Assembly: GCF_001905095.1 (NCBI RefSeq)
Contig: NZ_LWLS01000064.1
Location: 1-64,000, forward strand
DNA length: 64,000 nt
DNA from: Micromonospora sp. CB01531
GTDB lineage: Bacteria; Actinomycetota; Actinomycetes; Mycobacteriales; Micromonosporaceae
Direction of reading: 5' to 3'
Shown: positions 1 through 64,000 of the stretch, piece after piece
Numbering within the stretch: the first letter of the stretch is position 1
Layout: each line of letters starts with the position of its first letter
Notes under the pieces: generated by a model
The model's database searches: none
What the model was told of the DNA's origin: nothing
What the model saw: the letters and a program-made list of their open reading frames with translations, nothing else
Program-made: the position numbers and the translations under genes

Positions 1-82
1 GGCCCGGCCCGCCGACCCGGACGAGCGCCCGGCCGGCCGGGCGACCCCGCCCGCCGCCGAGCCGCACCGGCCCGGTCCGGCC

Positions 83-904
83 GTGCCCCCGCCGGGGCGG
101 ACCGGCGAGCCGGCGGTGGCCCGGGCGGCCGCGGTCGTACCGACGCAGGAGCCCGCGCGACCGGGACCGGGAGACGGAGCCGGACCTGCGCTGCGGCGAG
201 CCGAGACGGAGCCGGCCGAGGCGGCCACCGCCGGCAGCGGCCTGCGCGGCGCCCGCTCCGAGCTGCGCCGGCAGATGCGCGAACGGCGGCGCCTGCGGTT
301 GGGCATCCTCGTCCTGGTCAGCCTGGTGCTGCTCGGTGCGGTCCCGCTCTACTTCGGGGTGCGCACGCTCAGCCACGACCCGGTCTTCGACACCCTCGAC
401 GGGCTGGACGTGCCCTCGTGGGCGGCGGTGAAGACCGTCGACAACGTCAGCGGCAGCCGTTGGTGCCTGCAGGACTGCCGGCTGCGGGAACGGACCATCG
501 AGTCGCAGCAGGGGCCGAAGGAGACCGCGCAGGCGTACGAGCAGGCCCTCGCCAGGGACGGCTGGCAGCGCTGGAAGGTCGCCCGTTGCCCGGAGCAGCT
601 CCCGGACCAGCCGGCCAAGGGCAGCTACACCTGCTGGCGCCGGGACGAACTCACCCTCGACCTCTGGGTACGCGAGCCGGCCTGTGTGCCGCCGCCGGTG
701 GACGGGGCGCCCGCGCCGTCTCCGGCCCCCTCGCCCGCAGCGGAGACGTGCACCGGGTCGTTGGTGTCGGTGAAGGTCCGCAACGCGATCGACGACGAGC
801 GGACTGGGCCGCAGCCGAGCACTGATCCGTCACTCACCGGTGAGGATCCCTTCCCGACGCTCACCGACGATCCACTCGGCGAGTTGACACCCTCACCGTC
901 GTGA
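83..904 (+). CDS. Membrane-anchored hypothetical protein, possibly 5'-truncated
   Basis: No family recognised. The first ~75 residues are Pro/Ala/Arg-rich and look disordered. One membrane segment follows (about residues 73-95, LGILVLVSLVLLGAVPLYFG), then an extracellular domain of about 150 residues with several Cys (SRWCLQDC, ARCPEQL, YTCWRR) and a Ser/Pro/Thr-rich tail. The topology suggests a single-pass protein with a disulfide-stabilised outer domain. The frame stays open back to base 2 of the window, so the GTG at 83 may not be the true start and the gene may begin outside. It sits upstream of the DUF948-DUF6167-alaS group. Function is unknown. Confidence 0.6.
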   Translation: MPPPGRTGEPAVARAAAVVPTQEPARPGPGDGAGPALRRAETEPAEAATAGSGLRGARSELRRQMRERRRLRLGILVLVSLVLLGAVPLYFGVRTLSHDPVFDTLDGLDVPSWAAVKTVDNVSGSRWCLQDCRLRERTIESQQGPKETAQAYEQALARDGWQRWKVARCPEQLPDQPAKGSYTCWRRDELTLDLWVREPACVPPPVDGAPAPSPAPSPAAETCTGSLVSVKVRNAIDDERTGPQPSTDPSLTGEDPFPTLTDDPLGELTPSPS

Positions 905-1051
905 GCACCTCTCCATCACGGACGGTAGGGTCTGGGGCTGGCGGGTCCGGCGCTGCGGTCGGTCATGACGGGCCGGGCCGAGGCGGAGTGGACAGGACGG
1001 TCGCGCGTCTCGGGGCGTCGGGCCCCGGGACCCTGGTCGAGGAGGACAGGC

Positions 1052-1513
1052 GTGGAACCTATGGAGGTCGCGGCGCTGGTCGCGGCAATCGCATTTGCGA
1101 TGCTCGTGTTGATCCTGACGCTGCCCATCCTGCGGCTGCGGCACACCGTGGACGCCGCCACCCGGATGATCAACGACCTCAACGACCGTTCCGCACCGCT
1201 GCTGGGTGACGTCAACACCACGGTGAAGAACGTCAACACCGCCCTCGAGCAGGTGCAGACCTCCCTCGACGGGGTCAACCTCCAGCTCGCCAAGGTGGAC
1301 ACCATGACCAGCCACGCGCAGAACGTCACCGCCAACGTGGCGAACCTCGCCGCCGTGGTCTCCGCCGCCGCCGCGAACCCGCTGGTCAAGGTGGCCGCCT
1401 TCGGCTACGGCGTGCGCCGGGCCGCGGCCGCCCGCCGGCACGCGGAGAACGAGCGGGAGGCCCGGGACATCATCAAGCAGCGGCGCCGCGCCGAGAAGCG
1501 CGCCAACCGGTGA
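1052..1513 (+). CDS. DUF948 family membrane protein
   Basis: Protein of 153 residues. An N-terminal membrane helix (VAALVAAIAFAMLVLILTLP) is followed by a long heptad-like segment rich in Asn/Val/Thr (about 35-110) and a basic Arg/Ala/Lys tail, the usual DUF948 layout. The GTG at 1052 is chosen because GGAGG lies 6 bases upstream (1041-1045); an in-frame ATG at 965 would add 29 unsupported residues. In actinobacteria this gene commonly sits just before alaS with the next small membrane protein. The role is unknown; coiled-coil DUF948 proteins are thought to act at the envelope. Confidence 0.8.
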   Translation: MEPMEVAALVAAIAFAMLVLILTLPILRLRHTVDAATRMINDLNDRSAPLLGDVNTTVKNVNTALEQVQTSLDGVNLQLAKVDTMTSHAQNVTANVANLAAVVSAAAANPLVKVAAFGYGVRRAAAARRHAENEREARDIIKQRRRAEKRANR

Positions 1514-1537
1514 CCCGGCGAGCGGGAGGGCTGTGAC

Positions 1538-1843
1538 ATGAAGCGGTTGTTCTGGCTCGGCATCGGGCTGGCCGTGGGGGTGCTGGTGGTCCGCAAGGCG
1601 ACCCGCACCGCGCAGGCGTACACGCCGGCCGGCATCGCCAGCGGCCTGTCCGAATCCGCCGGCAGTCTCGTCGAGTCGGTCCGCGGCTTCGTCGAGGACG
1701 TCCGGATCGGGATGGCCGAGCGCGAGCAGGAGATCCACGAGGCCTTCGCCCGCGGCGAGGTGTACGACGACCAGTTCGCCGAGTTGCGGGAGGACCCGCG
1801 GATCGGCGACCGAGAGATTTTCCCGGAGGAGCACCAGCGATGA
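1538..1843 (+). CDS. DUF6167-type small membrane protein
   Basis: Protein of 101 residues with one N-terminal membrane helix ([18 protein letters not shown]) and an acidic, helical C-terminal part ([20 protein letters not shown]). It lies 24 bp after the DUF948 gene, and its stop overlaps the alaS ATG (ATGA at 1840), so translation is probably coupled to alaS. This small protein pair upstream of alaS is a conserved actinobacterial arrangement. Function is unknown and the family call rests on context and topology. Confidence 0.75.
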
Positions 1844-4518
1844 AGACGGCGGAGATCAAGCGGCGGTACCTCGCCCACTTCGAGGCGAACGGCCATGCCG
1901 TGGTGCCGTCCGCTCCGCTGCCCGCCATCAGCGACCCGAACCTGCTGTTCGTCAACGCCGGCATGGTGCAGTTCGTCCCCTACTTCCTGGGTCAGCAGAC
2001 CCCGCCGTTCTCCCGCGCGGTCAGCGTCCAGAAGTGCATCCGTACGCCGGACATCGACGAGGTCGGCAAGACCAGCCGGCACGGCACGTTCTTCCAGATG
2101 AACGGCAACTTCTCGTTCGGTGACTACTTCAAGGAGGGGGCGATCCCGTTCGCCTGGGACCTGGCCACCAAGCCGGTCGACCAGGGCGGCTTCGGGCTCG
2201 ACCCCGAGCGGATCTGGGCCACGGTCTACCTGGACGACGACGAGGCGTACGAGATCTGGCGGCGGACCGGCGTGCCGGTCGAGCGGATCGTGCGGCGCGG
2301 CAAGGCGGACAACTTCTGGTCGATGGGAATCCCCGGCCCGTGCGGCCCCTGCTCGGAGCTCTACTACGACCGGGGCCCCGCCTACGGGCGAGAGGGCGGC
2401 CCGGAGGTCGACGAGGACCGCTACCTGGAGTTCTGGAACCTCGTCTTCATGCAGTTCGAGCGGGGTCCCGGCGTCGGCAAGGAGGACTTCCCGATCCTGG
2501 GCGATCTGCCGGCGAAGAACATCGACACCGGCATGGGCCTGGAGCGGATGTCGTCCATTCTCCAGGGCGTGGACAACCTCTACGAGATCGACGAGGTCAA
2601 GCCGATCCTGGACAAGGCCGCCGAGCTGACCGGCAAGCGGTACGGTGCCCGCTCCGGCCACGCGGCCAGCGAGTCGCACCCGGACGACGTCCGGCTGCGG
2701 GTGATCGCCGACCACGTGCGCACCGCGCTGATGCTGATCGGCGACGGGGTGACCCCGTCCAACGAGGGGCGCGGCTACGTGCTGCGGCGGATCATGCGCC
2801 GGGCCATCCGCGCCGTCCGCCTCCTCGGCTACCAGGACCGGGCGCTGCCGGAGCTGCTGCCGGTGGCCCGGGACTGCATGGCCCCGTCGTACCCGGAGCT
2901 GACCGCGGAGTTCGGCCGGATCTCCCAGTACGCGTACGCGGAGGAGGACGCCTTCCTCGCCACGCTGCGTGCCGGCACCACGATCCTGGACACCGCGATC
3001 GCGGATACCAAGTCCGCCGGGCAGGCCTCGATCTCCGGTGACAAGGCGTTCCAGCTGCACGACACGTACGGCTTCCCGATCGACCTGACCCTGGAGATCG
3101 CGGCCGAGCAGGGCCTGCAGGTCGACGCGGAGGGCTTCCGCCGGCTGATGGCCGACCAGCGCAACCGGGCCAAGGCGGACGCGCAGGCGCGAAAGACCGG
3201 CCACACCGACGTGTCGGCGTACCGGTCGGTGCTCGACGGCGGCGGCCCGGTGGAGTTCACCGGCTACACCGAGCTGAACCGCGAGTCCCGGGTACGCGCC
3301 GTGCTCGCCGGCGGTGCCGAGGTGGCGGCGGCGGTCGAGGGGGACACCGTCGAGCTGGTGCTCGACACCACCCCGTTCTACGCCGAGGGTGGCGGCCAGC
3401 AGCCCGACCAGGGCCTCATCACGGTCGGCGGCGGCCAGCTCGAGGTCTTCGACGTGCAGCAGCCGGTGCCGGGGTTGATCGTGCACCGGGCCAAGGTGGT
3501 CCGGGGCGAGGTGCGCGCCGGGGAGACCGGGTACGCCGAGATCGACGTGTCCCGCCGGCGGGCGATCTCCCGCTCGCACACGGCCACCCACCTGGTGCAC
3601 CAGACCATGCGCAACTTCCTCGGCGAGTCGGCCACCCAGGCGGGTTCGCTGAACGCGCCGGGCCGGCTGCGGTTCGACTTCAACACCCCGACCGGGGTGG
3701 CGCCGAGCGTGCTGCACGACGTCGAGCAGCAGGTCAACGAGGTGCTCCTGGCCGACCTGGAGGTGCACGCCTTCATCACCACCCAGGAGGAGGCGCGCCG
3801 GATCGGCGCGATGGCGCTGTTCGGCGAGAAGTACGGCGAGCGGGTCCGGGTCGTCGAGGTGGGCGACTACGCCCGGGAGCTGTGCGGCGGTACCCACGTG
3901 GCCCGCTCGGCCCAGCTTGGCCTGGTCAAGATCCTCTCCGAGGCGTCGGTCGGTTCCGGTGTGCGCCGGATCGAGGCCCTCGTGGGCATGGACGCGTTCG
4001 GCTTCCTGGCCCGCGAGCACCTGCTGGTCTCCCGGCTGGCCGAGCTGTTCCGGGTCCCCGGCGACCAAGTCGCCGACCGGGTGGAGCAGACCGTCACCCA
4101 GCTCCGCGACGCGGAGAAGGAGCTGGAGAAGCTCCGCGCCCAGCTGGTGCTGGGCGGGGCGGCGGCACTGGCCGCGCAGGCCCGGGACGTGCGGGGCGTC
4201 GCGTACGTCGGGACCGAGGCGCCCGAGGGCGCGGCGGCCAACGATGTGCGGACCCTGGCCCAGGAGGTCCGGGGCCGGATCGACCCGGCCCGGCCGGCGG
4301 TGGTCGCCGTGGCCGCCCGGGCGAACGGCAAGGCGTCCCTGGTGGTGGCAGTCAACCAGGCCGCCCGGGCTCGGGGCCTGAGTGCGAAGGATCTGGTGAA
4401 GGCGGCCTTCTCCGGCCGGGGCGGCGGCAGCGACGAGCTGGCCCAGGGCGGTGGTCTGCCCGCCGCGGAGGCGCCGAACCTGCTCCAGACGGTGGAGAAG
4501 GCGATCGCCGAGGCGTGA
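1840..4518 (+). CDS. alaS: Alanine--tRNA ligase
   Basis: Charges tRNA-Ala with alanine and edits mischarged Ser/Gly. The full length of 892 residues is normal. The class II catalytic core is at the N-terminus (NAGMVQF, then the [12 protein letters not shown] segment). The editing domain carries its zinc-binding residues H580 and H584 (HTATH) and C682 and H686 (CGGTH). A C-terminal coiled-coil and C-Ala/DHHA1-like region follows ([13 protein letters not shown]). The start is fixed by the ATGA overlap with the preceding gene. A strong hairpin follows the stop. Confidence 0.98.
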
Positions 4519-4533
4519 TGGTCGCATCGATCG

Positions 4534-4567
4534 AGGTCAGGGCGGACCGAACGGTCCGCCCTGACCT
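4534..4567 (+). terminator. Hairpin downstream of alaS
   Basis: Perfect 15-bp inverted repeat (4534-4548 and 4553-4567) with a GAAC tetraloop, 16 bp after the alaS stop. There is no U-tract, as is common for actinobacterial terminators. It lies inside the alaS-ruvX gap, so it may attenuate rather than end transcription, because ruvX begins only 25 bp further on. Confidence 0.7.
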
Positions 4568-4592
4568 GTACCGGCGGGAAGGTGTCCGGTAG

Positions 4593-5054
4593 ATGGCTGA
4601 ACCGACCCGCGGGGTTCGACTTGGGGTGGATGTCGGGCAGGTCCGGGTGGGGGTGGCCCGGTCGGATCCGCACGGCATCCTGGCCACCCCGCTGGTCACC
4701 CTCGCCCGTGACCTGACCGCGGCGCCGGACGCGGTGCCGACCGACATGGCCGAGCTGGTCCGGCTCGCCGCGGAGCACGAGGCGGTCGAGATCGTCGTCG
4801 GACTGCCGGTCAACCTCGCCGGAAAGCATGGCCCGGCGGCGATGAACGTATCGGCGTACGCTGCCCGTTTGGCCGATGTAATGGGGTCGATTCCGGTGAC
4901 GCTGACGGACGAGAGGATGTCGACCGTGGTCGCGAGCCGTAGGCTGGCCGAACGGGGCGTCCGGGGAAAGCGCCAACGGGCGGTGGTCGATCAGGCCGCC
5001 GCGGTGGAGATTCTGCAGAGCTGGCTGGACGCACAGCGGAGGCGGACGCAATGA
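4593..5054 (+). CDS. ruvX: Putative pre-16S rRNA nuclease YqgF/RuvX
   Basis: RNase H-fold nuclease implicated in maturing the 5' end of 16S rRNA. The 153 residues match the family length. The first acidic residue sits in the typical first strand (LGVDVGQVRVGVA), a DERMSTVVA motif precedes the last helix, and a late Asp lies in VVDQAAAVEILQ. Its stop overlaps the mltG start (ATGA at 5051). The alaS-ruvX-mltG-aroE order is conserved across actinobacteria, including mycobacteria. Confidence 0.93.
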   Translation: MAEPTRGVRLGVDVGQVRVGVARSDPHGILATPLVTLARDLTAAPDAVPTDMAELVRLAAEHEAVEIVVGLPVNLAGKHGPAAMNVSAYAARLADVMGSIPVTLTDERMSTVVASRRLAERGVRGKRQRAVVDQAAAVEILQSWLDAQRRRTQ

Positions 5055-6274
5055 TCGACGATCTTGACGTGGTGTTCGACGAGCAGGAGAGGGGGGAGAA
5101 GGGCCGGCACCGGCGCAGCGCGGTACGGAAGCGCAACGGCGGCTCGCGCGGCGGCCGGGGCAAGACGGTCTTCGCCCTCCTGATGGCGCTCGTGCTGCTG
5201 GGCGGCATCGGCGGCGGCGCCTACGTCGGTTTCGACCGGATCCGCAGCTACCTCGTCACCCCCGACTACGACGGCCCGGGCTCCGGCGAGGTGCTGGTGC
5301 AGGTCAAGGCCGGCGACACCCTCACCGACATCGGCAACACCCTCTACGACGCCGGGGTCGTGAAGAGCACCAAGGCGTTCATCGAGGCCGCCGAGGCGAA
5401 CTCGCGCAGCAAGAACATCCAGGTCGGCAGCTACAAGGTCCGCAAGCAGATGAAGGCCGCCGACGTGGTCACCCTGCTGCTGGATCCGAAGAGCCGGGTG
5501 GTCAACGGGGTGACCATCCCCGAGGGCACCATCAGCCTGAACATCTACGCGATCCTCTCCAAGGAGACCAAGATCCCGGTCGCCGAGTTCAAGAAGGCCG
5601 CGGCGGACCCGGAGAAGCTGGGCGTGCCGGCCTTCTGGTTCAAGCGCGAGGACGGCAAGAAGGTCCAGAAGAGCATTGAGGGCTTCCTCTACCCGTCCAC
5701 CTACGAGATCCCGCCGAAGGCCACCGCCGAACAGATCCTGAAGATGATGGTGGACGAGTTCCTCAGGGTCACCCAGCAGCTCGACTTCGTCGATCGGGTG
5801 CAGAAGGAGCGGCAGATCTCCCCGTACGAGGCGCTGATCACCGCCTCGATCGCCCAGGCCGAGGCGGTCGATCCGAAGGATCTGTCCAAGGTCTCCCAGG
5901 TGATCTACAACCGGGTCTACCGCGGCAAGATCGGCTGCAAGTGCCTCGGCATCGACAGCGGCATCAACTACTGGTTCCGCCTGCAGGGCAGGGACCCGAA
6001 GGACTCTGACGACCTGCTGCAGAGCGAGATCAACGACCTGAAGAATCCGTACAACACGCACGATGTGGCCGGCCTGCCGATCACCCCAATCAGCAATCCA
6101 GGTGAGGCCGCGCTCAAGGGCGCGCTGGAGCCGCCGAACGGGGACTGGATCTACTTCATGACGATCGACAAGAAGGGCACGATGGGCTACGGCTCCAACG
6201 ACGCCGAGTATCTGCAGCTCAGGAAGACTATGTGCCAGAACAAGGTGTTGACCGGGTCGAACTGCCGATTCTGA
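5051..6274 (+). CDS. mltG: Endolytic murein transglycosylase MltG
   Basis: Cleaves nascent peptidoglycan strands at the membrane, which is thought to release or terminate them. It has a basic cytoplasmic N-terminus (about 1-37), one membrane helix (FALLMALVLLGGIGGGAYVG, about 40-60) and a YceG-like outer domain. The conserved glutamate lies in TASIAQAE, at about residue 271. A LysM-like segment (VQVKAGDTLTDIGNTLYDAG) precedes the catalytic domain, as in other MltG proteins. The 407 residues are normal. Its start overlaps the ruvX stop. Confidence 0.95.
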   Translation: MIDDLDVVFDEQERGEKGRHRRSAVRKRNGGSRGGRGKTVFALLMALVLLGGIGGGAYVGFDRIRSYLVTPDYDGPGSGEVLVQVKAGDTLTDIGNTLYDAGVVKSTKAFIEAAEANSRSKNIQVGSYKVRKQMKAADVVTLLLDPKSRVVNGVTIPEGTISLNIYAILSKETKIPVAEFKKAAADPEKLGVPAFWFKREDGKKVQKSIEGFLYPSTYEIPPKATAEQILKMMVDEFLRVTQQLDFVDRVQKERQISPYEALITASIAQAEAVDPKDLSKVSQVIYNRVYRGKIGCKCLGIDSGINYWFRLQGRDPKDSDDLLQSEINDLKNPYNTHDVAGLPITPISNPGEAALKGALEPPNGDWIYFMTIDKKGTMGYGSNDAEYLQLRKTMCQNKVLTGSNCRF

Positions 6275-6429
6275 GCGCCGCTGTACCGGTTCCTCTGCGA
6301 CGGCCCGGGAGGCGAGCAGGCGGGCGGGAGCCGGGTCCGGCGGCCGTTCCAGGTCTTCGTACGCGAGCGGTCGGCGAGCGGTTGGTAGCCTCCCCGAGGG
6401 CAGTGACTTCTCCGAAGGGGACCGGGTTG

Positions 6430-7245
6430 GTGACACGACGGGCGGCGGTGGTGGGGAAGCCGATCGCCCATTCGCTCTCCCCGGTGATCCACAACGCCGG
6501 GTACGGGGCGGCCGGGCTGACCGGGTGGTCGTACACCCGGATCGAGTGCGCGGCCGAGGAGTTGGCCGGCCTGGTCGCCGGCCTGGGCCCGGAGTGGGCG
6601 GGGCTGTCGGTGACCATGCCGGGCAAGGAGGCGGCGCTCGCGGTGGCCGACGAGGCCTCGCCGGTCGCCGCCGCCGTGGGTGCCGCCAACACCCTGGTAC
6701 GCCGCCCCGACGGCACCTGGTATGCGGACAACACCGACGTCACCGGCATGGTCGACGTGCTGACCACGGCCGGCTGCGCGGCCGGCGCCACGGTGACCGT
6801 GCTCGGCGCGGGCGGCACCGCCCGGGCGGCGATCGCGGCGGCGGCCCGGATCGGCGCGGCCGACGTGACGGTGGTGGCCCGCCGGCCGGAGGCGATCGAC
6901 GAGCTGCGCCCGGTGGCCCGCGCGGTCGGGGTGCCCCTGGCCGGCGCCGACTGGGACGGCGCCCCGGCGCACGCCCGCGCCGATCTGGTGATCTCGACCG
7001 TGCCGAAGGGGGTGGCCGACCCGCTCGCCGGGCACTTCGACTGGCGGCCGGGGTCCGTCTTCTTCGACGCGCTCTACGATCCTTGGCCCACCCCGCTCGC
7101 CACGACTGCGCTCGCCGCCGGCTGCCGGGTGGTCTCCGGGCTGGACCTGTTGCTGGCCCAGGCCGTTGGCCAGTTTGAGCAGTTCACTGGCGTCGACGCG
7201 CCGGTCGACGCGATGCGTGCGGCGCTGGCTGCGGCACGCGTCTGA
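6430..7245 (+). CDS. aroE: Shikimate dehydrogenase (NADP+)
   Basis: Reduces 3-dehydroshikimate to shikimate. The substrate-site Ser pair is in KPIAHSLSPVIHN, the catalytic Lys in LSVTMPGK, then NTDVTG, and the NADP loop is LGAGGTARAA. The GTG at 6430 is chosen because it places the KPIAHSLSP motif at the usual distance and has a purine-rich site (AAGGGG at 6415-6420) upstream. This gives 271 residues, typical for AroE. The other shikimate genes resume at 20715, so the pathway cluster is interrupted by about 13 kb of glycan genes. Confidence 0.93.
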   Translation: MTRRAAVVGKPIAHSLSPVIHNAGYGAAGLTGWSYTRIECAAEELAGLVAGLGPEWAGLSVTMPGKEAALAVADEASPVAAAVGAANTLVRRPDGTWYADNTDVTGMVDVLTTAGCAAGATVTVLGAGGTARAAIAAAARIGAADVTVVARRPEAIDELRPVARAVGVPLAGADWDGAPAHARADLVISTVPKGVADPLAGHFDWRPGSVFFDALYDPWPTPLATTALAAGCRVVSGLDLLLAQAVGQFEQFTGVDAPVDAMRAALAAARV

Positions 7246-7331
7246 TTCCGGCCGGGCGCCCGACCGGCCCGACCGGAGTGCGGCAGGTCGATACGCTGCT
7301 GCGACAACCGTCGCCGAACCAGGGAGTGCTT

Positions 7332-8234
7332 GTGACCGGGCACCCGTCCCAGCACGACCGTCCGGCCATTCGCGGATCCCGCCGGCCCGTGGTGCTCGCC
7401 GTCCTCGGTGCCGCCCTGGTCGCCGGGCTCGTTGCCCTGGCGCTGCCCCGGGTTGCCGCCGAGGTGCTGCCGGCGGCTCGTCCGTCCGCGCCAGCCCCGG
7501 CCGACCGCCCCGGTACGGACGTACCGGGCTGGCGGCTGGTCTGGTCGGACGAGTTCGACGGGTCGACGGTCGACCGGGCCAGGTGGAACGTCCGGAATGG
7601 CGAGGCGCGCGACATCGACCTCGGCTGCAACGTCGACGACGCGGAGAACGTGATCGTCTCGGGCGGCGTGCTGACCCTCCGGGCGCAGCGGAAGACCACG
7701 GTGTGCGGCTCGCAGCTCCGGCAGTACACCGAGAGCTACCTGGACACCATCGGCAAGGCCTCGTTCCGCTACGGCCGCTTCGAGGTGCGCGCCGAGTCCC
7801 CGAACGGGCCGGCCGACTCGCAGGGGCTGTGGCCGGCGTTCTGGCTGCGGCCGGACGACGGCGGCAAGGGTGAGATCGACGTGGTCGAGCTGCCCGGCGG
7901 TGCGGCGTACCACCGGGCCGCCACCCAGGCCATCTTCTACGACTACACCCCCGTCAAGCAGGACCAGCGCTGGGAGTTCCCGAGCGGGCATCCGGGCGAT
8001 GGCTTCCACACCTACACCACGGAGTGGGAGCCCGGGGTGATCCGCTGGTACATCGACGGCCGGCAGGTCTGGCAGCGGGACCGCGGCACCACGCCGTGGT
8101 TCGACGAGGCCTTCGACAAGCCGTTCAACCTGCGGCTGAACTTCCAGGTCGGGGGCTGGCTCGGCGATCCCGACGCGGCCACCCGTTTCCCGGCCGACTT
8201 CCGGGTCGACCACGTACGCGTCTGGCAGCGCTGA
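7332..8234 (+). CDS. Secreted glycoside hydrolase family 16 protein
   Basis: An endo-acting beta-glucanase or galactanase-like fold. The N-terminal signal or anchor helix (PVVLAVLGAALVAGLVALAL) is followed by a GH16 domain with the catalytic signature EIDVVE (nucleophile and acid/base Glu flanking Asp). WSDEFDG near the start and FRVDHVRVWQ at the end are typical GH16 edges. The GTG at 7332 is chosen over one at 7278 because AGGGAG lies just upstream. The substrate cannot be told from sequence. Its position at the head of a polysaccharide locus suggests it trims or processes that glycan, but this is inference. Confidence 0.88.
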   Translation: MTGHPSQHDRPAIRGSRRPVVLAVLGAALVAGLVALALPRVAAEVLPAARPSAPAPADRPGTDVPGWRLVWSDEFDGSTVDRARWNVRNGEARDIDLGCNVDDAENVIVSGGVLTLRAQRKTTVCGSQLRQYTESYLDTIGKASFRYGRFEVRAESPNGPADSQGLWPAFWLRPDDGGKGEIDVVELPGGAAYHRAATQAIFYDYTPVKQDQRWEFPSGHPGDGFHTYTTEWEPGVIRWYIDGRQVWQRDRGTTPWFDEAFDKPFNLRLNFQVGGWLGDPDAATRFPADFRVDHVRVWQR

Positions 8235-8333
8235 CCGTCAACACCGGCGCCGCCGCGCCCGGACCGTTGCCCGTCGCCAATATCGTGACCGCCAGCGTGC
8301 CGGGCGCAGGGCTGGCACAGGGGAGGACATGAC

Positions 8334-9569
8334 GTGGTGGAGGACCCACGGATCCGCCAGGACGGCCTCGGCTGGGTGAGCCGGGCGATCTTCGGGGAGG
8401 CGCGGCTGTGGCTCGGGGTCGACCCCGGCTCCGCCGTGCCGCCCCCGGGACACCGGGTCGTCGCCCGGTACGCGGTGGTGCCCTCGATGGAGCGGGCCAA
8501 GTTCCTGCTGCCGTTGCCGTCGCGCCGGGTCGGGGCGGCGTCGACGCTGGCGTACAACGCCCTGCGGCCGCCCCGGGTCCGCGTCAACCGGTTCGCCGTC
8601 GGCGTGCTGGCCGGTCTCGGGGCCACCCAGCTGGCCCGGATGCCGGTGCTGACCGTCGCCGTCCCGGCCACCGCCGATCCAGCCGAGCTGCTGCTCACCG
8701 CGTACCTCGCCCGGATCGAGGGCCGCCCCCTGCACGCCGCGATCGGCATCCGCCCACCCGATCCGCACCACAAGCCGACGCTGCAGCTCTTCGACGACCG
8801 GGGCGCCGCGCGGGCGTACGCGAAGGTCGGCTGGAACGAGGCGACCCGGGCGATGGTCCGCGCGGAGGCCGACGCGCTGCGGGAGCTGCCGCGGGGCGCC
8901 GGTGAGTTTCCCGAGGTGCCCCGGCTGCTGCGGGAGGTCGCCTGGGACGACCTGGCGGTGACCCTGGTCGAGCCGATGCCCGCAGGCGTGCGCCGGCTGG
9001 CCCGTCCGGAACGGCCGGAGGTGGCCGCGATGCTCGCGGTCGCCCGGCGCGGTGGCCCGCCGGCCGCGTCCCGGCCGCTGGCCGACTCGCCGTTCCTGGC
9101 CGACCTCACCGCCCGCGCCGGACGCGCCGGTGGGCCGGTCGTCCCGGCGCTGGCGGCTCTCGCCGACCGGGACGGGGCGACCACATTGGAGTTCGGCCAC
9201 TGGCACGGTGACTGGGTGCCCTGGAACCTCGGCACCCACCGGGGCCGCCTCTTCGCCTGGGACTGGGAGAACAGCGGCATCGGGCGGCCGGTCGGCTTCG
9301 ACCTCGCCCACCAGGCGTTCCAGAGTGCACTGTCGCTGCGTGACCGGCCGGTGGCTGAGGCGGCGGGCGAGATGGCGGCGGTGCTGGAACGGTACGGCGC
9401 TGCCTTTGGTCTCGACCCGGCGCGCCGTCGCCTGGTCGCCGACGCCTACCTCGTCGAGTTGTGGCTGCGTAGCGCGGAACTCGCGGCCGGGGGCGGCGGC
9501 TGGAGCAGCAAACTGCACCCCACCCTGCTGCACCTGCTCGCCGACCGGTTGGGGCTGCCGCGAGACTGA
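8334..9569 (+). CDS. APH-fold phosphotransferase-like protein
   Basis: Protein of 411 residues. The C-terminal half carries the aminoglycoside-phosphotransferase/choline-kinase signature: HGDWVPWN (catalytic D293, N298) and the metal-binding DWE (D310) within LFAWDWENSG. The N-terminal ~200 residues are diverged, with no clear glycine-rich loop. The family phosphorylates small molecules or sugars. In a glycan locus, phosphorylation of a sugar precursor is possible but unproven. A GGGAGGA ribosome binding site precedes GTG 8334; an ATG at 8329 is out of frame. Confidence 0.7.
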   Translation: MVEDPRIRQDGLGWVSRAIFGEARLWLGVDPGSAVPPPGHRVVARYAVVPSMERAKFLLPLPSRRVGAASTLAYNALRPPRVRVNRFAVGVLAGLGATQLARMPVLTVAVPATADPAELLLTAYLARIEGRPLHAAIGIRPPDPHHKPTLQLFDDRGAARAYAKVGWNEATRAMVRAEADALRELPRGAGEFPEVPRLLREVAWDDLAVTLVEPMPAGVRRLARPERPEVAAMLAVARRGGPPAASRPLADSPFLADLTARAGRAGGPVVPALAALADRDGATTLEFGHWHGDWVPWNLGTHRGRLFAWDWENSGIGRPVGFDLAHQAFQSALSLRDRPVAEAAGEMAAVLERYGAAFGLDPARRRLVADAYLVELWLRSAELAAGGGGWSSKLHPTLLHLLADRLGLPRD

Positions 9570-9580
9570 GCCGGTCGGTG

Positions 9581-9611
9581 CCCGTTGTCGGGGAGGCGAC
9601 TGACAAACGGG
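9581..9611 (+). terminator. Probable hairpin after the kinase-like gene
   Basis: Inverted repeat CCCGTTGTC (9581-9589) with GACAAACGGG (9602-9611), one bulged base, about 12 bases after the stop. The rest of the 298-bp gap up to 9867 shows no gene. It contains a short CACCAC/GTGGTG palindrome at 9684-9702 of unknown meaning. Confidence 0.4.
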
Positions 9612-9867
9612 ACAAAACGCGGCAGAAGCCGCCGCCCTCGCTACCGCCGGCGAAGAAGCTCCACTAGGGTGTCAGCACTCGATCACCACCTGTCACGTGG
9701 TGGCGGGTTCGATCCGGCCCGGGTGGCGTGGGCGCCCCGGGCCGTGGGCACGGGGAGGTCCGGCCGGTGGCTGGCATGGCAGAGGGCGGGCAGCGGCGGG
9801 CACGCGTCGCGCGGCCCGGGACGGGCGCCGATTCGCCCGCCCGGCGGCCCGACGGCGGTGACCGCCG

Positions 9868-10701
9868 GTGATCCTGATCTACGTCTGCGGGGTGCTCGCC
9901 GTACTCGTGCCGGCGATCCTCGTTCCGTGGCTGGCCAGCCGCTGGGCCCCGGCCGTGGCGGGAAGCCGGGCGGCCGGGCGGCTGCGCGTCGCCGTCGCCG
10001 GCCTCACCGCCGCGTTCGGCCGGCTCGGCGCCGCCGCGGTCGTGCTGCTCGCCGGCTCAGCCGCGGTCGTCGCCGTCTGCTGGCCGCTGGGCGAGGCCCT
10101 GTCCCGGCTCGAACCCCATGTCGACCATCCGGTGTTCGAGTACGTGCACGCGCGGCGGGTCGACGGATGGGCCGACGTCAACTCGTTCGTCACCGCGATC
10201 GGTGACCGGTACCCGCTCAAGTGGGTCACCGTCGTCGCCGCCCTCGTCCTCGCCGTCGCCTGGCAGCGTCGGCGCTGGTGGATGCCGCTTGTCGCGCTGC
10301 CGCTCCAGTTCGTCGTGGAGCAGTACACCCAGGAGATCCTCAAGCTGGTGGTCGACCGGGGCCACCCGCCGACCGACCTGGGCACCTATCCGTCCGGTGG
10401 TTGCGCGCGGGTGCTGATGACCTTCGGCACGATCCTGGTGCTGGCCGCGCTCACCTGGCGGATGCCCCGCCGAGTCCGCGTCACCCTGGTCACCGCGCTG
10501 GCGATGCTGGTCACCGTGGAGGGCTACACCCGCGTCTACGCCGAGAAGCACTGGCTCACGGACGTCGTCGGGGGCTGGATCTTCGGAGCCCTGCTCACCG
10601 GCGTGATGGTGCTCGCCGTCCTGGTGGCGGAAGGGCGGGTCCGGACCCCGGAGCGGTCCACCGCCCCGGCCCCGCGCGACGACGTCACGATCGGCACCTG
10701 A
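9868..10701 (+). CDS. PAP2-superfamily membrane phosphatase-like protein
   Basis: Protein of 277 residues with about six membrane segments. Motif 3 is intact: R222-x5-H228-x3-D232 in TRVYAEKHWLTDVVGG. Motif 1 is recognisable (KLVVDRGHPP, 159-168). Motif 2, normally PSGH, reads PSGG at 175-178, so the leaving-group histidine is missing. PAP2 enzymes dephosphorylate lipid phosphates such as undecaprenyl diphosphate, and some act as transferases. In this locus a role in lipid-carrier recycling or lipid-phosphate transfer is plausible. The PSGG change leaves phosphatase activity uncertain. Confidence 0.8.
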   Translation: MILIYVCGVLAVLVPAILVPWLASRWAPAVAGSRAAGRLRVAVAGLTAAFGRLGAAAVVLLAGSAAVVAVCWPLGEALSRLEPHVDHPVFEYVHARRVDGWADVNSFVTAIGDRYPLKWVTVVAALVLAVAWQRRRWWMPLVALPLQFVVEQYTQEILKLVVDRGHPPTDLGTYPSGGCARVLMTFGTILVLAALTWRMPRRVRVTLVTALAMLVTVEGYTRVYAEKHWLTDVVGGWIFGALLTGVMVLAVLVAEGRVRTPERSTAPAPRDDVTIGT

Positions 10702-10785
10702 CCCGAGCCCGGGCCGCCCGTGACCTCCTCCCGCGGTGGCCCGGAACCGCCCTGCCGCCACCCTTCGAACGGAGTTGGGCAAGAC

Positions 10786-11730
10786 GTGACCACCCTTCTC
10801 GTCGCCTCCACCGGTGGGCATCTCGCCGAGCTGTACGACCTGCGGCCGAGGCTGGGCCTGCGGGAGGACTGCGTCTGGGTGACCTTCGACTCGCCGCAGA
10901 GCCGTTCCCTCCTGGACGGTCAGGAGGTCATCCACATCCCGCCCGCGACCACCCGGGACGCGATGGGAGCGGCGCGTAACCTGCTGGCCGCCCGACGGGT
11001 GCTGCGCGGCGGCCGGTTCACCCGGGTGGTCAGCACCGGCGCCAGCGTGGCCATGTCGTTCTTCGTGCCCGCCAGCCGGCGCGGGCTCGCCTGCCACTAC
11101 ATCGAGAGCGCGACCCGCACGGAAGGCCCCTCGCTCACCGGCCGGTTGGTCGCCTGGGTGCCCCGCACCCGGCTCTACACCCAGTACCCGGGCTGGGTGG
11201 GCGAGCGGTGGCGGTACGGCGGCACCGTCTTCGACGGCTACCGCGCCAGTCGCCTCGCCACCCCGCGCGCGGTGTCCCGGGTGGTCGTCGCCCTCGGCAC
11301 CCAGCACTTCGGCTTCCCCCGGCTGCTGGCCCGACTGGTCGAGGTGCTGCCGCCGGAGGTGGAGGTGCTGTGGCAGGTCGGGTCCACCCGGATCCCCCAG
11401 CTGCCGGCCGGCGCGCGCCCGCAGGTCCCGTACGCGGAGATGCAGCAGGCGATGCGGGAGGCCGACGTGGTGGTGACCCACGCCGGCGTGGGCTTGGCGC
11501 TGGCCGCGATGCGGGCCGGCCGTCGGGCCGTCTACGTGCCGCGCCGGCGCTGCCACGACGAGCACATCGACGACCATCAGGTCGAGCTGGCCTGGGACCT
11601 GAACCGCCGCGGCCTGGTCCTGGCCCGGGAAGCCGACGCCGTGACGTTCGAGGACCTGACGGAGGCGGCATCGTGGACGGTCGAGGCGAGCGGTGCCGTC
11701 GCGCCGTTCCAGTGGACGGACCCGGCGTGA
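10786..11730 (+). CDS. Alg14/Alg13-type glycosyltransferase (GT28-like)
   Basis: One polypeptide appears to join the two halves that are separate in PssD/PssE or Alg14/Alg13. The N-terminal part carries the Alg14-like GGH motif (ASTGGHLAEL, residues 8-17). The C-terminal part has the GT28 nucleotide-sugar site (VVTHAGVGLALAAMRAGR, then DEHIDDHQVELA). The family adds a sugar, often GlcNAc or glucuronate, to a lipid-linked acceptor at the inner face of the membrane. The GTG at 10786 places the Rossmann strand (TTLLVAST) at the N-terminus. It is a candidate for the second sugar transfer in repeat-unit assembly. Confidence 0.83.
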   Translation: MTTLLVASTGGHLAELYDLRPRLGLREDCVWVTFDSPQSRSLLDGQEVIHIPPATTRDAMGAARNLLAARRVLRGGRFTRVVSTGASVAMSFFVPASRRGLACHYIESATRTEGPSLTGRLVAWVPRTRLYTQYPGWVGERWRYGGTVFDGYRASRLATPRAVSRVVVALGTQHFGFPRLLARLVEVLPPEVEVLWQVGSTRIPQLPAGARPQVPYAEMQQAMREADVVVTHAGVGLALAAMRAGRRAVYVPRRRCHDEHIDDHQVELAWDLNRRGLVLAREADAVTFEDLTEAASWTVEASGAVAPFQWTDPA

Positions 11731-11926
11731 GGCCGCTCTGGCCGGACCACCTCGTGCCCGCCTCCACCGGTCGACAACGGAGCCACGTCCACACCGGAGG
11801 CTCGGGACGCGACTCGTACGTCGGGACCGGACCGAGCCGGTGACCGGGCGGACCGGTCGGTTGATGGTGCCGAATGTCCGTTTCCAGCAAACTAGTCGTG
11901 TTCTCACTACCTCATTGGGGGCGCCA

Positions 11927-13864
11927 GTGCTTCACAGAACGTCTCGACAGGTGTGGCGGTGGCTCGCCGTGCTCGCCGCGCCGGTGCTCGCCGTCGGGCT
12001 GCTCGCCGCGCCGGCCCGCGCGGCGGGCCTCACGCCGGTCACCAGCACGCTCACGTCGGCGAATCCAGCGGACGAAACACCGCACGCCCAGAACGGCGAC
12101 ACCAAGGCGTTCGCCGAGATCGGCACCACCGTGTACGTCGGCGGATCGTTCACCTCCGTGAAGGCGACGGGCGGCGCGTGGACCACCCGCAACTACCTCT
12201 TCGCGTACGACCGCACCACGGGCGCGCTGAAGACCGGCTTCAACCCGGTGCTGGACGGCGCCGTGCACGCCCTGGCGGTCAGCCCCGACGGCAAGCTCAT
12301 CGTCGGCGGCGCCTTCGTGAACGTGAACGGGGTCAGCCGCAAGAACCTGGTCGAGCTGGACCCGACCAGCGGCGCGACCGTGGCCAGCTGGGCCGGGCGC
12401 AGCGACGGCGGTCTTGTCCGGCGCACCATTGTGGTCGGCAACAAGCTCTACATCGCCGGAGCGTTCCACTGGGTCAACGGCACCCAGCACTCGCTGCTCG
12501 CCCGACTGGACGCCACCACCGGCGCGATCGACCCGACCTTCCAGATCGACGCCAGCGTGGCCCGGGCCAGCAGCGAGCTGGTCTGGGGTCTGGCGGTGTC
12601 GCCGGACGGCCGTACCCTGGTGGCGGTCGGCAACTTCACCCAGGTCAACGGGCAGGCCCGTAACCAGGTCGTGGTGGTCGACCTGGCCGGCACTCCGGTC
12701 GTGGCGAACTGGAGCACCCAGCGGTACGTGGCGCCCTGCTACGACTGGTCGTTCCCGTTCTACGCCCGGGATGTCGACTTCTCCGACGACGGCACGTACT
12801 TCGTCGTCATCGCCGACGGCGGACGGGGCGACGGGGCGTACTGCGACGCGATCGCCCGGTTCGAGACCGTGGATCGGGGTGCCGGCATCGACGCCACCTG
12901 GGTCAACTACACCGGCACCGACTCGGTGACCTCGGTCGAGGTCACCGACAACGTGGTCTACGTGGGCGGGCACTTCCGCTGGCTGAACAACGCCAACGGC
13001 AACGACTCGGCCGGTGCCGGCGCGATCAACCGGTTCGGCCTGGGCGCGCTGGACCCGATCAACGGCATGCCGCTGGTCTGGAACCCGGGCCGCTCGGGCG
13101 CCCCGGCGGGCACCACCACCTGGGGCCCGATCATGTGGGAGCTGTGGCGCGGCAGCACCGGCCTGTACGCCGGCTTCGACTCCGATGGCGTCGGCAACGA
13201 GTACCACGGCCGGATGGGGCTGTTCCCGCTGGCCGGCGGGCGTACGGTGGCGGCGGTCAACGCCCCGTCCGCCGCGTCGGGCTTCCTCTACGTCTCCTCC
13301 GCCAACGGGCAGGCGACCAAGGTCCCGTTCGACGGCACCACGCTCGGCACCCCGGTCAGCACCAGCCAGCCGAACCTCACCGCTGCCGGAGCGTCCTTCT
13401 CGATCGGCAACAAGCTCTACTGGTCGAAGACCGATGCGAGCGCGCCGAGCGGCAGCTACCTCGATGTGTCGATCTTCTCGGGCGGTTCGGTGGGCGCGCC
13501 CTGGGTGAGCAGCGGCTACAACGACTGGTTCAACGCGGCGACGATGACCGGGGCGTTCTACCTCGACGGCCGGATGTACTACACCAAGTCCGGTACGAAC
13601 AGGCTGTTCTACCGGTATCTGGAGCCGGACGGCTACATCGTCGGCTGCACCGAGTTCACCCTGCCCAGCACCGGCCTGGCCTGGGGTGGGGTGCGCGGCC
13701 TGGCCTGGGTCAGCGGCAAGCTCGTCTACGGCAATCAGGACGGCTCGCTGCGCGCGGTGCCGTTCGACGGGACGGCCGTCGACGGCGCCGCCTCGGTCCA
13801 GCTCGCGGCGGCGGGCGGCGGCGTGAACTGGTCGAGCAGGACGCTCTTTTTCGCCACCTCCTGA
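11927..13864 (+). CDS. Secreted beta-propeller protein with DUF5122-like (delta-60) repeats
   Basis: Protein of 645 residues. A signal peptide (WLAVLAAPVLAVGLLAAPARA) has likely cleavage near residue 32. The mature part is built of repeated units of the form VYVGGSFTSV ... AYDRTTGA, then LIVGGAFVNVNG ... LDPTSGA, then LYIAGAFHWVNG ... LDATTGA, and VYVGGHFRW. This is the pattern of delta-60/DUF5122 propeller blades. No catalytic motif or sortase signal is seen. GTG 11927 has GGGG 7-10 bases upstream. It lies between the glycosyltransferase and Wzz-like genes and may bind or organise the surface glycan (inference). Confidence 0.8.
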   Translation: MLHRTSRQVWRWLAVLAAPVLAVGLLAAPARAAGLTPVTSTLTSANPADETPHAQNGDTKAFAEIGTTVYVGGSFTSVKATGGAWTTRNYLFAYDRTTGALKTGFNPVLDGAVHALAVSPDGKLIVGGAFVNVNGVSRKNLVELDPTSGATVASWAGRSDGGLVRRTIVVGNKLYIAGAFHWVNGTQHSLLARLDATTGAIDPTFQIDASVARASSELVWGLAVSPDGRTLVAVGNFTQVNGQARNQVVVVDLAGTPVVANWSTQRYVAPCYDWSFPFYARDVDFSDDGTYFVVIADGGRGDGAYCDAIARFETVDRGAGIDATWVNYTGTDSVTSVEVTDNVVYVGGHFRWLNNANGNDSAGAGAINRFGLGALDPINGMPLVWNPGRSGAPAGTTTWGPIMWELWRGSTGLYAGFDSDGVGNEYHGRMGLFPLAGGRTVAAVNAPSAASGFLYVSSANGQATKVPFDGTTLGTPVSTSQPNLTAAGASFSIGNKLYWSKTDASAPSGSYLDVSIFSGGSVGAPWVSSGYNDWFNAATMTGAFYLDGRMYYTKSGTNRLFYRYLEPDGYIVGCTEFTLPSTGLAWGGVRGLAWVSGKLVYGNQDGSLRAVPFDGTAVDGAASVQLAAAGGGVNWSSRTLFFATS

Positions 13865-13877
13865 CGGTCCGATCCGA

Positions 13878-13918
13878 CCGGGCGGTCCCGCCACCTCGTG
13901 GCATGGCGGACCGCCCGG
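13878..13918 (+). terminator. Hairpin after the beta-propeller gene
   Basis: Near-perfect inverted repeat of about 15 bp, CCGGGCGGTCCCGCCA (13878-13893) with TGGCGGACCGCCCGG (13904-13918), one bulged C, loop of 10, starting 13 bp after the stop. It separates this gene from the Wzz-to-sulfotransferase operon. Confidence 0.65.
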
Positions 13919-14038
13919 GACGGCTCGGGCCGCACTGCCGCAACCGGTACCCGGCCGGTGACAATGAGACAGTCACCGCGGGTGGTCCCGCTCCGGCCCG
14001 AGGCGGTTCCCATTCCTCATCGCGCAAGGACCTGACTG

Positions 14039-15667
14039 ATGGACGTGACCGACGTCGCCCTCGCCCGACAGCACCCGGTCGGCCTCGTCGAGCTGGCCCG
14101 GGTTCCGCTCCGCCGGTGGCGGACCGTGCTCGGCGTGGCGGCGGCGGTGCTGCTGGCCGTGCTGGTGTACCTGTTCGTGCTGCCGGCGACGTACACCGCG
14201 ACGACAGCCGTGGTGATCCGCCCAGTGGTCACCGACCCGTTCTCGGTGCCCTCCGGCGGCGCCGACCGCGCGGTGAACATGACGGCCGAGAGCGGCATCG
14301 CGACCAGCAACGACGTCATCGACAAGGTCGCCGCCATCACCGGCCGGGACACCAAGGAGGTGGCCGACGCGCTGGAGGTGGAGACCCCGGTCGGCGGCCA
14401 GGTGATGCGCTTCAACTACGCCGCGCACAGCGAGCGGGAGGCGGTCCAGGGCGCCAACGGGGCGGGCCAGGCGTACCTGGACCTGCGCCGGGGTATCTAC
14501 GAGAACCAGCGCGCGGCGGTGCTGAAGTCCTATGACGACACGATCGCGGTGGTCACGGCGCAGCGCACCACCACCCAGCGGTCCCTGCCGAGCCAGGCCG
14601 CGGACAGCCCGTCGCCGCGCACCAGCGCCCTGCTGGACCAGCTGCGGGCGCTGAACGACCAGCTCGCCACGCTCGCCGAGCAGCGGTCCAAGATCGCCTC
14701 CGCGGACCTCAGCCCCGGGTCGATCACGAGCGCGGCCCGCGAGCCGATCCCGTCCAGCCGGGACGCCGCGCCGGTGATCCTCGTCGCGGGCCTGCTCGGC
14801 GGCTTGCTGCTCGGCGCGCTGGTGGCCTTCGCGCGGGAATCCCTGGACCGACGGCTGCGCACCACGGCCGAGGCGGTGGCGGCGATCGGTGCGCCGCTGC
14901 TTGGCACGGTCCGCCGCAGCCGCGGTGGGCACCCCGACGAGCCGGACCTGCGGTACCTCGCGCTCGCGCTGGCCCGCTGGGTGGACGGCCCGCACCGCGG
15001 CCCGCTGGTGCTGCTGTCCTCGTCGGCGAACGACGGACGCGAGCAGGTGACCGGCGGGCTGGCCGCCACGCTCGCCGTCGCCGGTCACGAGGTGCAGCTC
15101 GGCGTCACGCCGGAGAGTCTGGACCGGATCCGGCCGTTGATGCTGGACGCGCAGCGCCGCAACCCGCCGGTGGAGCCGGCGCGCGTCGTCCGGCAGCGGC
15201 AGCCGGCGACCGCACCGGCGGCGGCTGCCGGCGGCACCGCCGGACCCGAAGAGACGGTCGTCATCCCCGCCGTGCGGAAGCCGCGCCCCTACCCGACCGC
15301 GGACGGGCCGAACGGCGAGGTGTATCGGTCCGCCACCAACGAGGAGAAGACCCAGGCCATCCCCGCCAGCCGGCCCGCGGCGGCCGGCGCGGGCACCCGG
15401 ACCGACGGGCAGGAGCTGCGGATCGGCTCCGGCACGGTCCGGCTGGTCGAGCTGAACGCCCTGCCCGGGGACGGCCTCACGGTGCTCGACGCACCGCCCG
15501 CACTGCACGACGAGCGGGGCGTGCGGGCCGCCCGGGAGGGCCGTGCGGTGGTGGTGGCGGCCCGGGACCGGACCCGCATCGCCGAGCTGGTCCGCCTGGT
15601 CGAGCGGCTGCGTGCGGTGGGCGTGGAGCCGTTCGGATTCGTACTGACGGGAGATGGGCGTGACTGA
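14039..15667 (+). CDS. Wzz/chain-length-determinant-like protein with degenerate BY-kinase-like domain
   Basis: Protein of 542 residues. It has membrane helix 1 (VLGVAAAVLLAVLVYLFVLP, about 30-52), an outer Wzz-type domain beginning ATYTATTAVVI, and membrane helix 2 (PVILVAGLLGGLLLGALVAF, about 242-262). A cytoplasmic domain follows that resembles a tyrosine autokinase (BY-kinase). There the Walker A position reads SSSANDGREQVTGG with no GK[ST], but the later LTVLDAPPAL strand is kept. About 110 low-complexity residues lie between these two parts. The family controls polysaccharide chain length with a Wzy polymerase. The next three genes overlap it in series, so it heads an operon. Confidence 0.82.
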   Translation: MDVTDVALARQHPVGLVELARVPLRRWRTVLGVAAAVLLAVLVYLFVLPATYTATTAVVIRPVVTDPFSVPSGGADRAVNMTAESGIATSNDVIDKVAAITGRDTKEVADALEVETPVGGQVMRFNYAAHSEREAVQGANGAGQAYLDLRRGIYENQRAAVLKSYDDTIAVVTAQRTTTQRSLPSQAADSPSPRTSALLDQLRALNDQLATLAEQRSKIASADLSPGSITSAAREPIPSSRDAAPVILVAGLLGGLLLGALVAFARESLDRRLRTTAEAVAAIGAPLLGTVRRSRGGHPDEPDLRYLALALARWVDGPHRGPLVLLSSSANDGREQVTGGLAATLAVAGHEVQLGVTPESLDRIRPLMLDAQRRNPPVEPARVVRQRQPATAPAAAAGGTAGPEETVVIPAVRKPRPYPTADGPNGEVYRSATNEEKTQAIPASRPAAAGAGTRTDGQELRIGSGTVRLVELNALPGDGLTVLDAPPALHDERGVRAAREGRAVVVAARDRTRIAELVRLVERLRAVGVEPFGFVLTGDGRD

Positions 15668-16607
15668 CCACGACCAGCCGGCCGTCCCGGCGGGCGAGGC
15701 GTACCCGCCGGTGACCGTGGTGGTGGCCACCCGGGACCGCCCGGGGCTGTTGGAGCGAGCCGTGGGCGCGGTGCTCGAACAGGACTATCCCGGGCCGGTG
15801 GAATGCCTGGTCGTCTACGACCACACCGACATCCGCCCGCTGGACCTGCCGGTGCCGGACGGCCGGGCACTTCGCTACGTCAACAACTCCCATTCGCGGG
15901 GCCTGCCGGGTGGCCGCAACACCGGTGCGGAGGAGGCGGCCCACGACCTGCTGGCCTTCTGCGACGACGACGACCACTGGCTGCCGGGCAAGCTGCGCCG
16001 CCAGGCGGAGCTGCTGGCCGTCCGGCCGGACGCCGCCGCGGTCAGCTGTGGCATCCGGCTGGAGGGCCCGGGCATCGCCAAGCAACGGCGGCTCGACGCC
16101 ACCGAGGTGACCCTGTCCGACTTCGTTGAGGACCGGATCATGGAGGTGCACTCCAGCACCATCCTGCTGCCGCGCTCCACCTGGGACGCCGTCGGCCCGG
16201 TCGACGAGGACCTGCCCGGCGGCTACGGCGAGGACTACGAGTGGCTGTTGCGGATCGCCGCGCACGGTCCGGTGGTCATCGTGCCTGAGGTCCTGGTGGT
16301 GGTGGACTGGCATGGGGGTTCGTTCTTCTTCGGCCGCTGGGCGATGATCGTCGAGGCGACCCGATACCTCATCGACAAGCACCCCGAACTGGCCCGGAGT
16401 CGGACCGGGCTGGCCCGGCTGCACGGGCAGATCGCCTTCGCCCTCGCCTCCGGGCGGTGCCGCCGGGAGGCGGTCCGGGAGTTGGGCCGGGTGCTCCGGC
16501 TCAACCCGCGCGAGAAGCGAGTGCTGGTGACCGTCCCCGTGGTGCTCGGTCTGCTGTCCGGGGAGCGGGTGCTCCGGCTGGCCCAGCGGACGGGACGGGG
16601 TGTCTGA
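15654..16607 (+). CDS. Glycosyltransferase family 2
   Basis: Protein of 317 residues, inverting GT-A fold. The nucleotide-sugar strand is VTVVVATRDRPGLLERAV, a DHTD segment and the acceptor-side LPGGRNTGAEEA follow, the metal-binding DDDDHW comes at about 103-108, and a GYGEDYEWLLRIAAHG motif follows. It transfers a sugar, probably to a lipid-linked repeat unit. It overlaps the Wzz-like gene by 14 bp and the next gene by 8 bp, which indicates coupled translation. Donor and acceptor cannot be read from sequence. Confidence 0.9.
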   Translation: MGVTDHDQPAVPAGEAYPPVTVVVATRDRPGLLERAVGAVLEQDYPGPVECLVVYDHTDIRPLDLPVPDGRALRYVNNSHSRGLPGGRNTGAEEAAHDLLAFCDDDDHWLPGKLRRQAELLAVRPDAAAVSCGIRLEGPGIAKQRRLDATEVTLSDFVEDRIMEVHSSTILLPRSTWDAVGPVDEDLPGGYGEDYEWLLRIAAHGPVVIVPEVLVVVDWHGGSFFFGRWAMIVEATRYLIDKHPELARSRTGLARLHGQIAFALASGRCRREAVRELGRVLRLNPREKRVLVTVPVVLGLLSGERVLRLAQRTGRGV

Positions 16608-18204
16608 CCGGCCGGCCGGGATCCTCCCGCCGGTGAGCGCCTCGCGACCGGCGGGCGGCGGCGCGTCCGGGTCGCGGCCGATGCCTGCCGCGCCGCTGCC
16701 GGTCTGGCCGCTGACCCTGATGTTCGCCCTGATGCCGCTGTGGTGGGCGCTCGGCGCGTTCTATCTCGGCTGGTCGGTGTTCGGCGTGTTGCTGCTCGCC
16801 CTGCTCGTCGCGCGCGGCCGCGTCCCGCTGCCCGCCGGCAGCGCCTGCTGGCTGCTGTTCCTCGCCCTGGTGCTGCTCAGCGCCAGCCGGCTGGACCGGG
16901 CCACCGCCTACCTCACCTTCGGGCTGCGCTTCGGCTTCCTGGTGACCGCCCTGATCGTCGGCGTGTACGTGCACACCCTGGTGCGGGAGGGCGCCGCCTG
17001 GGAGCGGGTGCTGCGCCCGCTGGGCTGGTACTGGCTCGGCATCGTGGCGCTGGGCTGGCTGGCCGTGCTCGCCCCCACCTTCGCGCTGACCACGCCGGTG
17101 GAACTGGCGCTGCCGTACGCCGTCAGCGGGCAGCGGTACATCCAGGCGCTGACCCACGTGCGGCTCAACGAGTTCAACCCGGTCTCCCGGGCACCGATCT
17201 ACCGCACGGCCGCGCCGTACCCGTACACGAACAACTGGGGCACCGCGTACGCCCTGCTGGTGCCGTGCGTGCTGGCGTACCTGACCTCGGTGCGCACCGG
17301 CCGGTTCCGGCGGGTGCTCTGGCTCTCGCTGCCGCTGTCGGTGGTCCCGGCGTTCCTGACGCTCAACCGCGGCATGTTCCTCGGCCTCGGCGCCGGCCTG
17401 CTCTATCTCGCCCTGCGCGCGCTGCTCCGGGGCAACGCCCGCCTCATCCTCTCCATCGCCGGGCTGGTGTTGCTGGTCTGGATCGTCAGCCTCGTGGTCC
17501 CGGTCCAGGACATGATCAATGCGCGGGTCAGCACCACCGACACCAACGTCGACCGGATGGACCTGTACCTGCGTACCTGGCAGGCGGTCGAGCGTTCGCC
17601 GCTGCTCGGCTACGGCGCGCCGAAGAGCGTCGACACCACGCTGGCCGAGGAGCCACTCGGCACCCAGGGGCTGATCTGGCAGATCCTCTACAGCCACGGC
17701 ATCCCGGCGTTGGTCGTCTTCCTGTCCTGGCTGCTGCTGGCCGCCCGACGGCTGGCCGCTGCGGTATCGCCGGCCGGCTTCTGGCTGAGCACGGTCCCGG
17801 TGATCGCCCTGGTGGTCATTCCGGTGTACGCGTACATCGACCCGAACCTGTCAGTGATCTTCTTCGCCGTCGGCGCCGGGCTGGCCGCGGTCGCCGGGCC
17901 GGTCAACCGGGCCGCGCTCGGCCCGTCCGCCATGTCCCGCCCGGCGCCGTTGCGGTGGCGGACCAGGGGCTTCGGCCGGGCGGCGGTGCCAGGCAGGCGG
18001 AAGCCGTCCGCGCGGGCCGGGGTGGCCAGCGTGCCGCTGCGTACCGCCGTCCCGGCAACCGGCGCGCCCGACCCGGCCGAACACGCGCCGTCGCCGGTCG
18101 TGCCAGAGCCCCGGGCGCCGGCCGACCCGGTCGTTTCGCCACCGCCCGACACCGCCGTGGATCGTCCGGCGCCCGAGGCGCCGCAGCAGGGAGGGACGCC
18201 GTGA
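16600..18204 (+). CDS. O-antigen ligase/polymerase-like (Wzy) membrane protein
   Basis: Protein of 534 residues with about ten to twelve membrane helices in the first ~430. A large outer loop in the middle (AVSGQRYIQALTHVRLNEFN and beyond) and the loop R-x-DLYLRTWQAVERSPLLGYG are typical of the Wzy/WaaL ligase family. The last ~110 residues are Pro/Ala-rich and probably cytoplasmic. In a Wzx/Wzy system it would polymerise lipid-linked repeat units outside the membrane. It starts 8 bp inside the GT2 gene and ends in a GTGA overlap with the flippase gene. Confidence 0.83.
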   Translation: MSDRPAGILPPVSASRPAGGGASGSRPMPAAPLPVWPLTLMFALMPLWWALGAFYLGWSVFGVLLLALLVARGRVPLPAGSACWLLFLALVLLSASRLDRATAYLTFGLRFGFLVTALIVGVYVHTLVREGAAWERVLRPLGWYWLGIVALGWLAVLAPTFALTTPVELALPYAVSGQRYIQALTHVRLNEFNPVSRAPIYRTAAPYPYTNNWGTAYALLVPCVLAYLTSVRTGRFRRVLWLSLPLSVVPAFLTLNRGMFLGLGAGLLYLALRALLRGNARLILSIAGLVLLVWIVSLVVPVQDMINARVSTTDTNVDRMDLYLRTWQAVERSPLLGYGAPKSVDTTLAEEPLGTQGLIWQILYSHGIPALVVFLSWLLLAARRLAAAVSPAGFWLSTVPVIALVVIPVYAYIDPNLSVIFFAVGAGLAAVAGPVNRAALGPSAMSRPAPLRWRTRGFGRAAVPGRRKPSARAGVASVPLRTAVPATGAPDPAEHAPSPVVPEPRAPADPVVSPPPDTAVDRPAPEAPQQGGTP

Positions 18205-19739
18205 CCGGTACGACGGCCGTGCCGGGCGCGCCCGCGACCGCCGGCGAGCGGGAGGTCCGCCGCAGCACGCGCAGCGGGATGGTCGGACTGGCCGGGGCGG
18301 CCGCCAACGGCCTGCTCGGTTTCGTGCTGACCGTGGTGATCGTCCGCGGACTCGGACCCGCCGGCTCCGGCGCGATGTTCACCGCGATCGGCGTCGTCAC
18401 CGTCCTGGGTGCGCTCTGCTGCGCGGGCGCGGACACAGCGCTGGTCTGGGCCCTGCCCCGGCGCACGGCGGGCCGAACCGGCGACGCGGCCCGCCTGTTG
18501 CCGGTCGCGCTGTTGCCGGCGCTGCTGTTCACCGTCGGTCTGGCGGCGGCCGGCGTCGCCCTGCCCGGGCTGCTCGCGCCGGTGTTCTTCGATCCCGGCA
18601 CGACCGGGGGCGAGGAGTTGCTCCGGCTGGCCTTCGCCGGTCTGCCGTTCGTGGTGGCGATGACCCTGCTGCTCGCCGCCGTCCGCGCGGTCCGCCCGGT
18701 CGCGGCCCTGGTCGCCGTGCAGTACGTCCTGCTGCCCGCGGCCCGTCCCGCGCTGGTGCTCGCCGCGGTCGCCGCCGGGGCGGGGGTGACCGCCGTCTTC
18801 GCCGGCTGGCTCGCCCCGGTGCTGCTGGCCGGGCTGGTCGGCGCGGCGCTGCTGGTCCGCCCGCTCGGCCTCGCTGCCGGTGCTGCGCTGAGCCCGGTCG
18901 GCGAGGACTGGCGCGCGCTCTGGGGCTTCGCCCTGCCCCGGGCTGCGTCGGCGGCCATCGACGCCAGCAGCATGTGGCTCACCGTGCTGCTCACCGCCGC
19001 CCTCGCCGACCAGACCGAGGCCGGCGTGATCGGCGCGGTCGGCCGGTACGCCCTCGCCGGACTGCTCGTCATGCAGGGCCTGCGGGTGGCCGTCGCGCCG
19101 CAGCTGTCCCGGTTGCTCGGACAGGGCCGCCGGGTCGAGGCGGTCATGGTCTACCGGCGGATCACCAGCTGGATCATCGCGCTGTCCTGGCCGGGGTACC
19201 TGCTGCTGGCGATATTCGCCCCGGGTTTCCTCTGGCTGTTCGGCGCGGAGTTCACCGCCGGCGCGTCCGCCATGGCGGTCCTTGCGGGCGCCATGATGGT
19301 CAACTCCGGCACCGGCATCGTGCAGACCCTGCTGCTGATGAGCGGCAGCAGCAAGCTGCACCTGCTCGCCGCTGCGACCGGCCTGGTGCTCAACGTCGGG
19401 CTGGCCCTGGTGCTGATTCCCCCCTACGGTGCGCTTGGCGCGGCGGCGGCCTGGACGGCCGGCATCGTGGTGGAGAACGTGATCGCCACGGCGGCCGCCC
19501 GCCGGGTGGTCGGTGAGCCGCTGCTCACACGGGAGGTGCTGCGCGCGGCGGTCGCCGCCGTGCCGGGCACCGCCGTCGTGGCCGGGACAGGGGCGGCGGT
19601 CGCCGGTCGGGGCGCGGCCGGCCTGTTCCTCACCCTCGGGGTGGTGGCGCTGCTCGCCGTCGCGCTGCTGCTGCACCCCGAGGTACGCCAGCGGACGCGC
19701 ACCACCGTGCCCACCCTGTTGGGGCGGCCACCCCGATGA
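18201..19739 (+). CDS. Wzx-type polysaccharide flippase (MOP superfamily)
   Basis: Protein of 512 residues with about 12-14 membrane helices. The N-terminal pattern (RSGMVGLAGAAANGLLGFVL, then VRGLGPAGSGAMFTAIG) is that of the polysaccharide transporter/MurJ group. It would move lipid-linked repeat units across the membrane. GTG 18201 overlaps the preceding stop and has GGGAGGG just upstream. Its place directly after a Wzy-like gene supports a Wzx role over MurJ, whose usual position is elsewhere in the chromosome. Confidence 0.87.
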   Translation: MTGTTAVPGAPATAGEREVRRSTRSGMVGLAGAAANGLLGFVLTVVIVRGLGPAGSGAMFTAIGVVTVLGALCCAGADTALVWALPRRTAGRTGDAARLLPVALLPALLFTVGLAAAGVALPGLLAPVFFDPGTTGGEELLRLAFAGLPFVVAMTLLLAAVRAVRPVAALVAVQYVLLPAARPALVLAAVAAGAGVTAVFAGWLAPVLLAGLVGAALLVRPLGLAAGAALSPVGEDWRALWGFALPRAASAAIDASSMWLTVLLTAALADQTEAGVIGAVGRYALAGLLVMQGLRVAVAPQLSRLLGQGRRVEAVMVYRRITSWIIALSWPGYLLLAIFAPGFLWLFGAEFTAGASAMAVLAGAMMVNSGTGIVQTLLLMSGSSKLHLLAAATGLVLNVGLALVLIPPYGALGAAAAWTAGIVVENVIATAAARRVVGEPLLTREVLRAAVAAVPGTAVVAGTGAAVAGRGAAGLFLTLGVVALLAVALLLHPEVRQRTRTTVPTLLGRPPR

Positions 19740-19752
19740 CGAGGAGGACAGG

Positions 19753-20646
19753 ATGACGACGCTGCGGGACCGGGTGAAGACGCTGGTGCCCGCCCCGGTG
19801 CTAAGCGGGGTGCGCAGCTCGCTGGTGCGCTACGGGGAACGGACCAGCGACCGGAGGCCGCTGCCGGACTTCCTGGTCATCGGCACCAAGCGCGGCGGGA
19901 CGACGTCGCTCTGGCGGTACCTGCTGGAGCACCCCCTGGTGCCACGCCTCTTCCCGGCATGGAACACCAAGACCTCCCACTACTTCGAGGACACCTACTC
20001 CCGGGGCGAGGCCTGGTACCGCTCGCACTTCCCGACCGAGCGGCAGCGGCGGGCCCTGGAACGCCGGCACGGCGGGCCGACCCGGGTGGGGGAGGCCGCG
20101 CCGCTGTACATGTTCCATCCCCTCGCTCCGGCCCGGGTGGCCGAGCTGATCCCGGCGGTGAAGCTCATCGTGCTCCTGCGTGACCCGGTGGAGCGGGCGT
20201 ACTCGCACTGGAAGGAGCGGCGCACCGAAGGCGTGGAGCCGCTCGGCTTCGCCGAGGCCCTCGCGGCCGAGGAGGAGCGCACGGCGGGGGAGCGGGAGAA
20301 GCTGATCGCCGACCCGACGTACGTCAGCAACGCCTACGACTGGTACAGCTATCGGGCCCGGGGCCGGTACCTGGAGCACCTGGAGCCGTGGCTGGACCGG
20401 TTCGACCGGGAGCAGCTGCTCATCCTGCCCAGCGAGACGTTCTACCGGGAGCCGGCCGCCGCGTACGCGCGGGTGCTGGACTTCCTCGGGCTGCCGCCGT
20501 ACCAGCTCGACCGGTACGAGGTGTTCAACGACCGGCGCAGCAGCGCCATGGACGCCGCGGTGCGCGACGAACTGACCCGGTACTACGCGCCGTACGACGG
20601 GGCCCTCGCCGACCGCCTGGGCCTTACCTTCGACTGGGGACGCTGA
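19753..20646 (+). CDS. PAPS-dependent sulfotransferase
   Basis: Protein of 297 residues with the two classic sulfotransferase sites. The 5'-phosphosulfate loop is [12 protein letters not shown] (K46 onward) and the 3'-phosphate site is [13 protein letters not shown] (R143, S151). It resembles heparan-type carbohydrate sulfotransferases in motif spacing and has no membrane anchor, so it would act in the cytoplasm. ATG 19753 has an ideal GAGGAGGA site. It is 13 bp after the flippase gene and closes the glycan operon, which suggests sulfation of the repeat unit (inference). Confidence 0.88.
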
Positions 20647-20714
20647 CCGTCCGCAGGGCGGGACGCGGTGGGCGGAGCATCGGGGCGGACACCGGGCGTG
20701 ACAGACTGACCGCT

Positions 20715-23927
<3,213 letters not shown>

Positions 23928-24379
23928 CCCGTCCCGGCGGCTCGCCCCCTGCCGCCCGCGTCGGCGCGCCCGTCCGAGCACGATTGGCCCGCGCCCGTGC
24001 GCCGGCAGTGACTCTCCGTGTTCGTCATCTTCGTCACGTCCGGTTGCCGCGTCTGTGCACTGCTGCGGGTGGTCACCGCCCTTTGCTCTGCAGCCATCCG
24101 CGCATCACCCGGCTGAGCTGCAACGACCGGCCCCGGCCCCGCCCGGATCGTCGCCCGGGTTCGTCACGGAGCGTGTGTGTTGCGCCGATGGCTGCAGAGC
24201 AAAGGCGGGTGCGGTCGGTGCCTCCGGTGGACCCGGCTGTCGCTCTGAGTGATGTTCGGCACGTTCGGTCGCCCGCCGGGCGGGCACCCGGCCGGCCCCG
24301 CGAGCAGCGCGGCGGACCCGGTTCGACACAGCTAGTAGACTTCTTGGGTCTGTCCGCCAATTGATGATCAAGGCAGGAA
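23928..24379 (+). other. 452-bp intergenic gap between aroQ and efp
   Basis: No convincing gene on either strand. It holds a pair of 19-bp inverted repeats (listed separately) and, near the efp end, a TAGACT at 24336-24341 that could be a -10 element without a good -35. The efp ribosome binding site (AAGGCAGGAA) lies just before 24380. Confidence 0.6.
24080..24205. repeat. Inverted pair of a 19-bp repeat
   Basis: CCTTTGCTCTGCAGCCATC at 24080-24098 recurs as its exact reverse complement at 24187-24205, with 88 bp between. The similarity continues a few bases outward (GCGCA and CAC), so each copy is about 30 bp with mismatches. It could form a long-range stem. It looks like a dispersed intergenic element; I saw no other copy in this window. 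Confidence 0.75.
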
Positions 24380-24937
24380 ATGGCCACCACCAACGACCTC
24401 AAGAACGGCCTGGTCCTCAACCTCGACGGCGAGCTGTGGGCCGTCGTCGAGTTCCAGCACGTCAAGCCCGGTAAGGGCGGCGCGTTCGTGCGTACCACGC
24501 TCAAGAACGTGCTGTCCGGCAAGGTGGTCGACAAGACCTTCAACGCGGGCACCAAGGTCGACACCGCGACCGTCGACAAGCGCACCATGCAGTACCTGTA
24601 CGCCGACGGCGAGGACTACGTCTTCATGGACCTGGAGACGTTCGACCAGATCACCGTCCCCGGCGGCACCGTCGGCGAGGCCGCCAACTACCTCCTCCCC
24701 GAGGCCGAGGCGACCGTCGCCACCCACGAGGGTGTGCCGCTGTACATCGAGCTGCCGACCTCGGTCGTGCTCGAGATCACCTACACCGAGCCCGGTCTGC
24801 AGGGCGACCGGTCGACCGGCGGCAACAAGCCGGCCACCGTCGAGACCGGCGCGACTGTCCAGGTGCCGCTCTTCATCACCACCGGCGAGAAGATCAAGGT
24901 CGACACCCGCGACGGCCGTTACCTCGGCCGCGCCTGA
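24380..24937 (+). CDS. efp: Translation elongation factor P
   Basis: Relieves ribosome stalling at polyproline stretches. 185 residues with three beta-barrel domains. The tip loop is [12 protein letters not shown] with K32 at the site that other bacteria modify. The C-terminal signature region is [17 protein letters not shown]. Its stop and the nusB start share one base (TGATG at 24935). Confidence 0.97.
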
Positions 24938-25371
24938 TGGCCGAGGCTCCCAAGCAGCAGATGCCGGCGCGCCGCAAGGCGCGCAAGCGGGCGCTGGACG
25001 TGCTCTTCGAGGCCGACTTGCGGGACCGCCCGCCGGTCGAGGTGCTGGCCGGGTACATCGAGCGGATCGAGAAGCCCCGCCCCGAGCACCTGGGCTACGC
25101 GGTGGGCCTGGTCGAGGGCGTCGCGGCGCACCTCGACCGGATCGACGAGCTGATCGCCAGCTACGCCGAGGGCTGGACGCTCGACCGGATGCCGGTGGTC
25201 GACCGTAACCTGGCCCGGATCGCGGTCTACGAGCTGCTCTACGTCGACGAGATCGACGACGCGGTGGCGATCAGCGAGGCCGTCGAGCTGGCCCGGCAGA
25301 TGTCGACCGACGACTCGCCGCGCTTCCTCAACGGCATCCTCGGCCGGATCGCCGAGTACGCCACCCGCTGA
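24937..25371 (+). CDS. nusB: Transcription antitermination factor NusB
   Basis: All-helical RNA-binding factor that, with S10, supports rRNA antitermination. 144 residues. Typical segments are ARRKARKRALDVLFEAD at the N-terminus, MPVVDRNLARIAVYELLY in the middle, and SPRFLNGILGRIAE at the end. It is co-transcribed with efp, and its 3' end faces bldD across a strong hairpin. Confidence 0.95.
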   Translation: MAEAPKQQMPARRKARKRALDVLFEADLRDRPPVEVLAGYIERIEKPRPEHLGYAVGLVEGVAAHLDRIDELIASYAEGWTLDRMPVVDRNLARIAVYELLYVDEIDDAVAISEAVELARQMSTDDSPRFLNGILGRIAEYATR

Positions 25372-25390
25372 CCGGCGGCGTCACCACCGA

Positions 25391-25429
25391 CGACGAAGGG
25401 CCCGTGCCGTCCGGCACGGGCCCTCGTCG
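25391..25429. terminator. Bidirectional terminator between nusB and bldD
   Basis: Inverted repeat of about 18 bp (25391-25409 with 25412-25429) around GGGCCCGTGCCG, a 2-base loop and a single bulged A. It lies midway between the two convergent genes, 19 bp from the nusB stop and 13 bp from the bldD stop, so it can serve both. Confidence 0.85.
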
Positions 25430-25442
25430 TGGCGACAGCGGG

Positions 25443-25931
25443 TCAGGACGCGAAGAACGCGCGCGGGTCGGCGACCAGCACGCCGTGCTCGGTGAGCCGC
25501 TCGATCAGACCCGACGGCGAGGCGTCGTAGACGATCGCGAGGGCCCGCAGGTCGTCGGCGCGGATGGAGAGCACCCGGCCGTTGTAGTCGCCGCGCTGCT
25601 GCTGGATGGCGCGGGCGTACCGGGCGACGTACGCGAGGTCCTCGGAGGCCTCGTCGTAGAGCCGCTCCAGGTCCAGGACGATCTTGCTGGTGGGTTCGTG
25701 GCGCACCCCGCTGCCGTCGGGCAGCAGCTCCGAGACGGGAACGCGGTAGAAGTCGGCCAGCTCCGCCAGGCGGGACACGGTGACGGCCCGGTCGCCACGC
25801 TCGTACGAGCCGACCACCACAGCCTTCCACCGCCCGTTCGACTTCTCCTCCACCCCCTGCAGGGACAGGCCCTGCTGCTGGCGGATGGAGCGCAGGCGGG
25901 CGCCCAGCGACTTGGCGTATTCAGAGGGCAT
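25443..25931 (-). CDS. bldD: Developmental regulator BldD (c-di-GMP-responsive)
   Basis: Represses sporulation genes during vegetative growth in Streptomyces when dimerised by c-di-GMP. 162 residues. The XRE-type HTH is at 7-60 (LRSIRQQQGLSLQGVEEKS, then SYERGDRAVTVSRLAELADF). The C-terminal domain keeps the c-di-GMP signature RGD (113-115), eight residues, then RADD (124-127). It is transcribed against nusB from a good promoter at 25985-26013. A GGDEF-type response regulator is encoded at 51872. Confidence 0.95.
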   Translation of the reverse strand: MPSEYAKSLGARLRSIRQQQGLSLQGVEEKSNGRWKAVVVGSYERGDRAVTVSRLAELADFYRVPVSELLPDGSGVRHEPTSKIVLDLERLYDEASEDLAYVARYARAIQQQRGDYNGRVLSIRADDLRALAIVYDASPSGLIERLTEHGVLVADPRAFFAS

Positions 25932-25984
25932 TCGGACACTCCCAGTGCTGCTCGGGGTTCTCCCAGCTATCGCTACGGAGCGTG

Positions 25985-26013
25985 ACGGTACGGGGATTGG
26001 GACACCGGGTCAA
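25985..26013 (-). promoter_or_regulatory. Probable bldD promoter
   Basis: On the minus strand: -35 TTGACC (26013-26008), a 17-base spacer, -10 TACCGT (25990-25985). It lies about 54 bp upstream of the bldD start. It matches the actinobacterial housekeeping sigma consensus (TTGAC, TANNNT) with ideal spacing. Confidence 0.7.
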
Positions 26014-26182
26014 GTGCTCGTGACGTTACCGTTGGGGCAGGCGGGGGACTTGTCCCGGTTTCGCCGGCCTGACCCGGGGGTCAGTACCGCCGACGGTCCG
26101 CCCGGTGACCGCTGGTAACGTGGCGTGAAGCCCCGGTCCGGGCCGCCTGCGGCCCGCCGGAAGACCAGACATCCTTTAACGA

Positions 26183-26208
26183 CCCGTCCCGTGAGGCGGG
26201 GAAGGAGG
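26183..26208 (+). promoter_or_regulatory. PyrR-binding loop overlapping the pyrR ribosome binding site
   Basis: A short stem (CCG with CGG) encloses TCCCGTGAGG (26187-26196), which fits the PyrR anti-antiterminator loop consensus UCCNGNGAGG. It is followed at once by AAGGAGG (26202-26208), the ribosome binding site of GTG 26215. This is the layout of PyrR-dependent translational repression described in mycobacteria: uridine-nucleotide-loaded PyrR would hold the hairpin and hide the binding site. Confidence 0.8.
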
Positions 26209-26214
26209 TCCGCC

Positions 26215-26796
26215 GTGGCCTACCCACCGGCTGCCCGAACGTCGCCGCCGCGACAACCCTCGGTGAAGGTCATCCTCACCGCCGCCGACGTGTCGCGGGT
26301 GGTCGACCGCATCGCCCACCAGATCCTGGAGAAGACCCAGGGCGCCGCCGAGACCGTGCTGCTCGGCATTCCCACCCGCGGCGTCCCGCTGGCGAGGCGC
26401 CTCGCCGCCCGGATCAGCACCTTCGAGGACGTGACCGTCCCGGTCGGCGTGCTCGACATCACGCTCTACCGCGACGACCTGCGCCGGCATGCCACCCGCG
26501 CGGTCGGCCCGACCGACCTGCCCCCGGGCGGGATCGACGGCCGACGGGTGATCCTCGTCGACGACGTGCTCTTCTCCGGCCGTACCGTGCGGGCCGCCCT
26601 CGACGCGCTGAGCGACGTCGGCCGCCCGGCCTCCGTGCAGCTCGCTGTCCTGGTCGACCGCGGCCACCGGCAACTACCGATCCGCGCCGACTACGTCGGC
26701 AAGAACATCCCGACCGCGCTCGCCGAGAGCGTCAAAGTCACCCTCGCCGAGACCGACGGCGCCGACGAGGTCAAGCTCTACGGGGGTGGCCAGTGA
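26215..26796 (+). CDS. pyrR: Bifunctional pyr operon regulator / uracil phosphoribosyltransferase
   Basis: Binds pyr mRNA when UMP/UTP is high and has uracil phosphoribosyltransferase activity. 193 residues. The PRPP loop is [31 protein letters not shown] and DITLYRDDL are also typical. GTG 26215 is chosen because AAGGAGG lies 6 bases upstream, inside the PyrR-loop leader. An upstream in-frame ATG at 26125 would read through that leader. The gene heads the pyr operon. Confidence 0.95.
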
Positions 26797-26840
26797 GCGC
26801 GAGGAGTGCAGCGAAGCGGAGCCCCGCAGTCGCGAACGAA
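26793..26840 (+). repeat. Dispersed repeat copy A at the pyrR-pyrB junction
   Basis: About 48 bp beginning GTGAGCGCGAGGAGTG and ending in a GAGCCCCGCAGTCGCGAACGA segment. It begins at the pyrR stop codon and fills the gap before pyrB. It closely resembles copy B inside pyrC at 28573-28616. By recollection such GAGCCCCGC...TCGCGAAC elements are scattered in Micromonospora genomes. Confidence 0.7.
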
Positions 26841-26854
26841 GGGTGGCTCGTCGC

Positions 26855-27781
26855 ATGATCAGGCACCTGCTCTCCGGCGGCGACCTGGACGCGGCCACCG
26901 CCACCCAGATTCTGGACACCGCGACCGAGATGGCCACCGTCGCCGGTCGCGAGGTCAAGAAGCTACCCGCGCTGCGCGGCCGGACCGTGGTGAACCTCTT
27001 CTACGAGGACTCCACCCGGACCCGGATCTCGTTCGAGGCGGCCGCCAAGCGGCTCAGCGCCGATGTGATCAACTTTTCCGCGAAGGGTTCCAGCGTCACC
27101 AAGGGCGAGAGCCTGAAGGACACCGCCCTCACCCTGCAGGCCATGGGGGCCGACGCGGTGGTCGTCCGGCACCCGGCCTCCGGCGCCCCGCACCGGCTGG
27201 CGAACTGGGTGGACGGGTCGGTGGTCAACGCCGGCGACGGCACCCACGAGCACCCCACCCAGGCGTTGCTCGACGCGTACACGATGCGCTCCCGGCTTGG
27301 CCGGCTCGCCGGCCTGCACGTGGCGATCGTCGGCGACGTGCTGCACTCCCGGGTGGCCCGCTCCAACGTGCTGCTGCTCTCCACCCTCGGCGCCAAGGTC
27401 ACCCTGGTCGGCCCGCCCACCCTCATCCCGGTCGACATCTCGCCGGCGCTCGCGCCAGGCACCGACGTCTCCTACGACCTCGACGCCGTTCTACCCGGTG
27501 TGGACGTGGTGATGATGCTGCGGGTGCAGCGGGAGCGGATGAACGACTCCTACTTCCCCTCGGCCCGCGAGTACGCCCGCCGTTACGGGCTCGACGGGCC
27601 ACGCCTGCGCCGGCTGCCCGAGCACGCGATCGTCATGCACCCCGGCCCGATGAACCGGGGCATGGAGATCACACCCGAGGTCGCCGACTCACCCCGCTCC
27701 ACCATCGTCGAACAGGTCGCCAACGGGGTCTCCGTGCGGATGGCCGTCCTCTACCTGCTGCTCGGAGGGAACAACCGGTGA
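26855..27781 (+). CDS. pyrB: Aspartate carbamoyltransferase catalytic subunit
   Basis: Condenses carbamoyl phosphate with aspartate. 308 residues. The carbamoyl-phosphate loop is [23 protein letters not shown], the Asp-binding MLRVQRER, and [12 protein letters not shown] follow. ATG 26855 is chosen because it begins the conserved RHLLSGGDL; an upstream in-frame ATG at 26786 would read through a dispersed repeat. The stop overlaps pyrC (GTGA at 27778). Confidence 0.95.
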
Positions 27782-29109
27782 CCGCGTACCTGATCCGGAA
27801 CGTGAGTGTGGTCGGCAGCGCGCCGACCGACCTGCTGATCCGCGACGGCGTCGTGGCGGAGACCGGCGCGGGGCTGACCGCCCCGGACGCCACGGTGATC
27901 GACGCCACCGGCCTGGTCGCCCTGCCCGGCCTGGTCGACCTGCACACCCACCTGCGCGAGCCCGGCCGGGAGGACGCCGAGACCGTCGAGTCCGGGTCCC
28001 GGGCCGCGGCCCTCGGCGGCTACACCGCGGTCTGCGCGATGGCCAACACCTCGCCGGTCGCCGACACGGCCGGCGTGGTCGAGCAGGTCTGGCGGCTCGG
28101 CCGGGAGGCCGGGCTGGTCGACGTGCAGCCGATCGGCGCGGTCACCGTCGGCCTGGCCGGCGAGCGCCTGGCCGAGCTGGGCGCGATGGCCGACTCGGCG
28201 GCCCGGGTCCGGATCTTCTCCGACGACGGGCACTGCGTCGCCGACCCGAAGCTGATGCGCCGGGCCCTGGAGTACGTCAAGGCGTTCGACGGGGTGATCG
28301 CCCAGCACGCCGAGGAGCCGCGGCTCACCGAGGGCGCGCAGATGCACGAGGGCGAGGTCTCCACCCGGCTCGGGCTGACCGGCTGGCCCGCGGTCGCCGA
28401 GGAGGCGATCATCGCCCGGGACGTGCTGCTGGCCGAGCACGTCGGCAGCCGGCTGCACGTCTGCCACGTCTCCACCGCCGGCAGCGTGGAGGTGCTGCGG
28501 CACGCCAAGGCGCGTGGGGTGAAGGTGACCGCCGAGGTAACCCCGCATCACCTGCTGCTCACCGACGAGGTCGTGAGCGGGCGGAGTGAGCTTGCGAGCC
28601 CCGCACTCGCGAACAACTGGAGCCCCGTGGCTCCCTACGACCCGGTCTACAAGGTCAACCCGCCGCTGCGGACCGCAGCCGACGTCGCCGCGCTGCGGGC
28701 CGCGCTGGCCGAGGGCGTGATCGACATCATCGCCACCGACCACGCCCCGCACGCGGTGGAGGACAAGGAGTGCGAGTGGGCGTACGCCCGGCCGGGCATG
28801 CTCGGCCTGGAGACGGCGCTGTCGATCGCCCTCGACGTGGTCGGCCCGCAGTGGGACCTGATCGCCGAGCGGATGTCCCGCGCCCCGGCCCGGATCGCCG
28901 GGCTGGACGGACACGGCCTCGATCCGGCCCCCGGCGTGCCGGCCAACCTGACCCTGGTCGACCCGGCGGTCCGCCGCGTCATCGAACCGGCGGAGCTGGC
29001 CAGTCGCAGTCGCAACACCCCGTACGCCCGCATGACGCTGCCAGGTCGCATCGTGGCGACCTTCCTGCGCGGCGAGCCGACGGTCCTGGACGGAAAGGCA
29101 GTCAAGTGA
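27778..29109 (+). CDS. pyrC: Dihydroorotase, with a repeat-derived insertion
   Basis: Cyclises carbamoyl aspartate to dihydroorotate; Zn-dependent amidohydrolase. 443 residues, slightly long. Metal-site motifs are intact: [10 protein letters not shown] near residue 60, HAEEP, CHVSTA, and TDHAPH near 322. Between HHLLLTDEV (to 265) and [13 protein letters not shown] (from 287) lie about 20 extra residues, [21 protein letters not shown]. They are encoded by a copy of a dispersed repeat that is otherwise intergenic. The reading frame is kept, so the enzyme is probably active. Confidence 0.93.
28573..28616 (+). repeat. Dispersed repeat copy B inside pyrC
   Basis: About 44 bp, GTGAGCGGGCGGAGTG ... 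GAGCCCCGCACTCGCGAACAA. It aligns with copy A at 26793-26840 with a few gaps and substitutions. It is translated in frame as part of dihydroorotase, at a loop between two conserved blocks. Confidence 0.75.
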
Positions 29110-30243
29110 CCAAGCGCAGGCCCGCGATCCTCGTCCTCGAGGACGGGCGCACCTTCCACGGCGAGGCGTACGGCAGCGTCGGGGAGACCTTCGGTGAGGC
29201 GGTCTTCAACACCGGTATGACCGGCTATCAGGAGACCCTGACCGACCCCTCGTACCACCGGCAGGTGGTGGTGCAGACCGCGCCGCACATCGGTAACACC
29301 GGCGTCAACGACGAGGACGACGAGTCCGGCCGGATCTGGGTCGCCGGGTACGTGGTGCGGGACCCGGCCCGGATCGGCTCCAACTGGCGGGCCACCGGTG
29401 GCCTGGAGGACCGGCTCGCCGCCGAGGGCGTGGTCGGCATCAGCGGCGTGGACACCCGGGCGCTCACCCGGCACCTGCGCGAGCGGGGCGCCATGCGGGT
29501 GGGCATCTCCAGCGTCGACGACGACCCGGCCGCCCTCCTCGACCGGGTGCGCCGGTCGCCGCAGATGGTCGGCGCGGACCTCTCCGCCGAGGTGACCACC
29601 GCCAAGCCGTACGTGGTCGAGGCGCAGGGCCCGCACCGGTTCACCGTCGCCGCGCTGGACCTGGGCATCAAGCGCAACGTGCCCCGCCGGCTGGCGGCGC
29701 GCGGGGTGACCACCCACGTGCTGCCCGCCACCGCCAGCATCGAGGACCTGCTCGCCACCGGCGCGGACGCGGTGTTCTTCTCCCCGGGCCCGGGCGACCC
29801 GGCCACCGCCGACGGTCCGGTGGCGCTGGCCCGGGAGGTGCTGACCCGGCGGATCCCGCTCTTCGGCATCTGCTTCGGCAGCCAGATCCTGGGTCGGGCA
29901 CTCGGCTTCGGCACCTACAAGCTGGGCTACGGGCACCGCGGCATCAACCAGCCGGTGCTCGACCGGGCCACCGGCAAGGTCGAGGTGACCAGCCACAACC
30001 ACGGCTTCGCCGTCGAGGTGCCCGGTGCGCGGGCCGGGGCGGTGGTCCCCGACCAGGTGATCGACACCGCCTTCGGCGGCGTCCAGGTGTCGCACGTCTG
30101 CCTCAATGACAACGTGGTCGAGGGGCTGCGGGCCAAGGATGTGCCCGCCTTCACCGTCCAGTACCACCCGGAGGCGGCGGCCGGCCCGCACGACGCGGAC
30201 TACCTCTTCGACCGCTTCGCCGAGCTCATCGAAGGCGGAAAGA

Positions 30244-30251
<8 letters not shown>
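29106..30251 (+). CDS. carA: Carbamoyl-phosphate synthase small subunit
   Basis: Glutamine amidotransferase subunit that supplies ammonia to CarB. 381 residues. The N-terminal CPSase small domain contains [11 protein letters not shown]. The class I amidotransferase domain has the nucleophile Cys in [14 protein letters not shown] and the His/Glu pair in [16 protein letters not shown] 29106 overlaps the pyrC stop, and its own stop overlaps the carB start by 8 bp. Confidence 0.96.
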
Positions 30252-33636
<3,385 letters not shown>

Positions 33637-33655
33637 CCGCCGGCACCCTCGCGGT

Positions 33656-33710
33656 GATCATGAGGGTGGCGGCGGTCGGGGAGATCGACATCGCCGTCAA
33701 CCTCATGATC
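33656..33710. repeat. Inverted-repeat element between carB and pyrD
   Basis: GATCATGAGG (33656-33665) pairs with CCTCATGATC (33701-33710). Pairing extends imperfectly inward (GTGGCGGCG with CGCCGTCAA), giving a stem of about 19 bp. By recollection it resembles a GATCATGAGGTTGGCGGC element common in Micromonospora intergenic DNA. It may also work as a terminator or attenuator after carB. Confidence 0.65.
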
Positions 33711-33739
33711 GACGGGGCCCGGGGCCGGGGAGGCGCGGG

Positions 33740-34777
33740 GTGATCTTCGAGCGGGTGGTGCGGCCGCGGTTGTTCCGGATCGGGGGTGGGGACGCCGAGC
33801 GGGCGCACGAGTGGACGTTGGAACGGCTGGCCTCCGTGTCGCGGCGGCCGGCCGTGCTGGCGGCGCTGCGGGCCCGCTACCTCCGGTCCGCGCCACGCAC
33901 CGTGTTCGGAGTGGACTTCCCGAACCCGGTCGGGCTGGCGGCCGGAATGGACAAGAATGGAGTCGCGTTGCCGGCCTGGCCGGCACTCGGCTTCGGCTTC
34001 GTCGAGGTCGGCACCGTCACCGCGCACGCCCAGCCGGGCAACCCCCGACCCCGGCTGTTCCGGCTGCGGGACAGCGAGGCCGTGGTCAACCGGATGGGCT
34101 TCAACAACGCCGGCGCGGCGGCCCTCGCGGCCCGGCTGGCGGCGCTGCCGCGCCCGATCGGCGTACCCCTGGGGATCTCGCTCGGGAAGTCCAAGGTGAC
34201 CCCGCTGGACGAGGCGGTCGAGGACTACCTGGCGTCCTACCGGGCGTTGCGGGAGCACGGCGACTACTTCGCGGTCAACGTGTCCTCGCCGAACACCCCC
34301 GGCCTGCGGTCCCTGCAGGACCGGTCCCACCTGGACGCGCTGCTGGCGGCGCTGGTGGGGGAGAAGCCGGTGCTGGTGAAGATCGCCCCCGACCTGACCG
34401 AGCCGGCCATCGCCGAGTTGCTGGGGGTCTGTCTCGAGCGGGGCGCGGCCGGGGTGATCGCCACCAACACCACCCTGGCCCGCGGCGGGCTCGCCCCGGC
34501 CGACCGGGCGCGGGGTGCGGAGACCGGCGGCCTGTCCGGCCGGCCACTGGCCGGGCGGGCCCGCGAGGTGGTCGCCTTCGTGCACCGGGAGACCGGCGGC
34601 CGGCTGCCGGTGATCGGGGTCGGCGGCGTCCTCGACCCGGACGACGCGACCCGGATGTTCGACGCCGGCGCGAGCCTGGTCCAGCTCTACACCGGTTTCA
34701 TCTACCGGGGTCCGGCCTTGGTCCGGTCGGTCGCTCGGGCAGCCGGGCCGGCGACGGTGCCGGCCGGCCACCGGTGA
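33740..34777 (+). CDS. pyrD: Dihydroorotate dehydrogenase (quinone), class 2
   Basis: Membrane-associated FMN enzyme that oxidises dihydroorotate with quinone. 345 residues. The N-terminal amphipathic helix region ([15 protein letters not shown]) is typical of class 2. [13 protein letters not shown], the catalytic-Ser segment [23 protein letters not shown] and [19 protein letters not shown] follow. It is co-directional with carB, bioA and pyrF. Confidence 0.95.
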
Positions 34778-34851
34778 GGCGCAGGCCGGGCGGGGGAAGC
34801 TGCGCCCGGCCCGACGCGCGGCCCGGCCGCGCGGAGACGAAGGAGAGGCCG

Positions 34852-36126
34852 ATGACGCCCGAGGAGATCCTCGCCACCGACCGCAGGCACGTCTGGCACC
34901 CGTACGCGGCGCTGCCGCCGGCCAGCCCGCCCTACTTGGTGGAGAGCGCCCGGGGCGTACGGCTGCGGCTGGCCGACGGCCGGGAGCTGGTGGACGGGAT
35001 GTCGTCCTGGTGGGCGGCGATCCACGGCTACCGGCACCCGGTGCTGGACGCGGCCGTCACCGACCAACTCGGCCGGATGAGCCACGTGATGTTCGGCGGC
35101 CTCACCCACGAGCCCGCGGTACGCCTCGCGCGGACCCTGGTCGAGCTGGCCCCGGACGGCCTGGAGCACGTCTTCCTGGCCGATTCCGGCTCGGTCAGCG
35201 TGGAAGTGGCGGTGAAGATGTGCCTCCAGTACCAGCGGGCCACCGGGCGGCCGCGGCGCCGCCGGCTGGGCACCTGGCGGGGCGGCTACCACGGCGACAC
35301 GTTCCACCCGATGAGCGTCTGCGACCCGGAGGGCGGCATGCACCACCTCTGGGGGGACGTGCTGCCCCGGCAGGTCTTCGCGCCGGTGCCGCCGGGTGGC
35401 TTCGACACCCCGCCCGACCCGGCGTACGAGGCGGCCCTGGTCGACGCGGTGGAACGGCACGCCGACGAACTGGCCGCGGTGATCGTGGAGCCGGTGGTGC
35501 AGGGGGCCGGCGGGATGCGCTTCCACCACCCGCACTACCTGCGGGTGCTGCGCGAGGTGACCCGGGCGCACGGCATCCTGCTGGTCTTCGACGAGATCGC
35601 CACCGGGTTCGGCCGGACCGGGACGATGTTCGCCGCCGAGCACGCCGGGGTCGCTCCGGACGTGCTCTGCGTCGGCAAGGCGCTCACCGGCGGCTACCTC
35701 ACCCTGGCCGCCGCGCTCTGCACCCCCGAGGTGGCCCACGGCATCTCGGCCGACGGGGTGCTGGCGCACGGTCCGACGTTCATGGGCAACCCGCTCGCCT
35801 GCGCGGTCGCCAACGCCTCCCTGGGCCTGCTGGCGGCCGGGGACTGGGCCGGGCAGGTGGCGAGGATCTCCGCCGGGCTGCGGGCCGGCCTGGCCCCGCT
35901 GCGCGACGCCCCGGGCGTGGCCGACGTCCGGGTGCTCGGCGCGATCGGCGTGGTCCAGCTCGACCACGAGGTGGACATCCCCCGGGCGACCGCCGCCGCG
36001 GTGGCGCAGGGCGTGTGGCTGCGGCCGTTCCGGGACCTCGTCTACACCATGCCGCCGTACGTCACCGACGACGCGGACGTGGCGCGGATCGTGGCCGGCA
36101 TCGAGGCGGCGGTCAAGGCGGGCTGA
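34852..36126 (+). CDS. bioA: Adenosylmethionine--8-amino-7-oxononanoate aminotransferase
   Basis: PLP aminotransferase of biotin synthesis, making DAPA from KAPA. 424 residues. BioA-type motifs: RRHVWHPYA at the start, [14 protein letters not shown], the phosphate loop [22 protein letters not shown], and the PLP lysine in [12 protein letters not shown] 34852 has GAAGGAGAGG upstream. No other biotin gene is in the window and the gene sits between pyrD and pyrF. A related omega-aminotransferase is the alternative, but WWAAIHGY favours BioA. Confidence 0.9.
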
Positions 36127-36319
36127 GCCGGCCCGCTGGCCGCGCCCCGGCGGCCCGCCAAGGACACGCGCCGGCACATCTCGGGCGGCCCTCGACGGGA
36201 CGCGTGGGCGGCCCGGCGGCGGCGCACAGCACGGACGGCCGACCCGGGGACGGGCGGCGACAGGGTGACACCGACGCACGCCGCGGCGCAATGCCGCGCG
36301 ACGGAGAGGGAGAGACGCG

Positions 36320-37156
36320 ATGGAGACCTTCGGCGCCCGCCTGTACCGGGCCGTGGCCGAGCGGGGACCGCTCTGCGTGGGTATCGACCCGCACCCCGGG
36401 CTGCTGGCCCGCTGGGGGCTGTCTGACGACGTCGCGGGCCTCGACCGGTTCAGCCGGACGGTGGTGGAGGCGATCGGTGACCGGGTCGCGGTGGTCAAGC
36501 CGCAGTCCGCCTTCTTCGAGCGTTTCGGGTCCCGCGGGATCGCCGTGCTTGAGTCAACTATCCGACAGTTGCGGGAGGCGGGCGCGCTCGTCCTCCTCGA
36601 CGTCAAGCGGGGCGACATCGGTTCCACGGTCAGCGCGTACGCCGCGGCGTACCTCGATCCATCCAGCCCGATGTATGTCGATGCGGTCACGGCGAGCCCG
36701 TACCTGGGGGTGGGGTCACTCGCGCCGATGTTCGAGCTGGCCGCCGCGCACGGTGGCGGCGTCTTCGTCCTGGCGCTCACCTCGAATCCCGAGGGCGCCG
36801 CCGTGCAGCGGGCCGTCGCGGCCGACGGGCGCACCGTGGCGCAGACCGTGATCGACGAGATTTCCCAGCTCAACCGGGGTGCCGAGCCGCTCGGCAGCCT
36901 CGGGCTGGTGGTCGGCGCGACCATCGGGGACACCGGTCACGACCTCTCCGCCGTGCACGGTCCCCTGCTCGCCCCGGGGCTCGGCGCGCAGGGTGCCACG
37001 GCCGCCGACCTGCGCACCGTGTTCGGGTCCAGCCTGCCCTCGGTGCTGCCGTCGTACTCCCGCGAGGTGCTGCACGCCGGGCCCGAGGTGGCCGCCCTGC
37101 GGGCCGCCGCCGAGCGGGTGCTGGCGGAGTGCCGGACGACCCTCGCCACCTCATGA
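36320..37156 (+). CDS. pyrF: Orotidine 5'-phosphate decarboxylase, type 2
   Basis: Last step to UMP. 278 residues, the longer mycobacterial-type form. The catalytic block is LLDVKRGDIGSTVSAYA; GIDPHPGLL is at the N-terminus, and NPEGAAVQR and LGLVVGATIGDT come later. GAGAGGGAGAGACG precedes ATG 36320. The 193-bp gap after bioA has no gene. It ends the pyr block. Confidence 0.94.
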   Translation: METFGARLYRAVAERGPLCVGIDPHPGLLARWGLSDDVAGLDRFSRTVVEAIGDRVAVVKPQSAFFERFGSRGIAVLESTIRQLREAGALVLLDVKRGDIGSTVSAYAAAYLDPSSPMYVDAVTASPYLGVGSLAPMFELAAAHGGGVFVLALTSNPEGAAVQRAVAADGRTVAQTVIDEISQLNRGAEPLGSLGLVVGATIGDTGHDLSAVHGPLLAPGLGAQGATAADLRTVFGSSLPSVLPSYSREVLHAGPEVAALRAAAERVLAECRTTLATS

Positions 37157-37202
37157 CTGACTGACGGCTCGGTCACTTTACGTTGATCTTCGCGCGCCCA
37201 CG

Positions 37203-37231
37203 TTGCCGAAAACTCCGTTGCCCGCTAGTTT
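37203..37231 (+). promoter_or_regulatory. Probable mihF promoter
   Basis: -35 TTGCCG (37203-37208), a 17-base spacer and -10 TAGTTT (37226-37231). It lies in the unusually A/T-richer stretch between pyrF and mihF, about 105 bp before the mihF start. It is the likely start of a mihF-gmk-rpoZ-coaBC transcript. Confidence 0.55.
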
Positions 37232-37335
37232 TCCCCGCGCTGGGAACCACGGACCCCTTTGGTTGCCAGCGACACCACGTTTCACAGAAGCGACGGTGCG
37301 CTCCGCCCGTCGCGCTAGGGACCTGAGGAGAACTG

Positions 37336-37653
37336 GTGCCGCTCCCGTCACTGACCCCCGAGCAGCGCGCTGCCGCGCTGGAGAAGGCCGCGGAGATCCG
37401 CAAGGCCCGTGCGAAGCTGAAGGAGGACCTCAAGCAGGGCAAGACCAGCCTCGCCACCGTCCTCGAGCAGGCCGAGTCCAACGACGTCGTCGGCAAGCTG
37501 AAGGTGTCGGCCGTCCTCCAGGCGATGCCGGGCATCGGCAAGATCCGGGCCACCCAGATCATGGAGAAGCTCAAGATCGCCGACAGCCGTCGCCTGCGCG
37601 GCCTGGGCGAGCAGCAGCGCAAGGCTCTGCTTGGAGAGTTCGCCGCCAACTGA
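37336..37653 (+). CDS. mihF: Integration host factor, actinobacterial type (mIHF)
   Basis: Nucleoid protein that binds and bends DNA, essential in mycobacteria and required for normal development in Streptomyces. 105 residues: a long N-terminal helix, then a helix-turn-helix-like domain with the DNA-backbone motif MPGIGKIRATQIMEKL. GTG 37336 has GAGGAG about 6 bases upstream. The mihF-gmk-rpoZ-coaBC-metK order is conserved in actinobacteria. Confidence 0.95.
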   Translation: MPLPSLTPEQRAAALEKAAEIRKARAKLKEDLKQGKTSLATVLEQAESNDVVGKLKVSAVLQAMPGIGKIRATQIMEKLKIADSRRLRGLGEQQRKALLGEFAAN

Positions 37654-37679
37654 ACGCCGTAGGCGTGTAGAAACAAGCG

Positions 37680-38213
37680 GTGAGCACGGATGACGAGGCG
37701 CGCCCGGCGGCTCGGCTCACTGTCCTGACCGGACCTTCGGGTGCCGGGCGGTGCAGTGTCGTCGAGCAGGTCCGGGCGCGCTTTCCGTTGGTGTGGGTGC
37801 CGGTGGTCGCCACCACCCGCCCCCCGTGCCCCGGTGAGGTGGACGGCGTCGACCGGCTCTTCCTCGACCCGGCCGGGTTCGACCGGATGATCGCCGCGGA
37901 CGAACTGCTGGAGTGGAGCCGGATCGGGCCGTACCGGCGGGGCGTGCCGCGGGAGGGTGTCCGGTCCCGGCTCGCCGAGGGCCGGCCGGTGCTGCTCCCG
38001 CTGGACCTGCCCGGTGCGCTCGCCGTCCGGGCCGCCGTGCCGGACCCGCAGCTGGTGCTCCTCGCCCCGCCCGGACACCGGCCAGACCCGGCCGTGGCCG
38101 CCGCCCTCACACACGCCGTGGCGCACGACCGGACCGAGCGTGCGGCGAACGAGCTGGTAGGCTTGCTCGGTTCTTCCTTCCTGGCTCCGGCCCAACCGCG
38201 CCCGAGCGGTTGA
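37680..38213 (+). CDS. Degenerate guanylate-kinase-like protein
   Basis: Occupies the conserved gmk position between mihF and rpoZ and keeps the fold signature: [14 protein letters not shown] at 14-27, then [38 protein letters not shown] and [11 protein letters not shown]. Key residues are altered. The Walker A Lys is Arg (R24). The GMP-binding Tyr residues of the usual G-x-x-Y-x-F and YGT-type segments are lost, and the lid between LVLLAPPG and the last helix is about 25 residues shorter than normal. It has 177 residues against about 190-210. It may be inactive, regulatory, or have changed substrate. Confidence 0.8.
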
Positions 38214-38259
38214 GAGGCCACCGCCTCCGGGCGGTGCATCAAGACGCAGAGGTTTATTC

Positions 38260-38526
38260 GTGGGATCCATCGCCACCAACCCCGAGGGCATCACCAACCC
38301 GCCGATCGACGAGCTCCTCGAGAAGACGACCTCGAAGTACGCGCTGGTGATCTTCGCCGCCAAGCGCGCACGCCAGGTCAACGCCTACTACAGCCAGCTC
38401 GGTGAGGGCCTGCTGGAGTACGTCGGCCCGCTCGTGGAGACCACCCCCCAGGAGAAGCCGCTCTCCATCGCCATGCGCGAGATCAACGCGGGCCTGCTCA
38501 CCGCCGAGCCGACCGACCAGCCGTAG
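38260..38526 (+). CDS. rpoZ: RNA polymerase omega subunit
   Basis: Assembly factor for the beta' subunit. 88 residues, normal for actinobacteria. Signature: [32 protein letters not shown], then [19 protein letters not shown] 38260 begins the conserved [15 protein letters not shown]. It lies 46 bp after the gmk-like gene and 15 bp before coaBC. Confidence 0.96.
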
Positions 38527-38541
38527 CACCCGCCCGCGTCG

Positions 38542-39750
38542 ATGTCCGCCGAGATCGTCCTCGGGGTCGGCGGCGGCATCGCCGCCTACAAGGCGTGTGA
38601 GCTGCTCCGGCTCTTCACCGAGTCGGGTCACCGGGTCCGCGTCGTGCCGACCGCGTCGGCGCTCCGGTTCGTCGGGGCGCCGACCTGGGCCGCGCTCTCC
38701 GGCCAGCCGGTCGCCGACGACGTCTGGTCGGACGTGCACGAGGTGCCGCACGTGCGCCTCGGTCAGCACGCCGATCTGGTCGTCGTGGCTCCCGCCACCG
38801 CCGACCTGCTCGCCAAGGCCGCCCACGGGCTCGCCGACGACCTGCTCACCAACACCCTGCTGACCGCCCGCTGCCCGGTGGTGCTCGCCCCGGCCATGCA
38901 CACCGAGATGTGGGAGCACCCGGCCACCGTCGCCAACGTGGCGACCCTGCGGTCGCGGGGCGTGCGGGTGATCGAGCCGGCGGTCGGCCGGCTGACCGGC
39001 AAGGACACCGGCAAGGGCCGGCTGCCCGACCCGGCGGAGATCTTCGCGGTCGCCCGGCGGGCCCTCGCCCGGGGCGTCGCCGCCCCGGCCGACCTGGCCG
39101 GCCGGCACGTGGTGGTCACCGCCGGCGGCACCCGCGAGCCGCTCGACCCGGTCCGCTTCCTCGGCAACCGCTCCTCCGGCAAGCAGGGCTACGCGTTCGC
39201 CCGCGCCGCCGTCGCCCGGGGCGCCCGGGTCACCCTGGTCTCGGCCAACGTCACGCTCGCCGAGCCGGCCGGCGTGGACCTGGTCCGGGTCGGCACCACC
39301 GAGGAGCTGCGCAAGGCGACCCTCGAGGCGGCCGCGGACGCGGACGCCGTGGTGATGGCCGCCGCCCCCGCCGACTTCCGGCCGGCGACCTACGCGCCCG
39401 GAAAGATCAAGAAGGCGGACGACGGCAGCGCCCCCACCATCGAGCTGGTCACCAACCCCGACATCGCGGCGGAGCTGGGCCGGCGTCGCCGGCCGGAGCA
39501 GGTGCTGGTCGTCTTCGCCGCCGAGACCGGCGACGCCGAGGCGAACGGCCGGGCCAAGCTCGCCCGCAAGCGGGCCGACCTGATCGTCATCAACGAGGTG
39601 GGCGTGGACAAGGTCTTCGGCGCCGAGACCAACGCCGCCACGGTGATCGGGGCGGACGGTGCGGTGCACCGACTGCCCGAGCAGCCCAAGGAGGACCTGG
39701 CCGACGCGGTCTGGGAGCTCGTGGTCGCCCGGCTGATTGAGCAATCCTGA
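38542..39750 (+). CDS. coaBC: Bifunctional phosphopantothenoylcysteine decarboxylase/synthetase
   Basis: Two steps of coenzyme A synthesis. 402 residues. The N-terminal CoaC flavodoxin-like domain has GVGGGIAAYKA, APATADLLAKAAHG and PAMHTEMW. The C-terminal CoaB domain has TAGGTREPLDPVRFLGNRSSGKQG and the KIKK loop. It follows rpoZ closely and is the last gene before the metK promoter region. A small CCAGGG/CCCTGG hairpin lies at 39770-39785. Confidence 0.96.
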   Translation: MSAEIVLGVGGGIAAYKACELLRLFTESGHRVRVVPTASALRFVGAPTWAALSGQPVADDVWSDVHEVPHVRLGQHADLVVVAPATADLLAKAAHGLADDLLTNTLLTARCPVVLAPAMHTEMWEHPATVANVATLRSRGVRVIEPAVGRLTGKDTGKGRLPDPAEIFAVARRALARGVAAPADLAGRHVVVTAGGTREPLDPVRFLGNRSSGKQGYAFARAAVARGARVTLVSANVTLAEPAGVDLVRVGTTEELRKATLEAAADADAVVMAAAPADFRPATYAPGKIKKADDGSAPTIELVTNPDIAAELGRRRRPEQVLVVFAAETGDAEANGRAKLARKRADLIVINEVGVDKVFGAETNAATVIGADGAVHRLPEQPKEDLADAVWELVVARLIEQS

Positions 39751-39850
39751 CGGTTGGTCACCGCGCATTCCAGGGGTCACCCTGGGAGACAGGTGACTAA
39801 ACTGCCGCCGAGCGACCTTTTCAAAGAGTTTTCACATGCTTAGGAGTGCC

Positions 39851-41041
39851 GTGACACGTCTCTTCACGTCCGAATCGGTCACGGAAGGCCACCCGGACAA
39901 GATCGCCGACCAGATCAGTGACGGCATTCTCGACGCGCTGCTCACCCAGGACCCGCACAGCCGGGTCGCGGTCGAGACCCTGATCACCACGGGCCAGGTC
40001 CACGTCGCCGGCGAGGTGACCACCAAGGCGTACGCGGACATCCCGACCATCGTCCGGGACACCATCCTGGAGATCGGGTACGACTCGTCGAAGAAGGGCT
40101 TCGACGGCGCCTCCTGCGGTGTCAGCGTCTCCATCGGCGCCCAGTCGCCGGACATCGCGCAGGGCGTGGACAACGCGTTCGAGCTGCGTACCGGCTCGTC
40201 GGAGAGCGCGCTCGACGCGCAGGGCGCCGGCGACCAGGGCATGATGTTCGGCTTCGCCTGCTCGGAGACGCCCGAGCTGATGCCGCTGCCGATCGCGCTC
40301 GCCCACCGGCTGGCCCGCCGCCTCGCCACGGTGCGCAAGGACGGCACGATCCCGTACCTGCGACCGGACGGCAAGACCCAGGTGACCATCGAGTACGACG
40401 GGCTGCGCCCGGTCCGGCTCGACACCGTCGTGGTCTCCAGCCAGCACGCGGCCGACATCTCACTCGACTCGCTGCTCACCCCGGACATCCGGGACCACGT
40501 GATCACTCCCGAGCTGGAGGGCCTCGGTCTCGACATCGACGGCTACCGGCTGCTGGTCAACCCGACCGGGCGCTTCGAGATCGGCGGCCCGATGGGTGAC
40601 GCCGGCCTCACCGGCCGCAAGATCATTGTCGACACGTACGGCGGCTACGCCCGGCACGGTGGTGGCGCCTTCTCCGGCAAGGACCCGTCCAAGGTGGACC
40701 GCTCGGCCGCGTACGCGATGCGCTGGGTGGCCAAGAACGTGGTCGCCGCCGGCCTCGCCGAGCGCTGCGAGGCGCAGGTCGCGTACGCGATCGGCAAGGC
40801 CCACCCGGTCAGCCTCTTCATCGAGACCTTCGGCACCGAGACCGTGCCGGTCGCCTCGATCGAGAAGGCCGTCGCCGAGGTGTTCGACCTGCGTCCGGCC
40901 GCGATCATCCGGGACCTCAACCTGCTCCGCCCGATCTACCAGCAGACCGCCGCGTACGGCCACTTCGGCCGGGAGCTGCCGGACCTGACCTGGGAGAGCA
41001 CCGACCGGGCCGCCGACCTCAAGTCGGCTGCGGGAGCCTGA
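39851..41041 (+). CDS. metK: S-adenosylmethionine synthetase
   Basis: Makes SAM from methionine and ATP. 396 residues. Motifs: [32 protein letters not shown], and the P-loop-like [22 protein letters not shown] 39851 is chosen because AGGAG (39842-39846) lies 4 bases upstream; an ATG at 39836 has no such site. Upstream DNA shows no SAM-riboswitch sequence. A perfect hairpin follows the stop. Confidence 0.97.
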
Positions 41042-41055
41042 CCGCGACCAGGCGC

Positions 41056-41091
41056 AGCGACCGGCGACCCGCCGACGGGTCGCCGGTCGCT
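41056..41091 (+). terminator. Terminator hairpin after metK
   Basis: Perfect 15-bp inverted repeat, AGCGACCGGCGACCC (41056-41070) with GGGTCGCCGGTCGCT (41077-41091), loop of 6. It begins 15 bp after the metK stop and ends 10 bp before the priA GTG, so priA probably depends on readthrough or its own promoter. Confidence 0.8.
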
Positions 41092-41100
41092 CGCGTCTGC

Positions 41101-43029
41101 GTGGACCTGCCCCTGGCCCATCTCGACCGGCCGTTCGACTACCTGGTCCCCGCCGAGCTGGACACCCAGGCGCGGCCGGGGGTGCGGGTAAAGGTGCGCT
41201 TCGCCGGCCAGCTCGTCGACGGCTGGCTGCTGGACCGGGTGGCGGAGTCCGACCACCCCCGGCTGGCGTACCTGGAGAAGGTGGTCTCGCCGGTGCCGGT
41301 GCTGGCACCGGAGGTCGCCCGGCTGGCCCGCGCGGTCGCCGACCGGTACGCCGGCAGCCTCGCCGACGTGCTCCGGCTCGCCGTGCCGCCCCGGCACGCC
41401 CGGGTCGAGAAGGAGGTCACCGCAAGCGCGCCGCCCGGCGACGCCGGACACCCGGCCGGCGGCGACCGGACCAGCGTGGACCCGCGCGGGTGGCGGGACT
41501 ACCCGGCCGGGCCGGCCTTCCTGCGGGCGCTCACCGACGGGCGGGCGCCGCGCGCGGTCTGGTCCGCGCTGCCCGGGGAGGACTGGGCGGCCCGGTACGC
41601 GGACGCGGTCGCCGCCACCGTGGCCGGTGGCCGGGGCGCGCTGGTCGTGGTGGCCGACGCCCGGGACCAGGACCGCCTCGACGCCGCCCTGACCGGCACC
41701 CTCGGGCCGGGCCGGCACGTCTGTCTCTCCGCCGCGCTCGGCCCGGCCCGGCGCTACCGGGCCTTCCTCGCCGCCCTGCGGGGCGACGTGCCCGTGGTGA
41801 TCGGCACCCGGGCGGCGATGTTCGCCCCGGCCGGCCGGCTCGGCCTCGTGGCGATCTGGGACGACGGCGACGACCTGCACGCCGAGCCCCGGGCGCCGTA
41901 CCCGCACGCCCGGGAGGTGCTGCTCACCCGGGCCCAGTTCGGCGCGGCGGCGGCGCTGGTCGGCGGGTACGCGCGCACCGCGGAGGCGCAGCAGCTGGTG
42001 GAGACCGGCTGGGCCCGTGAGGTGGTCGCCGACCGGGCGACCGTACGCGCCCGGGTGCCGGCGATCGCGCCGACCGGGGACGACCCGCAGCTGGCCCGGG
42101 ACCCCGGCGCGGCCTCCGCCCGGCTGCCCAGCCTGGCCTGGACCACCGCCCGGGACGCGCTCCGCGCCGACCTGCCGGTGCTGGTCCAGGTGCCCCGCCG
42201 GGGCTACCTGCCCTCGGTCGCCTGTGCCGACTGCCGGACGCCGGCCCGCTGCCCGCACTGCGCCGGGCCGCTCGCGTTGCCGGCCGCCGACGGGCTGCCC
42301 GCCTGCCGCTGGTGCGGCCGGGTCGCCGCCGCGTACGCCTGCCCGGAGTGCGGTGGACGGCGGCTGCGCGCCGCGGTCACCGGCGCCCGGCGGACCGCCG
42401 AGGAGCTGGGGCGCGCCTTCCCGGGGGTGCCGGTCCGCACCTCCGGGCGGGAGGAGGTGCTGAGCACGGTGCCGGGCGGGGCGGGCCTGGTGGTCGCCAC
42501 GCCGGGCGCGGAGCCGGCCGCCGAGGGTGGCTACGGGGCGGTGCTGCTGCTCGACTCGTGGGCGCTGCTCACCCGGGCCGACCTGCGGGCCGGGGAGGAG
42601 GCGCTGCGCCGCTGGCTGGCCGCGGCCGCGCTGGCCCGCCCGGGCGCGACCGGCGGCCGGGTGGTGGTGGTCGCTGACGGCGCCCTCGCCCCGGTGCAGG
42701 CCCTGCTGCGCTGGGACGCGGCCTGGTTCGCCGTCCGGGAACTGGCCGAGCGCCGTGAGCTGGGTTTCCCCCCGGCGGTGCGGATGGCCAGCGTCACCGG
42801 TGTGGCGGACGCGGTGGCGGACCTGCTCGCCGGAGCCCGGCTGCCGGACGGCGCGGAGGTGCTCGGTCCGGTCCCCGCCGACGAGGGGCGGGAGCGGATG
42901 CTGGTCCGGGTGCCCCGGGCCCGGGCGGCCGCGCTCGCCGAGGCGCTGCACGCGGCGGCCGGACAACGCAGCGCCCGCAAGGCCGCCGACCCGGTCCGCC
43001 TCCAGGTCGACCCCCTCAGCCTCTTCTGA
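41101..43029 (+). CDS. priA: Primosomal protein PriA homologue (helicase motifs degenerate)
   Basis: Replication-restart protein. 642 residues. The N-terminal DNA-binding domain starts DLPLAHLDRPFDYLVPAEL. The zinc region keeps paired cysteines (CADC, CPHC, CRWC, CPEC). The ATP-binding region has lost the Walker A GSGKT: the segment around ALVVVADARDQDRL has only the shape of a helicase core. Actinobacterial PriA proteins are known for this loss, so the protein is probably structural rather than a helicase. GTG 41101 is the first usable start after the metK terminator. Confidence 0.9.
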   Translation: MDLPLAHLDRPFDYLVPAELDTQARPGVRVKVRFAGQLVDGWLLDRVAESDHPRLAYLEKVVSPVPVLAPEVARLARAVADRYAGSLADVLRLAVPPRHARVEKEVTASAPPGDAGHPAGGDRTSVDPRGWRDYPAGPAFLRALTDGRAPRAVWSALPGEDWAARYADAVAATVAGGRGALVVVADARDQDRLDAALTGTLGPGRHVCLSAALGPARRYRAFLAALRGDVPVVIGTRAAMFAPAGRLGLVAIWDDGDDLHAEPRAPYPHAREVLLTRAQFGAAAALVGGYARTAEAQQLVETGWAREVVADRATVRARVPAIAPTGDDPQLARDPGAASARLPSLAWTTARDALRADLPVLVQVPRRGYLPSVACADCRTPARCPHCAGPLALPAADGLPACRWCGRVAAAYACPECGGRRLRAAVTGARRTAEELGRAFPGVPVRTSGREEVLSTVPGGAGLVVATPGAEPAAEGGYGAVLLLDSWALLTRADLRAGEEALRRWLAAAALARPGATGGRVVVVADGALAPVQALLRWDAAWFAVRELAERRELGFPPAVRMASVTGVADAVADLLAGARLPDGAEVLGPVPADEGRERMLVRVPRARAAALAEALHAAAGQRSARKAADPVRLQVDPLSLF

Positions 43030-43388
43030 TCACCCCGCACCCCGCCTCCCACCGCCCCGCGCGCCGCCGGCCGCGCCGCTCGCCACGAGGCAGACCGAGG
43101 CACGCCTCCAGGGGGAAGCGTGGCCGTCCGGCGTCGGATGGCCACGCTTTCCGGGAATCTTCGGGTGTTTCGGCAGGTCCGGGAAGGCGTGCCGCACACC
43201 TCGTCCGGCAAATGGGTAGAGACTGCGTGATAGCATCGCCCGTCATGCCCAGGGGCGCGACGCAGGCGGGAGCGCGTTGACGACGGAGCCAGGTCGCGGC
43301 GCGGCGTCAGGCGTGCCGAGCTTGGGGTTGTCGGGGGCGACGCCAAATCGATGATGTCAATCAGCCGGTGAGCAGGGGTGGACCAGTC
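43030..43388 (+). other. 359-bp intergenic region after priA
   Basis: No supported gene. It contains the priA terminator hairpin, then a possible -10 (TAGCAT at 43231-43236, within TGATAGCATC) about 150 bp before the next gene without a recognisable -35. Confidence 0.5.
43114..43151 (+). terminator. Terminator hairpin after priA
   Basis: Stem of about 15 bp, AAGCGTGGCCGTCCG (43116-43130) with CGGATGGCCACGCTT (43135-43149), one G-U pair, GCGT loop, followed by a short T run. Confidence 0.75.
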
Positions 43389-44372
43389 GTGACCGTCCGT
43401 CAATCGATCGTCTTCAACGGTGACCTCGGCAGCGGCAAGAGCACCGTCTCCGTCGAGATCGCCAAGCGGCTGGGGCTGCGCCGGGTCAGCGTCGGTGACC
43501 TCTACCGGCAGATGGCCCAGGAGCGGCAGATGACCGCCCTCCAACTCAACCTGCACGCCGAGCTGGACCAGGCCGTCGACGGGTACGTCGACCAGCTCCA
43601 GCGGGACATCGCCGCCTCCGGCGAGCGCCTAGTGATGGACTCCCGGCTGGCCTGGCACTTCTTCACCGAGGCGCTCAAGGTGCACATGATCACCGAGCCG
43701 ACCGAGGCGGCCCGGCGGGTGCTGGCCCGCCCGTCCGGCCCGGCCGAGAGCTACACCTCGCTGGAGGAGGCCCGGGCCAAGCTCCGGGAGCGCAGCGAGA
43801 GCGAGCGCGGCCGGTTCCTGGTCCGGTACGGCGTCGACAAGGCGCGGCTGCGCAACTACGACCTGATCTGCGACACCACCCGGGCCACCCCGGAGCAGGT
43901 GATCCAGCGCGTCATCGACGTGTTCGAGGGACGGCTCGGCGAGAACGTGCTGCGTGAGGGCCAGCCGTTGCTGCTGCTGGACCCGGCCCGGGTCTACCCG
44001 ACCGAGGACATCGCCACACTGCGGGGCCTCTGGGACTCCGAGTTCGTCGGTGACGTGGCCGAGGCCGGCGACGAGGCCCTGGAGCCGCTCACCATCGGCT
44101 ACACCGGGGAGTACTTCTTCGTGGTCGACGGACACCGCCGGCTCAGCGCCGCCCTGCAGAACGGCTTTCCGCTGGTGCCCGCCAAGCTGGTCGCCGAGGT
44201 CGACGAGCCGGTGGTCGGCGGGATGAGCGCGGTCGACTACTTCGCCGCCCAGGTCAACCCCAGCCTGATCCACGACTGGGCGGCCGCCCACGGGATCGCG
44301 CTGCCGCTGCCCGAGCACGCCCTGCTCGGCGGGGACGCGGTGCTGGCCGGGGAGCCGGGCGCCGGCGCCTGA
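43389..44372 (+). CDS. Cytidylate-kinase-like P-loop protein fused to a ParB-like domain
   Basis: Protein of 327 residues. The N-terminal ~185 residues look like the CMP-kinase/AAA_18 group: P-loop GDLGSGKST (11-19), VSVGDLYRQMA, and MDSRLAWHFF. The C-terminal ~140 residues carry FFVVDGHRRLSAALQNG (243-259), which strongly recalls the ParB/sulfiredoxin-type nucleotide-binding motif DGHHR. Some ParB-fold proteins are small-molecule kinases rather than DNA-partition factors. GTG 43389 is chosen over 43368 for its purine-rich upstream site. Biological role unknown; both neighbours are housekeeping genes. Confidence 0.72.
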   Translation: MTVRQSIVFNGDLGSGKSTVSVEIAKRLGLRRVSVGDLYRQMAQERQMTALQLNLHAELDQAVDGYVDQLQRDIAASGERLVMDSRLAWHFFTEALKVHMITEPTEAARRVLARPSGPAESYTSLEEARAKLRERSESERGRFLVRYGVDKARLRNYDLICDTTRATPEQVIQRVIDVFEGRLGENVLREGQPLLLLDPARVYPTEDIATLRGLWDSEFVGDVAEAGDEALEPLTIGYTGEYFFVVDGHRRLSAALQNGFPLVPAKLVAEVDEPVVGGMSAVDYFAAQVNPSLIHDWAAAHGIALPLPEHALLGGDAVLAGEPGAGA

Positions 44373-44487
44373 GCAGGGGACGTCCTGGCCGGGCCGCCCG
44401 GGCGCCCCGGGTGAGCCGGCTGGGGCGGCAGGAACGACTCCGTAGACTGGTACGGCACCACTCGTTTCAAACAAGGAGCCACTCCGC

Positions 44488-45048
44488 GTGACCGTTCAGC
44501 CCATCCGTCTGTTCGGGGATCCGGTGCTGCGCACGCCGGCCGACCGGGTCGTCGACTTCGACGCCGAGCTGCGCAAGCTGATCGCCGACCTGACCGACAC
44601 GATGCGCGAGCAGAACGGTGCCGGCCTGGCCGCGCCGCAGCTCGGGGTGGGCCTGCGGGTGTTCACCTTCGACGTCGACGACGTCCTCGGGCACCTGGTG
44701 AACCCGGTGCTGGAGTTTCCCGACGAGGAGGAGCAGGACGGCCCGGAGGGCTGCCTGTCCATCCCCGGGCTCTACTTCGACACGAAGCGCCGGCAGAACG
44801 TCATCGCCAAGGGCTTCAACGGCTACGGGGATCCGCTGCAGATCGTCGGCACCGGCCTGATGGCCCGGTGTGTGCAGCACGAGACCGACCACCTCGACGG
44901 GGTGCTCTTCGTCGACCGCCTCGACCCGGCCGGCCGGAAGGCGGCCATGAAGGCGATCCGCCAGGCCGAGTGGTATGACGCGGGTGCCCCGCCGACCGTC
45001 AAGCTCAGCCCGCACGCCGCCGGCAACCCGTTCGGCCTCGGGCGGTGA
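44488..45048 (+). CDS. def: Peptide deformylase
   Basis: Removes the N-formyl group from nascent proteins. 186 residues. All three metal motifs are present: [20 protein letters not shown] (Cys ligand) and QHETDHLDG (two His ligands and catalytic Glu). GTG 44488 has AAGGAG about 10 bases upstream. It is followed 4 bp later by fmt, its functional partner. Confidence 0.97.
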
Positions 45049-45052
45049 CCGG

Positions 45053-45979
45053 GTGCGTCTGATCTTCGCCGGCACGCCGGCCGTCGCCGTTCCCGCCCTG
45101 GACGCCGTCGCCGCGTCCCGTCACGAGCTGCTGGCCGTGGTGACCCGTCCCGACGCGCCCGCCGGCCGTGGCCGCGGCCTGGTCCGCTCGCCGGTCGGCG
45201 CCTGGGCCGACGCGCACGGCGTCGAGGTGCTCACCCCGGCGAAGCCGCGCGAGCCCGAGTTCCTGGACCGGCTCCGCGAACTGGCCCCGGACTGCGTGCC
45301 GGTGGTCGCGTACGGGGCGCTGGTGCCGCCGGTGGCGCTGGAGATCCCCCGGCACGGCTGGATCAACCTGCACTTCTCGCTGCTCCCCGCCTGGCGGGGC
45401 GCGGCCCCCGTACAGCACGCGGTGCTGCACGGCGACGAGGTGACCGGCGCCAGCGTGTTCCAGTTGGAGGCGGGGCTGGACACCGGCCCGGTGTACGGCA
45501 CGCTTACCGACGAGATCCGCCCCACCGACACCTCCGGGGATCTGCTGGAGCGGCTCGCCCACACGGGCGCGGGTCTGCTGGTGGCCGTCCTCGACGCGCT
45601 CGAGGACGGGACCGCCCGGGCCGAGCCGCAGCCCGCCGATGGGGTGTCCCTCGCGCCGAAGCTGACTGTCGAGGACGCTCGGATCCGCTGGGCCGACCCG
45701 GCGTTCGCCGTGGACCGGCGGATCCGCGCCTGCACCCCGGCCCCCGGCCCGTGGACGACCTTCCGCGGCGACCGGGTGAAGCTCGGCCCGGTCACCCCGG
45801 TGGCCGGTGGCCCGGAGCTGAAGCCCGGCGAACTGCTGGTCGAGAAGTCCCGCGTGTTGGCCGGCACGGCCACCGTCCCGGTGCGGCTCGATGAGGTGCG
45901 GGCGGCCGGCAAGAAGGCCATGTCGGCGAGCGACTGGGCGCGCGGTGCCCGGGTCGTCGCCGGCGAGGAGTTCGCGTGA
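45053..45979 (+). CDS. fmt: Methionyl-tRNA formyltransferase
   Basis: Formylates initiator Met-tRNA. 308 residues. The N-terminal formyltransferase domain has [31 protein letters not shown] (HxSLLP), and [15 protein letters not shown]. The C-terminal tRNA-binding domain begins around [16 protein letters not shown] 45053 starts the first beta strand exactly. The stop overlaps rsmB (GTGA). Confidence 0.97.
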
Positions 45980-47568
45980 CGGGGCCGTCCGAGCCCCGGG
46001 ACGAGCGCTTCTCCGCCGGCGGTCCGCGGTACGCGTCCGACGACGCCGGCCGCTCCGGCGGTGGGCGCGGCGCGGGGCGGTACGCCGGTCCCGAGCGCTC
46101 CCGAGAGGGCCGCCGGCCCGTCGGCGGGGAGCGGGCCGAGCGCCCGGCCCGGCCGGGGGAGCGGTCGCCTCGTGAGGGGCGCTTCGGCGCCGGTCGCCGG
46201 CCCGGCCGGCCAGCCGTCGACCTGCCGCGGCACGTGGCGTACCAGGCGATCGCGGCGGTGCACCGGGACGACGCGTACGCCAACCTGGTGCTGCCGGCCA
46301 TGCTGCGCGACGAGGGGATGGCCGGCCGGGACGCCGCCTTCGCCACCGAGTTGACCTACGGCACGCTGCGGCACACCGGCACCCTGGACGCGATCATCAC
46401 CGACGCCGCCGGCCGGGACGTGCAGCGGATCGACCCGCCGGTGCGGGACGCGCTGCGGCTCGGGGCGTACCAGCTGCTGCACACCCGGGTCCCGGCGCAC
46501 GCGGCGGTCTCCTCGACCGTGGACCTGGTCCGGGCGGTCGGCCCGGGTGCCACCGGCTTCGCCAACGCGGTGCTCCGTGAGGTGGCCACCCGCGACCTCG
46601 ACGGCTGGGTGGCGAAGCTCGCCCCGTCGGAGCAGACCGACCCGATCGGGCACCTGGCACTGGCGTACAGCCATCCGCAGTGGATCGTCCGGGCCTTCGC
46701 CGAGGCGCTCGGCGGTGATCTGGGTGAGACGAGGCGGCTGCTCATCGAGGACAACGAGCGTCCCCCTGTGCACCTGTGCGCCCGGCCCGGCCTGATCGAT
46801 CCGATCGAGCTGGCCGACGAGGTCGGCGGGGCGCCGGGTGCCTTCTCGCCGTACGCCGTCTATCTGCCCGGCGGTGCGCCGGGGGAGCTGCCGGCCGTGG
46901 CCGAGGGACGCGCCCACGTCCAGGACGAGGGCTCCCAGCTGGTGGCGAACGCCCTGGCGGTCGCGCCGCTGGACGGCCCGGACGGCCGCTGGCTGGACCT
47001 GTGCGCCGGGCCCGGCGGCAAGGCCGGCCTGCTCGGCGCCCTCGCCGCGCAGCGCGGCGCCCGGCTCACCGCGGTCGAGGTGGCCGAGCACCGGGCGCGG
47101 CTGGTCGCGCAGGCCACCCGGGGCCTGCCGGTGAACGTGCTGAACACCGACGGGCGGACGGTCGGCTCGGATCCGAAGCTGCCCGAGGACCACTTCGACC
47201 GGGTGCTGGTCGACGCCCCGTGCACCGGGCTCGGTTCGCTGCGCCGGCGACCCGAGTCCCGCTGGCGCCGGCAGCCGTCCGACCTGCCGCCGCTGACCCG
47301 CCTGCAGCGGGAACTGCTCACCGCGGCGCTGCGCGCGGTCCGTCCAGGCGGGCTGGTCGCGTACGTGACCTGCTCGCCGCACATCGTGGAGACCCACGTG
47401 ACGGTGACCGAGGCGTCCCGCCGGGCGGGGTTCCCGGTCGACTTCGTCGACGCCCGGCCGCTGCTGCCGGCGGGTATGCCGGGGCTCGGGGACGGGCCGA
47501 CCGTGCAGCTGTGGCCGCAGCGGCACGGCACCGACGCGATGTTCCTGGCGGTGCTGCGGCGGGGTTGA
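45976..47568 (+). CDS. rsmB: 16S rRNA (cytosine-5) methyltransferase RsmB/Sun
   Basis: Methylates C967 of 16S rRNA in E. coli numbering. 530 residues. The first ~78 are Arg/Gly/Pro-rich and disordered, a tail absent from the E. coli enzyme. A NusB-like domain follows ([23 protein letters not shown]), then the methyltransferase: SAM site [17 protein letters not shown], first Cys motif [15 protein letters not shown], second VTCSPHIVE. It overlaps fmt by 4 bp. Confidence 0.95.
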
Positions 47569-47720
47569 GCAGCCACGTCTGGTGCCGCCTGGAGCAGGCC
47601 CTGACCGACCTCTGCCCCGTGCCTGCCACCCGCAGGGCCGCTGCGGCCCGGCAGCTGTTGGCTGCTGGACCGGCGCGGTGCCACCCGCCGGCTGCCCGGT
47701 CGCGTGTCTCTTTTGCGCGC

Positions 47721-47804
47721 TACGAACTTGATGACGTGAACGATTCAGGGCGGTGTGACGCGGGCTGGCGGCTGACGTGAGTCATCTGCGTCATCAAGTT
47801 CGTA
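47721..47804. repeat. Inverted-repeat element with TACGAACTTGATGACG arms
   Basis: TACGAACTTGATGACG at 47721-47736 returns as its exact reverse complement at 47789-47804, 52 bp apart. The arms are A/T-richer than the surroundings. The inner part holds a smaller ATTCAGG/TGACGCGGG region. It is likely a dispersed intergenic element, by recollection seen in related genomes. Confidence 0.7.
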
Positions 47805-48047
47805 CGCACGGCGAAGCCATCTGGCCGTGCCGGGCGGCAGTTCCTTGACGGGCTCTGGGAGCTGATGTCGTCAACGGCTCAGCCGGTTCGTCAGGTGGGG
47901 TGCCGGACGTGGCCTGGCCGGTGAGTCGTTGTGATGTCAGCGCCAAAGGCGGACTGCGGTTGTCGTCCGTCGGCGCGGGCCCCCACCCGCCGCGCGGGGG
48001 TGGGGCATCCCGGCTGGGGGAGTGGGCATGCGGGATGTGACACCCCG

Positions 48048-48076
48048 TTGACTATCTGATCGACACATGTAACTGT
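48048..48076 (+). promoter_or_regulatory. Candidate promoter of the M28 peptidase gene
   Basis: -35 TTGACT (48048-48053), 17-base spacer, -10 AACTGT (48071-48076). The -35 is good and the -10 weak. It would give a 5' leader of about 80 bases to ATG 48166. Confidence 0.45.
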
Positions 48077-48165
48077 TCCGATCACCGGTCCGTCGACGCT
48101 GAGGGTCGCACCGGAGCCCACGCGTCGCGCCCACCCCGCCCCGCCGACCCCCACGAGGAGTCCAC

Positions 48166-49917
48166 ATGAGACGCCGCACCCCGACCGCGGGCCTCACGCT
48201 CGCCCTCTTCGCCGCCGTGACGGCGACCCTGGCCGGTGCCCCCGCCTCCGCCGCCCCCGCGCCGGTGGCCGCTGCGCCGATGGCCGCCGCGCCGGCCCTC
48301 GCCCTCGCCGCGCCGGACATCTCGGTGACCAACGTGCAGGCCCACCTCACCCAGTTCAACACCATCGCCACCAGCAACGGGGGCAACCGGCGGGCCGGCT
48401 CGGCCGGCTACACCGCCTCGGTCGGCTACGTGAAGGGCAAGCTCCAGGCCGCCGGCTACACCGTCACCGAGCAGACCTGCACCACCTGCACCTACCCCGG
48501 CAGCAACCTGATCGCCGAGTGGCCGCAGGGCCCCACCGACCAGGTGGTCATGTTCGGCGCCCACCTGGACGGCGTCTCCGCCGGCCCGGGGATCAACGAC
48601 AACGGCTCCGGCTCGGCGACCCTGCTGGAGAACGCGCTGGTGCTCGCCGCGCAGAACCCGACCATGACCAAGCGGGTCCGGTTCGCCTGGTGGAACGGCG
48701 AGGAGCAGGGCCTGCAGGGCTCGAAGCACTACGTCAACCAGTTGACCACCACCCAGCGGGGCTACATCAAGGGCTACTACAACTTCGACATGGTCGCCTC
48801 GCCCAACGGCGGCTACTTCATCAACCGGGTCACCTCCACCACGGCCGCCCCGCTGAAGGCGTACTGGGACTCGCTCAACCTCCAGCCGGAGGAGAACACC
48901 GAGGGGCAGGGCCGGTCCGACGACTACTCGTTCGCCAACGCCGGCATCCCCACCTCCGGCTACGCGGCGGGCGCCAGCTACACCAAGACCGCGGCGCAGG
49001 CCAGCAAGTGGGGCGGCACCGCGGGGGCGGCGTACGACGGCTGCTACCACCGCTCCTGCGACACCACGAGCAACATCAACGCGACCATCCTCAACCGCGC
49101 CGCGGACGGGGTCGCGTACGCGATCTGGCAGCTCGCGGTCGGCGGCACCCCGACCAACGACTTCTCCGTCGCGGTGAGCCCGACCTCGGGCAGCGTGGCC
49201 CGGGGCGGTACCACCACCGCGACCGTCAGCACCGCCACCACCAGCGGCGGCGCCCAGACGGTCGGCCTCTCCGCCACCGGCGCACCGAGCGGGGTCACCG
49301 TCTCGTTCAGCCCGTCCTCGGTGACCTCGGGCGGCTCGGCCACGATGACGGTCTCCGCCTCGTCGACCGCCGCCACCGGCACCTGGACCATCACGGTGAC
49401 CGGCACCGGCTCGGTCACCCACAGCGCCAGCTACACCCTCACCGTGACCGGCACCGGCGGCTGCGCCGGCGGGCAGCTCATCGGCAACAGCAGCTTCGAG
49501 TCGGGCACCACCCCGTGGACCGCCAGCTCGGGCGTGATCACCAGCTCGTCGAGCCAGCCGGCGCGCACCGGGTCGTACAAGGCGTGGCTGGACGGGTACG
49601 GCACCAGCCACACCGACACGCTCTCGCAGTCGGTGACCCTCCCGACCGGCTGCGCCAGCTACACGCTGGCCTTCTGGCTGCACATCGACACCGCCGAGAC
49701 CACCACGACCACGGCGTACGACAAGCTGACCGTGCAGGTCGGCACGACCACGCTGGCGACGTACTCGAACCTGAACGCCGCCGGCGGCTACCAGCAGCGG
49801 ACTTTCAACCTGGCCGGGTACGCCGGGCAGACGGTGACGCTGAAGTGGACCGGCGTGGAGGATGCCTCCCTGCAGACCAGCTTCGTCGTGGACGACGTGA
49901 CGCTGCAGGTCGGCTGA
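48166..49917 (+). CDS. Secreted M28-family aminopeptidase with C-terminal accessory domains
   Basis: Protein of 583 residues. Tat/Sec-type signal peptide ([20 protein letters not shown], cleavage near ASA at 27-29) and an Ala/Pro linker. An M28 zinc peptidase domain follows with H133 (GAHLDG), D145 (GINDNGSGS), Glu pair 179-180 ([12 protein letters not shown]) and FDM. This resembles the Streptomyces griseus aminopeptidase. From about 325 there is an immunoglobulin-like Thr/Ser-rich domain, and from about 440 a jelly-roll-like domain ([14 protein letters not shown] to VVDDVTLQV) of the carbohydrate-binding kind. Extracellular protein turnover is the likely role. GAGGAG lies 7 bases before the ATG. 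Confidence 0.9.
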
Positions 49918-49926
49918 CCGGTCGAC

Positions 49927-49958
49927 GGGGCGGGACCGACCGGGGTCGGCCCCGCCCC
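49927..49958. terminator. Bidirectional terminator between the peptidase and septum-formation genes
   Basis: 14-bp inverted repeat with one mismatch, GGGGCGGGACCGAC (49927-49940) and GTCGGCCCCGCCCC (49945-49958), CGGG loop. It sits between convergent gene ends, 9 bp from one stop and 8 bp from the other. Confidence 0.75.
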
Positions 49959-49965
49959 GCGCGGC

Positions 49966-50856
49966 TCACCGGACCGGCAGGGCCTTGCTGCCGGCGCCCT
50001 TCAGCGATTTCGTCAGCGTGCGGTCCGACACCCAGAGGAAGCACTGCACGCCCCGGTCGCCGTTCGTCCACTCCTCCTCGAAGGGGTGGTAGATGATCGT
50101 GCCGGACCGGTACCGCATGTCGCTGTTGTTCGGCACCTTGACGTACTTCGCGATCAGCCCCTGGCACGCCTTGTGCGCCCGCAGCGAGGTGCGCTCGAAC
50201 TCGGCGTACGTGATGTCGGGGAACTGGTAGACCCCGACGAACTCGGCGTGGTGCTTGGCCGTGCAGGCGACCGGCTGCATCTGCTCGATGTCGTCCTTCT
50301 TGAGCTTCGGGTTGTAGCAGCCGAGGGTCAGCGGGGATCCCGGCGCCAGGGCGCCGCGCAGGCTGGCGGAGCGGGCGGTCACGCTGCGGTCGTCCAGGCT
50401 GGTCACCTCGGAGAGGTCGCAGCGGAACCAGCGGGACCCGCCGGCCCAGGCCGGCGGCGACGGGAAGACGACGGAGAGTTGCAGCCGTCCCGACCGCCAG
50501 TCGGCCCCGACCACCTTGCTGACCCGCCCGTCACACTCCGCGTGCGCGGTCCGCATCCCGGTGGACCCGGCGCGTGGGGGTGCCCCCCGGTCGGCGTCCG
50601 GGCCGGTCAGCGTGCCCACGTGCAGCGTCTCGCCGCGGTGCGACGCGGTGCAGTCGACCGGGTTGTAGCCGCTGAGGTAGCCGATGTCCTGGATCGTGGG
50701 ATGGCAGACCCCGGCCTCCGGCACGAAGGCCTTGGCCGCCGGAACGGCGGGCCAGTCGTCGGTCAGGTCCCGGTCCACCCCCGCCGGCGCGCCGCATCCG
50801 GCGAGCGCCAGTGCCACCGTCATGCCGACGGCGAGCGCCGTCCCCCATCGCCGCAT
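49966..50856 (-). CDS. Septum-formation family lipoprotein
   Basis: Protein of 296 residues. Lipoprotein signal (MRRWGTALAVGMTVALALAGC, lipobox LAGC). The mature part has two related Cys-containing segments (NPVDCTASHRGETLHVGTL and QMQPVACTAKHHAEFVGVY). This matches the actinobacterial Septum_form/DUF4190-associated pattern. The minus-strand ATG at 50856 is chosen because GGGGAGG lies 8 bases upstream; a longer reading would start at 50961 with no signal peptide. Precise function is unknown; family members are linked to envelope or septum processes by name only. Confidence 0.75.
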   Translation of the reverse strand: MRRWGTALAVGMTVALALAGCGAPAGVDRDLTDDWPAVPAAKAFVPEAGVCHPTIQDIGYLSGYNPVDCTASHRGETLHVGTLTGPDADRGAPPRAGSTGMRTAHAECDGRVSKVVGADWRSGRLQLSVVFPSPPAWAGGSRWFRCDLSEVTSLDDRSVTARSASLRGALAPGSPLTLGCYNPKLKKDDIEQMQPVACTAKHHAEFVGVYQFPDITYAEFERTSLRAHKACQGLIAKYVKVPNNSDMRYRSGTIIYHPFEEEWTNGDRGVQCFLWVSDRTLTKSLKGAGSKALPVR

Positions 50857-51189
50857 CGCGCACCGACCTCCCCGTCGCCGACCGCCTGCTTCGACCGTTT
50901 CCGGCTCGGCGCGCGCCGCGCCGCGACCCCGGAACGGTCGACTGCCACGGCGGTGCAGCATACGGCACCGGCGCTCAGCTCACGGGGAATCCCTCCGGGC
51001 CGGCAGTCGTGACCGTCCCTGTTGGAGTGTTGCCGGCTTCCGGTCGTTCGGCCAGTGGCGGATGGCTTTCGTGCCAAGTTCCCGCATTCGACGCGTTGGT
51101 GCCGCACCAGGGGTCACGGCTGGATCACAGCGTGTCTCCGTCGGTGCCGCGCTGCGAACGGCGGGTGACCGCGTTCGTACACTGGCCCC
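50857..51189 (+). other. 333-bp divergent promoter region
   Basis: Lies between the septum-formation gene (minus) and rpe (plus). No gene is supported. It holds the leaderless-type rpe -10 at its right end; no clear promoter is seen for the minus-strand gene. Confidence 0.5.
51178..51183 (+). promoter_or_regulatory. -10 element placing the rpe transcript start at its GTG
   Basis: TACACT at 51178-51183 fits TANNNT and ends exactly 7 bases before GTG 51190. The expected transcription start coincides with the start codon, and no Shine-Dalgarno is present between. This is the classic actinobacterial leaderless arrangement. The -35 is not recognisable. Confidence 0.5.
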
Positions 51190-51870
51190 GTGACCGTACC
51201 GCCGCCGATCGTCGCGCCCAGCATCCTGGCCGCCGATTTCGCCCGCCTCGCCGACGAGGTCCGCGCCGTCGAGCACGCCGCCGACTGGTTGCACGTGGAC
51301 GTGATGGACAACCACTTCGTGCCGAACCTGACCATCGGGCTGCCGGTGGTGCAGAGCCTGCGCGCGGTGACCGAGCTGCCCTTCGACGTGCACCTGATGA
51401 TCGAGGACCCGCGCCGCTGGGCCCCCGGGTACGCCGACGCCGGCGCGTACAACGTCACCTTCCACGCCGAGGCGTGCGACGACCCGGTGGCGCTGGCCAA
51501 GGACCTCCGCTCGGCCGGCGCGAAGGCGGGGCTGGCCATCGACCGGGACACCCCGATCGAGCCGTACCTGGAGCTGCTGCCCAGCTTCGACACGTTGCTG
51601 ATCATGACGATCAAGGCCGGCTTCGGCGGCCAGCGGTTCATCCCGCAACTGCTCGACAAGGTGCGCACCGCCCGGCAGCACGTCGACAGCGGCCACCTGG
51701 AGCTGCGGATCGAGGTCGACGGCGGGATCGCCGCCGACACCATCGAGCAGGCCGCCGCGGCGGGTGCCGACGCCTTCGTCGCGGGCACCGCGGTCTACGG
51801 CGCCGACGATCCCGCGGAGGCGGTACGCCGCCTGCGCGCCCTGGCGGAACGCGCGGTCCCCGGGGCCTGA
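51190..51870 (+). CDS. rpe: Ribulose-phosphate 3-epimerase
   Basis: Interconverts ribulose-5-P and xylulose-5-P. 226 residues, TIM barrel. Metal and catalytic segments are intact: [35 protein letters not shown], and [11 protein letters not shown]. The rpe product pool feeds riboflavin and nucleotide synthesis. In actinobacteria rpe typically follows fmt-rsmB and precedes ribD; here a peptidase, a lipoprotein gene and a response regulator are interspersed. Confidence 0.95.
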
Positions 51871-51871
51871 C

Positions 51872-52828
51872 GTGGACCCGGCCGGCGAGCGACCCGACGT
51901 CATCCTGGTCGTCGACGACGACGAGGACATCGCCCGTTTCGTCGAATTCAACCTGCGCCTGCACGGTTTCGAGGTGCTGCACGCCAGCGACGGCCAGGAG
52001 GCCCTGGACGTCATCGAGCAGCAGCGGCCGGACCTGGCCGTGGTGGATCTCATGATGCCCCGGATCGACGGCCTGGAGCTGACCCGGCGGCTACGCGCCG
52101 ACCCGATGACCTCGGCCCTCCCGGTGATCATGCTGACCGCCAAGGGAATGACCTCCGACAAGGTCAACGGCCTCAGCGCGGGCGCCGACGACTACCTGGT
52201 CAAACCCTTCGACACCGCTGAACTGGTCGCCCGGGTGAGCTCCACGCTGCGCCGCAACAAGGAGTTCCGCGAGGTCTCCCCGCTGACCGGGCTGCCCGGC
52301 AACAGCCGGATCCGGCGGGAGATCAGCGACCGGGTGCGCAACGGCGCCGACTACGCCGTCGGGTACATCGACATCGACCGGTTCAAGAGCGTCAACGACC
52401 GGTACGGCTTCGTCCGCGGCGACGAGTTCATCTCGGCGCTGGCCCGCAGCCTGCACCGGGCGGTGGTGTCGATCGGCCTGCCGCCGGCCTTCCTCGGCCA
52501 CGTCGGCGGTGACGACTTCGTCATCGTCTGCACCCCCGAGCAGGTCCGCCCGCTGACCTTCCGGGCGGTGGAGGACTTCGAGAAGGGCGCCGACGCCCTC
52601 TACGACCCGATCGACCGGGAGCGCGGCTTCGTCGAGCTGAAGGACCGGCGGGGCAACATCCGCCGGGCCGCCCTGGTCACCCTCTCCATCGGCGTCTCCC
52701 TCTCCGATCCCGGGAAGCGCTTCACCAACCCCCTGGAGGCGATCGCCGTCGCCTCGGAGATGAAGACGGTCGCCAAGAGCCAACCCGGGTCGTACGTCGC
52801 GGTCGACCGCAGGCGCGGCGTTACGTGA
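51872..52828 (+). CDS. Response regulator with a variant GGDEF (GGDDF) domain
   Basis: Protein of 318 residues. Receiver domain: acidic pair D15/D16, phospho-acceptor D59 (AVVDLMMPRIDG), T89, K111 (LVKPF). GGDEF domain at 135-310 with GYIDIDRFKSVNDRYGF and the catalytic loop HVGGDDFVIV, GGDDF (212-216) instead of GGDEF/GGEEF. No RxxD inhibitory site is seen before it. It may make c-di-GMP weakly or be a c-di-GMP/GTP sensor. No histidine kinase is adjacent. GTG 51872 is 1 bp after the rpe stop. Confidence 0.88.
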   Translation: MDPAGERPDVILVVDDDEDIARFVEFNLRLHGFEVLHASDGQEALDVIEQQRPDLAVVDLMMPRIDGLELTRRLRADPMTSALPVIMLTAKGMTSDKVNGLSAGADDYLVKPFDTAELVARVSSTLRRNKEFREVSPLTGLPGNSRIRREISDRVRNGADYAVGYIDIDRFKSVNDRYGFVRGDEFISALARSLHRAVVSIGLPPAFLGHVGGDDFVIVCTPEQVRPLTFRAVEDFEKGADALYDPIDRERGFVELKDRRGNIRRAALVTLSIGVSLSDPGKRFTNPLEAIAVASEMKTVAKSQPGSYVAVDRRRGVT

Positions 52829-52910
52829 TCGTGCGGTCTTCCCTGTGAGGTACCTCGCCTATGTGGCGCGGCCCCCCACCCGCCGTGTAAGACTTCCGAT
52901 GTACCCACCA

Positions 52911-53080
52911 CGCGCTGGCGGGGCTCGGTGAAATTCCGAACCGGCGGTGATCCACGGTCCGACCGTGGTAAGCCCGCGACCCGGACGGCTCTGCCGCCCG
53001 GTGGACCTGGTGAGAATCCGGGGCCGACGGTTGGGGCGCGGCTCGTCCGCCCCCAGACAGTCCGGATGGGAGACAGCGCG
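52911..53080 (+). promoter_or_regulatory. FMN riboswitch (RFN element)
   Basis: All conserved blocks are present in order: GGTGAAATTCCGAACCGGCGG (52928-52948), AAGCCCGCGA, GGTGAGAATCCGGGGCCGACGG, AGTCCGGATGGGAGA. The closing P1 helix is a perfect 7 bp, CGCGCTG (52911-52917) with CAGCGCG (53074-53080). It lies about 170 bp before ribD and should shut the rib operon when FMN is abundant. Confidence 0.95.
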
Positions 53081-53247
53081 CGGGACGGGGAGGCCCCTGC
53101 CGGCCGCTGACACCTTCAGCCGGCGCGTGGGCTTCCCGGGGTCGGCGCTGCCGTCCCCGGATCCTCGCCGCCGCCTGTCCGCGGCATCCGTGCCGACTCC
53201 CAGCCCCGCCCGCGCGCGACCGGCGAGCGAGAGGGCAGGGGCAGGCG

Positions 53248-54309
53248 ATGGCGAGCGTCTCCGTCGACGAGGCGATGCGTCGTGCGATCGTGCTGGCCGC
53301 CCGCGGTCTCGGCACCACCAGCCCCAACCCGGTCGTCGGCTGCGTGCTCCTCGACGCGGACGGCGAGATCGTCGGCGAGGGATTCCACGCGTACGCGGGC
53401 GGCCCGCACGCCGAGATCGTCGCCCTCGCCCAGGCCGGCACGCGGGCCCGCGGCGGCACCGCCGTGGTCACCCTGGAACCCTGCGACCACACCGGCCGCA
53501 CCGGCCCGTGCAGCCACGCGCTCATCGCCGCCGGGGTCGCCCGGGTGGTGGTCGCCGTCCCGGACCCCAACCCGGTCGCCTCCGGCGGCGCGGCCAGCCT
53601 GCGCGCCGCCGGGATCCAGGTCGAGATGAGGGTACGCGCAGAGGAGGCCGAGGCCGGCAACGTCGCCTGGCTCACCTCGATGCGCCGCGGCTGGCCCTAC
53701 CTGATCTGGAAGTACGCCGCCACGTTGGACGGGCGCTCGGCGGCGGCCGACGGCACCAGCATGTGGATCACCTCCGAGGCGGCCCGGATCGACGTTCACG
53801 CGCTGCGCGGCACCGTCGACGCGGTGATCGCCGGAGTGGGCACCGTGCTCGCCGACGACCCCCGGCTCACCGCCCGCAACCTGCGCGACGGCACCCTCGC
53901 CATCCGGCAGCCGCTGCGCGTGGTGGTGGACAGCTCGGGGCGTACCCCGGCCGACTCCCGGGTCCGCGACGGCGCCGCCCGGACCTGGATCGCCACCGCC
54001 GCGGAGGTCGGGGCCGGCCCGGACGGCCGGGTCGACCTGCCGGCGCTGCTCGCCGAGCTGCACCACCGCGGCGTGCGGGCCGCCCTGCTGGAGGGCGGTC
54101 CACGGCTGGCCGGCGCGTTCCTCGCCGCCGGCCTGGTCGACAAGGTCGTCGGGTACGTCGCGCCGAAGCTGCTCGGCGCCGGGCCGACCGCGTTGCTCGA
54201 CGCGGGCGTGACGACCATCGCCGACGCCATCGATCTGGAGATCACCGACGTTACGCAGGTCGGCCCCGACCTGCGGATCACCGCGCTGCCCCGAAAGAGG
54301 GAGGGCTGA
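53248..54309 (+). CDS. ribD: Bifunctional deaminase/reductase for riboflavin synthesis
   Basis: Deaminates and reduces the pyrimidine intermediate. 353 residues. The N-terminal zinc deaminase domain has HAEIVALAQAG and TLEPCDHTGRTGPC. The C-terminal reductase has KYAATLDGRSAAADGTSMWITS and VLADDPRLTAR. It is first in the rib operon behind the FMN riboswitch; its stop abuts the ribE ATG. Confidence 0.96.
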   Translation: MASVSVDEAMRRAIVLAARGLGTTSPNPVVGCVLLDADGEIVGEGFHAYAGGPHAEIVALAQAGTRARGGTAVVTLEPCDHTGRTGPCSHALIAAGVARVVVAVPDPNPVASGGAASLRAAGIQVEMRVRAEEAEAGNVAWLTSMRRGWPYLIWKYAATLDGRSAAADGTSMWITSEAARIDVHALRGTVDAVIAGVGTVLADDPRLTARNLRDGTLAIRQPLRVVVDSSGRTPADSRVRDGAARTWIATAAEVGAGPDGRVDLPALLAELHHRGVRAALLEGGPRLAGAFLAAGLVDKVVGYVAPKLLGAGPTALLDAGVTTIADAIDLEITDVTQVGPDLRITALPRKREG

Positions 54310-54927
54310 ATGTTCACCGGCATCGTCGAGGAGCTGGGTGAGGTGGTCCGGACCACCGAGACCGGGGGCGACTCCGCACTGGTCGCCATCCGTGGCCCGC
54401 TGGTCACCTCGGACGCCCGGCACGGCGACTCCATCGCCGTCAACGGCGTCTGTCTGACCGTGGTCGACGTCGACGGCGGCGTCTTCACCGCCGACGTGAT
54501 GGGGGAGACCCTGCGGCGCACCGCGCTCGGCGCGTTGCGCCCGGGCGACCCGGTCAACCTGGAGCGGGCCGCCGCGCTCGGCAGCCGGCTCGGCGGACAC
54601 CTGGTGCAGGGGCACGTCGACGGGGTGGGCGAGATCGTCTCCCGGGAGCCGGCCGCCCAGTGGGAGACGGTCCGCTTCCGGCTCCCCGCCGCGCTCTCCC
54701 AGTACGTGGTGGAGAAGGGCTCGATCACCGTCGACGGGGTCTCGCTGACCGTCGCCGACGTCGGTGAGGACTGGTTCGCGGTCGGGCTGATCCCCACCAC
54801 CCTCAAACTCACCACGCTCGGCGCCAAGGGGCCTGGCGACCCGGTGAACCTCGAGGTGGACGTGCTGGCCAAGTACGTCGAGCGGCTGCTCGCCGGTGGC
54901 GCGCCCGGCCCGGGCGGTGACCGCTGA
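54310..54927 (+). CDS. ribE: Riboflavin synthase alpha chain
   Basis: Dismutates two 6,7-dimethyl-8-ribityllumazines into riboflavin. 205 residues formed by two similar lumazine-binding halves: [12 protein letters not shown] with [13 protein letters not shown], and [13 protein letters not shown] with [16 protein letters not shown] 54310 follows the ribD stop directly. Its stop shares a base with ribM (TGATG at 54925). Confidence 0.96.
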
Positions 54928-55622
54928 TGGGCCCGCTCGGCTGGCTGCTCGACGCGCAGCTCCAGGTCGCCGGTTCGCCGGTGCTGGTCCGGGAGATCGT
55001 CGGCAACGTCTTCGGCCTCGCCTCGGCGCTGCTCGGGCTGCGCCGGCTGGTATGGGCCTGGCCGATCGGCATGATCGGCAACGCCCTGCTGTTCACCGTC
55101 TTCCTCGGCGGGGTCTTCGTCACGCCGCAGGCGCACGACCTCTACGGCCAGGCCGGCCGGCAGGTCTTCTTCTTCGCGGTGAGCCTGTACGGCTGGTGGC
55201 GCTGGTCGCGCAACCGCCGGGCCGGCGGCGGGGAGCAGCCGGCGGTCGCCCCGCGTTGGGCCACCGGCCGGGAGCGGCTCGGTCTGCTCGCCGCCGCGCT
55301 GGTCGGCACGGCAGCCGCGTACCCGGTGCTGGCCGCGCTCGGCTCGTGGGGGCCGCTGCCGGACGCCTGGATCCTGGTCGGCAGCCTGCTCGCCACGTAC
55401 GGCATGGCCCGCGGCTGGGTGGAGTTCTGGCTGGTCTGGATCGCCGTCGACGCGGTCGGCGTACCGCTGCTGCTGCGCGGCGGCTTCTACCCGTCGGCCG
55501 CCATGTACCTGGTCTACGGCGGGTTCTGCGTGGCCGGCCTGGCCGCCTGGTGGCGCGCCTCCCGGGCCGCCCCGCCCGCCCGCACCCCGATCCCGCCGAG
55601 GTATTCGGAGGCCGTCGCATGA
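54927..55622 (+). CDS. ribM: PnuC-type vitamin transporter, probably riboflavin transporter RibM
   Basis: Protein of 231 residues with about seven membrane helices ([39 protein letters not shown]) and the PnuC motif pattern YGWWRWSRN. PnuC proteins import nicotinamide riboside. Those inside rib operons under an FMN riboswitch (Streptomyces, Corynebacterium RibM/PnuX) import riboflavin. Location decides the call. It overlaps ribE and ribBA. Confidence 0.85.
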
Positions 55623-56884
55623 CCAGCTTTGGGAGCATCGAGCAGGCGGTGGCGGACATCGCCGCCGGCCGGCCGGTCGTCGTGGTCGACGACGAGGACC
55701 GGGAGAACGAGGGCGACCTGATCTTCGCGGCCGAGCTGGCCACGCCGGAGCTGGTCGCGTTCATGGTCCGTTACACGTCCGGTTACATCTGCGTACCGCT
55801 GACCGAGAGCGAGTGCGACCGGCTGGACCTGCCGCCCATGCACCACACCAACCAGGACCGGCGGGGCACCGCGTACACGGTGACCGTGGACGCCCGGGAG
55901 GGGGTCAGCACGGGGATCTCCGCGGCCGACCGGTCGCACACCATCCGCCTGCTCGCCGACGCGGCGACCGACCCGACCGACCTGGCCCGTCCGGGGCACG
56001 TGGTGCCGCTGCGGGCCCGCGAAGGCGGGGTGCTGCGCCGGGCCGGGCACACCGAGGCGGCGGTCGACCTGACCCGGCTCGCCGGGCTGCGCCCGGCCGG
56101 GGTGCTGTGCGAGCTGGTCAACGACGACGGCACCATGATGCGCCTGCCCGACCTGGAGAAGTTCTGCGCCGAGCACGGGCTGGCCCTGGTCACCATCGCC
56201 GACCTGATCGCCCACCGGCGGCGTACCGAGAAGCAGGTAGAGCAGGTTGCCGTGGCGCGGATGCCCACCCCGTACGGGGTGTTCCGGGCGTACGGCTACC
56301 GCAGCGAGCACGACCCGGCCGAGCATGTCGCGCTGGTCATGGGCGACCTCGGCGACGGGCGGGACGTGCTGGTCCGGGTGCACTCCGAGTGCCTCACCGG
56401 GGACGTCTTCGGCTCGCTGCGCTGCGACTGCGGCCCGCAGTTGCAGGCTGCCCTGGCCCGGGTGGCCCAGGAGGGCCGCGGGGTGGTGCTCTACGTGCGC
56501 GGGCACGAGGGGCGCGGCATCGGCCTGCTGCACAAGCTGCGCGCGTACCAGCTCCAGGACCAGGGCCGGGACACCGTGGACGCGAACCTCGAGCTGGGGT
56601 TGCCCGCCGATGCCCGAGATTACGGGACCGGCGCGCAGATCCTCTACGACCTCGGCGTCCGCTCGATGCGGCTGCTGACCAACAACCCGGCCAAGCGGGC
56701 CGGCCTGGAGGGGTACGGCCTCACGGTGAGCGGCCGCGAGGGGCTGCCCGTGCGGTCCAACCCGGAGAACGTGCGTTACCTGCGGACCAAGCGGGACCGG
56801 ATGGGCCACCTCCTGGAGGGGCTGGACGAGGTGACCGAGGCGCCGATGGGCCGCCCGGTCGCCGGTGACGAGATCGGAGCGTAG
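55619..56884 (+). CDS. ribBA: Bifunctional DHBP synthase / GTP cyclohydrolase II
   Basis: Makes both starting blocks of riboflavin. 421 residues. RibB half: [59 protein letters not shown]. RibA half: the zinc site [19 protein letters not shown], then [13 protein letters not shown] and [19 protein letters not shown] 55619 overlaps the ribM stop. Confidence 0.97.
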
Positions 56885-56886
56885 GC

Positions 56887-57387
56887 ATGGCGGGTTTCGG
56901 GGAACCGGGCGTCACCTCGGTGGACGCGGCCGGGCTCACCGTCGGCATCGTGGCCGCGCGCTGGCACGGCGACCTCACCGACCACATGGTCGACCGGGCG
57001 GTCGCCGCCGCCGAGGCGTGCGGCGCGCGGGCCGTGGTGGCCCGGGTGGCCGGATCGGTGGAGCTGCCCGTGGTGGCCCAGGCGATGGCCCGCCGGTACG
57101 ACGTGGTGGTCGCCCTCGGCGTGGTGGTCCGGGGCGCCACGGCGCACTTCGACTACGTCTGCAAGTCGGTGACGGAGGGGCTGACCCGGGTCGCGCTCGA
57201 CGAGGGCAGGCCGGTGGCGCACGGGGTGCTCACCGTGGAGACCATCGAGCAGGCCCGGGATCGGGCCGGGCTGCCCGGCTCGGCGGAGGACAAGGGCTGG
57301 GCGGCCACGGTCGCGGCGTTGGACGCCGCCCTGGCCATCCGCGGCCTCGACGCCACCAACGGCCACCGGGTCGGCTTCGGCGGCTGA
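56887..57387 (+). CDS. ribH: 6,7-dimethyl-8-ribityllumazine synthase
   Basis: Penultimate riboflavin step; forms large capsids in many species. 166 residues. Motifs: VGIVAARWHGDLTDHMVDRA, RVAGSVELPVVAQAMAR, LGVVVRGATAHFDYVC (with catalytic His), and LTVETIEQARDRAG. It is last in the rib operon and 2 bp after ribBA. Confidence 0.96.
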   Translation: MAGFGEPGVTSVDAAGLTVGIVAARWHGDLTDHMVDRAVAAAEACGARAVVARVAGSVELPVVAQAMARRYDVVVALGVVVRGATAHFDYVCKSVTEGLTRVALDEGRPVAHGVLTVETIEQARDRAGLPGSAEDKGWAATVAALDAALAIRGLDATNGHRVGFGG

Positions 57388-57434
57388 CGCCGCCGCCCCG
57401 CAGGCCGCCGCGAGGTGGCCGGCGCGGAATCGCC

Positions 57435-57473
57435 GAGGTGGCGGTGTCCAGGCCGTCCGGGCACCGCCATCTC
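57435..57473. terminator. Bidirectional terminator after ribH
   Basis: 15-bp stem with wobble pairs, GAGGTGGCGGTGTCC (57435-57449) and GGGCACCGCCATCTC (57459-57473), 9-base loop, between convergent ribH and the MFS gene. Confidence 0.7.
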
Positions 57474-57494
57474 GCCGACCCGCAGTGGAGCTAG

Positions 57495-58829
57495 CTAGCC
57501 CGCGGCCCCGGACGGCGAGCCGACGGTGACCGGCGTGGGCGTCGCCCCTTGCGGCGTGGCGGCGGGCGGGGTGAGGCGGCGGCCGGTGAGCAGGTAGCTG
57601 GCCGCGGCCACCAGCAGCGCGCCGATCACCCCGTACAGCAGCCGGTAGTCGACCAGGCCGACCAGGAGCGCGCCCGCCCCGATCGCCACCGCCTGTGGGC
57701 CGCTGGCCAGCGCGTCCAGCGCGGCCGAGACCCGGCCGACCAGGTCCCCGGGGGTACGTCGCTGGATCAGCGTCATCGTGCCCACCATCGCGGCCGGCAG
57801 CCCGAGCCCGATCAGCACGCTGGCGGTGACGGCGAGCCCCAGGGCCGGCCGGACCAGGGCCAGGCTGCCGGCGGCCAGCGCGGCCACGCCGAGCGCCATG
57901 GTGCCCAGTTCCCCGATCCGGCGCACCAGCGCCGCCGAGGCGAGGCCGCCGACCAGCCCGCCGATCCCCTGGAGCGAGACCAGCACCCCCAGGAAGGCCG
58001 GCTCCCGGCCGAGGCCCTGGTCGACGTACGCGAACCACAGCGTCTCCCCGAACCCGAGCCCGATGGTGGCGACCACCACCGCCACCAGTGCCCGGCGCAG
58101 CGCGGGCTCGGCCATCAGGTGTCGGACCCCGGCGACCAGGGCACCGCGCCCGCCGGCGGCGGCCAGGACGTCGGCTCCGCCCGGGGGCGCCGCCCCGGTC
58201 GGCGCGGCGCCCGGGTCGCCGCCGGTCACCGTCCCGAACCCGTCACCCGCGCCCGCTGCCGGAGCCGGGGCGCGGCGCAGCCCCAGCCCGACCGCGCCGG
58301 CCACCACAAAGCCGAGCGCGCAGGTGGCGGCCAGCGCCGGTCCGCCGAGCAGCACGTAGAGGCCGGCACCGAGCAGCGGACCGGCCAGCCGCAGCCCCTG
58401 CTTGACGGTCTGGGACGCGCCGTTGGCGTCGGGCAGCAGCGCGGCCGGGACCAGCTCCTGCACGAGCGCGGTGATCGTCGCGCCGAGCGCGATGTAGGAA
58501 AGCCCGTAGCCGGCGGCGACCGCGTACACGATCCAGAGCCGGCCGTCGTCGTGGACCGCCAGCAGCGGCAGCAGCAGCACGGCGGTGGCCACGTTGAGCG
58601 CCACGAAGAGCGTTCGGCGGGGCGCCCGGTCGACCACCCAGCCGACGAGTGGGGCCAGCACCATTGGCGCGGTCAGCGCGACGAAGGTGGCGCCGGCCAG
58701 CCCGTCGGAGCCGGTCAGCTCCTTCACCCACACGGCCAGGGCCAGGAGGAGGACCGACTCGGCGACCATGCTGACGGTCAACGCGATGAAGAACAGCCGG
58801 AAGTCCGGCCGGCGCAGCAGGTGTCTCAT
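57495..58829 (-). CDS. MFS transporter, probable drug exporter
   Basis: Protein of 444 residues with twelve predicted membrane helices. The pattern (RLFFIALTVSMVAESVLLLALAVWV, then GWVVDRAPRRTLFVALN) is that of actinobacterial MFS exporters of the MFS_3/macrolide type. A glycine/proline-rich cytoplasmic loop splits the two halves. Its ATG overlaps the stop of the ArsR-type gene (ATGA), so the regulator and exporter form one operon. Substrate unknown. Confidence 0.88.
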   Translation of the reverse strand: MRHLLRRPDFRLFFIALTVSMVAESVLLLALAVWVKELTGSDGLAGATFVALTAPMVLAPLVGWVVDRAPRRTLFVALNVATAVLLLPLLAVHDDGRLWIVYAVAAGYGLSYIALGATITALVQELVPAALLPDANGASQTVKQGLRLAGPLLGAGLYVLLGGPALAATCALGFVVAGAVGLGLRRAPAPAAGAGDGFGTVTGGDPGAAPTGAAPPGGADVLAAAGGRGALVAGVRHLMAEPALRRALVAVVVATIGLGFGETLWFAYVDQGLGREPAFLGVLVSLQGIGGLVGGLASAALVRRIGELGTMALGVAALAAGSLALVRPALGLAVTASVLIGLGLPAAMVGTMTLIQRRTPGDLVGRVSAALDALASGPQAVAIGAGALLVGLVDYRLLYGVIGALLVAAASYLLTGRRLTPPAATPQGATPTPVTVGSPSGAAG

Positions 58830-59485
58830 CGTTCCCCGTTCCGCTCCGCGTCGGCGTCGCCGACGACCGGTCCGTGTTCCGTGTCCTTCCCGGCGTCGGC
58901 GCCACCGACGACCGGCCCGTCGACCTCGGGTACGCCCCACGCCATCAGCCGCACCGGCCGGGAACCCGGCGGGCGGGCCGCCGGGTCGGTGAGCCGGTCC
59001 AGACGGCGCCCGAACAGCGACCGGAGTTCCTCCTTCAGCTCGCCGAGTTCGTCGGCGGTGTACCAGCCGATGAACTGGTTGAAGAAGCCGGCGTCCCGCC
59101 AGGCGGGGGACTGCTGCCGGCGGACGGCCATCCAGTCCCGGAGCTTGCGGTATTCGAGGTCGAGCAGGATCTGGGCGGCGGCGTCGCCGGCCCGCGCCAG
59201 CTCCGGGCTCTCCTCGCCCTCGCCCCACCGGTGCCCGTCGGTGACCAGCCGCCACGGTCGCTGCCGCCCGGTGCCACCGCCGGCCTCGGCGACGAAGCCG
59301 TACCGGGCGAGCTGACGCAGGTGCCAGGAGCAGTTCGCCGGGCTCTCGCCGACCCGTTCGGCCACCTCGGTCGCGGTCAGCGGGCCGTACAGGCCGACGG
59401 CGTCGAGGATGCGCAGTCGCAACGGGTGCGCCAGGGCGCGGAGGGTGTCGACGTCGGTGATCTCGCGGGGCTGCTGCTCGGCCAT
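58826..59485 (-). CDS. ArsR-family winged-helix regulator
   Basis: Protein of 219 residues. The HTH domain is at 10-80 (DTLRALAHPLRLRILDAVGLYG, then TATEVAERVGESPANCSWHLRQLARYGFV). The long C-terminal part (IGWYTADELGELKEELRSLFGR) resembles the HTH_20 group that pairs with MFS exporters. The last ~35 residues are an imperfect duplication (HGPVVGDADAERNGE against DGPVVGGADAGKDTE). ATG 59485 begins just before the HTH; an upstream in-frame start at 59560 would add 25 residues through the palindrome region. It likely represses its own operon. Confidence 0.85.
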   Translation of the reverse strand: MAEQQPREITDVDTLRALAHPLRLRILDAVGLYGPLTATEVAERVGESPANCSWHLRQLARYGFVAEAGGGTGRQRPWRLVTDGHRWGEGEESPELARAGDAAAQILLDLEYRKLRDWMAVRRQQSPAWRDAGFFNQFIGWYTADELGELKEELRSLFGRRLDRLTDPAARPPGSRPVRLMAWGVPEVDGPVVGGADAGKDTEHGPVVGDADAERNGER

Positions 59486-59499
59486 GCGTCGAAGCGTCC

Positions 59500-59523
59500 C
59501 TTTCGAAAGGCGACCTTCGAAAG
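59500..59523. promoter_or_regulatory. Candidate operator with repeated TTCGAA palindromes
   Basis: Two near-palindromic decamers, CTTTCGAAAG (59500-59509) and CCTTCGAAAG (59514-59523), are spaced 14 bp apart, just upstream of the ArsR-type gene. Direct repeats of a short palindrome at this place suit binding of the adjacent regulator, though no binding data exist. Confidence 0.55.
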
Positions 59524-59604
59524 CTCTGTTTCCATGATGTTCGTGATTGACTTCCGACATGACGACCGTGAGGTACGGGGACCTGCCCCGGCCGCGCCCG
59601 GCCG

Positions 59605-60348
59605 TCAGAGCCGGCCGGCCTCGATGATTCGGCTGAGGAACTGCCGGGTACGCGGCTGTGTCGGCTCGCCGAGCACCTGCGCCGGCGGCCCGGCCTCCAC
59701 CACCCGGCCCCCGTCGAGGAAGCAGACCTGGTCGGCGACCTCGCGGGCGAACCCCATCTCATGGGTGGCCAGCACCATGGTCATCCCATCGGCCTTGAGG
59801 TCGCGGATCATCGTCAGCACCTCGCCCACCAGTTCCGGGTCCAGCGCGGACGTGACCTCGTCCAGCAGCATCAGCCTGGGCGAGTTGGCCAGGGCCCGGA
59901 CGATCGCCACCCGCTGCTGCTGCCCGCCGGAGAGCCGGTCCGGGTAGGCGTCCGCCTTCGCGCCCAACCCCACCCGGTCGAGCAGCTCCCGGGCCTGGGC
60001 GTCGGCCTCGGCCCGCGCCCGCCGGTGCACCCGCCGGGGCGCCAGGGTGATGTTCTCCAGCACGGTGAGGTGCGGGAAGAGGTTGTACGACTGGAAGACC
60101 ATCCCGATCCGGCGGCGGACCAGGTCCGGGTCGACACGGGGGTCGGAGATCTCCTCCCCGTCCAGCTCGATGCTCCCGTCGTCCAGCTCCTCCAGCAGGT
60201 TGACGCAGCGCAGCAGGGTCGATTTGCCCGACCCCGACGCCCCGATCAGCGCCACCACCTGATGCTCGTCGACGGTCAGGTCGAGCCCGTCGAGCACCAT
60301 GTGGCCGCCGAACTCCTTGCGCAGCCCACGGCAGGTCAGCACCGGCAT
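59605..60348 (-). CDS. Polar amino-acid ABC transporter ATP-binding protein
   Basis: Protein of 247 residues, GlnQ/HisP type. Walker A GASGSGKSTLLRCVNLLE, Q-loop FQSYNLFPHLTVLEN, signature LSGGQQQRVAIVRAL, Walker B LMLLDEVTSALDPE, and the HEMGFAREVAD H-loop. The LEELDDGSIELDG stretch is typical of amino-acid importers. It is 1 bp from the permease gene (60350), in one minus-strand operon of binding protein, permease and ATPase. Confidence 0.94.
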   Translation of the reverse strand: MPVLTCRGLRKEFGGHMVLDGLDLTVDEHQVVALIGASGSGKSTLLRCVNLLEELDDGSIELDGEEISDPRVDPDLVRRRIGMVFQSYNLFPHLTVLENITLAPRRVHRRARAEADAQARELLDRVGLGAKADAYPDRLSGGQQQRVAIVRALANSPRLMLLDEVTSALDPELVGEVLTMIRDLKADGMTMVLATHEMGFAREVADQVCFLDGGRVVEAGPPAQVLGEPTQPRTRQFLSRIIEAGRL

Positions 60349-60349
60349 C

Positions 60350-61195
60350 TCAGCCTCCGGACTGGCGTCGGGCCGAGCGCAGCGTCACCCAGTCGGTGAC
60401 CGCGATCAGCGGGATGGCGAGCAGCACGAACAACACCCCGGCCAGGATGTAGGGGGTGTAGTTGAAGGTCTCCGCGGTGGCGATCTGGGCGGCGCGGACC
60501 GCGTCGATCGGCCCGGCCAGGGAGACCAGGCCCACGTCCTTCTGCAACGCCACCACGTCGTTGAGCAGTGGCGGGGCGACCCGGCGGACGGCCTGTGGCA
60601 GCACCACGTGCCGCATGGTCTGCCGGTAGGTCAGCCCGAGCGACCGGGCGGCGGCGAGCTGGCTGGGGTGGATCGACTCGATGCCGGCCCGGAACACCTC
60701 CGCCAGGTAGCCGCCGTAGGTGAGCACCAGCGCGAGGCCGCCGAGCACCAGCACCGGCGGCATGCCCTGCAGGCGCAGCCCGGGCACGCCGAGAGTGAGC
60801 ACGTACAACACGATGATCAGCGGCAGGCCGCGGAAGGTGTATGTGTAGCCGGCCGCGAGCGCCCGCACCGGGAAGAAGACCGGGCCGCGCAGCGTCCGCA
60901 GGAGCGCGATCAGCAGCCCGAGCAGCAGCGCGCCGGCGGCGCAGCAGACCAGCAGCCGGACGTTGAGCCACAACCCGGCGAGCACCGCCGGCAGGGCGTC
61001 CCGGGCGATCGAGGGGTCCAGGAACGACTCGCGGACCCGGTCCCACCCGGGCGCGCCGGTGACCGCGAGGACCAGCAGCGTGCCGAGTGCCGCCGTCGAG
61101 GAGGCGGCGACCAGCACGCTGCGCACGGTCTGCCGCCGCCGGTACGCGGTCCGCCTCAGCTGGGCGGCGGAGGGGGTGTGTTCGAGCAGGCTCAC
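60350..61195 (-). CDS. Polar amino-acid ABC transporter permease
   Basis: Protein of 281 residues, five to six membrane helices (LLVCCAAGALLLGLLIALLRTL; PLIIVLYVLTLGVPG). The HisM-type EAA loop is YGGYLAEVFRAGIESIHPSQLAAARSLG. The GTG at 61195 overlaps the binding-protein stop (GTGA). A single permease gene suggests a homodimeric channel. Confidence 0.93.
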   Translation of the reverse strand: MSLLEHTPSAAQLRRTAYRRRQTVRSVLVAASSTAALGTLLVLAVTGAPGWDRVRESFLDPSIARDALPAVLAGLWLNVRLLVCCAAGALLLGLLIALLRTLRGPVFFPVRALAAGYTYTFRGLPLIIVLYVLTLGVPGLRLQGMPPVLVLGGLALVLTYGGYLAEVFRAGIESIHPSQLAAARSLGLTYRQTMRHVVLPQAVRRVAPPLLNDVVALQKDVGLVSLAGPIDAVRAAQIATAETFNYTPYILAGVLFVLLAIPLIAVTDWVTLRSARRQSGG

Positions 61196-62067
61196 GTCAG
61201 CTCGGTCGCTCCGGCCACCTGGGCGAGCCACTTCTGCTCCAGCTGCTTGAGCGTGCCCGCCTCGTCGAGCTTGCCGACGGCCGCGTCGAGGCACGGGGTG
61301 AGCTGGGAGTTCTTGTCCAGCAGCAGCCCGAACGCCTCGGGTGCGCCGACCTGCGGTAGCTGACCGACGATGGTGGCGTCGGTGAGTTCCGCCCCGGTGA
61401 TGTAGAAGGCGGTCGGCAGGTCCACCACGAGCCCGTCGAGCTGGCCGTTCTGCAGGGCCTTCTTGGCGTCGTCGTTGCTGTTGTAGACCTGCGGCTTCGG
61501 GGCCGGCTTGATCACGCCGGTGATCGCCTGGTAGCTGGTGGTGCCGACCTGGGCGCCGAGGGTGGCGTCCTTGAGGTCGGCCAGGGTCTTCGCTCCGGCG
61601 ATCTTCGAGGACTTGAGCGCGATCACGGTCTGCCGCACCCGATAGTAGGGCGCGGAGAAGTCGACCGCCCGCTTGCGCTCCTCGGTGATGGAGAACTGGT
61701 TGACGTCGAAGTCGAAGCTCTTCGCGCCGGGAGCGATGGCGGCGTCGAACTTGACCCGCGTCCAGGTGACGTCCTCGCGGGCGTACCCGAGCTGCTCCGC
61801 CACCGCGTACGCGACGGCGGCCTCGAAGCCCTCGCCGTTCTCCGGCTTGTTCTCGCGGAACCACGGCTCGTACGCCGGCTCGTCAGTGGCGATGGTGAGT
61901 TTGCCCGGGGTCCGCGTCGGCAGGCTGTCCTTGGCGCAGGACGCCGCGGCCGCGCCGGTGGGGCTGGCGGTGGTGGTTTTCCCGTCGTCCTGCGGGGCGC
62001 AGCCGGCCACCGCGACGGCGGTGGCGGCGGCGAGGGTGAGCGCGACGATCCGTGAGCTGCTGGCCAT
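61192..62067 (-). CDS. Amino-acid ABC transporter substrate-binding lipoprotein
   Basis: Protein of 291 residues. Lipoprotein signal [20 protein letters not shown] with lipobox VAGC. The mature SBP_bac_3 fold has [14 protein letters not shown], the ligand-binding [13 protein letters not shown] and [17 protein letters not shown], and [14 protein letters not shown] 62067 is probably used on a leaderless or near-leaderless transcript (-10 at 62075-62080). Specific ligand not readable. Confidence 0.93.
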
Positions 62068-62074
62068 GGCGGAC

Positions 62075-62080
62075 AGCGTA
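62075..62080 (-). promoter_or_regulatory. -10 element of the amino-acid transporter operon
   Basis: On the minus strand TACGCT (62080-62075) fits TANNNT and lies 7 bases before ATG 62067, so the transcript should start at or next to the start codon. There is no Shine-Dalgarno. The 157-bp gap to hisE is a divergent promoter region. Confidence 0.5.
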
Positions 62081-62224
62081 GAGCCAGGCGTGTTCGGGGC
62101 CGAAGCGTGTCCCACCGTGGTGGTAGGGAATTCCGTCACACCGGTCCGCGCGCCGTCCCGGCCGGTGGGCCCGGCCCGACCCGCCGCACGCGGCCCGGCC
62201 GGTGAACTGGAAGAATCGCCTTCC

Positions 62225-62488
62225 GTGAAGACGTTCGAGGAGTTGTTCGCCGAGCTGCAGGCCAAGGCCGCCGCCGGCACCCCGGGCTCGGGCACGGTCG
62301 CCGCGCTCGAGAAGGGGGTGCACTTCATCGGCAAGAAGGTGGTCGAGGAGGCGGCCGAGTCGTGGATGGCCGCCGAGCACGAGGGGCCGGAGCGGGCCGC
62401 CGAGGAGATCTCCCAGCTGCTCTACCAGGCCCAGGTGCTGATGCTCGCCACCGGTCTCGAGCTCAAGGACGTCTACCGACATCTGTGA
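62225..62488 (+). CDS. hisE: Phosphoribosyl-ATP pyrophosphatase
   Basis: Second step of histidine synthesis. 87 residues, all-helical MazG-like fold. Motifs: [15 protein letters not shown], then [14 protein letters not shown] with metal-binding Glu residues, then [22 protein letters not shown] 62225 begins the conserved KTFEELF. It has little Shine-Dalgarno; AAGAAT at 62211-62216 may be a -10 for a leaderless transcript. hisG follows 45 bp later. Confidence 0.94.
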
Positions 62489-62533
62489 GTGCCCGTCCGC
62501 TGATCATCTCATCGATCGAAGGAGCACTCCGTC

Positions 62534-63379
62534 ATGCTGCGTGTCGCCGTACCCAACAAGGGCGCCCTGGCCGAGTCGGCCGCCCAGATGCTGCGCGAGG
62601 CGGGCTACCGCCAGCGCACCGACCCGAAGGACCTGGTCTGCCGGGACGAGCCCAACGACCTCGAGTTCTTCTACCTCCGCCCCAAGGACATCGCCACCTA
62701 CGTCGGCTCCGGTGATCTGGACGTCGGCATCACCGGGCGGGACCTGCTGGTCGACTCCGGCGCGCCGGCCGAGGAGGTCGTCGACCTGAACTTCGGCCGG
62801 GCCACCTTCCGCTTCGCCGCCCGCCCCGACGACGTGGACTCCGTCCAGCAGCTCGGCGGGCACCGGATCGCCACCGCGTACCCCGGGCTGGTCGAACGGC
62901 ACCTGGCTGAGCTGGGCGTCAAGGCCGAGGTGATCCGCCTGGACGGCGCGGTGGAGAACGCCATCCGCCTCGGCGTCGCCGACGTGGTCGCCGACGTGGT
63001 GGAGACCGGCGCCACGCTGCGCCAGGCGGGCCTCGTGGTCTTCGGCGAGCCGCTGCTGCGTTCCTCGGCGGTGCTGGTCCGCCGGGCCGGCGCCCCCGGC
63101 TGCGCCCAGGCCGACCAGCTGCTGCGCCGGCTGCACGGCGTGCTGGTCGCCCGGCGCTACGTGATGCTCGCCTACGACGTGCCGGCCGGCCTGCTCGACC
63201 GGGCCAGCACGCTGACTCCCGGCATCGAGTCGCCGACCGTCTCCCCGCTGCACCGCGAAGGCTGGGTGGCCGTGCAGGCGATGGTCCAGCGCGACGACGT
63301 GCACCGGATCATGGACGAGCTGTACGAGCTGGGCGCGCGGGCCATCCTGGTCACCAACATCCACGCGTGCCGGCTGTGA
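62534..63379 (+). CDS. hisG: ATP phosphoribosyltransferase, long form
   Basis: First and feedback-regulated step of histidine synthesis. 281 residues, so it includes the C-terminal ACT-like regulatory domain. Motifs: LRVAVPNKGALAESAAQML, DLDVGITGRDLLVD, DVVADVVETGATLRQAGL, and SPTVSPLHREGWVAVQ. AAGGAG lies 9 bases before ATG 62534. Its stop overlaps the next gene (GTGA). Confidence 0.96.
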   Translation: MLRVAVPNKGALAESAAQMLREAGYRQRTDPKDLVCRDEPNDLEFFYLRPKDIATYVGSGDLDVGITGRDLLVDSGAPAEEVVDLNFGRATFRFAARPDDVDSVQQLGGHRIATAYPGLVERHLAELGVKAEVIRLDGAVENAIRLGVADVVADVVETGATLRQAGLVVFGEPLLRSSAVLVRRAGAPGCAQADQLLRRLHGVLVARRYVMLAYDVPAGLLDRASTLTPGIESPTVSPLHREGWVAVQAMVQRDDVHRIMDELYELGARAILVTNIHACRL

Positions 63380-64000
63380 GGGCGCTGCCCGCGCCGGCCG
63401 CCCTGGGCGTGGTCGTCCTCGGTGGGATGGCCTCGGCGGCGCAGGGCGTGGTCAACTCCGAGCTGGGGGAGCGGGCCGGCAACCCGGTGCTCGGCGCGGT
63501 GGTCAACAACCTCGGCGGCTGCCTGCTGGTCCTGGTGGGGCTGTTCGCCGTCCCGTCGATGCGGGCCGGGCTGGCCGTGCTGCGGCGCGGCGGCCTGCCC
63601 TGGTGGGCCTACCTGGGCGGGCTCGGTGGCGCGGCGATCGTGGTGATCGGCACGTACGTGGTGCCGGTGCTGGGGGTGGCCGTGTTCACGATCGCCCAGG
63701 TCGCCGGCGGCAGCCTGGGCGGGCTGGCCGTGGACCGGGCCGGGGTGTCCCCGGCGGGGCGGCTGCCGCTCACTGTGCCCCGGGTCGCCGGGGCACTGCT
63801 CGGCGTCGGCGCGGTGGCCCTGGCCCAGCTCGGCCGCCCGGTCGGCGACCTGGCGGTCGGGCTGGTCCTGCTCGCGGTCGCCGGCGGTCTGGCGGTCGCC
63901 CTGCAGTCCGCGCTCAACGGCCGGGTCTCCGCCGCCAGCAGCACCGCCGCCGGGCTGGCGGTCAACTTCGCCGTGAGCACCCCGGTGATCCTGGCGGTCG
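63376..64000 (+). CDS. YdcZ/DUF606-type membrane transporter, 3'-truncated by window end
   Basis: The frame from GTG 63376 stays open through the last base. About 208 residues are visible, a hydrophobic DMT-like protein. The opening pattern (ALGVVVLGGMASAAQGVVNSELGERAGNPVLGAVVNN) fits the YdcZ (DUF606) family, whose members have about ten helices as two halves. The second half begins here near LAVGLVLLAVAGGLAVALQSALNGRVS. It overlaps the hisG stop. Substrate unknown. Confidence 0.8.
   Translation, partial: MRALPAPAALGVVVLGGMASAAQGVVNSELGERAGNPVLGAVVNNLGGCLLVLVGLFAVPSMRAGLAVLRRGGLPWWAYLGGLGGAAIVVIGTYVVPVLGVAVFTIAQVAGGSLGGLAVDRAGVSPAGRLPLTVPRVAGALLGVGAVALAQLGRPVGDLAVGLVLLAVAGGLAVALQSALNGRVSAASSTAAGLAVNFAVSTPVILAV

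Follow-up and report, generated by a model that had tools for sequence, protein, structure and literature searches.

A gene cassette between aroE and aroC in Micromonospora probably encodes a Wzx/Wzy pathway for a sulfated polymer and is related to the wps-1 cluster of Actinoplanes missouriensis

Results

Ten genes lying between aroE and aroC in the analyzed stretch of Micromonospora DNA (64,000 nucleotides, hereafter the window) probably form a self-contained Wzx/Wzy pathway for a sulfated surface or extracellular polymer. The set is homologous to, though diverged from, the wps-1 cluster of Actinoplanes missouriensis. As listed in the initial annotation, all ten ORFs were found co-oriented on the plus strand (7332–20646), and each is open throughout. 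The gene families named there agree with Pfam and NCBIfam matches and, for the APH-like protein, with an AlphaFold2 model, the MatE match of the Wzx-type protein being sub-threshold. The last five genes indeed overlap or abut, with overlaps of 14, 8, and 4 bases and a 13-base gap ahead of the sulfotransferase ATG at 19753. The features are as follows.

6232–7245, plus strand: aroE, left flank (longest ORF, aligns with aroE of relatives; true start probably near 6436)
7238–20647, plus strand: whole cassette, the unit of presence or absence between aroE and aroC (blastn against 18 relatives)
7332–8234, plus strand: GH16 hydrolase, probably secreted (Pfam GH16, 72 bits; N-terminal hydrophobic segment 20–38)
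8334–9569, plus strand: APH/choline-kinase-fold kinase-like protein, homologous to the class B kinase (WpsI-like; motif residues, model, fold search)
9868–10701, plus strand: PAP2-family membrane protein (Pfam, 37 bits)
10720–11730, plus strand: Alg14/Alg13-like fused glycosyltransferase, PssD+PssE- or WelK-like (Pfam GT28 C-terminal domain, 41 bits; NCBIfam)
11864–13864, plus strand: DUF5122 beta-propeller, probably secreted (Pfam, 70 bits; hydrophobic segment 33–51; ATG at 11864 chosen, longest ORF begins at 11693)
14039–15667, plus strand: Wzz-type co-polymerase ending in a degenerate BY-kinase-like tail (Pfam Wzz, 29 bits, cut-off 25.5)
15654–16607, plus strand: GT2 glycosyltransferase (Pfam, 51 bits)
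16600–18204, plus strand: Wzy-type polymerase (Wzy_C, 42 bits, cut-off 31.7; about ten hydrophobic segments)
18201–19739, plus strand: Wzx-type flippase (Pfam MatE, 17.7 bits, below the cut-off of 24.9; about ten hydrophobic segments)
19753–20646, plus strand: PAPS sulfotransferase of the heparan sulfate 3-OST/NDST type, class A (Pfam, 50 bits; phmmer against PDB)
20709–21893, plus strand: aroC, right flank (start approximate; 91–99% identical in relatives)

The cassette, one block of 13.4 kb, behaves as a single unit of presence or absence. Comparison of the slot across genomes of the family, proposed in the initial annotation as a check, showed that similarity to 18 relatives without a cassette of this type (class A) is interrupted, typically from near 7237 to near 20648. 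With the window as blastn query, the left-side match stops at 7215–7275 in 17 of these relatives and at 6630 in the remaining one (L202), and the right-side match restarts at 20637–20657 in all 18, in 11 of them exactly at 20648. The two flanking genes are neighbors in relatives, as had been assumed: they lie 45–425 bp apart in 12 of the 18 genomes, and 92 bp apart in the closest cassette-free relative (aroC 99% identical). In other genera the majority of the cassette genes travel together, and aroE and aroC are absent from the flanking sequence examined. A random run of unrelated genes was rejected on the ground that the block is present or absent as a unit; this, together with the joint occurrence of most of its genes in other genera, indicates that the grouping is not due to chance.

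Several proteins were characterized beyond their family matches. The Wzz-type protein has two hydrophobic segments and matches pieces of the NCBIfam models polys_exp_MPA1 and EpsG; its translation contains no P-loop, and a simple regular expression for this motif matched 3 of 83 rows examined. The class B homologue of the flippase (L187:8694-10184) passes both Polysacc_synt and MatE. PssD/PssE, Cps14F/G, and WelK match both halves of the fused glycosyltransferase at scores well below the curated cut-offs (NCBIfam PssD at residues 26–148, PssE at 188–302, WelK at 27–306). The PAP2 protein carries PSGG at the position where the usual motif of PAP2 enzymes is PSGH. The APH-like kinase protein falls into no Pfam family, and its residues K164, E178, H291-G-D293, N298, D310, and E312 are invariant across 29 sequences. 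Its AlphaFold2 model (mean pLDDT 92.7) retrieves APH(3')-IIb as the top Foldseek match (E 6e-6), and ethanolamine and choline kinases rank first in VIA-align (Z up to 15.4). Model and residues together support an APH/choline-kinase fold with conserved catalytic residues, which narrows the substrate no further than the fold does.

The closest described system is wps-1 (AMIS_7280–7380), published in June 2026, for which a sulfated polymer has been proposed; loss of AMIS_7390, or of any wps-1 gene except wpsD, by deletion disturbs the formation of sporangia or the release of spores, and the authors themselves state that chemical evidence of sulfate is lacking (PMC13390465, accessible text). According to its published gene list, wps-1, from the same family, shares with the cassette Wzx, Wzy, Wzz, a heparan-sulfate-type sulfotransferase (WpsH), the kinase-like WpsI, a GT2 enzyme, and a glycoside hydrolase. 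Only wps-1 has a second sulfotransferase, a GT26 enzyme, a methyltransferase, a DUF4262 protein, and a GH26 hydrolase, none of which was matched by Pfam among the ten genes of the window, whereas the propeller, GH16, PAP2, and Alg14/Alg13-like proteins of the cassette are absent from that list. The settings also differ, in that wps-1 adjoins an ATP-sulfurylase/APS-kinase gene and the cassette sits between aroE and aroC. Identities to the cassette, measured on class B (wps-1 type) loci (L184–L188 and L210) and not on the A. missouriensis sequence itself, were 43–46% for the sulfotransferase, 30–33% for the kinase, 29–31% for Wzy, 32–36% for Wzx, and 28–31% for Wzz, where these were found; a GT2 enzyme is homologous as well, the identities overall spanning about 28–46%. 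Our home-made gene-calling script missed some genes in the loci of relatives. The genes of L187 agree with the published list plus AMIS_7390. On the basis of these alignments, we regard the cassette and wps-1 as homologous but diverged clusters. Micromonospora is not known to make sporangia, and the wps-1 phenotype is therefore not directly transferable to this genus.

The same machinery might instead build a sulfated glycopolymer fixed to the cell wall, similar to teichuronic acid, and not a released exopolysaccharide. Wzx/Wzy products may be capsular or wall-linked, the host is Gram-positive, and the secreted propeller and GH16 hydrolase could work at the wall. However, an LCP-type wall ligase was not matched by Pfam in the ten genes, and the related Actinoplanes polymer is assigned by its authors, as a working hypothesis, to the sporangium matrix (PMC13390465, accessible text). 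We consider a wall-fixed product possible but rather unlikely.

Sulfation of the polymer is suggested by the last gene of the cassette. Among solved structures its product best matches heparan sulfate 3-O-sulfotransferase 3A1 (phmmer against PDB, E 6e-22, query residues 34–261). Of 21 sequences from classes A and B, at least 20 retain the PAPS-loop G..R.GTTSL and the Glu aligned with the 3-OST catalytic position. The PAPS site is intact, and neither a signal at the N-terminus nor a membrane anchor is seen in the protein. A single APS-kinase gene occurs in the genome, as a fusion with ATP sulfurylase; this fusion, which can supply PAPS, was present in 30 of 30 genomes of the genus tested. CysH, recognized by eye, displays the CC...CxxC pattern of APS reductases, and cysteine synthesis should therefore not require PAPS. 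A shortage of PAPS may explain the sporangium damage upon loss of AMIS_7390, the counterpart of the fused enzyme. The 3-OST match, the PAPS-synthesis gene, and the homology to wps-1 strengthen the earlier proposal of a sulfated Wzx/Wzy exopolysaccharide, which is still the best reading of the locus, with sulfation predicted from the genes. That the sulfotransferase is a passenger acting on a secondary metabolite or lipid, leaving the polymer unsulfated, is improbable. Sulfotransfer_1 is a broad family, but the class A enzyme has kept at least 69% identity next to Wzx (the survey query began one codon early) in class A loci where the GT2 and Alg14/Alg13-like enzymes retain no more than about 45%. 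Furthermore, a homologue adjoins Wzx in class B, in class C, and in one out-of-family cluster, and the nearest solved relatives act on glycans.

No PF02397 priming transferase lies within the aroE–aroC slot, confirming that the ten genes include no priming glycosyltransferase, and none was found in the 58 Micromonospora loci examined; elsewhere, 14 of the 16 loci that belong to other genera have such a transferase within or beside the cluster. The initial annotation had concluded that the primer must be encoded elsewhere or that PAP2 has a different role, and this is largely answered. Four PF02397 genes occur elsewhere in the window genome, one of which (G000:C71:45826-47319) is an orphan relative of the cluster primers. 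In a tree that omits L004, whose protein had been read in a wrong frame and whose values in the primer survey are void, it shares a superclade with them, on a long branch and not nested among them, and it is present also in genomes without class A. It is the most likely of the four candidates to serve the cassette. PAP2 was rejected as the primer: in Spirilliplanes (L153) the place of PAP2 is taken by a PF02397 transferase, and both genes are found in Actinoplanes-type loci, e.g., L152. It is highly improbable that the locus is a relic, non-functional in this strain for want of a priming enzyme, as the lack of a PF02397 gene in the slot, with four elsewhere, and the altered PAP2 motif might suggest, since none of the ten frames is interrupted, type II loci occupying the aro slot, likewise without a primer there, are widespread, and a genuinely decayed cassette (G285) looks quite different.

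Discussion

In the proposed Wzx/Wzy pathway, a polyprenyl-phosphate sugar transferase encoded outside the slot, most likely the orphan, would prime undecaprenyl phosphate. The Alg14/Alg13-like enzyme would add the second sugar, the step carried out by its PssD, PssE, and WelK relatives, and GT2 the third. The sulfotransferase would then sulfate the lipid-linked repeat in the cytoplasm, using PAPS from the fused ATP-sulfurylase/APS kinase, before Wzx flips the unit and Wzy polymerizes it under length control by the Wzz-like protein. The secreted GH16 might trim or release the polymer and the propeller bind or organize it. The kinase could phosphorylate a sugar or the repeat unit. Sulfation, the acceptor sugars, and the roles of GH16, the propeller, the kinase, and PAP2 are inferred, whereas the gene identities, the inheritance as a block, the homology to wps-1, the intact PAPS and kinase motifs, the PAPS-synthesis gene, and the primer in related clusters are read from sequence. 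The scheme covers no more than three glycosyltransferase steps, which counts against it.

The earlier remark that sulfated exopolysaccharides are rarely described in actinomycetes needs updating, as one has meanwhile been proposed for A. missouriensis, its sulfate being unproven (PMC13390465, accessible text). The statement in the same text that bacterial sulfated polysaccharides are reported from cyanobacteria only is too strong, because sulfated capsules have been reported in marine Vibrio (PMC11641403) and Cobetia (PMC11766843), as far as the available parts of these papers go. The synechan pathway of Synechocystis, likened here by its description and not by sequence, is reported as one for a sulfated exopolysaccharide, in a paper that uses Wzy and sulfotransferase terms; it is cyanobacterial, unlike the cassette (PMC8205485, accessible text). 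Within the family, the imp cluster of A. missouriensis encodes a Wzx/Wzy-type matrix polysaccharide and adjoins the hydrolase gene gimB; of its seven genes, four are for glycosyltransferases (three of GT4 and one of GT2) and three for membrane proteins, with no sulfotransferase listed (PMC12691653, accessible text). Among the open-licence papers searched, only those on A. missouriensis come close to a description of the cassette. In the literature found, the claim of a sulfated polysaccharide in actinomycetes has so far concerned one gene cluster in one species. The present locus suggests a family-wide trait, with a related sulfotransferase (E ≤ 1e-20) in 179 of 200 family genomes, not every one of which was placed in a cluster class. 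The locus further contributes a second cassette, a pointer to the priming enzyme, and PAPS starvation as a possible reason for the AMIS_7390 phenotype.

Class A (69–100% identity) occurs in 60 of 200 family genomes. In the genus, assigned to Micromonospora by way of named relatives, 116 genomes were compared: class A is present in 87, class B in 26, both in none, and neither in 3 (Fisher p = 6e-23, kinship ignored). The mutual exclusion loses significance when kinship is taken into account: a marker tree, which may differ from the species tree as it is built from the orphan primer as its single gene, with 60 of 61 genomes covered (no match at threshold in G226, a partial one in G255), yields four independent contrasts, three opposite, none the same, and one without difference (p = 0.25). 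Exclusion or replacement of one polymer by the other, as opposed to lineage history, would fit the lack of co-occurrence and the sister genomes G000 and G252, which show opposite cassette states with reciprocal empty sites. It is nevertheless doubtful given the few contrasts and the class-B-level matches in 13 or more of the 30 genomes from other genera that carry class A. In two genomes inspected, the class B site is a CBS-domain/aminotransferase junction. We tentatively suggest, at somewhat less than an even chance, that Micromonospora almost universally needs one sulfated surface polymer, made by one or the other of a homologous, interchangeable pair of cassettes at two sites, with gain of one followed by clean loss of the other, a single conserved PAPS synthase serving either, and sulfated polymers being ordinary in the family. 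The question is testable in Micromonospora, where sister strains hold opposite cassettes at clean sites.

The type of secreted hydrolase follows the glycosyltransferases only partly. In loci many of which end short of the expected hydrolase gene, and of which three were counted twice (L044/L152, L048/L153, L045/L189), GH16 was found in 14, a GH26-like enzyme in 1, and no match in 11 of 26 type I/III loci; among 53 type II loci, 12 had no match, 2 had GH16, and 39 had a GH26-like enzyme.

Gene content and relation to wps-1

The initial annotation had placed ten co-oriented genes between aroE and aroC, and both their number and their families were confirmed by the window's open reading frames (ORFs), Pfam and NCBIfam. 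All ten genes of the interval lie on the + strand, on contig 64 of a 9.24-Mb genome.

7332-20646, + strand: GH16 hydrolase, APH-like protein, PAP2 protein, Alg14/Alg13-like transferase, DUF5122 propeller, Wzz, GT2, Wzy, Wzx, sulfotransferase (gene order)
9868-10701, + strand: PAP2 protein
14039-15667, + strand: Wzz protein

The Wzx-like protein scores weakly in Pfam (17.7 bits vs. a cut-off of 24.9), and its identity is supported by its position, its approximately 10 hydrophobic segments and a homologue from wps-1-type (class B) clusters that passes Polysacc_synt. The usual PAP2 motif is PSGH; PSGG is found in all 21 rows with a readable motif (15 distinct loci; 24 rows in all), and on this motif the cluster protein may not be an ordinary phosphatase. 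The Wzz protein carries a BY-kinase-like tail without a P-loop, and in 80 of 83 related rows a simple P-loop pattern is missing. From Myxococcus, a tyrosine pseudokinase for exopolysaccharide has been reported (PMC12004946).

The cassette is a putative sulfated-polymer cassette of the wps-1 kind. Class B sulfotransferases (~42–48% identity among the matches listed) are neighboured in the six loci examined by homologues of Wzz, Wzy, the kinase and Wzx, and the kinase catalytic residues are retained in class B and in class A, the cassette's own sulfotransferase type (≥69% identity). One of the six, L187, reads GT2, sulfotransferase, GT26, DUF4262, GH26, methyltransferase, Wzx, sulfotransferase, kinase, Wzy, Wzz and ATP-sulfurylase/APS kinase (ten genes assigned by Pfam, the kinase and Wzz by tblastn), with a few additional ORFs between DUF4262 and GH26. 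Matched by description, this content equals the published account of wps-1 of Actinoplanes missouriensis plus the adjoining ATP-sulfurylase/APS-kinase gene AMIS_7390 (PMC13390465). From these homologies, the window cassette appears to be a diverged homologue of wps-1 and not a copy.

Distribution and insertion site

The cassette is widespread in its family: a related sulfotransferase (E ≤ 1e-20) occurs in 179 of 200 family genomes and class A in 60, split evenly between the genus and the rest of the family (30 each). Among 298 genomes sampled across the order, all 35 class A matches fall within Micromonosporaceae, and the nearest sulfotransferases outside that family share 49–51% identity. In G318, from a different family of the order, Wzx (40%), sulfotransferase (49%) and propeller (38%) matches are adjacent (L247:7481-11770).

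Comparison of the slot across Micromonosporaceae, the check proposed in the initial annotation, covered 80 named loci out of 106 relatives found and revealed two arrangements that share the aro slot. The type I arrangement is that of the window, with GT2 between Wzz and Wzy; in type II the Alg14/13-like enzyme forms two adjacent pieces and GT2 follows the sulfotransferase. Either aroE or aroC is in reach in 53/58 Micromonospora loci, 5/5 Salinispora loci, plus a single unclassified locus from the Micromonosporaceae. Of the five remaining Micromonospora loci, three are only short sequences; the 10 kb to each side of L079 contain no aro gene, nor do the 10.9 kb downstream in L099. Loci of other names have aroE or aroC in 0/16 cases within the fetched flanks, and their kinase and GH16 genes are often divergent from the other cassette genes.

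The block is gained or lost whole at a fixed site. From the 29 genus members showing no class A sulfotransferase, the aroC regions of 18 were compared with the window, whose match ends in or just past aroE (7215-7275 in 17, 6630 in one) and restarts at 20637-20657 in all 18; the presence/absence unit, ~7238-20647, is therefore exactly the ten genes. The aroE–aroC spacing is 45–425 bp in 12 of these genomes, and 1,056–7,210 bp separate the two matches in the other six. In one of these six, G285 (L245:2140-2982), the intervening DNA has fragments of the kinase and of a GT2 and is a decayed cassette. The slot, possibly a hot spot for insertions, also takes other genes: a 2041-residue ORF in G264 (L204:2163-8288) and, judged by eye, an antiporter-like protein in G225 (L207:10375-11616).

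Across 116 genus genomes, 87 have class A, 26 class B, none both and three neither. The window genome and its marker-tree sister G252 carry opposite classes, each with an empty site where the other has its cluster: G252 has no insertion at the aro slot, and the flanks of its class B cluster (inside ~19.6 kb; L210/L242, contig C124) are 94–95% identical to sequences joined within two bases in the window genome.

L150:17505-17507 (contig C83, ~230505-230507): class B empty site in the window genome

Mutual exclusion of the two classes is only a lead, because a kinship-aware test leaves four independent contrasts, of which three are opposite (p = 0.25), and because matches at class B level also occur in at least 13 of the 30 class A genomes from outside the genus. 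The G252 cluster encodes a fusion of a DUF5122 propeller with malectin domains (L210:15125-18199), which is absent from the published wps-1 gene list (PMC13390465). A third Micromonospora cluster (class C), seen in G264, has a Wzx gene adjoining a sulfotransferase (L211:8782-11177) and, by eye, more sulfotransferase-like genes.

Priming enzyme and sulfate donor

The reported lack of a priming transferase at the locus holds for the Micromonospora loci compared, with a PF02397-type (priming sugar transferase) gene in or beside the cluster in 0/58 Micromonospora loci, as against 14/16 loci of other names. The Spirilliplanes locus L153 runs GH16, kinase, PF02397 transferase, Alg14/13-like, propeller, Wzz, GT2, Wzy, Wzx, sulfotransferase, i.e., the order of the window with the primer standing in the PAP2 position; the Actinoplanes-type locus L152 has the primer (split over two frames), then PAP2, Alg14/13-like and so on. 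The suggestion that the primer is encoded elsewhere agrees with four PF02397 genes in the window genome. Of the three included in a 40-row tree, only one (L002, contig C71) joins the cluster-primer superclade (support 100/100); its branch there is long and does not nest among the cluster primers. No glycan genes were seen by eye around it. It may serve several pathways, since it has matches in 60/61 genus genomes, many of them without class A.

The window genome has a single APS-kinase gene, fused to ATP sulfurylase, and such a gene is present in 30/30 genus genomes tested. Its two PF01507 genes are, by eye, one CysD-like and one CysH-like. The CysH-like protein shows CC...CxxC, the APS-reductase pattern, which would leave PAPS needed for sulfation only. 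The AMIS_7390 phenotype was termed unexpected by its authors in the published description (PMC13390465); we infer that it would be explained if this gene provides the PAPS for the sulfotransferases of wps-1.
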